This document shows, in pieces, positions 1 through 31,288 of a stretch of 31,288 nucleotides of DNA. The position numbers and the translations under genes are program-made. The notes under the pieces were generated by a model, which made no database searches, was not told where the DNA came from, and saw only the letters and a list, made by a program, of their open reading frames with translations. Position 1 is the stretch's first letter. The number at the start of each line of letters is the position of its first letter. Source of the DNA: a virus; the IMG/VR virus record IMGVR_UViG_3300044714_000019, positions 1-31,288 of that record. One strand, written 5' to 3'.

Positions 1-108
1 ACGTGTTCGGAAGCCATCCCCATCAACATCGTGGATGCTTACGTGAATGGAGCGCCCGGAATGCAGCCGAGCCAGAGATTGACGCGGCAGTATCAGTTTG
101 TAAGCTAA
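1..108 (+). CDS. 3' end of an unrecognised phage protein (partial)
   Basis: An open frame enters from the left edge and ends with TAA at 106-108. The last 35 residues read TCSEAIPINIV...YQFVS. Only one base separates this stop from the next ATG at 110, so it belongs to the same rightward operon. No domain can be recognised in the fragment. Its position just ahead of the ejection-type genes suggests a tail or neck protein, by context only. Confidence 0.6.
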   Translation, partial: TCSEAIPINIVDAYVNGAPGMQPSQRLTRQYQFVS

Positions 109-109
109 G

Positions 110-379
110 ATGCCCCAGAGTCCGAACAAAGTCGGCTTGCAACAAGGATTGCTGAGGACGAAAATCAGTGATGAAGGCGGACTTCCGTCTCGTCCATGGC
201 AGCAATTTTTCACGTCCCTTGTCACGACGCAGGCTAACAGTCCGCAGGCTTATTCTTTGACGAACGCTCAGCGGTTGAAACTAACCACTTCGAGCATTAA
301 CATCGGTTCGACAGCCTTTGAGACGGATACCGGGCACGTGTTTTTGTGGAATGGGAAGGCTTGGGTGCAGATTGTATGA
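110..379 (+). CDS. Small phage virion-associated protein, unknown function
   Basis: This is an 89-residue soluble protein with no signal or membrane segment. The C-terminal stretch (about residues 69-89), ending FLWNGKAWVQIV, looks like the short Trp-rich beta unit often found at the ends of small tail-region phage proteins. The start is one base after the preceding stop. The stop overlaps the ATG of the acyl carrier gene as ATGA (376-379), so translation is probably coupled. It could be a small tail or head-assembly accessory protein. The family is not recognised with certainty. Confidence 0.65.
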   Translation: MPQSPNKVGLQQGLLRTKISDEGGLPSRPWQQFFTSLVTTQANSPQAYSLTNAQRLKLTTSSINIGSTAFETDTGHVFLWNGKAWVQIV

Positions 380-588
380 CGCTAGAAGATGTCATCAAAT
401 GCGAAACAGGCCGTCAGGATGTTTTTTCAGGCACACGATTGGCTGAACTGGTGACGGATTCGCTTGAATATGTGTCCCTGATTAGTGCTGTTGAGAATGA
501 ACTGGGCGTGAAGCTCGGCGACCTTTCAGAAGTCGAAACCGTAGGAGACTTGTATCATGCCATTGACGTTTCAGCGCGAGTGTGTTGA
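376..588 (+). CDS. Acyl carrier protein
   Basis: This 70-residue protein has the classical acyl carrier layout. Four-helix spacing surrounds a DSLE motif, with Ser29 as the expected 4'-phosphopantetheine site, followed by helix II (YVSLISAVENELGVKL) and a C-terminal helix ending TVGDLYHAI. The start is ATG 376, which overlaps the preceding stop as ATGA. An in-frame ATG at 346 would add ten residues that fall inside the previous gene. The next gene, a GNAT acyltransferase, starts inside it (557), so the two should be made together. By family knowledge the host AcpS-type enzyme would load the cofactor and the protein would carry an acyl thioester. Its role in the phage is not known; donating an acyl group to the neighbouring GNAT is an inference. 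Confidence 0.82.
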   Translation: MTLEDVIKCETGRQDVFSGTRLAELVTDSLEYVSLISAVENELGVKLGDLSEVETVGDLYHAIDVSARVC

Positions 589-1012
589 CGATTTCAAGAG
601 AGATAGTGTGGCGCTCCTCCCAAGGCATTTTGAGGAACTATCTTTACACAAGGACAAAGTTGGTTTTGCAATGGATTTTGATATGTACCATCGGGCGGAA
701 AAAAATCGGATGCTCTACATCCTCACGGCGCGAGTTGACGGTCAAATGGTGGGTTACATTATCTCCCTTGTGGCCAAGAATCACGGCCACAATAGAGATG
801 CCGGTCCCTATTCGACCACGGATATGTTTTGGGTAGCCCCAGAATGCCGAAATGGCACTGGAGCAAAGATGCTGATGGAAAATGAGCGAAGATTGAAGGC
901 TCTAGGAGTCAAGAGAGCGGCTATCTCCAGTAAATTGAAAGATTTGCACCTGGAATTATTCACAAGGCTTGGCTGGCAGGCGACGGACATGGTATTTCAT
1001 AAATTCCTATGA
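557..1012 (+). CDS. GNAT-family acyltransferase
   Basis: This 151-residue protein has a GNAT fold signature. A mid-protein beta strand (GYIISLVAKNHG) is followed by MFWVAPECRNGTGAKML, which corresponds to beta4, the pyrophosphate-binding loop and alpha3, and then by a C-terminal LFTRLGWQATDMVFHKFL typical of GNAT ends. The cofactor loop reads RNGTGA, one residue shorter than the usual R-x-x-G-x-G, so acyl-donor preference may be altered. The start ATG 557 has AGGAG nine bases upstream and lies within the acyl carrier gene (32-base overlap). The stop overlaps the next ATG as ATGA (1009). GNAT enzymes usually use acyl-CoA, but some (LuxI-like) use acyl-ACP. The adjacent ACP makes the second possible here. 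The target is unknown; virion proteins encoded next door are candidates by context. Confidence 0.8.
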   Translation: MPLTFQRECVDDFKRDSVALLPRHFEELSLHKDKVGFAMDFDMYHRAEKNRMLYILTARVDGQMVGYIISLVAKNHGHNRDAGPYSTTDMFWVAPECRNGTGAKMLMENERRLKALGVKRAAISSKLKDLHLELFTRLGWQATDMVFHKFL

Positions 1013-1821
1013 GCATTCTTGGCGTACTCGGGGTTGTCGGGGCGGGAATTGGGGCAGCTGGAGCTATCGGCGCATCTTCGCAGCAGGCCGGAGCCGCAGA
1101 AAGTGCAGCGCAACTCCAATACAATCTTGGAGAGCAGCAACTCCAGCAGAACCAAAGCCAGTTCAATACCACGCAAAAGAACATTGCGCCCTGGCTGCAA
1201 GCTGGAACGCAAGGAATAGGCACTCTGGCTGGACTTTTAGGCACTCCCGGCCAAGGGCTTTTGACTCCCTGGACGCAGCAATTCCAGGCTCCTACCGCTG
1301 CCGAGGCCCAAGCTACACCGGGATACCAGTTCACGCAAGGCGCTGGACAAGGAGCAATTCAAAACTCAGCGGCCGCAGGCGGAGGACTACTCTCTACCGG
1401 CACTCAGAAGACTCTCGATCAATATTCGCAAGGGTTGGCAGATACGACCTACCAGCAGACCTATAACAACGCTTTGACGCAGTACCAGCAGGCTTACAAC
1501 GTCTTCCAGGGCAACCAGACAAATGAGTTTAACAGGTTAGCCGCACTCTCTGGAGTAGGGCAGCAATCGGCAACGCAACTTGGGCAGTTGAGCAACCAGT
1601 CTTCGCAGATTGGAGCGCAAATCGCTGGCAATACAGGCGCGCAAGTCGGCAATTCGCTGATAAATATGGGCGCGGCGCAGGCTTCGGGGTATGCTGGCGT
1701 GGCGAATGCCTTGAATGGCGGGATTTCGAGCATCAGTCAGTACGCATTGCTCCAGTCACTTCTAAACCAGCCGAATCCCGCTGGAGCGACAGGCGGCATG
1801 GGATTGGAGCCAGGGAGCTAG
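1009..1821 (+). CDS. DNA-ejection (injection) protein, P22 gp7-like
   Basis: This 270-residue protein opens with a glycine/alanine-rich hydrophobic segment (about 1-25), followed by a long Gln/Ala-rich helical region. It carries the pattern seen in podovirus DNA-transfer proteins: a WLQAG motif near residue 63, then TPGYQFTQG near 103, then GGGLLSTGTQKTLDQYSQGL near 122-141, then regularly spaced Tyr/Gln pairs. In P22-like phages such proteins are packaged in the virion and leave with the DNA to help build a channel across the envelope. The start overlaps the GNAT stop as ATGA, and two more ejection-type proteins follow. Family assignment comes from this recognisable pattern and gene order; the exact P22 counterpart is inferred. 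Confidence 0.75.
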   Translation: MSILGVLGVVGAGIGAAGAIGASSQQAGAAESAAQLQYNLGEQQLQQNQSQFNTTQKNIAPWLQAGTQGIGTLAGLLGTPGQGLLTPWTQQFQAPTAAEAQATPGYQFTQGAGQGAIQNSAAAGGGLLSTGTQKTLDQYSQGLADTTYQQTYNNALTQYQQAYNVFQGNQTNEFNRLAALSGVGQQSATQLGQLSNQSSQIGAQIAGNTGAQVGNSLINMGAAQASGYAGVANALNGGISSISQYALLQSLLNQPNPAGATGGMGLEPGS

Positions 1822-1822
1822 C

Positions 1823-3280
1823 ATGGGCGGATTTCCAGCGTTAATGATTAAAGCGCCCGAGTCACCCTTGCAGCAGTACTCGCAGGCGCAGCAAGTGGTC
1901 GGGCAACAGCAGCAGATTCAATCCCAACAGCTTGAGAATCAGGTACGCACGCGCCAGCTACAGGACCAGGACGCCCTTACGCGAACAATGGCAAGCTGGG
2001 ATGGGAAGGATGTTGGGTCTCTGCCCATGCTAGTGGTCAAGAATGGCGGTTCCGGCCAAGCGGCCATGTCCATGACCCAAAGCGTTTTGGGCGTAAAGGA
2101 AAAAGCTGCCAACATCGCTAAAGATGATGCCTTAACGGGACAGGCTAGGGCAGATACACTTGCGAAGACCAATGACGCACTCCGAGGCCGAATTTTGAAC
2201 GTAGTAGGCATCCAAGACCCTGCCGCAAAGCAAGCTGCATGGGAATCTGAGGTTAGTAAAGAAGAACAGGCGGGAACGGTTCAACCAGGAAGCGTCTCAC
2301 ATACCTACCCTGGCGACGCGCAGGCCACGGCTTTGGCTAACCAGCATGCGCTTGGCAGCCAGTTAGTCAAGGAAGCGCAAGAAAAGCAGAAAATGGCGCT
2401 CGACGCATGGAAGCCCGTAGGCGGCCAGCTCGTAAACGCGGTGACGGGCGAGAAGATTGGCGGCTTGCAGAATGCCGACTCCCTGAATAGTGCTTTGACG
2501 ACCCGATGGCAAGTGCTTCACCCGGGCGAATCCCTGCCGGACTACTACAAGATGGGCGCAACCTCGACACCAACCGATTTTGATCGAGTGGACAAGCTGC
2601 TGGAGGCGACGGAGAAAGGCGCGGCCACGAAGGCCCAGCAAGAAACAATCAATGCCATGCGCCAGCAGACCTTTGAGCTAAACCGGGATAAGGCAGACAT
2701 GAATCCCGTGGTAGGGACGACAAAAGACGGTCGTTCCGTGCTCGTTCCGATGAGCCAAGCGCAACAGATGGGCGTGCAGAATCCCATGAAGGCCGATGCG
2801 GATATGGTGAACAAGGCTTTGGCCGCGAGGCACTGGCTCAATCTGGCCAATAAGCAAGGTGACGCAAAGGGCGACCCGGCAGATATGGGCATCATGCAAC
2901 TGGTGGACAAACTCGACGCAGAAGACAAGCTAGGCCCTATTGCCTCGCGCTGGAATGAATTTATGACGGGCAAGGTTGGGGCAGGCGACCCGGAAGTAGC
3001 GGCTTTGCGAGCCAAGATGGGACTGTCCTCGACGCTGCTCATGCAAGCGCACGTTGGCTCTCGTGGCTCATCCCAGATGCTGGAGCACTTTGAAGACCTT
3101 GCGAACCAAAAAAAGCTGGACGGACCAACGCTCAAAGCGGCGCTCGGTGCAGAGGTCAATTATGTTACCGACAAGGCCATGGACCCTTCGCCACCAAGCT
3201 ATACGAGGCCGACGCCCCCAACGAAACAGGGAACCGCGCCAACGAAAAAAGTAGATAACGACCCGCTGGGGATTCGATGA
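1823..3280 (+). CDS. Putative second ejection/internal virion protein
   Basis: This 485-residue protein has a strongly Gln-rich N-terminus (about residues 15-50, likely a coiled coil) and a mainly helical, charged body. The tail is Pro/Thr/Lys-rich (about residues 450-480). There is no signal peptide and no clear membrane segment. The start lies two bases after the preceding TAG, with GGGAG upstream. The stop overlaps the next ATG as ATGA. Position between a gp7-like protein and a glycine-zipper protein matches the 7-20-16 block of P22, so an ejection or internal head protein is the best guess. No catalytic motif is visible. Confidence 0.6.
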   Translation: MGGFPALMIKAPESPLQQYSQAQQVVGQQQQIQSQQLENQVRTRQLQDQDALTRTMASWDGKDVGSLPMLVVKNGGSGQAAMSMTQSVLGVKEKAANIAKDDALTGQARADTLAKTNDALRGRILNVVGIQDPAAKQAAWESEVSKEEQAGTVQPGSVSHTYPGDAQATALANQHALGSQLVKEAQEKQKMALDAWKPVGGQLVNAVTGEKIGGLQNADSLNSALTTRWQVLHPGESLPDYYKMGATSTPTDFDRVDKLLEATEKGAATKAQQETINAMRQQTFELNRDKADMNPVVGTTKDGRSVLVPMSQAQQMGVQNPMKADADMVNKALAARHWLNLANKQGDAKGDPADMGIMQLVDKLDAEDKLGPIASRWNEFMTGKVGAGDPEVAALRAKMGLSSTLLMQAHVGSRGSSQMLEHFEDLANQKKLDGPTLKAALGAEVNYVTDKAMDPSPPSYTRPTPPTKQGTAPTKKVDNDPLGIR

Positions 3281-4356
3281 GCAACACGCAACAAACTCTC
3301 GCGCAGATGGTTCGGGCAAAGTATCCCGGCGCCTATAGCGATATGGATGATGTGACGCTCGAAAAGAATGTCCTGGCAAAGCACCCTGAGTATTCGGATT
3401 TGCCGCGCACAAAAGCCCAATCCGATATGCAGCACACTTTGCTGAACATGACGGCTGCGATGTCCGGTCAGCCGATGCAGACGCCCGCAGAACAAGCTGA
3501 ATTTGAGCAGGGAAAGAAGGCTGGTGCAACATCGGCGGCAGAAACTGTCGGCGGAACGTTGGGAGCCGAATCGTTTCCAGCTATGCGCGGTTTAGTTGGG
3601 GCACTGGCCCGCATATTTGCCACTGGCGGCGGGGCTGCGGCGGGCAATGCAGCCGGGCAACTGGGCACGACTGGAACAATCGACCCAGCACAGGTTGGAA
3701 CCGCCGGAGCGACGTGGAGCGGATTTGCCGCTGGCGGAGAGACTTTAGGTGCGCTTAGCGAAGCCAGAACAGCTCTCGGAAGCATGCTTTATGGGCCTGA
3801 TGGGAAACTCTCTTCCTTTGGTAAGGCGCTCGTTCATCCTACACAGTTGCCGGAACAGATTCTCAGAGCAACCATTCCCCCGCCAGAACCAACAGTCGCA
3901 AAGGCTGTGCCGATTCGGACTTCGCCCAACTTCAATGCTCAGGAATACAATGCTGGTCGGGCATCCATGAATCCGCCTGAACCTGCCGCGCCAGCTCCAC
4001 CCAGTCCATTTGCGGGGGCGACCTCGACGGCTACTCCAGTCGGCAATGCAAAACTTCCTGTGACTGGAGATATTCCCAAAGGCTCATCCACGCCATTTGG
4101 CGAGCCGACAAACATTCAGTATGTGGACAAGTTCGGCAAGCCAGCGACGGGCAAGATTGTAGAGCCAGGTTCGACGCCGCCCGATGTGAAAGTCACGTAT
4201 CAATCTGTTCCGAAAGCGCAACTTTACGGTAAAGTGATGAGCGGAGATATGAATGCCATCAACGAATGGATGAGGCGCGGCCTTGAACTGCCGGACAATG
4301 TGAAGTTTTTGGTTGAGGATGCTGGCGCAAAGCCCTGGAGAAACTACGACAAATGA
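3277..4356 (+). CDS. Putative third ejection protein with glycine-rich membrane-type segment
   Basis: This 359-residue protein starts with a short helical module containing VRAKYPGAYSDMDDVTLEKN followed by AKHPEYSDL. I recognise that module from the N-termini of large internal or ejected phage proteins. Residues about 85-160 are rich in Gly/Ala and hydrophobic residues (GGGAAAGNAAGQLG), like a membrane-inserting glycine zipper. The C-terminal half is Pro-rich and low complexity. The start overlaps the previous stop and the end overlaps the next start, both as ATGA. It is likely the third member of the ejection set, by domain pattern and gene order; biochemical function is not shown by the sequence. 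Confidence 0.6.
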   Translation: MSNTQQTLAQMVRAKYPGAYSDMDDVTLEKNVLAKHPEYSDLPRTKAQSDMQHTLLNMTAAMSGQPMQTPAEQAEFEQGKKAGATSAAETVGGTLGAESFPAMRGLVGALARIFATGGGAAAGNAAGQLGTTGTIDPAQVGTAGATWSGFAAGGETLGALSEARTALGSMLYGPDGKLSSFGKALVHPTQLPEQILRATIPPPEPTVAKAVPIRTSPNFNAQEYNAGRASMNPPEPAAPAPPSPFAGATSTATPVGNAKLPVTGDIPKGSSTPFGEPTNIQYVDKFGKPATGKIVEPGSTPPDVKVTYQSVPKAQLYGKVMSGDMNAINEWMRRGLELPDNVKFLVEDAGAKPWRNYDK

Positions 4357-5855
4357 GCCAGAGAACTGCTCCAACCCACAAGAGAGCGTACAGCACGATG
4401 GTCAGTGCCATGATACTGATGGCGATAGCTACCATGCTGCCTAGCATAGCACAGGCGCAAACCAGTGTCGCCCTTGCCCCGGTCCCTGCGCAGCAGTTTT
4501 TTTCTCAAGCCGGGCAGCCATTAGCGTCTGGGTGTATTTGGACGTACATATCTGGTACATCTACTCCGCTCGCAACCTACACCTCGTATACGGGCGTGAC
4601 GCAGAATACCAACCCCATCATCTTGGATGGCGGCGGCTTCGCGCAAATCTGGCTGTCAAACAGCACGTATCGCTTTGTGATTTACGCCTCGGACGGCCTG
4701 AACGACAACTGCGCTTCGGGAGCCTTGCAGCGCACAGTGGACGGCATTTCAGCATATACAATACTCAACCAGGCACAAAACATCTTCCTGGCAGGGGCCT
4801 CCAGCGATCCCGCTGGCACGGCTGGCGAACTCTACTACAACACGACGCTTGGCTGCTTCCGCGGCTTCTCGACGTTCTGGGACTGCTTCGTAACGCTGAC
4901 AGGACCGCAGACTCTCACCAACAAGACGCTTCCCTCTGCGACTCTATCAACTCCGACGATTACTGGAGCCGTTAGCGGTGCGGCGCTCATCCCGTCTAGT
5001 GACATCGTTTCTTCCTATCCGACAAACACGAACCTTCCCGGTGTTAGCAATCTGGTTAAACTGGTAACAGTTGGAGGCGTAAGCCAGGCAACATTTACGG
5101 CCCTTACAGATACGAGCGGAGTCATCGGCATTTGCATAGCGAATTGCAGCACTTCGACCGCGCAGATTCAAGAAACGGGGACGACTACCTGCCAGTTCGA
5201 TGGAGCAACCACGGCAGGCGATTATATTCAGATTTCTACTTCGCTTCTCGGCGTCTGTCACGATGCCGGAGCATCTTACCCATCAACGGGGCAGGTCTTA
5301 GGCCGCGTACTGTCAACGAATGGCGGTCAAGGAACCTATCCGGTCAATCTGTTTCCTCCTGAGATTCGCGCTGGAACCATCGGTGCGCAGACCGGCTGCA
5401 CCAACTTCACGCCGGCAACCGTAGCGAATAACAATACTCAACAGAATCTTTTGTCTTGCTCCATCGCGGCAAACGCTCTCTTGCAAGGCAGCTTGCTCAG
5501 CGTGGACATAACCGGACTTTCGAGCACGGCTTCCGCTCAGTCCATCACCATCGGCATGAGCCTTGGAGCGGGAACGCCATGCACGACGACCGTGAGCACG
5601 GGGGTAGCGAACAATCAGGTATTCAACGTCATTGGCAAGTTTGCTGTATTGACCACGGGAGCGACTGGAACCGCCAACTGGAGCTGTGAGGGATTCTCTT
5701 CCAATGGAGCGGCGGGTGGGCCGGGAATTATCGGCACACCGACCATTGCCGTGAACACGACGATTAGCAACGTTCTTCAAATCACCGTACAGATGAGCGT
5801 CGCCAATGCTGGAAATTCCACTACCGGACAGCTTTTGAAGGCGGTCATTTACTGA
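4353..5855 (+). CDS. Tail-fibre-like adhesin with an N-terminal Sec signal peptide
   Basis: This is a 500-residue protein. Residues 1-36 form a convincing export signal: a basic n-region (HKR), a hydrophobic core MVSAMILMAIATML, and an SIAQAQ cleavage region with A-Q-A before the cut. Immediately after comes a module very common at the start of phage tail fibres and spikes: PAQQFFSQAGQPLASGCIWT, then TPLATYT, TNPIILD, and AQIWLSN...YRFVIY. The remainder is Ser/Thr/Gly-rich with beta character (LTNKTL repeat-like region near residue 190) and Cys pairs. Phage tail fibres normally fold in the cytoplasm, so the export signal is unexpected. It sits directly after the ejection genes, where P22 has its tailspike region. 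A run of seven T at 4497-4503 lies at codons 49-51. Confidence 0.72.
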   Translation: MSQRTAPTHKRAYSTMVSAMILMAIATMLPSIAQAQTSVALAPVPAQQFFSQAGQPLASGCIWTYISGTSTPLATYTSYTGVTQNTNPIILDGGGFAQIWLSNSTYRFVIYASDGLNDNCASGALQRTVDGISAYTILNQAQNIFLAGASSDPAGTAGELYYNTTLGCFRGFSTFWDCFVTLTGPQTLTNKTLPSATLSTPTITGAVSGAALIPSSDIVSSYPTNTNLPGVSNLVKLVTVGGVSQATFTALTDTSGVIGICIANCSTSTAQIQETGTTTCQFDGATTAGDYIQISTSLLGVCHDAGASYPSTGQVLGRVLSTNGGQGTYPVNLFPPEIRAGTIGAQTGCTNFTPATVANNNTQQNLLSCSIAANALLQGSLLSVDITGLSSTASAQSITIGMSLGAGTPCTTTVSTGVANNQVFNVIGKFAVLTTGATGTANWSCEGFSSNGAAGGPGIIGTPTIAVNTTISNVLQITVQMSVANAGNSTTGQLLKAVIY

Positions 5856-5864
5856 GGAGGCTTT

Positions 5865-6125
5865 ATGGCATATCTAAAGATCACGACAAGCGCAACGCTG
5901 TTTCTCAAAGACGGCCCCAGCTATATCCGCAACTTTTCCTGCCCGAACGCAGGCACAGGCTGGACGATGACGCTTAATGACATCGGGCAGAACGGCGTCG
6001 TGACGCAAGTCACTACATTTCCCATCTCCGTGGGAGTAGCGCTCAACACGCCTATGTTCTTTCCTCACGGACTTCAGATCGTAACGGCAGGCACACCGGG
6101 AGAGCTCGATGTTGACTATATCTAA
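5865..6125 (+). CDS. Small beta-rich virion-type protein, unknown
   Basis: This 86-residue protein has no export signal. It has a very strong ribosome binding site (GAGGAGG, six bases before the ATG), the best in this block, which suggests high expression. The sequence alternates hydrophobic and polar residues (TTFPISVGVALNTPMFFPHG) as in small jelly-roll or beta-sandwich structural subunits. The end overlaps the start of the next gene by 17 bases. A small tail or fibre accessory subunit is plausible; the family is not recognised. Confidence 0.65.
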   Translation: MAYLKITTSATLFLKDGPSYIRNFSCPNAGTGWTMTLNDIGQNGVVTQVTTFPISVGVALNTPMFFPHGLQIVTAGTPGELDVDYI

Positions 6126-7851
6126 GACATTTTTGCTGACACTGCTTCTGGCTGGCACGGTTTCGGCTCAGATCGTGACGGGCAGCTCCTCCTCCGGCTC
6201 GGGCATCACGCAGGGGTTCGTAATAGACGCCACTGTAGCTCCTTATAACGTCACATCTGGAAACACAGTCAGCGATGCCGCCATCACTAGCGGACAAGCG
6301 AATTTCACCTGCCCGAACAATGACTGTAATTTTACGGCGGTACAGAACGGTTGGATTTGTTTCGCCACAAATCTAACTACAGACGAATCGGCGGGCACGT
6401 CCGTAGTGATTCTCCCGCAGGGAACCCTCACAGTCACAGGTGCCCAAGCTGCTTCCTGTTCAGGCGGCAACGCCACGCAATCAGCCAACCCCGCTACGCT
6501 CATGTGGGGGCCGGACGTAACAACGGGAGCAAACGCAGCTTGGGCGGCAGCAGAAGCGAAATGCACGACAGTTATGTATCCTGGCGGATATCTGTTCGTT
6601 CAATCCGCCATTGCCAATACCTCGAATGATTCCTGTATTGTCTCAAAGAATTATGCGACCTACGGGATCACCGGCTCTGGCCCACAGCAAGCGCAGTTCG
6701 TGCCAACGCCAAATTTCTCTTCTTCATCCTGCACTGGGGGGTCGGCTAGTAACGGCTGCTTCTTCGGCGCTGATGATGTGAATATCTCTAATGTCGGCAT
6801 CTGGGGTGGAGGAAACTCCGCTATCGGTTCAGGCTTCAACGGCAAAGCAGCATTCGTGATGATGCCGTCCATTGCGGAAACAGGAAGCAACCAAATCGTG
6901 CAAAGCGTCTTGCTCGCCAGTTGGGGCTCAAATACGACCGGGTTCATCGGCATCGAGATCGGTGCTTTAAGCAACCCCGTACTACTGGCGGTGCACAACG
7001 ATGGTGTTGGCTACATCGGCTGCGAAATAAATTCAAGCGTAAATTACACGATAGCTACGTTCTATAACGTGTACTGCGCGGTAAATGCGCAGTATAGCAT
7101 CTATATGGCCTCCGCAAATCAAATCATCAGTTACGGTGGATTCTACGGCTACACTACGCTGACATCCGGCGGCAACACTGCCCTTGAAATGGCGGCAGGC
7201 GCTTATTTCTATTCCTACGGGGACCGCTTCATCTATACGTCTGGAACGGGAAATTCATCCGGCTCAAGCGTATGCACTTCCGCTTGCGGAGCTGGATTCC
7301 TTTACGCCGATGGGAGCGAATTTTCCAACTCGATAGGAAGCGCCTACGGACTCACGCTCCAGGGCGGAATGACAGCCCACATCAGGGATTCGATTCTAAC
7401 CGAGTCCGGCTCCAGCGGCACGGCTCTTTACGTCTGTGCAACCTGCAAAGTGTATGATGAAGGCGGGAACACGATTACGGCAAGCTCAGGGACGGCTGTT
7501 AATCTACTTTCTGGTGGGCAATATGTTCCTGCGCCAAATGCTACTACGACATTTACCGGGACGGCCACGACCGTCGTTCCGGTGCCTACCGGCTCCGGTG
7601 CTTGCGCAACAATTACAACAGTAAGCGGCAATGGCAATGCAGGGGTACTGACCTGCACGGGGACGACGGGTTCCAGCACAATCGTTTTGACGCCGCTATT
7701 TACCGCGCCTCATGGCTTTTCTTGTAACGGGCAGGACCATACAACGGTGGTGGATATTCTCACGCAAACCGCTGTTTCAACAACGACTTGCACTCTTTCA
7801 GGGACGGTGGCCGCAAATGACGTTATCAGTTATACCGCGACTCCTTATTAG
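6109..7851 (+). CDS. Secreted beta-helix, tailspike-like protein
   Basis: This 580-residue protein starts with a clean signal peptide (SKTFLLTLLLAGTVSA, cut before QIVTG). After a Ser/Gly spacer and a Cys-containing beta domain (about 60-130), residues 138-170 read like the start of a pectin-lyase-type parallel beta-helix: GPDVTTGANAAWAAAEAKCT followed by MYPGGYLFVQSAI. Repeated short strands with Asn/Gly turns continue to about residue 470 (NISNVGIWGG, IISYGGFYGYTTL). A C-terminal domain with paired cysteines follows. Such helices occur in phage tailspikes and polysaccharide lyases. No catalytic residues can be assigned by eye. The presence of an export signal and many cysteines suggests folding outside the cytoplasm with disulfides, by inference. 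Confidence 0.68.
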   Translation: MLTISKTFLLTLLLAGTVSAQIVTGSSSSGSGITQGFVIDATVAPYNVTSGNTVSDAAITSGQANFTCPNNDCNFTAVQNGWICFATNLTTDESAGTSVVILPQGTLTVTGAQAASCSGGNATQSANPATLMWGPDVTTGANAAWAAAEAKCTTVMYPGGYLFVQSAIANTSNDSCIVSKNYATYGITGSGPQQAQFVPTPNFSSSSCTGGSASNGCFFGADDVNISNVGIWGGGNSAIGSGFNGKAAFVMMPSIAETGSNQIVQSVLLASWGSNTTGFIGIEIGALSNPVLLAVHNDGVGYIGCEINSSVNYTIATFYNVYCAVNAQYSIYMASANQIISYGGFYGYTTLTSGGNTALEMAAGAYFYSYGDRFIYTSGTGNSSGSSVCTSACGAGFLYADGSEFSNSIGSAYGLTLQGGMTAHIRDSILTESGSSGTALYVCATCKVYDEGGNTITASSGTAVNLLSGGQYVPAPNATTTFTGTATTVVPVPTGSGACATITTVSGNGNAGVLTCTGTTGSSTIVLTPLFTAPHGFSCNGQDHTTVVDILTQTAVSTTTCTLSGTVAANDVISYTATPY

Positions 7852-8149
7852 CTTTGCGTTCGCATCCGTGCTCTGTGGGCAGGACTTGAACGGCCACGTC
7901 CCTATCCACTACAAAGGGGTGATGACTATCCCGAAGCATGGCTCCCGCAGGCTCACAATTAAGTACGATGACCTCTATCCAGGCGTCCGTATGCGCGGAG
8001 GTTGTTCGTGGAAGGATGAGACACAGCCAGGAAGTTATATGCCTATCGTCGAGAGCGATAAAAACCATCAAGTCATCGAAGCTCCGCGCGGACACATCAT
8101 TGCGTGGGAATGTTGGTGGAACGTGCCGCTTCCGAAAGGAGAAAAATGA
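7817..8149 (+). CDS. Small exported protein, unknown
   Basis: This 110-residue protein reads from ATG 7817. An upstream in-frame ATG at 7712 would add 35 residues that overlap the previous gene and look like a shadow, so I prefer 7817, where the protein begins with a signal-type segment (IPRLLISFAFASVLCGQ). The cysteine at residue 20 could be a lipid attachment site, but the preceding residues (S-V-L) are not a good lipobox. The mature part is short, Trp/Cys-containing and beta-like (GGCSWKDETQPGSYMPI, IIAWECWWNVPLPKGEK). It overlaps the previous gene by 35 bases and ends as ATGA with the next. Confidence 0.6.
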   Translation: MTLSVIPRLLISFAFASVLCGQDLNGHVPIHYKGVMTIPKHGSRRLTIKYDDLYPGVRMRGGCSWKDETQPGSYMPIVESDKNHQVIEAPRGHIIAWECWWNVPLPKGEK

Positions 8150-8604
8150 AACCACTAATCCTTCTCGCTCTCTGGGCAGGGCCTTTAGCAGCTTCTCTTT
8201 CAGCTACCCCTTGGTACAAAGACAAGAAAGTCTGGGTCGTCATCGGCTCGTCTATCGCGTCCTCAGCGGTAGCGACGAAAGAAGCGCACGACTGTCGCCT
8301 GCGCGAAGGAATTTCTTTCTGCTCCGGGGGTTACGGACCCTTCGCTGCACGTGAAGCAGTTCGGATGGGCGGAACAATCGGCCTCGACGCGCTTGGCTTG
8401 TGGGGCGGTCATCTAGGCATCAAAGAATGGCCCGCTCTGCCCCTCGGCAATACGATCTACAACGCCTACGACGCATACGACCAAACAATCAAAGATTGTC
8501 CAGCGGGGCAGTGGCCTGTCTACGGCACAAAATACAACTGCACGGGAGGATGGAAAGGCTATGAGAAACCTAATCTTAGCGGCATTGCTTTCGTTCGCCA
8601 CTAG
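8146..8604 (+). CDS. Exported protein with a conserved-looking Cys pattern, unknown
   Basis: This 152-residue protein is chosen from ATG 8146, which has AAAGGAG upstream and overlaps the previous stop as ATGA. Residues 1-20 form a signal peptide (MKPLILLALWAGPLAASLSA). A second hydrophobic stretch (WVVIGSSIASSAVAT, about 30-44) may be a membrane anchor. The remainder has four cysteines (DCRLREGISFC, DCPAGQW, NCTGGW) and Gly-rich turns. The end of the gene contains the start of the next (44-base overlap). It may be a periplasmic or membrane-bound protein; the family is not recognised. Confidence 0.62.
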   Translation: MKPLILLALWAGPLAASLSATPWYKDKKVWVVIGSSIASSAVATKEAHDCRLREGISFCSGGYGPFAAREAVRMGGTIGLDALGLWGGHLGIKEWPALPLGNTIYNAYDAYDQTIKDCPAGQWPVYGTKYNCTGGWKGYEKPNLSGIAFVRH

Positions 8605-9346
8605 CGCGCTCGCGCAGACCCCCGTCGCGATCCAGAACTCGAACTTTCAATCTCCCGTCACGTTCACAAACATCGACCCGTCCGGCGCTGCTGCTGGCAG
8701 CCAGTGGGAATCTGGGACTATTCCTAGTTGGATTGTAGGTCCAGGTATCGCAGGTATCCAACAACTTGTCTCAGTTTGTGGCGTGAATATCCCTCAAGGC
8801 GCATTTTCTAACGGGGCGACCATAACGCAGGATGTTGGACCGCAACAGGCAGGAATGTACGTGCTTACCGTGGGCATCTGTAATCGTTCTGATATTTCTG
8901 GAGCTACCTACACACTCAGTCTTAGCGGCTGCAACGAATCGGCGCTGAACTCAACCATTCCACCGGGAACAATCCAAAACGTCACGCTGTCTTGCCCGAT
9001 CTCGAATCCCTCCGGCGACAACATCATTGGCCTCGGCTGCTCGGGCGGTCAGTGCGATTTTTCCAGTGTAGCGCTTACGTTCACGCCGGCAGGTCCGTAC
9101 GTTTTCGTCCTTCCCACTTGCGGCGCGAGCACCTGCACCTTCACCTTTCCAATCGCGAACGCTTCGTCGCTTCCCGCTTGCAGCTCAGCAGATGGTACGT
9201 GCTCTCTCTCTATCCAGGTCTGCGATACGAGCGTAACGCCAGCTAACTGTCTAACGCTCTCGACTACCGGCGCGATCAACATCGTCAAGAACAGTTCCAC
9301 GAACGGCCAGACGGTTACTCCGCTCGTGACGGCGACAAGCCCATGA
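8561..9346 (+). CDS. Secreted Cys-rich beta-sandwich protein, possible carbohydrate-binding
   Basis: This 261-residue protein has a canonical signal peptide (MRNLILAALLSFATSALA, cut before QTPVA). The mature part begins with NSNFQSPVTF and then GTIPSWI. This resembles the first strand of secreted galactose-binding-like domains that start with a [DN]-x-x-F-E-x-P motif and a Pro-x-Trp. At least ten cysteines occur in pairs (CGVNIP, CNRSD, SGCNES, LSCPIS, LGCSGGQC, CGASTC), favouring disulfide-bonded extracellular folding. The ending is ATGA with the next gene. Function as an exported adhesin or surface protein is an inference from the signal, composition and its place beside two fibre-like proteins. 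Confidence 0.62.
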   Translation: MRNLILAALLSFATSALAQTPVAIQNSNFQSPVTFTNIDPSGAAAGSQWESGTIPSWIVGPGIAGIQQLVSVCGVNIPQGAFSNGATITQDVGPQQAGMYVLTVGICNRSDISGATYTLSLSGCNESALNSTIPPGTIQNVTLSCPISNPSGDNIIGLGCSGGQCDFSSVALTFTPAGPYVFVLPTCGASTCTFTFPIANASSLPACSSADGTCSLSIQVCDTSVTPANCLTLSTTGAINIVKNSSTNGQTVTPLVTATSP

Positions 9347-9564
9347 TAGCCCTCTGCCTGCTTTTACACATTCACTGCCACAAGGAATCAGGTATGTTCA
9401 CGATTCGGGAGCACGGAACGGCTACAGTATATTTCGAGAAGGAGTTTAAAAAAGTTCCGGCCTGTTCAGTTACGAACGCTATTCCGGGCAACCGAAGCGC
9501 GAAGATGTTTCAAATTCACGTTATAGGCAAAGCAGGTACTCTCGTAACGTGGCAGTGCAAATGA
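9343..9564 (+). CDS. Small exported beta protein, unknown
   Basis: This 73-residue protein starts MIALCLLLHIHCHKESG, a short hydrophobic leader with cysteines that may be a signal or lipoprotein leader. It then gives a single beta-rich unit (TATVYFEKEFKKVPACSVTN...IHVIGKAGTLVTWQC). The pattern of F-x-K-x-F-x-x-x-P followed by a C-terminal W-x-C resembles the single beta-sandwich tips found at the ends of phage fibres, by my reading only. It is ATGA-coupled at both ends. Confidence 0.52.
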   Translation: MIALCLLLHIHCHKESGMFTIREHGTATVYFEKEFKKVPACSVTNAIPGNRSAKMFQIHVIGKAGTLVTWQCK

Positions 9565-9713
9565 AGCCAAAACTCACAGCACTAGAAATCAGGCTTCTCC
9601 ATGCCTTGCAGATCTACACCCGCGAGGCGAGTGTAGAGACGGCGCTTGACCGCATCAACAAGGACAGGAACAAGCGCATAAGGGAGCGGAACAGGAAGCC
9701 CAAGCATGATTGA
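9561..9713 (+). CDS. 50-residue basic helical protein, unknown
   Basis: ATG 9561 overlaps the previous stop (TGCAAATGA) and the frame runs to TGA at 9711-9713, overlapping the next ATG (9706) by eight bases. The product (MKPKLTALEIRLLHALQIYT...) is helical with a very basic tail rich in Arg/Lys (DRNKRIRERNRKPK). It is included because of the start/stop coupling on both sides. Function unknown. Confidence 0.5.
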   Translation: MKPKLTALEIRLLHALQIYTREASVETALDRINKDRNKRIRERNRKPKHD

Positions 9714-10029
9714 GCCAAGCGTTGCATGGCTGGGACTCTTTACGACCATCGTGGTGACCGTGCCGCCGACGATCAATGCTCTGGTAAACTGGAGCATTGC
9801 CAAGAAAGCGGCTGTCGAGCAGCACAAGATTTTTGTAATTACGGAGAAGGTCCATACCCTCGTGAACAGCCAGTACGGGATAGCCCTGGCACTGATTGTC
9901 GAGAAGGCTGCCCGAATTTATGAGATAAGCAGAAGCGCGGCCGACAAAGCAGACCTCGACAACGCAAAGATGAAACTAGCAGAGCATGAAGCGAAGCAGA
10001 AAGTGGTGGATGACGGAGAAGCAGCGTAG
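9706..10029 (+). CDS. Small membrane protein with charged helical tail (lysis-region type)
   Basis: This 107-residue protein has one N-terminal membrane segment (about residues 6-29, AWLGLFTTIVVTVPPTINAL) and a long charged helix in the C-terminal half (DKADLDNAKMKLAEHEAKQK). It starts inside the end of the 50-residue gene before it. The arrangement beside another small membrane plus coiled-coil protein is what holin or inner-spanin genes look like in phages. No specific family is recognised, so the lysis role is contextual. Confidence 0.6.
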   Translation: MIEPSVAWLGLFTTIVVTVPPTINALVNWSIAKKAAVEQHKIFVITEKVHTLVNSQYGIALALIVEKAARIYEISRSAADKADLDNAKMKLAEHEAKQKVVDDGEAA

Positions 10030-10046
10030 CGGAGAGGCCCAGCCCA

Positions 10047-10271
10047 ATGAACTGGCCGGCCATAGAATTGGCAGTCGGTTTGATGATTATCGGTGCAGCC
10101 GTCAACTGGATTGTGATGGTATTGTTTTTCCGCTGGAAGCAGCGGGAAGCCGTGCCGGACGAAATTCACAAGGAAGTTGAATGCTTGCGAAACGATGTAA
10201 TTGGGTTGCGCGTGGAAATGGCGAGAATCAAAGGGCAGTTGAACTTCAAGACGTGGCGAAAGGAGAATTGA
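10047..10271 (+). CDS. Small membrane/coiled-coil protein, possible holin or inner spanin
   Basis: This 74-residue protein has a transmembrane helix at about 5-28 (LAVGLMIIGAAVNWIVMVLF). A basic stop-transfer follows (RWKQR), then an amphipathic coiled-coil helix (about 37-66, EIHKEVECLRNDVIGLRVEM). This single-pass, N-in layout is typical of inner spanins and some holins. A candidate outer-spanin lipoprotein is not obvious next to it. It ends one base before the next start. Confidence 0.58.
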   Translation: MNWPAIELAVGLMIIGAAVNWIVMVLFFRWKQREAVPDEIHKEVECLRNDVIGLRVEMARIKGQLNFKTWRKEN

Positions 10272-10272
10272 C

Positions 10273-10494
10273 ATGAGTATCGGGCCGAGTCCGGGAGAGA
10301 CGTACAAACTTCAGTGTATGGACAATGACGCTACGGGCGTGACACTAGCCAACGACGATGGCGTCAGCATGGTCCTCAACGGGCCAAACGTGAATGCGGG
10401 GTACTATGAAGTGGGCAAGTCTTATATCTTCCACGTGCGTCCTGTGGACGGCTATAAGCCTGATGGCGGCGCTGCAAAGAAACCCGCCCGCTAA
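10273..10494 (+). CDS. Small soluble protein, unknown
   Basis: This 73-residue acidic to neutral protein has a good ribosome binding site (AGGAG, seven bases before ATG). It is beta-rich (TYKLQCMDNDATGVTLANDD, YYEVGKSYIFHVRP) with a Lys/Pro-rich end, reminiscent of a small OB- or SH3-like barrel, but no family is recognised. The last 32 bases overlap the start chosen for the membrane protein downstream. Confidence 0.55.
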   Translation: MSIGPSPGETYKLQCMDNDATGVTLANDDGVSMVLNGPNVNAGYYEVGKSYIFHVRPVDGYKPDGGAAKKPAR

Positions 10495-11014
10495 TCTGGC
10501 GCGGTACCTTTGGGCGCAACTTGCTTCCATTCCGTTCATTTTCTGCACGGCATGGGCTTTCGGTGTGTGGTCAAGGCTGTACACCGTGGTCTATGCCGTG
10601 TTCACGGGACTGATTCTTTGCTGCGTTATCTTGATTGTTCTGGACTGCCTTAGCGGCAGACGTTACAGATTCAGGGCGGCGATGATTTCTTTTTTGCTAG
10701 CCGGGATGCTGGCAAAGCTGGCGCTGGGAGGCGTTTTAAGGCCCATGTCTGGCAGCCTGACTATTTCCATAGGGGAGGGCTTCGTTCTCGCTTGGGCGGG
10801 TATTCTGTGCCTCTCCCTTACCCCTTATACGCGGAGGCCAGACCTGATATTCCCACTTGGAGCTTTGTGGATGGTTCAAGCGGCTTATCGGTTTGGCTGG
10901 AGCATCAACTTTGCTCGCTGGCAGGAAGTGAATTGGATATTCCCTCCGGCACTTGGATGCGTTGTTTTTAGCTTGCTTGCGCTACGGCTAAGGAGCAAGA
11001 TGTGTGCGGTGTGA
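10463..11014 (+). CDS. Polytopic membrane protein, unknown
   Basis: From ATG 10463 this gives 183 residues with about five or six hydrophobic segments: ASIPFIFCTAWAFGVW, VVYAVFTGLILCCVILIVL, ISFLLAGMLAKLALGG, FVLAWAGILCLSL, LIFPLGALWMVQAAYRF, and a C-terminal ALGCVVFSLLALRL. An upstream in-frame ATG (10394) would add 23 residues wholly inside the previous gene, so I prefer 10463. It could be a host-envelope-modifying or exclusion protein; nothing in the sequence identifies the function. Confidence 0.55.
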   Translation: MAALQRNPPANLARYLWAQLASIPFIFCTAWAFGVWSRLYTVVYAVFTGLILCCVILIVLDCLSGRRYRFRAAMISFLLAGMLAKLALGGVLRPMSGSLTISIGEGFVLAWAGILCLSLTPYTRRPDLIFPLGALWMVQAAYRFGWSINFARWQEVNWIFPPALGCVVFSLLALRLRSKMCAV

Positions 11015-11204
11015 ACGGCCAAAATGCCCTTGCGGGAATGCTGAGATATCCGACTTGCAGACCGTGCTGATTGGCGGGGTTCAAATGCCCGTCCCTTTTT
11101 GCGAGAAAGCCATAGCGATCATGCAGAAAGAAATGGATGCATGGCCTAAGAACGCGAACAAAAAGCGAGATCCTAGCCGTGCTGGGCGGCGGAAGGGAGG
11201 ATAG
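11004..11204 (+). CDS. Small Cys-rich basic protein, possible zinc ribbon
   Basis: The frame begins with GTG 11004 inside the end of the membrane gene and gives 66 residues. The N-terminus has clustered cysteines (CERPKCPCGN), with another Cys near residue 33. The C-terminus is strongly basic (KKRDPSRAGRRKGG). A small zinc-binding, nucleic-acid-contacting protein is possible. No Shine-Dalgarno is obvious. A hairpin follows directly after its stop. Confidence 0.4.
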   Translation: MRCERPKCPCGNAEISDLQTVLIGGVQMPVPFCEKAIAIMQKEMDAWPKNANKKRDPSRAGRRKGG

Positions 11205-11210
11205 GGGGTA

Positions 11211-11242
11211 GGGCGCAGCTCGACCCGAATCTGGCTGCGCCC
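11211..11242 (+). terminator. Perfect 9-bp hairpin, weak terminator or leader structure
   Basis: GGGCGCAGC (11211-11219) pairs perfectly with GCTGCGCCC (11234-11242) around a 14-base loop. The following bases are TTCAAAACTTTT, not a clean U-run, so termination would be inefficient. It sits seven bases after one stop and 13 bases before the next ATG, which lacks a Shine-Dalgarno. It could equally modulate translation of the DUF5675-like gene. Confidence 0.4.
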
Positions 11243-11254
11243 TTCAAAACTTTT

Positions 11255-11707
11255 ATGGAACTTGTTTTAACACGAACGAAGCTCGACAGCAACAGTACAG
11301 AAGGGGAATTGTGCCTGTACGGCGACGGCCATCAGCTTTGCTATACCTTGGAACTCCCTGTCAAGGATGGCCTGCCGGGATCTGCAATCCCTCCCGGTCT
11401 ATACCAGATACGGCTGCTTCCCTCGCCCAAGTTCCAGCTAAGCACCGATCCTTGGGTAATGCAATATGCCGCTACTATTCCGCATGTCCTTGGCATTCCG
11501 AATCGCTCCGAGATCGAGATCCATTGGGGGAATGATGCCGCTGACACGGAAGGCTGTATCTTGGTAGGCCAGACGCAAGGAGTAGACTTTATTGGCGGCA
11601 GCCGCGAAGCCTTTGCCGCGCTTTATCCTTCCCTTTTGGCCGCACAGCAAGCGGGAGAGGCGATTACCTTGCAGGTCAACGGCGGAATACCCTTGCAGAA
11701 TGGCTAA
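11255..11707 (+). CDS. DUF5675-like protein, candidate lysis or wall-active enzyme
   Basis: This 150-residue protein shows the order of motifs I associate with the phage DUF5675 family: an N-terminal strand followed by CYTLELP near 29-35, IPPGLYQIRLLPS near 45-57, then IEIHWGN (His90, Asn93) and DTEGCILVG (Cys101). The His...Gly-Cys arrangement resembles the active site of L,D-transpeptidase-like enzymes, but catalysis is not established for this family. No standard endolysin is visible in the window, so a role in cell-wall processing or lysis is possible. There is no clear ribosome binding site; a 9-bp hairpin lies just upstream. Confidence 0.7.
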   Translation: MELVLTRTKLDSNSTEGELCLYGDGHQLCYTLELPVKDGLPGSAIPPGLYQIRLLPSPKFQLSTDPWVMQYAATIPHVLGIPNRSEIEIHWGNDAADTEGCILVGQTQGVDFIGGSREAFAALYPSLLAAQQAGEAITLQVNGGIPLQNG

Positions 11708-11728
11708 AACTGTGGAATCATCGCGCCA

Positions 11729-12007
11729 ATGAACGCGCAAATCAAGAACTTCCTGACTATTGCCCTCAAGAACGCTGTAAATGCTCTCCTGACCAGCTCC
11801 GCTCTGATGGCGCTCAACTGGGGCGCATTCAACTTCACATCCAAGGCTGGCTGGTGGAATCTTGCCAAAGTTTGCGCCAGCGTCATTGGCGCTCGCGAAG
11901 CAACTGTCTGGGGGCCTATTTTGCTCAAGTGGAGCGTAACTTCCAGCAATCCTGAAGCCGTCCGCACGCCGTCTGGGGGACTCGATGTACCAGCACCTAA
12001 GCCGTAG
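11729..12007 (+). CDS. Small phage protein, possible holin-like
   Basis: This 92-residue protein has moderately hydrophobic helices (FLTIALKNAVNALLTSSALM about 8-27, and ASVIGAREATVWGPILLKWS about 50-69) without a strong transmembrane score by eye. It follows the DUF5675-like gene and overlaps the Tat-signal gene by 23 bases. The closing Pro-rich tail (RTPSGGLDVPAPKP) is likely flexible. Holin-like or structural function cannot be told apart. Confidence 0.55.
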   Translation: MNAQIKNFLTIALKNAVNALLTSSALMALNWGAFNFTSKAGWWNLAKVCASVIGAREATVWGPILLKWSVTSSNPEAVRTPSGGLDVPAPKP

Positions 12008-12623
12008 GCTATTCATTCAACGCGCACCACTAACTGCCGCGGGCATGGTCATTGCCGTGGATGTAGCACTACTCAGTGAAGGCTGCACGGTTGGCGATGC
12101 GGTCATCAACATCCTCAACCTGATGGAACCAGCCGTAGCGGGCGTCTTGCCGATCGTGGCGCTCGCAGACCCTTCCTTGCAGGTGCCGGTTCAGGCTGTC
12201 ATTACTACATTTGATTCCGGTGTGACGCTGGTTACGAACCTCTACCATCAGTATGAAGCTACTGTGGCGGCCGGCAGTCCCAATCCAACTTTCTTGCAGG
12301 AGTTCAAGTCCGCGCTCTCTACGCTCAACACAGACACGATACAGATTTTGACGGTCGCCCATGTCACCGACCCGGCGCATGCTACGCTGATTCAGGACAT
12401 TGTTAGCGCTTTGACGCAGGAGATTGCGACGATCATCAGCATGTTCACGCCAGTGGCAAGCGCGGCGATGGCCCATACGACTGTCATTACCATTCCTTCT
12501 GTAGCGCACGCCAAGGCAGAGCAGAAAGCATTCAAGGCGAGGCTCTATGCCATTTACAGCCGCCAGACCGGAGACGCGGCTCTGGATGCACAGACGGCAA
12601 AGACTGCCAAGCAGTTTAAGTGA
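11985..12623 (+). CDS. Tat-signal, possibly lipoprotein, phage protein of unknown function
   Basis: This 212-residue protein begins MYQHLSRRLFIQRA, a near-perfect twin-arginine motif (S-R-R-x-F-I). A moderately hydrophobic core follows (TAAGMVIAVDVALL), then SEGCTVGD. The Cys could be a lipid site, but the preceding S-E-G is not a standard lipobox. The mature part is a long Ala/Thr/Val-rich helical protein (about 40-165) ending in a Lys/Ala-rich helix. GGGGG lies five bases before the start. The stop overlaps a tiny membrane gene. By family knowledge Tat exports folded proteins; why a phage protein would use it is not shown. Confidence 0.6.
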   Translation: MYQHLSRRLFIQRAPLTAAGMVIAVDVALLSEGCTVGDAVINILNLMEPAVAGVLPIVALADPSLQVPVQAVITTFDSGVTLVTNLYHQYEATVAAGSPNPTFLQEFKSALSTLNTDTIQILTVAHVTDPAHATLIQDIVSALTQEIATIISMFTPVASAAMAHTTVITIPSVAHAKAEQKAFKARLYAIYSRQTGDAALDAQTAKTAKQFK

Positions 12624-12727
12624 TGGGCTACATCAGCGTATTGCTGTTCCCAGCGCTCTATGCGCTCATCAGCCTTGGCTGGCTCTGGCTGGCGGTGAAG
12701 GTTGTGAAGCATTCTTGGCGCGGGTGA
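12623..12727 (+). CDS. 34-residue single-pass membrane protein
   Basis: ATG 12623 overlaps the previous stop (TGATG) and the frame ends TGA 12725-12727. Almost the whole product is one hydrophobic helix (ISVLLFPALYALISLGWLWL) with a basic end (KVVKHSWRG), predicting an N-out/C-in or N-in orientation with positive cytoplasmic tail. It is a plausible lysis-regulating or holin-partner microprotein by context. Confidence 0.5.
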   Translation: MGYISVLLFPALYALISLGWLWLAVKVVKHSWRG

Positions 12728-12774
12728 CTAAAATCGAACAGACACTTTCCCGGCCCGGAGAGTAGAGTGAGACC

Positions 12775-12924
12775 ATGAACCTACATGAAATCTTTTTGGT
12801 TGTCGCGGTCGTCCTATTCGCTATCGGCGGCTTCACTTATCGGGGAGACCCGAACTATCCGTGGAGCTGGAGGCTGGTTAGCGCCGGTCTGTGCTTCTTT
12901 GCAGGCAGTTTTCTAATCCGATGA
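12775..12924 (+). CDS. 49-residue membrane protein
   Basis: The frame from ATG 12775 gives MNLHEIFLVVAVVLFAIGG, then a polar hinge (YRGDPNYPWSW) and a second hydrophobic segment (LVSAGLCFFAGSFLI) ending Arg-stop. The two-helix hairpin topology is typical of small holins. The stop overlaps the next start as ATGA (12921). Included on composition and coupling. Confidence 0.55.
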   Translation: MNLHEIFLVVAVVLFAIGGFTYRGDPNYPWSWRLVSAGLCFFAGSFLIR

Positions 12925-13406
12925 GAGACTGGCAAGAACTCAGCAAGGAAGAACAGCAGATTCATTTGCTGAAAGAAATCCTTGCCGAGCTAAAGACTAT
13001 CAATGAGACCCTGGAATCAGACGAACAGCAGCCGCAGGTCACGGATTTCGTTCTAAATCAAATTATCAAAGGAGAAGCAATGGCCATCAATGGGACAGTA
13101 CCGGGAGCAACAAGTGAGTTTCAAATTGGGCTAGTGCCTGCCACGGGCGCGGTGCCCTTGCAGTCAGGGCCTACCGTCACGGTAGATGACACGCTCGTAA
13201 CGCTTAGCGCGGTCATCACGGATGCGGCAGGCAATACGCTGACGTTCACGGCGGCTACGGTAGCGACTGACACGGCACCGTCCTACAATGTGACTGTTTC
13301 GGGCGTCAATGGAGCCGGAGCGACCATCACGCACAAATTCAATGTGCCGTTCTTGCCCGTGCCAGTGACGCAAATAACAGATTTCTCGCTCAACCAGCTC
13401 AGCTAG
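12921..13406 (+). CDS. Coiled-coil plus Ig-like protein with a probable internal start
   Basis: ATG 12921 overlaps the previous stop as ATGA and gives 161 residues. Residues 1-40 are a charged coiled coil (DWQELSKEEQQIHLLKEILA). A second in-frame ATG at 13080 has AAAGGAG correctly spaced before it and would give a 108-residue product that is just the Thr/Val-rich beta domain, Ig-like or Big-like in composition. The motif VTDFVLNQI before the internal start recurs as ITDFSLNQL at the C-terminus. It is the last gene of the rightward unit, closed by the terminator at 13414-13444. A decoration or adhesion role is possible. Confidence 0.65.
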   Translation: MRDWQELSKEEQQIHLLKEILAELKTINETLESDEQQPQVTDFVLNQIIKGEAMAINGTVPGATSEFQIGLVPATGAVPLQSGPTVTVDDTLVTLSAVITDAAGNTLTFTAATVATDTAPSYNVTVSGVNGAGATITHKFNVPFLPVPVTQITDFSLNQLS

Positions 13407-13588
13407 GGCTTAGAAGGCTCGGCAGGCGGTTGCTGGGCCTTTTGTGTGCCCATCCGGACGCCAATCTGGCCCCACGGCTCCACTCGCCACTCCTTCCCGC
13501 AATCCTGACAAACGTGCATCCTTCCGGTCGTAGGCCCCGGTATCGGCGTTCTCTTCACTAGCGTTACGCATTGGCATGTGTCGCTCAT
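13403..13588 (-). CDS. Small zinc-ribbon-like protein
   Basis: This 61-residue protein has two Cys pairs, C-Q-C near the N-terminus and CQDCGKEW at about residues 27-34, as in a small zinc ribbon. A flexible Gln/Pro-rich end follows. AAGGAGAACGG precedes its ATG at a good distance. It is the last leftward gene and its stop overlaps the stop of the rightward unit by four bases. Function unknown; nucleic-acid or protein binding is plausible. Confidence 0.6.
   Translation of the reverse strand: MSDTCQCVTLVKRTPIPGPTTGRMHVCQDCGKEWRVEPWGQIGVRMGTQKAQQPPAEPSKP
13414..13444 (+). terminator. Rho-independent terminator of the rightward late unit
   Basis: AAGGCTCGGCA (13414-13424) pairs with TGCTGGGCCTT (13431-13441) through 11 bp including two G-U pairs. 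The loop is GGCGGT, followed by TTTTGTGTG. It lies eight bases after the last rightward stop (13406) and inside the C-terminal codons of the leftward gene 13403-13588, at a point of convergent transcription. Confidence 0.68.
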
Positions 13589-13649
13589 CCGTTCTCCTTC
13601 CCCGGCTCCCGGTCAAACATTCTTCGGTGTTAACTTAATAGCTGTTGCC

Positions 13650-13877
13650 TTACTCAGTTTCCGGTGACACTTCTTTGCCCAGAATCATGGAGAAATCCTG
13701 TCCGATGAGTTTCTCTTGCGTGCTCGGCAGTAACTTGTTCCACTTCAGCTTGCTTTCGTGGTCTACCAAGCCGGAACCTTGGCCCCACACTCGCGCATAG
13801 ACCAAAACAGCCCTACGGTCAACCGCGCTCAAGCGGTCCCAAATCTTGCGATACAGATTGCCCACGCTAGTTCTCAT
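13650..13877 (-). CDS. Small basic phage protein, unknown
   Basis: This 75-residue protein has GGAGGGG four bases before ATG 13877. It is helical and basic at the start (NLYRKIWDRLSAVDRRAVLV), then mixed, with an acidic end. No motif is recognised. It lies in series with the leftward genes, 21 bases downstream of the previous stop. Confidence 0.55.
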   Translation of the reverse strand: MRTSVGNLYRKIWDRLSAVDRRAVLVYARVWGQGSGLVDHESKLKWNKLLPSTQEKLIGQDFSMILGKEVSPETE

Positions 13878-13898
13878 GCATCCCCTCCGACTGTTTGC

Positions 13899-14411
13899 CT
13901 ACTGCTTTGCCTGCCCCTTCGTTGGCGCTCCCGGTTGAGCCAGCCATTCGTCTATGCGATTTGCAACAATCATGCGGGTGTGCTCTATCGACCTCGGTTG
14001 GCTGCCTATCGTGTCGCAGAGCACGTCAGCGATTATTTCTTGCACCAACTTTTCAGGAACTGTCTGCGCCTCCCGCGTCCCCGGCGCTCCTTTGGCGGCC
14101 AGCTTCTCGAAACTGAGCCATGCGGCATTAATTGCTTTTGAGATTACATCCTTGTGGACATGTACGCGACCATCGCTATCCACTGTCCAGCCGTCTACCG
14201 TTTCTTTGGCTACTCGTAGCGCTTCCCGCAACTCGCTCATCGGCTCGCGGGCTGCGCTTTGTGTGATATTTGGTCCTTCATAGTCTGAACCTTCGACTTT
14301 CCAAAAAGCCTCGTACATGGCTTGCATGGCTTTTTGCGCCCCCTTGCCGGAAACCGTCTTACTTAAACCATTGGCAAATGTAATCGTGATACTTTCAATT
14401 TCCTCATTCAT
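13899..14411 (-). CDS. Unknown soluble phage protein
   Basis: From ATG 14411 (AAGGAGGG upstream) the product is 170 residues. A longer reading from 14486 would add 25 residues overlapping the preceding gene. The start overlaps the preceding stop by four bases. N-terminal residues (EEIESITITFANGLSKTVSG) look like a short beta hairpin; the rest is helical (ELREALRVAKETVDGWTVDS, EKLVQEIIADVLCDTIGS). No enzymatic motif is apparent. Confidence 0.6.
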   Translation of the reverse strand: MNEEIESITITFANGLSKTVSGKGAQKAMQAMYEAFWKVEGSDYEGPNITQSAAREPMSELREALRVAKETVDGWTVDSDGRVHVHKDVISKAINAAWLSFEKLAAKGAPGTREAQTVPEKLVQEIIADVLCDTIGSQPRSIEHTRMIVANRIDEWLAQPGAPTKGQAKQ

Positions 14412-15469
14412 CGGCTCGTGCCCTCCTTGGTTCCTTTCCGGTCTATCAGATGTTGATGTGGACCTTCTTTCCCACAAACAGGACATTCAAATTGTCCTTG
14501 TAGTGGAATGCAATCTTCTTTCGGGACCTGTACCATTTGCATTGTTCGCAGTCCGCCAGAGTTAAGCCACACTCTGCTGGTACTCTCATATTCTTCGAAG
14601 AAAATTCCGCGTACCCAGCAGTGCTCTCGCGCATTTAATGTCGGTTTCGTCTGAGGCGTGGGCGCTCCTTGGGCGGGAGGGGCAGCGAGTGGTGGGGCTG
14701 CGTGCGTTTTCTCTTCCGCGTTAGCAGCCCCTTTCAGGGACGCAATCCGCGCGTCCGTGCGAGAAAACCAATTGGCATAAGCAGCGAGCGTTGTATAAAG
14801 GGAACCCGGCTTCCATGCTTGCAGTTCTTGAATGTGGCGGCCCAGTTCTTCGTTGGAGCGATTATTAAAGCACCACTGCCTGGCAGCCTCAAACTCTTCC
14901 TGCTCCGGCGTGCGCCCCGGCTCCCCGACAGGGGCAGCGTATTCTTCCGCCGCTTTGAATCCGGCCACGTAACCACGGACGTTCTCGCGTGTTCGCTCGG
15001 TTCCATCGGCAGGAACATACTCAATTAGTTTGAACTTCTCCGGCTCTTTGCGCTCAGAGATAAATTGCTCTGCGGATTGACGGTTGAAATAGGCTATTTG
15101 CGAACCATCGCTCTGCACCGAATAGATGCGCGGACATGGGCGAATCCACGGGTCAGGGTCGTCCTGCGGCGACGCGACACGCCTGCGTAGCACTTCGTTT
15201 ATCATCGCTTGGTCCGTCTCTCCGAACTCAGATAGCTTGCACAAAATTGCCTCCATCGCAGCCTCGCTCCCGCCGCAAAATTCGTCGCTGATTTCCTGCG
15301 CGATACGTTCCTGCTTTTCGGTAAACTCCTGCGGCGACGCGACAGACGGAGTAGCGAGCAGTACGTCTAGCGCTTCATTCCAAGCGTGCCGCCTCGTAGA
15401 CGACACTTCACCTGTCCAATTGGATTCAAGTTTTGCTATCAAAGCCGCCCGCATCTCACTCGTCGTCAT
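14408..15469 (-). CDS. Unknown 353-residue protein with C-terminal zinc-type motif
   Basis: ATG 15469 overlaps the preceding stop as ATGA. The first 110 residues are helical and contain two copies of VASPQ[ED], encoded by an 18-bp exact direct repeat 165 bases apart. A central helical region follows (EEFEAARQWCFNNRSNEELG), then a Pro/Ala-rich linker, then a C-terminal domain ending CPVCGKEGPHQHLIDR, a probable zinc site (two Cys, two His). It reads like a patchwork accessory protein of the early region. Function not recognised. Confidence 0.6.
   Translation of the reverse strand: MTTSEMRAALIAKLESNWTGEVSSTRRHAWNEALDVLLATPSVASPQEFTEKQERIAQEISDEFCGGSEAAMEAILCKLSEFGETDQAMINEVLRRRVASPQDDPDPWIRPCPRIYSVQSDGSQIAYFNRQSAEQFISERKEPEKFKLIEYVPADGTERTRENVRGYVAGFKAAEEYAAPVGEPGRTPEQEEFEAARQWCFNNRSNEELGRHIQELQAWKPGSLYTTLAAYANWFSRTDARIASLKGAANAEEKTHAAPPLAAPPAQGAPTPQTKPTLNAREHCWVRGIFFEEYESTSRVWLNSGGLRTMQMVQVPKEDCIPLQGQFECPVCGKEGPHQHLIDRKGTKEGTSR
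15162..15344 (-). repeat. Two copies of an 18-bp direct repeat
   Basis: TCCTGCGGCGACGCGACA occurs exactly at 15162-15179 and 15327-15344. The spacing of 165 bases keeps the reading frame, so both copies encode the same VASPQ segment in the leftward gene. Confidence 0.85.
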
Positions 15470-15846
15470 GCCCTGGCTCCCTCCCGCGCCCGTTCCAGTG
15501 GATTCGGGCCTGCGCAGTAAAACTTTTCGTGCTTGTCGCAGCACTCGCTATTTTCACAGACGTAGACCGAGACCCCGAAATTGATGCGGCAATCTGAGCA
15601 AGCCCACAGTGTCGCCACTTCGCAGACATGGCAATGGTGAGCCTGCAAGCACTTACATCGAGTGTACGCTCCGGTGTCCGCACGATACTCCGTAAACCGA
15701 AAGCGCCCGTACTGCGGCGTGTGCGGTTCCGGCTGTTTCATATAGCGGTCGGTAGGATGCACCGTCATCAAATTGCAATTCTCGCGGTCCTGCCACGGAA
15801 CCCACTTACCGTTGACCAACTCTTCCCATACCCAAACACTGCTCAC
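15466..15846 (-). CDS. Cys/His-rich zinc-binding-type protein
   Basis: The product is 126 residues from a GTG start at 15846, with GGGAGGGAG upstream. About residues 63-105 hold a dense set of possible metal ligands: CKCLQAHHCHVCEVATLWAC, then CRINFG, then CENSECCDKHEKFYC. This could support two or three zinc sites. The N-terminal part (VWVWEELVNGKWVPW) is Trp-rich. The stop is coupled to the next start as ATGA. No named family is recognised. Confidence 0.6.
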   Translation of the reverse strand: MSSVWVWEELVNGKWVPWQDRENCNLMTVHPTDRYMKQPEPHTPQYGRFRFTEYRADTGAYTRCKCLQAHHCHVCEVATLWACSDCRINFGVSVYVCENSECCDKHEKFYCAGPNPLERAREGARA

Positions 15847-15897
15847 GGTTCGCTCTCCCTCCCAAAATTCTCTTTATTGGCCCACCGAACTGCTTTT

Positions 15898-16299
15898 CTA
15901 TAGAGACTGCGGGCTCTTCGCTACGCTTTCGGCTACCGCCTCAGGCACGCTCGGCGGTGCTTCCGCTTCTTGCGGCTCGACGGAGCGCACCCAATCAATG
16001 AGTTGGTCGAGAGTCCAGTCGCATTTCTCAAAGACATGCCTATCGAACAAATGGGCGATTGTCCCATTCGCACCATCTGCAAAGTCATCCTTGTGCAGAC
16101 ACCCGCAGGGTAGGTTGAGAAGCGGCTTGCTTACCCACGGCCATGATTTATAGACATTGTGACCTTTGAGAAGCGTCCCATTTGCAGCTAAAGCCATCCC
16201 GACCGCGCATCCGGGCTGGTCTAGCGAAAATATTCCCACTCGCCCCGGACATGGCTGTTTAATCGTTCTTCCCAACGCAATTGCTTCACTCAGTCTCAT
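15898..16299 (-). CDS. Unknown conserved-type phage protein
   Basis: This 133-residue protein has an excellent ribosome binding site (GAGGAGGG, six bases before ATG). It begins MRLSEAIALGRTI, then holds several Cys (QPCPGRVG, PGCAVGMAL, LPCGCLHKDDF) and a C-terminal Pro/Ala/Glu-rich tail. It resembles short accessory proteins I associate with early regions of environmental phages, but I cannot give it a function. Confidence 0.6.
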   Translation of the reverse strand: MRLSEAIALGRTIKQPCPGRVGIFSLDQPGCAVGMALAANGTLLKGHNVYKSWPWVSKPLLNLPCGCLHKDDFADGANGTIAHLFDRHVFEKCDWTLDQLIDWVRSVEPQEAEAPPSVPEAVAESVAKSPQSL

Positions 16300-16347
16300 C
16301 TCAGTCCCTCCTCTAACTTTCCGCTCAAACCTCTGCCAAATCCATGG

Positions 16348-16698
16348 CTAATGCTTTGCTCGGTCGCTGCGTATCACTCTTCCATGCCGGGCGACGTGGC
16401 AGCGCTGGCAGCTTGCAACCACGGTGTCGATGTGGTCCTGCCCGCCTTTGCTCAGGGGCGGCTCGTGGTGCATCTCCATCGTCTCCCAGAAGATATTGCG
16501 GTTGCAGCGGTGCTCTGTAACGCCGCGAATTGGCATCTCGCAGAAGCCTTTACTGCGCTCGAATACCGCCGTCCGTAAGGCCAGCAAGTCCAGCCCAAAC
16601 AGGTAAAACTTACCTCGCCGGATATAGCTTGCTTTGTCCTTGAACTGTGCTACAGCCGTTGCCTCCCGGTCGATGATCTGTGGATGCCGCCGTTTCAT
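16348..16698 (-). CDS. HNH endonuclease
   Basis: This 116-residue protein has a recognisable HNH core in its second half: MEMHHEPPLSKGGQDHIDTV followed by ASCQRCHVARHGR. His77/His78 are at the first HNH position, and the CxxC pair (97, 100) with His101/His105 gives the metal-binding knuckle. Additional Cys at 53 and 65 may complete a zinc site. HNH proteins of this size are free-standing nickases or nucleases in phages and sometimes assist packaging. Here it sits in the leftward early unit, coupled by ATGA to a second nuclease-like gene upstream. Confidence 0.78.
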   Translation of the reverse strand: MKRRHPQIIDREATAVAQFKDKASYIRRGKFYLFGLDLLALRTAVFERSKGFCEMPIRGVTEHRCNRNIFWETMEMHHEPPLSKGGQDHIDTVVASCQRCHVARHGRVIRSDRAKH

Positions 16699-17063
16699 AG
16701 CTTCACGAACTCATCAAGAAAATCCTTCGCCTTGCCAGTCTTCACGTCTTGTGTGCTGAACCTGAGCATCCTTATCCCGCAAAGCGTGGCAATGTTGGAC
16801 TTTTCATTGTCAGCGCCCCATCCAGCGCCGTGCCGCCCCTTGAAATAGCCGTCTATCTCGATCCCTATACTGTATTCGGGCAGGTAGAAGTCAAGCAGCC
16901 ACTTCCTGTCCTGATGGAAACGATGCTGCTCCCAGTACTCTATCCCCAGCTCTTTCAGGTGAGTCGCCATGAGGATCTGCCCGACGTTAGGCTTGCCCTT
17001 CACCGCCCGACCCACCTTGAGCGCGGCATGGGCTTCGAATAGCCTCGCTTGCTTGTCTGCCAC
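16695..17063 (-). CDS. PD-(D/E)XK-type endonuclease (DUF559/Vsr-like)
   Basis: This 122-residue protein has the pattern of the DUF559/Vsr-like nuclease fold: HLKELGIEYWEQHRF, then WLLDFYLPEYSIGIEIDGYF (Asp58 and Glu69 as the expected metal ligands), followed by His78 and a final strand ATLCGIRMLRFSTQDV. These enzymes cut or nick DNA, and in phages may act in recombination intermediates or host DNA degradation. The end overlaps the HNH gene as ATGA, suggesting that the two nucleases are made together. Confidence 0.72.
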   Translation of the reverse strand: MADKQARLFEAHAALKVGRAVKGKPNVGQILMATHLKELGIEYWEQHRFHQDRKWLLDFYLPEYSIGIEIDGYFKGRHGAGWGADNEKSNIATLCGIRMLRFSTQDVKTGKAKDFLDEFVKL

Positions 17064-17173
17064 GTTGCCCTGCCAATGACTACGAAATTGTCACAGCGCA
17101 CGCTTTTCAGCAGCGCCAGCGTCTTCTCGACTCGCTTGCGGGCGAGGGCTTGCTTTATGGTGGGTTTGGTCAT
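17000..17173 (-). CDS. 57-residue basic protein, unknown
   Basis: ATG 17173 overlaps the stop of the ribbon-helix-helix gene (ATGA), and the frame runs to TGA at 17000-17002, overlapping the nuclease gene by 64 bases. The product (MTKPTIKQALARKRVEKTLA...) is helical and highly basic, ending RSRWVGR. The start/stop coupling supports translation. The long overlap weakens it. It might be a DNA-binding partner of the regulator upstream. Confidence 0.42.
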   Translation of the reverse strand: MTKPTIKQALARKRVEKTLALLKSVRCDNFVVIGRATWQTSKRGYSKPMPRSRWVGR

Positions 17174-17310
17174 GGCTTGCCTCGCTTGAGCATGTCGCGC
17201 ACGGCCTTGTCGAGCAGCCAGCTGATACTCGCTCCGGTCACGTCCGCTATTCTACGCAGCCCGCCAAGCAGATCCTTGTCCAACTTGACGCTGATTCTCG
17301 GTGGTTTCAT
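17170..17310 (-). CDS. Ribbon-helix-helix (CopG/Arc-type) regulator
   Basis: The product is 46 residues from ATG 17310. An N-terminal strand (PRISVKLDKDLL) is followed by helix A (GGLRRIADVTG), a turn (ASIS) and helix B (WLLDKAVRDMLKRG). This is the compact RHH layout in which a dimeric beta ribbon inserts in the DNA major groove. GGGAAGG precedes the start. A sigma70-like promoter (17330-17359) sits directly upstream, so autoregulation of this promoter is likely, by family precedent (Arc, CopG). It leads an operon with a basic protein and two nucleases. Confidence 0.72.
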   Translation of the reverse strand: MKPPRISVKLDKDLLGGLRRIADVTGASISWLLDKAVRDMLKRGKP

Positions 17311-17324
17311 CGGCCTTCCCATAG

Positions 17325-17444
17325 TTACGATTTTACAATAAAGTGGGATTTCGTGTCAAGCTCTTTCTGCTGCTCGCTGTGGATATCTCTCGCTCGCACC
17401 GCTTCCCGCTCTGTCAGCTTGTGAGTCCGTCCTTGATGCGACAT
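17325..17444 (-). CDS. Possible 39-residue protein, doubtful
   Basis: ATG 17444 lies inside the end of the helicase-loader-like gene and the frame runs 39 codons to 17325. The product (MSHQGRTHKLTEREAVRARD...) is polar and charged. Its last codons coincide with the RHH promoter. No motif and no good ribosome binding site; kept only as a weak candidate. Confidence 0.25.
   Translation of the reverse strand: MSHQGRTHKLTEREAVRARDIHSEQQKELDTKSHFIVKS
17330..17359 (-). promoter_or_regulatory. Sigma70-like leftward promoter for the RHH/nuclease genes
   Basis: On the minus strand TTGACA (17359-17354) is followed after 18 bases by TAAAAT (17335-17330). The start of transcription would fall near 17323, about 13 bases before the RHH gene ATG. 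The promoter lies over the end of a doubtful 39-residue frame. Confidence 0.65.
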
Positions 17445-17827
17445 TCGCAGAGCCTCGCTACTTGGCCGGGGCCGTCGATTCTCGGAACAAGCCTCCAGCC
17501 AGTCCAGCGGCACACTTGACAGCCGCGCTCGGTATTCGTTACTGGCGAATCCGTGTATTCCGTGATTCTCTGCCGAATGTGCGCGACAGTGGGCATATGG
17601 TCCACTTCTTTCAGTGCTCGCTGGCAGCCGCGCTCAATCTCTACGGGCGTCAAATCCTTCAGCCCCTCAATGTACGCCGCCATCCCCAATTCGCTTATTT
17701 CCTTGTGGTTCAACTCCATGAACATCCCTACCCATTTTGTGATAACCCTCAACTGTTCGTCGGATGGCGTCTTTGCTTGCATCGCGCCTGATTGCATCAA
17801 ATGTTTTTCGATCTGCTCGTTCTCCAT
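17414..17827 (-). CDS. Replicative helicase loader-like protein with zinc ribbon
   Basis: This 137-residue protein has a helical middle (AAYIEGLKDLTPVEIERGCQ, then MPTVAHIRQRI). I recognise this from phage replication proteins that act as helicase loaders or regulators, where a [FM]-P-T-x-x-x-I-R motif closes the helical domain. Residues 103-129 (CQVCRWTGWR...CEC) look like the zinc ribbon found near the end of several loader families. It would help place the host or phage helicase on the replication origin. It begins 161 bases inside the preceding O-type gene, in another frame. Confidence 0.58.
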   Translation of the reverse strand: MENEQIEKHLMQSGAMQAKTPSDEQLRVITKWVGMFMELNHKEISELGMAAYIEGLKDLTPVEIERGCQRALKEVDHMPTVAHIRQRITEYTDSPVTNTERGCQVCRWTGWRLVPRIDGPGQVARLCECRIKDGLTS

Positions 17828-18050
17828 CGCGATCCTCCTTCAGCGGATAAAGTCCCTGCCAGCACATGAATGTGGATTGGTCGAGCACCATGCTCGGGTC
17901 GAAGCCTTTCAATCTCAAATCATCCAATCTCCTCAGGGCCATGAGAGCAGCACGTCTGGTCAGCGGCTTCTTTATCACTCGCCGCATTTCCAGATACCCG
18001 TCCCACGCTTCTACGCTCAGCCATTGCGGAAGATTCAGATTCAAGTCCAT
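17667..18050 (-). CDS. Phage O-type replisome organizer C-terminal domain, free-standing
   Basis: The product is 127 residues from ATG 18050, with AAGGAG seven bases before it. Residues 8-72 match the short domain usually found at the C-terminus of phage replication initiators: LPQWLSVEAWDGYLEMRR, then KKPLTRRAALMALRRLDDL, then KGFDPSMVLDQS and CWQGLYPLK. Here it lacks the usual N-terminal DNA-binding part. The conserved section ends near 17830, just where the loader-like gene begins in another frame, so the last 50 codons overlap it and may be non-conserved. The role is likely helicase-loader interaction at replication initiation. Confidence 0.62.
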   Translation of the reverse strand: MDLNLNLPQWLSVEAWDGYLEMRRVIKKPLTRRAALMALRRLDDLRLKGFDPSMVLDQSTFMCWQGLYPLKEDRDGERADRKTFDAIRRDASKDAIRRTVEGYHKMGRDVHGVEPQGNKRIGDGGVH

Positions 18051-18117
18051 CCCTTAGCTCCTTGAGAAGCGCTTGTTCGCATCTACACCTTTTGTAACCA
18101 CAGTCCTTGTAGTTCAT
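17920..18117 (-). CDS. Small Cys-containing protein, possible zinc finger
   Basis: ATG 18117 overlaps the preceding stop as ATGA. The first 27 residues (MNYKDCGYKRCRCEQALLKE) look like a basic Cys-rich DNA-binding start. After about residue 27 the frame overlaps the O-type gene and its sequence looks like a shadow. Translation is supported by the coupling, but the true length may be shorter, or ribosomes may shift into the O-type frame. Confidence 0.4.
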   Translation of the reverse strand: MNYKDCGYKRCRCEQALLKELRDGLESESSAMAERRSVGRVSGNAASDKEAADQTCCSHGPEEIG

Positions 18118-18326
18118 AGACCCCGGCAATGAAGATTCAGAGCAAAGGAGACATTAACCGTAGTCTCCAGTGCGACACCCCGTATAAAGTGAGTTCGTCG
18201 CTCTCGGGCACTCTTCTTTCGAGTCGGTTTGAGCCTTGCGGCTTGGTCCGCTTTTTTACGATACGCTCGAAAATGCGCACACGATTGCTCGTGAGTCGGA
18301 GCAGCAGAAAAATGAACGCGAAGCAC
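18114..18326 (-). CDS. Possible basic protein, unknown
   Basis: The frame is open from about 18362 with only a GTG start (18326), giving 70 residues rich in Arg/Lys (FRAYRKKADQAARLKPTRKK). Its stop overlaps the next ATG as ATGA, which argues for reality. There is no ribosome binding site at the GTG. It lies in the leader downstream of the 18501-18528 promoter. Confidence 0.35.
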   Translation of the reverse strand: MLRVHFSAAPTHEQSCAHFRAYRKKADQAARLKPTRKKSARERRTHFIRGVALETTVNVSFALNLHCRGL

Positions 18327-18433
18327 TGTCGCATAGGCTCTCGCCCTGCCGTGGTTGTCGCGCTACTGAAGCGCCGATGTGCAACATATTTCCCGCATCG
18401 AAAAGTTTCATGGTGAGTTCGCCAGAGACCTTT

Positions 18434-18494
18434 AGCTGAAGGAAGGTGCTGGAGCCTCTGGCAAGAGTAAACCAGCGGGCCTTCCTTCAGCTCT
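18434..18494 (-). ncRNA. Structured RNA at the 5' end of a leftward transcript
   Basis: Reading the minus strand, AGCTGAAGGAAGG (18492-18480) pairs perfectly with CCTTCCTTCAGCT (18446-18434). Inside, GCTGG pairs with CCAGC and CTCT with AGAG around a TGCC tetraloop, giving a three-part hairpin of about 59 bases. Its first base is within a few bases of the start expected from the promoter at 18501-18528. No convincing protein frame occupies it. It could be a small RNA, an attenuator or a stabilising leader hairpin. Confidence 0.45.
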
Positions 18495-18500
18495 GCGGAT

Positions 18501-18528
18501 ATTCTAGAGGAAAGCATTTACGTGTCAA
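18501..18528 (-). promoter_or_regulatory. Strong sigma70-like leftward promoter
   Basis: Minus strand TTGACA (18528-18523), 16-base spacer, TAGAAT (18506-18501): a perfect -35 and five of six at -10. It fires into the hairpin RNA and then toward the replication genes below 18117. The sequence around the -35 (CTTGACACGTAAAT) closely resembles that of the 17330-17359 promoter (CTTGACACGAAAT). Confidence 0.72.
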
Positions 18529-18552
18529 GTTAATTCTGTTCGATACGGTCAG

Positions 18553-19011
18553 CTATGGCCTTTGCGCCGTTTTGGCCGCGGCCTCGGTGGCAAGTGTCAA
18601 GTTCACCTCACTGGTCAGTGCTTGCAGGCAGGCAACCAACTCCACTGCGGCTCCAGCCATTTTAGAACCCTGCTCTTGGTACCAATTTAGTGCTTGAGCG
18701 TGCTGCTTTTTGCGCTCTTCCAGCGTGGCATTGTATTCATCGACTTGCTTGTTGATGCCGCGTGCGTATTCGTCGTGTTCCCCAAGCCTGCGCATTACCT
18801 CCGCAAATCTAGCATCTATGCGCCCTTCCAGAGCCCCTTGCAGCTCTCCCAGCGCATTGCCGATGGCCATGACTCGCCCTTCGAGTACCCGCACTTCCTC
18901 GATCAGCAAGCCCAGCGTCGATTGCCGCATCACGTCCAGCGCCGCCATGATGCGTCCATCGCTCTCCAGCACGGCGTCGAGCTTGGCGTGCAGTTCGTCC
19001 AGTGTTTTCAT
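18553..19011 (-). CDS. Coiled-coil protein, unknown
   Basis: From ATG 19011 this 152-residue protein is almost entirely helical with heptad character (LDELHAKLDAVLESDGRIMA, LIEEVRVLEGRVMAIGNALG, LEERKKQHAQALNWYQEQG). The longer reading from 19158 adds a segment that belongs to another frame. It starts as ATGA with the tiny membrane gene 19008-19139, so the pair may act together, for example a membrane anchor and a cytoplasmic rod. It may also resemble tape-like or structural rods, but it lies in the early unit. Confidence 0.6.
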   Translation of the reverse strand: MKTLDELHAKLDAVLESDGRIMAALDVMRQSTLGLLIEEVRVLEGRVMAIGNALGELQGALEGRIDARFAEVMRRLGEHDEYARGINKQVDEYNATLEERKKQHAQALNWYQEQGSKMAGAAVELVACLQALTSEVNLTLATEAAAKTAQRP

Positions 19012-19139
19012 TGGAGCCACCAGACAAGCAGATCCGGCCCATAAAGCAGCAGAGCGACAATCAGCAAGCCAATCAGCGCGCCACCGACGATGTGCAAACC
19101 GGTGAGGGCTATCTCCTGCTGGGATGTTCGTGGCCTCAT
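19008..19139 (-). CDS. 43-residue single-pass membrane protein
   Basis: GGAGG five bases before ATG 19139 gives a strong ribosome binding site. The product has a polar start (MRPRTSQQEIALTG) and one long hydrophobic helix (IVGGALIGLLIVALLLYGPDLL) ending WWLQ. The stop overlaps the next start as ATGA. It may anchor or partner the coiled-coil protein encoded next. Confidence 0.6.
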   Translation of the reverse strand: MRPRTSQQEIALTGLHIVGGALIGLLIVALLLYGPDLLVWWLQ

Positions 19140-19225
19140 TTTGTCCTCCGCAAAGCATCTTTTAACACACCGAGATTAGGATCGATTATGGCTATCGCCT
19201 CAATCCATCTCCAGTATGTGCTCAC
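19136..19225 (-). CDS. Possible 29-residue protein
   Basis: A GTG at 19225 opens a frame ending TGA 19136-19138, overlapping the ATG of the membrane gene as ATGA. The product (MSTYWRWIEAIAIIDPNLGV...) has balanced amino-acid use. There is no good ribosome binding site and it overlaps the end of gene 19200-19469; kept as a weak candidate because of the coupling. Confidence 0.3.
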   Translation of the reverse strand: MSTYWRWIEAIAIIDPNLGVLKDALRRTK

Positions 19226-19469
19226 AAAGCATCGCGCAAGCAGGAATCCAGTCTAGACCCATCATTGAATCCATTTCCTTGGACGATCTATCTGTCAATT
19301 CCCAACTCCTGCCCGTGCAACAGAATTGTTCATTTGTCATACTGCCGGTTAAAATTTCTACTTCCATTCCCACGACGATCTCGTATGGTATGCTATTGCG
19401 CTTCGCTTGTTCGATAGCGCCCTCGCACCACCTATCGACCGGCGCGATCCTTACCCGTGCGATAGCCAT
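19200..19469 (-). CDS. Small protein, unknown
   Basis: This 89-residue protein has GGAGGG ten bases before ATG 19469. The N-terminus alternates (AIARVRIAPVDRWCEGAIEQ), then IPYEIVVGMEVEILTG, then a Cys/Met-rich end. No motif is identified. It is in line with its leftward neighbours. Confidence 0.52.
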   Translation of the reverse strand: MAIARVRIAPVDRWCEGAIEQAKRNSIPYEIVVGMEVEILTGSMTNEQFCCTGRSWELTDRSSKEMDSMMGLDWIPACAMLCEHILEMD

Positions 19470-19505
19470 GATCTATAGCCCTCCATTGTAGTTCCCAAAA
19501 AGCCT

Positions 19506-19664
19506 TTACTTCTTAGCCCGCAAAGCATACGAAACAGCCGAAGCCGAAACGCCAAACCGAGTAGCAATCTGCACGTTATTAAGCCCTTCCCTCTTAAGCT
19601 GCTGCATCCGCTTGAGCTGAAACGGCTCGATCATGTTCTTGATGACGCCTGAACCTACTCGCAT
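19506..19664 (-). CDS. Helix-turn-helix DNA-binding protein
   Basis: The product is 52 residues from ATG 19664, with AGGAGG five bases upstream; the start overlaps the preceding stop (ATTAATG context). Residues 19-46 form a clear HTH: MQQLKREGLNNVQIATRFGV followed by SASAVSYAL, as in resolvase/homeodomain-like and sigma-like HTH units. Being so small it is probably a regulator or DNA-bending accessory of the early genes rather than an enzyme. Confidence 0.65.
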   Translation of the reverse strand: MRVGSGVIKNMIEPFQLKRMQQLKREGLNNVQIATRFGVSASAVSYALRAKK

Positions 19665-19963
19665 TAATCCTCCTGAGCCAAGCGCGTTATCGATTCGCTA
19701 GGTAACTGCCTCAAAAGACGTATCATAACTGCGTGGGCAATGGGCACGTTGTTCCCGCAAGCCTCAATGTATCTCGAGCGCTCCCCATGGAAGTCAGCAT
19801 AGGTCTGCGGGTCGCAATCAAACTGCACGCGAGTGCGCTGTTCCTTGTTGGCACGCCGCTTCTGGGCCTCGAGGCGAGGCAAAACCAGCTTGCAAGCCTC
19901 ATCGCCGCGGCCTTTCTCGATCAGAAACTTGGCGTGCTCGAGAGCGTCTCTGACGTTGGGCAT
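19664..19963 (-). CDS. Unknown 99-residue protein downstream of ERF
   Basis: The start lies at the very end of the ERF gene (one-base overlap of coordinates) and the stop overlaps the HTH gene start. The first half is helical and charged (ALEHAKFLIEKGRGDEACKL). The second (QFDCDPQTYADFHGERSRYI) is mixed. It may be a recombination accessory by position; the family is not recognised. Confidence 0.58.
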   Translation of the reverse strand: MPNVRDALEHAKFLIEKGRGDEACKLVLPRLEAQKRRANKEQRTRVQFDCDPQTYADFHGERSRYIEACGNNVPIAHAVMIRLLRQLPSESITRLAQED

Positions 19964-20769
19964 CAGTCATTTGCCTTGAGTTGCTTGGTGGGAACTGAAC
20001 ACAGGGCCAAATCTGCCAGCAGTTCGTCCATATTGTTCGGGCCACTGGTTGGCACCCAGACTTCGCCATTCTCGCCCTTGGCATACCTCTTGAGCACCTG
20101 CCGGAGACCCTCAGCCGCTACTTCGTTCAGGCCTGAACCGAATTCTTTCAAGTTAAGCAGAATAGCCCTGTGGCCATTAAACCTGTCAGGGCAAGTCCAG
20201 AAAAGTGTGCCAGATGGCATTTGCTGGCCCCCGTTAGGCGATTTCCCGGCCTTTTCCTTGAGTTGCCTGACTTTGGCCTCACCCACGGCTTTAGCAGCCT
20301 CTACAGCCTTGTCCGTCGAAGAGTCGGCTTCCGGGTCAGACTCGTCGGGGATGAGGAAAGCGTGCCTCAAGCCGTATTTCAGAGCGCCGGTCATGGCTTT
20401 GTAGACAGCTTTGTCGCCCTTGTCAGTTCCAGTACCGTAGCTGTGGAGCACGATAGGCGGGGTTGACGGAGAGTCGCCATCAAAGAAGCTGAACTCCATT
20501 TTCACATCCACGGCCTGCATGTGGCCTTCTTTGGCCGGGATTTCGTAATTGCGGATCTCGATGACATCGGCCACCAGGTAGACGTTTCGCTCAGACAGGG
20601 CTTTGCGAACAAGCCAAGCCACGTCAGCGGCTTTCACGTAGGCATATTTCTGGAACTCATTCCGGCCGCGCTTGTCCACATTGTCGATCTCAGCAACGAT
20701 GTCAGCCAACTTCTGCACCAAAGTTTTGGGTGCGCTAGCCGGGGCAGTTGCATTGGTTTGGTCAAGCAT
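19963..20769 (-). CDS. erf: ERF-family single-strand annealing recombinase
   Basis: This 268-residue protein carries the ERF hallmark. The N-terminal KYAYVKAADVAWLVRKALSE (about 41-60) is followed by the signature GTGTDKGDKAVYKAMTGALK (112-131), then YGLRHAFLIPDESDPEAD. ERF proteins, first known from P22, form rings on single-stranded DNA and anneal complementary strands in phage recombination and genome circularisation. After residue 150 comes a variable linker and a C-terminal domain with a Cys-Pro-Asp segment near 193 and acidic helices. It stands in the leftward early operon next to small unknown genes. No SSB or exonuclease partner is evident nearby. Confidence 0.88.
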   Translation of the reverse strand: MLDQTNATAPASAPKTLVQKLADIVAEIDNVDKRGRNEFQKYAYVKAADVAWLVRKALSERNVYLVADVIEIRNYEIPAKEGHMQAVDVKMEFSFFDGDSPSTPPIVLHSYGTGTDKGDKAVYKAMTGALKYGLRHAFLIPDESDPEADSSTDKAVEAAKAVGEAKVRQLKEKAGKSPNGGQQMPSGTLFWTCPDRFNGHRAILLNLKEFGSGLNEVAAEGLRQVLKRYAKGENGEVWVPTSGPNNMDELLADLALCSVPTKQLKAND

Positions 20770-20911
20770 GCTTTTCTCCCTGTAAGTTCATTGCAATCAG
20801 CGTTTGTAGCCGATTCTGAATCTCTTTCAGCTGGTCATTGGTCAGTGGAGTCTCACTGAATGCCACGTCACGCCCGCAGACATCGCAGATAATCAGGCTG
20901 ATTGCGCCCAT
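20762..20911 (-). CDS. 49-residue CxxC protein
   Basis: From ATG 20911 the product begins MGAISLIICDVCGRDVAFSE, with a CxxC that could bind zinc as a dimer, and ends in a helix (NDQLKEIQNRLQTLIAMNLQ). The longer upstream reading would overlap gene 20925-21140 and looks unlike protein. It overlaps the ERF start by eight bases. Confidence 0.5.
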   Translation of the reverse strand: MGAISLIICDVCGRDVAFSETPLTNDQLKEIQNRLQTLIAMNLQGEKHA

Positions 20912-20924
20912 GAGATGGTCGGCC

Positions 20925-21140
20925 TTAATAACGCACCGCTTGATTCTCTCTGTCCACTTCGTATTGCTTGCTGGCAGCAGACGGTTCAGGGATGAGCCGC
21001 AAAAGCTCAAGCCGCACGCTGGCGATGTGGAGAATTTTGTCAAAGCGGCAATCGGTCTGACGCTGGATCTCGCTTTCAATGGCTCGCAACTCCCGCCGAG
21101 ACATTTCCAACTCCCACTGTAAAGCCTCTTGTTTGTTCAC
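20925..21140 (-). CDS. Small helical protein, unknown
   Basis: The product is 71 residues from a GTG start at 21140, with GAGGAGG six bases upstream, a very strong site. Almost all helix (EALQWELEMSRRELRAIESE). The GTG overlaps the stop of the small upstream frame as GTGA. Function unknown; a coiled-coil accessory of the recombination block is possible. Confidence 0.58.
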   Translation of the reverse strand: MNKQEALQWELEMSRRELRAIESEIQRQTDCRFDKILHIASVRLELLRLIPEPSAASKQYEVDRENQAVRY

Positions 21141-21253
21141 TTTGCCTCCTCTGCGTGACGATTCACGCGCAAAACAACCAGCTGAATGTGCAGCTCGACC
21201 AGCACAGGATTGCCGCCCAGCGATTCCAGCAAATACTCAATGCTGCTTTTCAA
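21137..21253 (-). CDS. Possible 38-residue protein (TTG start)
   Basis: A stop-bounded frame reads from TTG 21253 to TGA 21137-21139. Its protein (KSSIEYLLESLGGNPVLVEL...) has balanced composition and a leucine-rich helix. Its stop overlaps the next GTG start (GTGA), and the strong GAGGAGG of the next gene lies within it. The TTG start is uncertain. Confidence 0.4.
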   Translation of the reverse strand: MKSSIEYLLESLGGNPVLVELHIQLVVLRVNRHAEEAK

Positions 21254-21266
21254 CTTGGCCTAGCTG

Positions 21267-21518
21267 CTAACCCTCGATTGGCCCATTATCCTTTGCATCG
21301 TCCATTCGGAAATGACTGTGCGGAATAATTTTCAGGATTTCGGCTGCGTACCATTCCGCTTTTAAGGCTTCCTCGTAGTTACCTGCCTTTCGCAAGGCTT
21401 CCGCTCCGGCACGCCATTCCGCCGCAGTGCGCACTATGTCATCTCGATAACGAAGAGTCGCTTTCATAAATTGCTTAAGTGCCACTTCGCAAAATTCACG
21501 ATTTGAGCTTTTGTCCAT
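21267..21518 (-). CDS. Unknown helical protein
   Basis: This gives 83 residues from ATG 21518; TTG codons at 21533 and 21527 are alternatives. It contains helix pairs with TPR-like character (AAEWRAGAEALRKAGNYEEA then LKAEWYAAEIL), so a protein-interaction role is possible. The end (HFRMDDAKDNGPIEG) is acidic. Confidence 0.55.
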   Translation of the reverse strand: MDKSSNREFCEVALKQFMKATLRYRDDIVRTAAEWRAGAEALRKAGNYEEALKAEWYAAEILKIIPHSHFRMDDAKDNGPIEG

Positions 21519-21520
21519 GT

Positions 21521-21715
21521 CTAGCAAGAGCAATCTTCTACGGCGATAGGCTTGGCTGGCTTATCCGGCAGGAATCGCAATTCCGACTGCGAAACACAAA
21601 CGGTGCCACGGTCCAAAGCGACAACGACAAGGCCTTCAAGCTGACCGGCGCAAACTTCCTTAATGGCTCCTGGATAGCCGTTGCAGATTACCTTTTGTCC
21701 GACTTTGGCTTTCAT
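21521..21715 (-). CDS. First gene of the leftward early operon, SH3/KOW-like small barrel
   Basis: This 64-residue protein looks like a single small beta barrel: KAKVGQKVICNGYPGAIKEV, then EGLVVVALDRGTVCVS and ELRFLP. This resembles short KOW/SH3-type units that fit on nucleic acids or polymerase. GAGGGA lies eight bases before ATG 21715, and the strong promoter at 21736-21764 sits just upstream, so this is the first leftward product. The role is not known. Confidence 0.58.
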   Translation of the reverse strand: MKAKVGQKVICNGYPGAIKEVCAGQLEGLVVVALDRGTVCVSQSELRFLPDKPAKPIAVEDCSC

Positions 21716-21733
21716 TTGCGTGTCCCTCTATGC

Positions 21734-21784
21734 AAATAGTACGAAAACGCCAAAAGAATGTCAAGAACTATTTACAACTATTTT
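21734..21784. promoter_or_regulatory. Candidate operator: three ACTATTT/AAATAGT heptamers
   Basis: AAATAGT occurs at 21734-21740 (inside the leftward -10), and ACTATTT at 21767-21773 and 21777-21783. The latter two are exactly 10 bp apart and the first is inverted about three helical turns away. Phased repeats in a divergent promoter region are typical of phage repressor sites. No DNA-binding partner is proven. Confidence 0.45.
21736..21764 (-). promoter_or_regulatory. Major leftward early promoter
   Basis: Minus strand TTGACA (21764-21759), exact 17-base spacer, TACTAT (21741-21736). Transcription would start near 21729, leaving a leader of about 14 bases before ATG 21715. The -10 lies within one of three ACTATTT heptamers, so a repressor bound there would block it. 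Confidence 0.75.
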
Positions 21785-21787
21785 CTA

Positions 21788-21816
21788 TTGACTTTTGCAA
21801 ATTCAGGCGTAAGCTA
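21788..21816 (+). promoter_or_regulatory. Possible rightward promoter
   Basis: TTGACT at 21788-21793 is a good -35, but the -10 choices (TAAGCT at 21810 or TACGAA at 21815) are weak. If used, the transcript would be leaderless or nearly so, because the first rightward ATG is at 21822 with no Shine-Dalgarno. Confidence 0.35.
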
Positions 21817-21821
21817 CGAAT

Positions 21822-22040
21822 ATGGCTGAAACGTCGCGCCAATACCGATGGGCCACTAAGCGCGTAAGTGAAGGAAAATGCGGACTTTGCGGCAATCCAC
21901 GCAATCTATATGCGCATCTGTGCGACGAATGCCAAGCCGACACACGGCGAAGAGTCAGGCAAAATAGCGGTTTCAAGCCGTGGCGCAAGGGCAAGCGAGG
22001 CAGACCGCCGAAGTGGGCGCAGAAAGAAGCAGCGGCATGA
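21822..22040 (+). CDS. Zinc-finger protein with AT-hook-like tail
   Basis: This 72-residue protein has C-x2-C-x10-C-x2-C (GKCGLCGNPRNLYAHLCDEC, about 18-37). A basic region follows, then GKRGRPPKW near 57-65, matching the R-G-R-P core of an AT-hook. Both parts suggest DNA contact. It is the first rightward gene after the divergent control region and could bind the AT-rich DNA there. No ribosome binding site is seen. It is coupled as ATGA to the next gene. It may also be a decayed HNH-type zinc knuckle. Confidence 0.62.
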   Translation: MAETSRQYRWATKRVSEGKCGLCGNPRNLYAHLCDECQADTRRRVRQNSGFKPWRKGKRGRPPKWAQKEAAA

Positions 22041-22282
22041 GCGAACAACTGTTGACGGCTAAGGCCACGCTAGTGACGCGCTGTGGCTGCTGGAAGCATG
22101 TGGATGTGCCGTGGCCGCCGAACAAGGAACTAATCGTTCCGCTCAAGCCGAGGCAATCAGCTAGTGTTCATCAATCTGAAGGCCCCAGCAAACCGTTCAT
22201 GGAAACACGCAGGTTCGAGCTAAAAGACGCTGGAAGGCACGGTATTGAGTTATACGCTGATTATGAAGAAGTTTCAGCATGA
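22037..22282 (+). CDS. Unknown small protein
   Basis: ATG 22037 overlaps the previous stop. The 81-residue product has an N-terminal beta part with adjacent cysteines (ATLVTRCGCWKHVDVPWPP) and a C-terminal charged part (RRFELKDAGRHGIELYADYE). No known family. Confidence 0.52.
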   Translation: MSEQLLTAKATLVTRCGCWKHVDVPWPPNKELIVPLKPRQSASVHQSEGPSKPFMETRRFELKDAGRHGIELYADYEEVSA

Positions 22283-22300
22283 GCGCGCCGAGGCCCATCC

Positions 22301-22399
22301 GTGAAGTGGCTTTTCATCGTTGCAATACTGATTCTCTTCGCTCTAGGGCGAGGCGGAAGGATGTGGAGGGCATATGTGCGTCGTCTCAAACGTGGGTGA
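22301..22399 (+). CDS. 32-residue membrane microprotein (GTG start)
   Basis: GTG 22301 with GAGG seven bases upstream opens a frame of one hydrophobic helix (KWLFIVAILILFALGRGG) followed by a strongly basic tail (MWRAYVRRLKRG). Hydrophobic core plus positive end is what a single-pass membrane protein should look like. A competing 60-codon frame from 22279 lacks such order. The end overlaps the next gene by 26 bases. Confidence 0.5.
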   Translation: MKWLFIVAILILFALGRGGRMWRAYVRRLKRG

Positions 22400-22700
22400 C
22401 TATTACGGCAGGACTTTCCCGCGCGATTATCCAGATTGGTTCCCGAATACCATGCCGATAACGTTCCCGCAACAGCCAATCATGCCTGTGGTACCTGCTG
22501 GCGTATCGCAGGAAGAGTTCGATGCGCTCAAAAAGGAAGTCGAGAAAATGAAGAAGCTGCTCAAGAAAGCAAAAGAGATTGACGAAGCGACCGAGCAGCC
22601 AAACTGTGAAATGGAAGATAAAGTTGCCATGCTCAAGAGGTTAGCAGCCCTGGTAGGCGTAGACTTGAAAGACGTTTTCGGAGAACGCAAGACGCCATGA
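22374..22700 (+). CDS. Conserved-type phage protein with coiled coil
   Basis: This 108-residue protein has GGAGGG before ATG 22374. The first 40 residues are aromatic and proline-rich (YYGRTFPRDYPDWFPN, PITFPQQPIMPVVP), then a coiled coil (EEFDALKKEVEKMKKLLKKA). The Tyr/Pro/Trp head followed by a Lys/Glu coil is a layout I associate with short phage proteins placed before the terminase genes. Function unknown; it is ATGA-coupled to the next gene. Confidence 0.62.
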   Translation: MCVVSNVGDYYGRTFPRDYPDWFPNTMPITFPQQPIMPVVPAGVSQEEFDALKKEVEKMKKLLKKAKEIDEATEQPNCEMEDKVAMLKRLAALVGVDLKDVFGERKTP

Positions 22701-22870
22701 GCCAGACCATAGAAGACCTTGAGCGACGCTATCCCTGGCACTGTGCCATACTCGATGCTCAGCAAATTGCCATTCCGCGCATTACTGACCTAAAGCAGCC
22801 CATCATTGGTGATATGGCTATAGGCGAAGACGGGCTTATTTATGTTTGGACAGGTGAGCGATGGTACTGA
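22697..22870 (+). CDS. 57-residue protein, unknown
   Basis: ATG 22697 overlaps the preceding stop (ATGA). The product (MSQTIEDLERRYPWHCAILD...) ends in IGEDGLIYVWTGERWY, a short beta unit with terminal Trp-Tyr like the C-terminus of the protein at 110-379. It may be a small assembly protein. Confidence 0.5.
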   Translation: MSQTIEDLERRYPWHCAILDAQQIAIPRITDLKQPIIGDMAIGEDGLIYVWTGERWY

Positions 22871-22919
22871 AACGCAGAAAAGCCTTGCGGATACTCAGAA
22901 ATAATGCCTAAATACCCTC

Positions 22920-23279
22920 ATGGGACGGCCTAAAGGCGCAAAGAACCAGGCAGATGAGGCCAGACGCTTTGTATTCCATGTGGAACGAGCACTCAAGGCC
23001 GGAGGGTATCAAGACGGACTCATCAATCTGGTGTGCCGCCAGCTCAAGAACGAAGACTCCTGCAATCCCATCCTGCTCAAACTGCTCGAATACAAGTATG
23101 GCCGGATCCGCACAGATGGCGATGGCGACAGACACCTGCATGTGGAGATGACCGTAGATGACGCCAAGCAGCTCATTAGAGGCTATTTTGGACGGGTTAC
23201 CAGCAGCGGAGACCTTGAAGTGGGCGAGAGCCATCCAGACCGAGCGCCGCAACAAGATTCAAAGCTATTACCCAGATAA
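22920..23279 (+). CDS. Candidate small terminase subunit
   Basis: This 119-residue protein starts MGRPKGAKNQADEARRF, the basic GRPKG-KN head common to phage small terminase proteins, followed by helices (VERALKAGGYQDGLINLVC) and ILLKLLEYKYGR, another feature of that family. Small terminases recognise the packaging site and stimulate the motor. It directly precedes the large terminase ATPase gene and overlaps it by 122 bases, so the true end of the conserved part is probably near residue 85. There is no clear Shine-Dalgarno. Confidence 0.6.
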   Translation: MGRPKGAKNQADEARRFVFHVERALKAGGYQDGLINLVCRQLKNEDSCNPILLKLLEYKYGRIRTDGDGDRHLHVEMTVDDAKQLIRGYFGRVTSSGDLEVGESHPDRAPQQDSKLLPR

Positions 23280-23880
23280 CGGGCCTTTACGCAGAGAGTT
23301 ATATCCCAAGCATTTAGAGTTCTTTAGCAAAGGATCAGAGCACAGAGAGCGTTGCTTCTTGGCAGCTAATCGCGTAGGCAAGACAGAAGGCGTGGGAGCA
23401 TACGAATGCACTTTGCACCTGACTGGCAGATACCCCAGTTGGTGGACAGGAAGACGATTTGAGACAGCAATTACGGCTTGGGCAGCCGGCGACACGAATC
23501 AGACGACCAAAGATGTGCTTCAGCGAGTCTTGCTAGGTCCAAAGATTGATGTAGGCACGGGAATGATACCGGGAGATGCCATCGTAAAAACCACGCCAAA
23601 GACCGGTGTACCAGAAGCCGTGGAAACCATTCATGTTAAGCACGTTAGCGGAGGGGTATCGGAGCTTACGCTCAAAACCTACGAGCAAGGCAGAATAAGT
23701 TTCCAAGGCACAAGCCGGCACATTGTCTGGCTAGATGAAGAGCCAGACATGGGGATTTACACAGAATGCCTGACGCGCACAATGACGACCAATGGCCTCG
23801 TAATTTGTACGTTCACGCCTTTGCTCGGCATGTCTGAGGTGGTCAGGTATTTTCTGGATATGAAAGCGATTGAATCGTGA
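23158..23880 (+). CDS. Large terminase, ATPase half (split gene)
   Basis: This 240-residue protein contains the complete motor ATPase of a P22-like large terminase. The N-terminal YYPDNGPLRRELYPKHLEFF is followed by Walker A AANRVGKTEG (69-78), adenine/catalytic strands, Walker B IVWLDEEP (189-196) and the coupling motif CTFTPLLG (217-224). It stops with TGA at 23878-23880 just after the motif region that normally continues into the nuclease. The nuclease is encoded by the next gene, whose GTG overlaps this stop (GTGA). Lengths of both pieces add up to one normal terminase. Confidence 0.85.
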   Translation: MTPSSSLEAILDGLPAAETLKWARAIQTERRNKIQSYYPDNGPLRRELYPKHLEFFSKGSEHRERCFLAANRVGKTEGVGAYECTLHLTGRYPSWWTGRRFETAITAWAAGDTNQTTKDVLQRVLLGPKIDVGTGMIPGDAIVKTTPKTGVPEAVETIHVKHVSGGVSELTLKTYEQGRISFQGTSRHIVWLDEEPDMGIYTECLTRTMTTNGLVICTFTPLLGMSEVVRYFLDMKAIES

Positions 23881-24599
23881 GTAAAGCTGTCATTCAAGCG
23901 GCTTGGGAGGATGTACCACACCTCACCGAGCAGGCCAAGAAGGAGCTTTATGACAGCTACCCGCCACACGTCCGAGACGCACGAACAAAAGGAATCCCGC
24001 AGCTTGGTTCAGGAGCTATCTACCCTGTACCCGAATCTGACGTTCTCATTGCCGATTTTGAGATCCCCGTGCATTACCCGCGAGTCTATGCTCTTGACGT
24101 GGGCTGGAATCGAACCGCATGCCTCTGGGCAGCCAGAGACAATGAAACAGGAGTAGTCTATCTCTACAGCGAGCATTATAAAGGCCAAGCCGAGCCGGTA
24201 ATCCATGCCCAGGGCATAAAGGCTCGAGGAGACTGGATTCCAGGTGTCATTGACCCGGCATCTCGAGGACGCAGTCAATTCGACGGCGAGAAGCTGATCG
24301 AGACCTATCGGCAGCTCGGCTTGATTCTGACTCCAAGCAAAAACGCCGTGGAAGCCGGAATCTACGAGACTTGGCAGCTCCTGGCTAACGGCAAGATGAA
24401 AGTCTTCAAGAGCCTAGTCAACTGGCTGATGGAGTTCAGAATCTACCAGCGCGACGAGAAGGGCAAGGTCGTAAAGTCCAACGATCACCTCATGGATTGC
24501 ATGCGGTACTTGACACTCACTGGATTAGGTATAATGTGTCTTAAGCCAGTCGGGAGTTCGCGGCCGCCGCGGCAGCCAAAAGGCTGGATGGGAGTCTAG
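23877..24599 (+). CDS. Large terminase, nuclease half (split gene)
   Basis: This gives 240 residues from GTG 23877. It begins SKAVIQAAWEDVPHL, the usual bridge after the ATPase, then GSGAIYPVPES. The RNase H-like nuclease follows: YALDVGWNR with Asp74, GVIDPASRGRSQFDGEKL with Asp126, and SNDHLMDCMRY with Asp203/Asp207 for metal binding. It cuts the concatemer during headful packaging. An in-frame stop lies only two codons before the GTG, so the reading frame opens just here; fusion to the ATPase would need a -1 shift inside a seven-base window, and no standard slippery heptamer is present. Confidence 0.85.
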   Translation: MSKAVIQAAWEDVPHLTEQAKKELYDSYPPHVRDARTKGIPQLGSGAIYPVPESDVLIADFEIPVHYPRVYALDVGWNRTACLWAARDNETGVVYLYSEHYKGQAEPVIHAQGIKARGDWIPGVIDPASRGRSQFDGEKLIETYRQLGLILTPSKNAVEAGIYETWQLLANGKMKVFKSLVNWLMEFRIYQRDEKGKVVKSNDHLMDCMRYLTLTGLGIMCLKPVGSSRPPRQPKGWMGV

Positions 24600-24830
24600 A
24601 TGCCTGCTAAATCCAAAGCACAACGCGAACTGATGGCCATTGCCGAGCATCACCCCAGCGAGGTACATGGCGCTAATCGCGGCGTTCTCAAGATGAGCCA
24701 CACGCAATTGCACGACTTCGCCGACACCAAGGGCCTGCACCTAAACCACGTCCATCAAGTAGTGCACCACAAGGATTCGATCCCAACGAACACCAAAGGC
24801 CCGCACGTGAAGGCAATAGCGCACAAATGA
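24600..24830 (+). CDS. DUF3008-like small protein
   Basis: This 76-residue protein begins MPAKSKAQRELMAIAEHHPS, matching the MPAKSKAQQ start of small proteins grouped as DUF3008 and common beside phage packaging genes. His-rich middle and end (HLNHVHQVVHHKD). The start follows the terminase stop directly; the stop overlaps the next ATG as ATGA. Function unknown. Confidence 0.65.
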   Translation: MPAKSKAQRELMAIAEHHPSEVHGANRGVLKMSHTQLHDFADTKGLHLNHVHQVVHHKDSIPTNTKGPHVKAIAHK

Positions 24831-25459
24831 TTTTATCTCCACACGCCGGAAGAACTCGTCTAGCAGATGGGACGAGCGCACGCGGAAGCGATACCGCCAG
24901 CCACCCTTCAGGCTGCTTACCTAAGCTGGCTCCCTCGGCTAGCCCAGAAGAGCACGGCGTAACGGGGCATCTGCAACTATTTGACGACAGAGTGCTTGTC
25001 AGGCGCATCGAAGAGCCAAGCGGCCTCGTGCTCACGGACGCGCCCAAGAGCATCAAAGGCGTTGTTGTAGCTGTCGGGCCGGGCAAGTGGGTGCCGGGAA
25101 CGTGGTGGCACGGATTGCACAGGGTAGAAGAGACTGGCTTTTGGGATATTGGCTGGTATTGGACGGATGGCTACCACGAGACACCTGAAGTCAAGCCGGG
25201 CATGATTGTGGCTTTCAATAGCCGCTGGAACGACTTAGCCCATGCCGAGAACAAAGGCACAGGAGCAGATGGCAAAGGCAAGCTCGAGCGGCCGCTCAGC
25301 TACAAGCTGGACAAGAACGTCCATCTGATCAGAGAGGCTGACATATTTGGAGTTTTGCCGAGCGAGCACGTCAGGATCGAGTATCTACGGACAGGCATGG
25401 AAGAGCTATTTGTGAATCGCTCGACAGCGCCGGAGGTCTTTCAAAGCAAATGCGGATAG
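24827..25459 (+). CDS. GroES-like co-chaperonin domain protein
   Basis: This 210-residue protein has a Cpn10/GroES core from about residue 48: HLQLFDDRVLVRRIEEPSGL, then VLTDAPKSIKGVVVAVGPGK, VKPGMIVAF near 122-130, and VHLIREADIFGVL near 165-177. The GLVLTD segment corresponds to the GroEL-contacting G-I-V-L in GroES, with a shortened mobile loop. Two insertions (about 88-120 and 135-162) and a 47-residue N-terminal extension double the usual size. Phage co-chaperonins (T4 gp31) remodel host GroEL for coat folding. Its place between terminase and portal, ATGA-coupled, suggests a head-assembly chaperone or a virion protein that has reused the fold. Confidence 0.68.
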   Translation: MILSPHAGRTRLADGTSARGSDTASHPSGCLPKLAPSASPEEHGVTGHLQLFDDRVLVRRIEEPSGLVLTDAPKSIKGVVVAVGPGKWVPGTWWHGLHRVEETGFWDIGWYWTDGYHETPEVKPGMIVAFNSRWNDLAHAENKGTGADGKGKLERPLSYKLDKNVHLIREADIFGVLPSEHVRIEYLRTGMEELFVNRSTAPEVFQSKCG

Positions 25460-25632
25460 TCATAGGCGAAGTGTCTGAAGACAATGGCACTTACAAGATG
25501 CAGCGTGCTATCCACGTAGAAATCAGCGATGCGGACTTCGAGCTGGAATCAGACGACTTTGTAGAGCGCTACCTGCGGCCAGCAATGGCTCAGCTGGTCG
25601 CCTGGCACGATGAAGAGGCTGTGAAGCACTGA
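25450..25632 (+). CDS. 60-residue acidic protein, unknown
   Basis: The start lies ten bases inside the GroES-like gene; the stop overlaps the portal start (TGATG). An acidic helix (ISDADFELESDDFVERYLRP) is notable. It could be a small assembly factor for the portal; no family is recognised. Confidence 0.55.
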   Translation: MRIVIGEVSEDNGTYKMQRAIHVEISDADFELESDDFVERYLRPAMAQLVAWHDEEAVKH

Positions 25633-27878
25633 TGCCGTATGACACCCTAGACGGCGCACCGATTAATATTGCTGGGGCTGTCGCCGCGCAAGATCAGGAA
25701 GCCAAAGACTTTCTAGCATTAGCCCGCGAACGCTTCAAACTAGCCCAGACAGCCGAGAACAAGTTCCGCCAAAAAGCCCTTGAGGACATGAAGTTCCTTG
25801 TAGGCGATCAATGGCCCGGCGAGACACAGACACAACGCTCCGAAGAGTCGAGACCTTGCCTGACAATCAACCGGATGCCGGCGATCAAGAGCCAGATCGT
25901 CAATGAGCAGCGTGCGCAGCGGCCGGCCATCATCGTCAAACCCGTAGGCGATGGCGCGGATGTTGATACCGCGGAGACCTGGACAGGCATCATCCGGCAC
26001 ATCTTTGTGAACTCAGACGGCGAAGTAGCGATTGACCGCGGCTTTGAGCCCATGGTGGTGGCAGGAAAGGGCTATTGCGAGATTGTTGCCGATTATTTGC
26101 CCGGCAGGACCTTCGATCAGGAACTCTACATTCGGCCGGTGCGTAATTTCTTCTCTGTTTACTGTGATCCAGCAGCTGTTCTGCCTGACGAGACAGACGC
26201 CAACTGGAAGTTCAAGACGTGCGATTACCCGTTTTCCGAATACAAGGCTTTATTCCCCGGAAGCCAACTAGCTCAGTTGAATGACTTTACAGCGATTGGT
26301 GATAATTTCCCCGGCTGGGGAGACTCGAAGACCATCCGCGTGGCAGAGTACTGGCACAAGGAATGGGAAGAGGAGCAGCTATATTTCATCGACAATGGGC
26401 AGGTCATGGATGCAGCCAGATACCGGGCCATGACAAAGGAAATGGACGAAGATAGCAAACCAAAGATCCAGAAGCGCCGCAAGATGCGAACCTGCAAGGT
26501 CTATTGCTCGGTCATAAACGGGATTGAAACGATTGATGAGTACAAGTTCCCCGGAACGATAGGTTATATACCGCTTATCCCATTCATTGCAGAGGATTTC
26601 GACGTAGATGGAGAAAGGCACCTATACGGAATTGTAAGGAATGCCAAGGATGCTCAGCGTTCGATTAACTATTTTCGTTCTTACGCAGCTGAAGTTATTG
26701 CTCTGGCGCCTAAAGCCCCGTGGGTAGGTTGGAAAGGCCAGTTCAAAGACGGCAAGTGGCAGAATGCGAATGTGGTGAACTATGCCTACCTGGAAGCCGA
26801 TGTGGTCACTACTACGGGACAGCCTGCGCCGTCGCTTCCGACAAGGAATCAATTTGAGCCGCCGATTCAGGCGATACTGGCCATGTCTCAAGCAGTTGAC
26901 CAAGACCTCAAATCAGTGACAGGAATCTATGAGCCATCGCTCGGACAGACCAAAACGGACCAATCGGGCAAAGCAATCGACCTCCTGCAGAAGCAAGGAG
27001 GGCTCACAAACCTTAACTTTACCGACAACCTGTCTCGGACCTTACGGCATATTGGCCGCGTCATACTCGACGCCGCCCCATTTATTTATGACGCCCCACG
27101 CGTACAGCGCATTATCCAGCCGGACGGTACGACGAATCACGTGGTTGTACACTCAGGCCGGGAACAAGCCGCCAGCCAGCTGAAAAGCGACAGCATCAAA
27201 GAAGTTTATGACCTTTCTGCAGGCACGTACGACGTGGTAATCGATGTAGGGCCGAGTTATCAGACAAAGAGACAAGAAGCATTCAACATGCAGATCCAGC
27301 TGGCCCAAGCGGACAAGTCTGGCGAGATCCTCAAGACCTGCCTGGACATCATTGTAGGCAACTCCGACTCGCCGGGCGCTACGGAGATGGCGAAGCGTCT
27401 CAAGAAGCTGGTTCCACCGCAAGTCTTGGACGACGACGGCTCGGATCCGCAAGTCACAATCCAGAAGCTTACTGGCCAAGTCCAGCAGATGCAACAAGTT
27501 CAGCAACAACTGATGCAGCATAACCAGCAGATGATGGATGATCTCAAGACCGAAAAGATTCAGCAGGACGGCAAATACCAGATCGTCCAGCTACAAACAG
27601 CCGCACAGATCGAGGTTGCGGGAATCAATGCCAAACTAGCCGCGGCGCAGCTGGATTTCGACAAGTGGGAACATGCCGCAGATCAGGCCCACGAACTAGC
27701 CATGGCGCAGATAGGCAATCAGGCAGCCGCCCAGCAACAGCAAAGCCAGCAGCAAGCCGATTCACAAAGTCAGGCAGCCCAGCAAGCACACGAAAAGGAT
27801 TTAGCGACAACTCCGCCGCCCGAGGATCCCAATGCCGGAACCGACAACAGCAGTGGTGGAAGTTCCACCGGAAGTTAA
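25632..27878 (+). CDS. Portal protein, P22-like
   Basis: This 748-residue protein is portal-sized. N-terminal ALEDMKFLVGDQWPGETQTQ and PCLTINRMPAIKSQIVNEQR are the signature of P22-type portals, followed by IRPVRNFFSVYCDPAA and IIDEYK-like strands. The motif SVTGIYEPSLGQTKTDQSGK near 430-450 and NLSRTLRHIGRVILD form the stem/crown region. A long Gln-rich C-terminal coiled coil (about 615-720) matches the helical barrel of P22 portal. Portals form the dodecameric ring through which DNA enters and leaves. It overlaps the scaffold-like gene by 47 bases. Confidence 0.9.
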   Translation: MPYDTLDGAPINIAGAVAAQDQEAKDFLALARERFKLAQTAENKFRQKALEDMKFLVGDQWPGETQTQRSEESRPCLTINRMPAIKSQIVNEQRAQRPAIIVKPVGDGADVDTAETWTGIIRHIFVNSDGEVAIDRGFEPMVVAGKGYCEIVADYLPGRTFDQELYIRPVRNFFSVYCDPAAVLPDETDANWKFKTCDYPFSEYKALFPGSQLAQLNDFTAIGDNFPGWGDSKTIRVAEYWHKEWEEEQLYFIDNGQVMDAARYRAMTKEMDEDSKPKIQKRRKMRTCKVYCSVINGIETIDEYKFPGTIGYIPLIPFIAEDFDVDGERHLYGIVRNAKDAQRSINYFRSYAAEVIALAPKAPWVGWKGQFKDGKWQNANVVNYAYLEADVVTTTGQPAPSLPTRNQFEPPIQAILAMSQAVDQDLKSVTGIYEPSLGQTKTDQSGKAIDLLQKQGGLTNLNFTDNLSRTLRHIGRVILDAAPFIYDAPRVQRIIQPDGTTNHVVVHSGREQAASQLKSDSIKEVYDLSAGTYDVVIDVGPSYQTKRQEAFNMQIQLAQADKSGEILKTCLDIIVGNSDSPGATEMAKRLKKLVPPQVLDDDGSDPQVTIQKLTGQVQQMQQVQQQLMQHNQQMMDDLKTEKIQQDGKYQIVQLQTAAQIEVAGINAKLAAAQLDFDKWEHAADQAHELAMAQIGNQAAAQQQQSQQQADSQSQAAQQAHEKDLATTPPPEDPNAGTDNSSGGSSTGS

Positions 27879-28788
27879 AGAGCGCCAAGAGGTTGACGCC
27901 TACATCGAGAAGCGCAAAGAGGAGAAGAGTGCCCCTCCGCCCGAAGTTAAGGTTGAAACAACCACGCCGGAGCCACCTCCAGAGACTGCCGAAGCGGTTA
28001 AAGAGGCAGTTGAGGATGCCACAGACGACTACATTAGACGCAGAAACTATGAATCCAAGCAAAAGCGCAAGCCCCGCGGCGGTGTCCAAGCCAAAATAGA
28101 CGAACTGACCAAGAAAACAGCGGAGCTTGAGGCTAAAGTAGCCGAGCCTCCGAAAGTTGAGACGCCGACCGTAGTGCCACCTGTAGTGGAAGCTCCAAAA
28201 CCGGCTGAAACCGCCAAAGAAGCACCCAAAATGGCGGATTATACCGACATTGACAAGTACAACACCGATTTAGCGCTGTGGGCAGCCGCGCAAACCAAGG
28301 TTGTACCACCAACGGAAGCACCAAAAACGACCCCAGCCGAGCCTCCCAAGCCTGACCCACAAGCAGCACTAAGGAAAGAAGAGTTTGACAAGTTCCTCGA
28401 AGCTGGCAAGAAGCTGATTGTACGCTTCCCGGACTTCAACGAGACACTCAACGCAGCACATATCAGAGGCCTAACGATGTCAGAGCAGGCCAGAATTGCG
28501 ATTACGAAGCTCGCAGCGCCCGAAGTAGCCTACTGGCTGGCAAAGCCCGAGAATGACTTGGCAGCCAGAAACTTTATGAAGCTGGACGACTTCCAGCAGG
28601 TCATCGAAGTAGGCAAGATAGCTGAGCGACTGACGGTCAGGCCATCGGATTTCGTCTCGAACGCTCCGCCACCGGGGCCAAGGCTCAATGGAACCACTCG
28701 ATCTGACGTGCCGCTGAACGAAATCACGGATACAGACGAGTACATCCGGCAACGCAGGCAGGCAAAAAGAGCAGGCATTCGCAGATAG
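27832..28788 (+). CDS. Scaffolding-like protein
   Basis: This 318-residue protein has a very high Pro/Glu/Lys content in its first half (KEEKSAPPPEVKVETTTPEP), then coiled-coil (DELTKKTAELEAKVAEPP), then a conserved-looking helical domain (EEFDKFLEAGKKLIVRFPDF, LTMSEQARIAITKLAAPEVA). The end is a short basic helix (DTDEYIRQRRQAKRAG), as needed to bind coat protein. GAGGA lies five bases before ATG 27832. Position between portal and coat and its composition support a scaffolding role; sequence family is not recognised with certainty. Confidence 0.7.
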   Translation: MPEPTTAVVEVPPEVKERQEVDAYIEKRKEEKSAPPPEVKVETTTPEPPPETAEAVKEAVEDATDDYIRRRNYESKQKRKPRGGVQAKIDELTKKTAELEAKVAEPPKVETPTVVPPVVEAPKPAETAKEAPKMADYTDIDKYNTDLALWAAAQTKVVPPTEAPKTTPAEPPKPDPQAALRKEEFDKFLEAGKKLIVRFPDFNETLNAAHIRGLTMSEQARIAITKLAAPEVAYWLAKPENDLAARNFMKLDDFQQVIEVGKIAERLTVRPSDFVSNAPPPGPRLNGTTRSDVPLNEITDTDEYIRQRRQAKRAGIRR

Positions 28789-28791
28789 CGC

Positions 28792-28819
28792 TTGACAAGT
28801 GTAGTTTTAGCTGTAAATT
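28792..28819 (+). promoter_or_regulatory. Sigma70-like promoter for the coat gene
   Basis: TTGACA (28792-28797), 16-base spacer, TAAATT (28814-28819). It lies in the only sizeable rightward intergenic gap (28789-28938), giving a leader of about 110 bases before the coat start. A separate promoter would raise coat protein over upstream packaging proteins. Confidence 0.7.
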
Positions 28820-28826
28820 ATCCACA
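28818..28826 (+). promoter_or_regulatory. Perfect DnaA-box sequence at the coat promoter start site
   Basis: TTATCCACA, the canonical DnaA binding consensus, overlaps the end of the -10 and the expected transcription start. A single nine-base match on either strand is expected about one time in four in a window of this size, so it may be chance. Confidence 0.3.
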
Positions 28827-28898
28827 GTTGTTCCCCGCAGCGCGGCCTCCAATCGGAGTTTAAAGCCTGCGCCAAAATCGGTGCTCCGCCCAGGGACG

Positions 28899-28916
28899 GA
28901 ATCGGAACCTCGATTC
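28899..28916 (+). other. Leader hairpin upstream of the coat ribosome binding site
   Basis: GAATCG (28899-28904) pairs with CGATTC (28911-28916) around GAACCT, ending ten bases before AAAGGAG. A small stem that could stabilise the coat messenger. Another short stem (CTCC-AATC-GGAG) lies near 28847-28858. Confidence 0.4.
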
Positions 28917-28938
28917 TATTTCTTGAAAGGAGCCCACC

Positions 28939-30156
28939 TTGAACCAGTTGCTTACGATCGGAATGGTGACCATGGAGTCACTGCCGGTCCTCGAAAATGA
29001 ACTCACCTTCACCAAAGAAGTTGTCAGGGAATACGACAAGGATTTCGGCAAGCAGGGCGCGCAAATCGGCACCATCCTCAACATCCGCAAGCCGCCCAAG
29101 TATACAGGCCGTTCCGGTCAAGGTCTTTCCACCGAAGACGCCATTGAAACGGTAGTCCAGTTGGTGCTCACGACCCAGTTCGGCGTTGACACCACATTCA
29201 CTTCAGAAGACTTCACGCTCAATATCGAGAACTTCAGCGACCGCTTTCTCAAGCCAGCAATGGCGCGTATCGCCAACAAGATCGATGCTGACGGGCTTTT
29301 GCAGTATCTGAACGTCGCGAACTCGGTAGGCGTGCCGGGAACTCCTCCCAACGCCCTTCTGACTTACTTGCAGGCGATGCAGAAGCTGAATGACAACGCC
29401 GCTGCAAAGACGCCTCGAGCCATCATCATTAACCAGGCGATGGAACCTCCCATCGTTGACGCTTTGAAGGGCTTGTTCCAGTCTTCGGAGCGGATCCGCG
29501 AGCAGTACGAAGAGGGCTACATGGGCTATGCCATCGGCGCGGCATGGGCGATGGATCAGAACGTAGCCATCAACACAATTGGTACGCTCAACGGCGCCAC
29601 GACTATTACCATCAACGCTGGCGGGCAGTCTGGGTCCAGCTTGGTACTCTCCAACGCAGGCTCCGTTACAAACCTCTTCCTGCAAGGGAACGTCTTCACG
29701 ATTGGCTCCGGCACAACCGGGACCTATTCGGTCAACCCGCAGGAAAAGACTTCCACCGGCTCACTCCAGTGCTTCACCGTGACCTCCAACGTCACTTCTT
29801 CGGGCGGCGCGGCAACGGTCAACATCTACCCTGCGATTGTGCTCAGCGGACCTTTCCAGAACGTGGTAGCGGCTCCTTCTGCTGGCGCTTCGATCAACGT
29901 ATTTGGAGCGGCTGGCGTGAACTCTCCCCAAGGCCTGTGCTTCCACAAGGGCTCTTTCGCTCTTGGCATGGCCGACATGGTTCTGCCGACTGGCGGAGTC
30001 ATCATGGCCGAGCGGAAGTCCAGCGATCAACTGGGCCTCTCGATGCGGTACATCAAGGCCTATGACATAAATTCAGATAGACTCCCTGGTCGCTTCGACG
30101 TTCTCTATGGTTGGACAACCCTCTACGGCGAGACTGCTTGCCGAGTGATGAGCTAA
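28939..30156 (+). CDS. Major coat protein, P22 gp5-like, TTG start
   Basis: This 405-residue protein is read from TTG 28939, with AAAGGAG six bases upstream; an in-frame TGA at 28924 excludes any longer start. The N-terminal ELTFTKEVVREYDKDFGKQG and C-terminal VIMAERKSSDQLGLSMRYIK followed by YDINSDRLPGRFDVLYGW are typical of P22-type coat proteins with the HK97 fold. Residues about 220-330 are a Gly/Thr-rich beta region (GATTITINAGGQSGSSLVLS) that corresponds to the inserted I-domain position. It has its own promoter. Confidence 0.9.
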   Translation: MNQLLTIGMVTMESLPVLENELTFTKEVVREYDKDFGKQGAQIGTILNIRKPPKYTGRSGQGLSTEDAIETVVQLVLTTQFGVDTTFTSEDFTLNIENFSDRFLKPAMARIANKIDADGLLQYLNVANSVGVPGTPPNALLTYLQAMQKLNDNAAAKTPRAIIINQAMEPPIVDALKGLFQSSERIREQYEEGYMGYAIGAAWAMDQNVAINTIGTLNGATTITINAGGQSGSSLVLSNAGSVTNLFLQGNVFTIGSGTTGTYSVNPQEKTSTGSLQCFTVTSNVTSSGGAATVNIYPAIVLSGPFQNVVAAPSAGASINVFGAAGVNSPQGLCFHKGSFALGMADMVLPTGGVIMAERKSSDQLGLSMRYIKAYDINSDRLPGRFDVLYGWTTLYGETACRVMS

Positions 30157-30165
30157 GGAGAAAAC

Positions 30166-30846
30166 ATGGCATTCGCTTATTCTACAATCGCAGGCGCATT
30201 GACTCCGACCAGCTCTCTGGTCACGCTCACAAGCGCCACTGGCGTTACCGCCTCGAATTATCAGGGCGGCGGCACTGGTGGCAGCCCGCAAGCCAACCCG
30301 AGCACAGGGACAGTCACTTATCTGCTCGTTGAGCAGGAGATGATGCAGATTGTCTCCCTGTCCGGTACAGTGGCATCCGTCAAGCGCGGAGTTCTCGGCA
30401 CTCGCGCCATGGCTCACGCTATCCTGACGCCTTTCACCTTCGGACTATCTTCGGACTTCCAGAACTTCGTTCCCGCGGTCAAGGAGATTTCTCCGGTTCT
30501 GCCGGAGCAGTCCTATACCGGGGCATCGGCGGCGGTGGCGTCGGCAACCAGCATCATCGCCAGCGGTCCCATCTTCCACGTTACCGGGACCACGACCATC
30601 ACCAACATGCTTCCGCCGACTTCTTCAGCGCTCAGCAACACTGGCCCGAACTCCGAAGAAAACTACCAGAACGGCACCCTCGTTACGGTTATTTTTGATG
30701 GTGTAGCGCCATGGACCTCTGGCGGGTCTGGAACTGGACCAGCATTCAAGGTTTCCGGCACTCCGACAACCGCAGGGTCTATGGTAACTTTCCTTCTGGA
30801 TGCCTCGAGTGGTACGCAGCTCTGGTATCCATCGCGGTTGGCCTAA
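30166..30846 (+). CDS. Head-region structural protein, unknown
   Basis: This 226-residue protein has AAGGAGA well placed before ATG. It contains beta-rich, Gly/Ser/Thr-rich sequence with a short motif QIVSLSGTVASVKRGVLGTR, of a type I associate with small-subunit head or decoration proteins that follow the coat gene. There are no Cys and no charged coiled coil. A decoration or head-stabilising role is plausible from position. Confidence 0.62.
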   Translation: MAFAYSTIAGALTPTSSLVTLTSATGVTASNYQGGGTGGSPQANPSTGTVTYLLVEQEMMQIVSLSGTVASVKRGVLGTRAMAHAILTPFTFGLSSDFQNFVPAVKEISPVLPEQSYTGASAAVASATSIIASGPIFHVTGTTTITNMLPPTSSALSNTGPNSEENYQNGTLVTVIFDGVAPWTSGGSGTGPAFKVSGTPTTAGSMVTFLLDASSGTQLWYPSRLA

Positions 30847-30858
30847 ACAGGAGGCTAG

Positions 30859-31288
30859 ATGGCATCGACACCGATTGCACTGCCGGCAGCGGCAACACTG
30901 CAAGTCCCTACGATTTTGACCAAAGTTGGCGCATTCACGCCTGACGTGCTCCAGCAAATCCAGTCCATATTCCAGATGGATTATCGGTCAGACGTTACTC
31001 TGACCTCTGCGCAGATTCTTGCATTGCAAACCACTGCCGTAACGCTGGTCCCTGCTCCGGGTGCAGGGTTGATGCTATGCCCGGAAACCATCATCATCCG
31101 CATGATTGGCGGGACGCAGTATACGGACGCTGGCGGAGCAGTATCCTTTGCCGTAGGAACCATGTCGGCAGCCTTGGCTGCCAACACCATCTTCACCGGG
31201 CCTAGCGGAGCAGGCAGCCGTTCCCAGCAAATCTTCGATTATGCCGGGACCTCGACTGCGGCATCTCCGCCGACGAACGAAAACGCCG
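30859..31288 (+). CDS. Head/decoration-type protein (partial at right edge)
   Basis: The start ATG 30859 has CAGGAGG five bases upstream. The first 143 residues are visible. After a helical start they read ILALQTTAVTLVPAPGAGLM and TIIIRMIGG, a pattern I know from small beta-structured phage virion proteins (LVPAPG followed by I-strands). The gene continues beyond the window. Confidence 0.58.
   Translation, partial: MASTPIALPAAATLQVPTILTKVGAFTPDVLQQIQSIFQMDYRSDVTLTSAQILALQTTAVTLVPAPGAGLMLCPETIIIRMIGGTQYTDAGGAVSFAVGTMSAALAANTIFTGPSGAGSRSQQIFDYAGTSTAASPPTNENA

Follow-up and report, generated by a model that had tools for sequence, protein, structure and literature searches.

Tailed phages are usually viewed as building their particles in the cytoplasm. 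The window analyzed here, which is the whole stretch of 31,288 bases, is a linear IMG/VR virus record (a metagenome contig with broken ends) containing phage P22-type portal, scaffold and coat genes together with an ejection-protein homologue, and five of its late genes in succession (4353, 6109, 7817, 8146 and 8561) open with Sec signal peptides (SPs). This locus raises the question of why such a phage would export fibre-like proteins and whether they join the particle. The reading favored here, with a probability of roughly 55%, is that exported, cleaved and disulfide-bonded spikes would dock onto cytoplasmic particles at or after lysis.

Export signals and cysteines in the late gene cluster

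Three genes upstream of the cluster (1009..4356, plus strand) provide an internal control of cytoplasmic virion proteins: the DNA ejection homologue (phrog_598; 1009-1821, plus strand) and two further genes (1823-3280 and 3277-4356, plus strand) contain no Cys in any of their products. The six ORFs listed by an earlier sequence-only reading (4353, 6109, 7817, 8146, 8561 and 9343) are all present, with junctions formed mostly by overlapping stop and start codons. The lead gene, 4353 (4353..5855, plus strand), whose start overlaps the stop of the preceding gene (ATGA), encodes a tailspike or fibre of 500 aa with a Sec SP (residues 1-35), a head-binding domain, a low-confidence shaft and a C-terminal jelly-roll region. 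An 86-aa ORF without an SP (5865..6125, plus strand), whose homologues in relatives lie near head genes, separates it from 6109 (6109..7851, plus strand), which encodes a beta-helix tailspike-like protein of 580 aa with an SP at residues 1-20. The next three plus-strand genes encode a 110-aa protein (7817..8149), similar to a small protein at the matching place in L012; a 152-aa protein (8146..8604), which by eye resembles SP proteins of L253 (8173-8592) and G765 (9649-10062); and a 261-aa protein with a strong SP (8561..9346), for which a single-sequence search of viral contigs returned no homologues. The last ORF, 9343 (9343..9564, plus strand), encodes 73 aa.

SPs were called on greedy gene calls by a home-made, rule-based tripartite scorer (positive n-region, uncharged h-region and small residues at -3/-1). 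Nine hand-entered bacterial signal sequences used as positive controls score 4.7-6.3, and 2.0% of shuffled phage N-termini pass a score of 4.3 and 0.4% pass 5.0. These rules predict a Sec SP with an SPase I site for 4353 (5.5; AQA/Q), 8561 (5.1; ALA/Q) and 8146 (4.3), and those of 6109 (VSA/Q) and 7817, both at 4.2, are moderate on score alone. The SP of 6109 was accepted despite its score because its three homologues found by viral scan (L253, L254 and L255), all with an SP, score 6.2, 5.2 and 5.5. The sequence-only reading had named four convincing SPs and two signal-like hydrophobic leaders (7817 and 9343); five of the six pass the scorer, and 9343, for which no score was obtained with it, was rejected as an exported protein and stands outside the set. 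Across the window plus 18 related records, 66/533 coding-strand ORFs score at least 5 versus 5/215 on the opposite strand, an SP excess on the coding strand that exceeds chance.

The proposed Cys richness of the cluster is borne out: the mature products of 4353, 6109, 7817, 8146 and 8561 contain 12, 18, 2, 4 and 12 Cys, every count being even, against none in the products of 1009, 1823 and 3277. On the coding strand of the same 19 records, SP proteins (score of at least 5) contain 2.1 Cys per 100 aa versus 0.95 in the rest, the largest SP proteins reaching 1,920 aa and 44 Cys, and ejection-protein homologues contain 0 or 1. Cys counts are even in 49/60 SP proteins versus 104/211 non-SP proteins. 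When collapsed to families, 38/48 are even (p 1e-4; score 5, 50% overlap), and this parity is weaker with single-linkage families at an SP score of 4.3 (25/38, p 0.07). Whole-protein Cys counts fail to separate the fibre forms, since non-SP fibres have up to 15; SP and non-SP forms are separated only by parity and by Cys inside the head-binding domain. Taken as predictions, export and disulfide formation of the SP spikes are well supported.

With a linear metagenome contig whose ends are broken, misassembly, wrong starts or misread host genes might be suspected of producing such a cluster. An artefact of this kind is scarcely credible, because it is already contradicted by the relatives: many independent contigs, as well as prophages of isolates and MAGs, show the same arrangement, as the sequence-only reading had asked to see in related phages. 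The overlap of the 4353 start with the upstream stop codon also speaks against an artefact.

A head-binding domain with and without a signal peptide

In 4353, the SP coding segment (4353..4457, plus strand) encodes MSQRTAPTHKRAYSTMVSAMILMAIATMLPSIAQA, followed by Q at the predicted cleavage site; from that site to the domain core, no in-frame alternative start occurs. The head-binding domain (4458..4770, plus strand) is of the Pam1/Pan3 tailspike type (phrog_26190) and contains a Cys pair, C61 (codon 4533-4535) and C120 (codon 4710-4712). An alignment of 4353 with 71 homologues gave sequence matches to 7EEQ (E 4.5e-9) and 9VYG (E 7e-10) and likewise to the Pan3 tail spike 9VYH, and the three best fold matches of the AlphaFold model are 9VYG and 7EEQ chains. 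None of the Pfam head-binding families matches the domain, and single-protein scans of viral contigs with 4353 returned no relatives. The C-terminal half is modeled at moderate confidence, with weak matches to TNF-like lectins. A plain tailspike of the Pam1/Pan3 type would fold in the cytoplasm and lack an SP, whereas 4353 carries one (score 5.5), and its head-binding domain is the N-terminus of the functional protein only once the SP has been removed; therefore, 4353 is classed as a variant of this type rather than a plain member.

The model of 6109 is a strand ladder of moderate confidence (mean pLDDT 63), whose best fold matches are the tailspikes of Kp7 (gp52), Pam1 and K2-2 (E ~1e-3 to 1e-4) and of phi297; the predicted fold thus resembles beta-helix tailspikes. 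With 4353 matching a podophage tailspike domain and the 6109 model resembling beta-helix tailspikes, the cluster most likely encodes the proteins by which the window phage binds its receptor.

Comparison of 137 homologues of the head-binding domain revealed an SP in 34 and none in 103. The latter include named tailspikes of Xanthomonas, Shewanella and Vibrio phages, with the domain at the N-terminus. In most viral contigs and named Proteobacteria phages the initiator Met opens the domain, as in 'MAVQIAPLPVMRFYDNNNNPLAGG' of Xanthomonas phage PBR31, whereas the window protein and its kin carry an SP of ~16-40 residues ahead of it. Two Cys lie within the domain in 25/34 SP forms, nine being without the pair, versus 1/103 non-SP forms (Fisher p 8e-19, uncorrected for kinship); the sole non-SP exception, L189, is a CxC. 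In the numbering of the mature window protein, the pairs are mostly at 26/85 (C61/C120 of the 4353 precursor) and elsewhere at 28/85, 26/83, 22/25 and 31/38. Because the pairs sit at alternative positions, the predicted pairing has been remade more than once. The distance from the predicted mature N-terminus to the GxP motif is 16-21 residues in 25/27 SP forms (mode 18), near to the 15-18 residues from Met to the motif in most non-SP forms (mode 16). The SP therefore looks like an add-on, the predicted removal of which restores an ordinary N-terminus.

On the domain tree, SP and Cys status are clustered, with 6 changes, which is compatible with the possibility that the SP form may have had a single origin. 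Owing to this shared ancestry, simple Fisher p values are too small, and independent contrasts on the tree provide one pair on supported branches, with low power. Three arguments do not depend on one ancestor: the alternative Cys pairs, the parity test and a second family. This second family is encoded next to the coat. Its 14 distinct SP forms contain 3-4 Cys in the domain, whereas full-length non-SP forms mostly have 0 and at most 1; the SP/Cys split of the head-binding domain, as read from the sequences, recurs here. Short stretches of the family match tail and tail-fibre proteins in PHROG. The window's own copy (30166..30846, plus strand) has no SP and 0 Cys, although in other phages of Acidobacteriota its homologues carry an SP together with 3-4 Cys, so that export would be a gene-by-gene trait within such phages.

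These comparisons also bear on whether the SPs function at all. Hydrophobic leaders could have been acquired by recombination with secreted host genes, since such hosts are generally known to abound in secreted proteins with similar leaders, and the spikes could still fold in the cytoplasm as in other phages. That the SPs go unused is quite improbable: leaders occur on many unrelated proteins of such clusters, the mature N-termini lie near the cytoplasmic start point, and the Cys counts of SP proteins are even and their Cys density is roughly double that of the rest, ejection proteins having almost none.

Hosts and the proposed fate of the SP proteins

A GTDB scan of one genome per species (84,980 species) yielded 25 loci with the domain. 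All seven Acidobacteriota loci are of the SP form, five by rule (L172, L173, L178, L185 and L186) and two by inspection, namely L174 (MKRILCLLVLALPMMA followed by Q) and L190, in which the reading frame is broken downstream. In L173, a prophage in an isolate of Acidicapsa dinghuensis, homologues of the portal, coat and ejection proteins are encoded next to the spike. The remaining 18 loci are without a convincing SP except L176, an SP form in a 29-kb contig of a Betaproteobacteria MAG, of which the 16 kb examined are largely phage-like. The 398 genomes of the Acidicapsa family gave seven matches, all SP forms; family-wide genome sampling yields few matches, in 4/396 and 7/398 genomes. A phylum-level scan also found a distant homologue without an SP in an Acidobacteriota genome (L200). 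From this distribution of the SP form, the host of the window phage, a soil podophage with a P22-type coat, is most likely a member of the Acidobacteriota. The exported adhesin and beta-helix set that the sequence-only reading had proposed is probable, since across many phages the SP form goes together with Cys pairing and with host range.

Regarding the destination of this set, every one of the 21 SP-type phage records carries exactly one copy of the head-binding domain, in the SP form. The retained domain, its sole copy per record and the site beside the ejection genes together point to the 4353 product being a virion part. With one copy per record, spikes of this type, if carried, would come from the exported pool, and from such a source we infer export, periplasmic oxidation and docking at lysis. 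In the proposed route, each late-made spike or adhesin would be exported across the inner membrane by its Sec SP and cleaved, as judged from the sequences; disulfides would form in the oxidizing periplasm, as the Cys pairing suggests, and trimers would assemble there by analogy. Cleavage would leave the head-binding domain as the mature N-terminus, like that of the cytoplasmic homologues. DNA-filled particles without spikes would meanwhile be built in the cytoplasm, and lysis would mix the compartments and allow the exported spikes to dock via the head-binding domain. The beta-helix protein 6109, together with 8561, 7817 and 8146, would act as partner spikes or accessory adhesins.

The main rival to docking is export for a non-virion purpose, in which the set would serve receptor-masking exclusion or act as a free depolymerase or surface adhesin on the cell or in the medium. 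The SPs and Cys pairing would fit this purpose as well, 6109 has a depolymerase-like beta-helix fold, and neither 6109 nor 8561 bears a head-binding domain. There is also a bacterial parallel in WceF of Pantoea stewartii (6TGF), described as a secreted beta-helix enzyme with a tailspike-like fold (PMC7949094); WceF has no known virion role, and its fold match to 6109 is weak. Set against this purpose, 4353 holds the sole head-binding domain in 21/21 records, which would leave the virion without an identifiable spike of that type, and its position is that of the virion tail spikes of relatives. A purely non-virion role is accordingly rather unlikely, and receptor masking, free depolymerase or display, which the sequence-only reading had suggested as the purpose, is unsupported in that form. 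That reading had also compared the cluster with the tailspike and superinfection genes of P22: the synteny, a place after the ejection genes, is fair, and no superinfection gene was identified, as none of the six cluster products matches a known superinfection-exclusion family in Pfam or PHROG.

Spikes could also be divided between compartments, if a weak SP or an internal start kept part of the product in the cytoplasm for the virion and the remainder were exported. In 21/27 SP forms, the stretch from the cleavage site to the domain core, or its vicinity, offers an in-frame ATG, GTG or TTG codon, where cytoplasmic homologues start. However, such a codon is missing from the window protein and from five further SP forms, the codons are mostly GTG for a conserved Val, and the Cys pair within the head-binding domain suggests that the oxidized domain is the functional one, making dual localization unlikely. 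In the docking reading extended to the phylum, Acidobacteriota tailed phages would complete their virions outside the cytoplasm, exported disulfide-bonded tailspikes and, in some relatives, an exported coat-adjacent protein being added to preformed particles either within the periplasm or once lysis has occurred. We regard the chances of this split-compartment assembly as evenly balanced.

Comparison with known systems and significance

If the sole spikes are exported and oxidized, assembly would end in another compartment and lysis would become an assembly step. The host Sec and Dsb systems would then be phage host factors, SP status could serve to mark the host of soil phage contigs, and the spikes would supply receptor-binding proteins, Cys-rich and secretable, for the Acidobacteriota, a soil phylum that is abundant and poorly cultured. 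A mostly open-access literature search turned up no tailed phage whose fibres are exported, an absence that is weak evidence of novelty.

In filamentous phages, virion proteins are exported by Sec and folded oxidized, and virions assemble at the membrane. The window phage would differ from them in that its tailed dsDNA particle is proposed to be assembled inside the cell. The P22 tailspike is the last part added to the particle, and its addition also works in vitro. Its gene likewise follows the ejection genes, but unlike the window protein it is cytoplasmic and has no SP.

The tail spikes of Xanthomonas phage PBR31, Shewanella phage X14 and Rhodoferax phage P26218 have the domain in common with the window, and the coats of PBR31 and P26218 are 37-42% identical to that of the window. 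In PBR31, the annotated virion tail spike gene adjoins internal-protein and ejection genes, as 4353 does. Unlike 4353, these three spikes have no SP and their domain begins at Met. The closest structural counterparts belong to the cyanopodophages Pam1 (PDB 7EEQ) and Pan3 (9VYG and 9VYH), whose N-terminal domain is homologous by sequence and fold and functions in a podophage tail context. In their tailspikes the matched stretches begin 3-13 residues from the N-terminus of the chain, to which the window form adds a cleavable SP and a Cys pair. The existence of one domain with and without an SP offers paired natural experiments that are directly testable.

Signal-peptide proteins near the spike and fibre genes

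Small proteins with a predicted Sec signal peptide, of the type encoded at 8146-8604 in the window, were repeatedly seen by eye in the fibre clusters of different phages, and those at 8173-8592 in the related locus L253 and at 9649-10062 in the related phage record G765 resemble the window protein by the same visual comparison. The N-terminal half of all three contains tryptophan plus histidine/cysteine. Giant signal-peptide-bearing phage proteins (1,400-1,920 aa, 31-44 Cys) are encoded close to the spike genes in G758 (27467-33229), G761 (22892-28561) and G755 (32172-36458), the records behind L097, L086 and L038, respectively. In locus L012, a short reading frame, MSMPTATTQRKA (12402-12447), matches the beginning of the leader of the window tailspike 4353 and ends immediately ahead of the start of the signal-peptide form of the spike (12447), marking a possible frame change in the leader of this relative.

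Neighbouring genes

Within the window's signal-peptide cluster, 5865-6125 encodes an 86-aa protein that has no signal peptide. Its homologues in L003, L004, L009 and L014 occupy positions different from the window's, lying upstream of the coat gene in L003 and L004, and this placement elsewhere in relatives indicates that the gene has been relocated. In the window, the ejection genes are preceded by an acyl-carrier-like ORF (346-588; PP-binding match, below the cut-off) and a GNAT acetyltransferase ORF (557-1012); an acyl-carrier-like ORF similar in look (16782-17033) precedes the ejection gene of L004.

Other candidate exported proteins

The 212-aa product of 11985-12623 in the window, which begins with MYQHLSRRLFIQRAPLTAAG, has a leader resembling a twin-arginine (Tat) signal and, after it, a cysteine within LLSEGC; it gave zero matches to Pfam and PHROG. 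The coat-adjacent family, represented in the window at 30166-30846, comprises two kinds, one with a signal peptide and cysteines and the other signal-peptide-less and nearly cysteine-free. Signal-peptide forms are present in L226, L227, L086, L244, L021, L219, L060, L172 and the Acidicapsa dinghuensis prophage L173, and the family may represent an exported head-surface protein.
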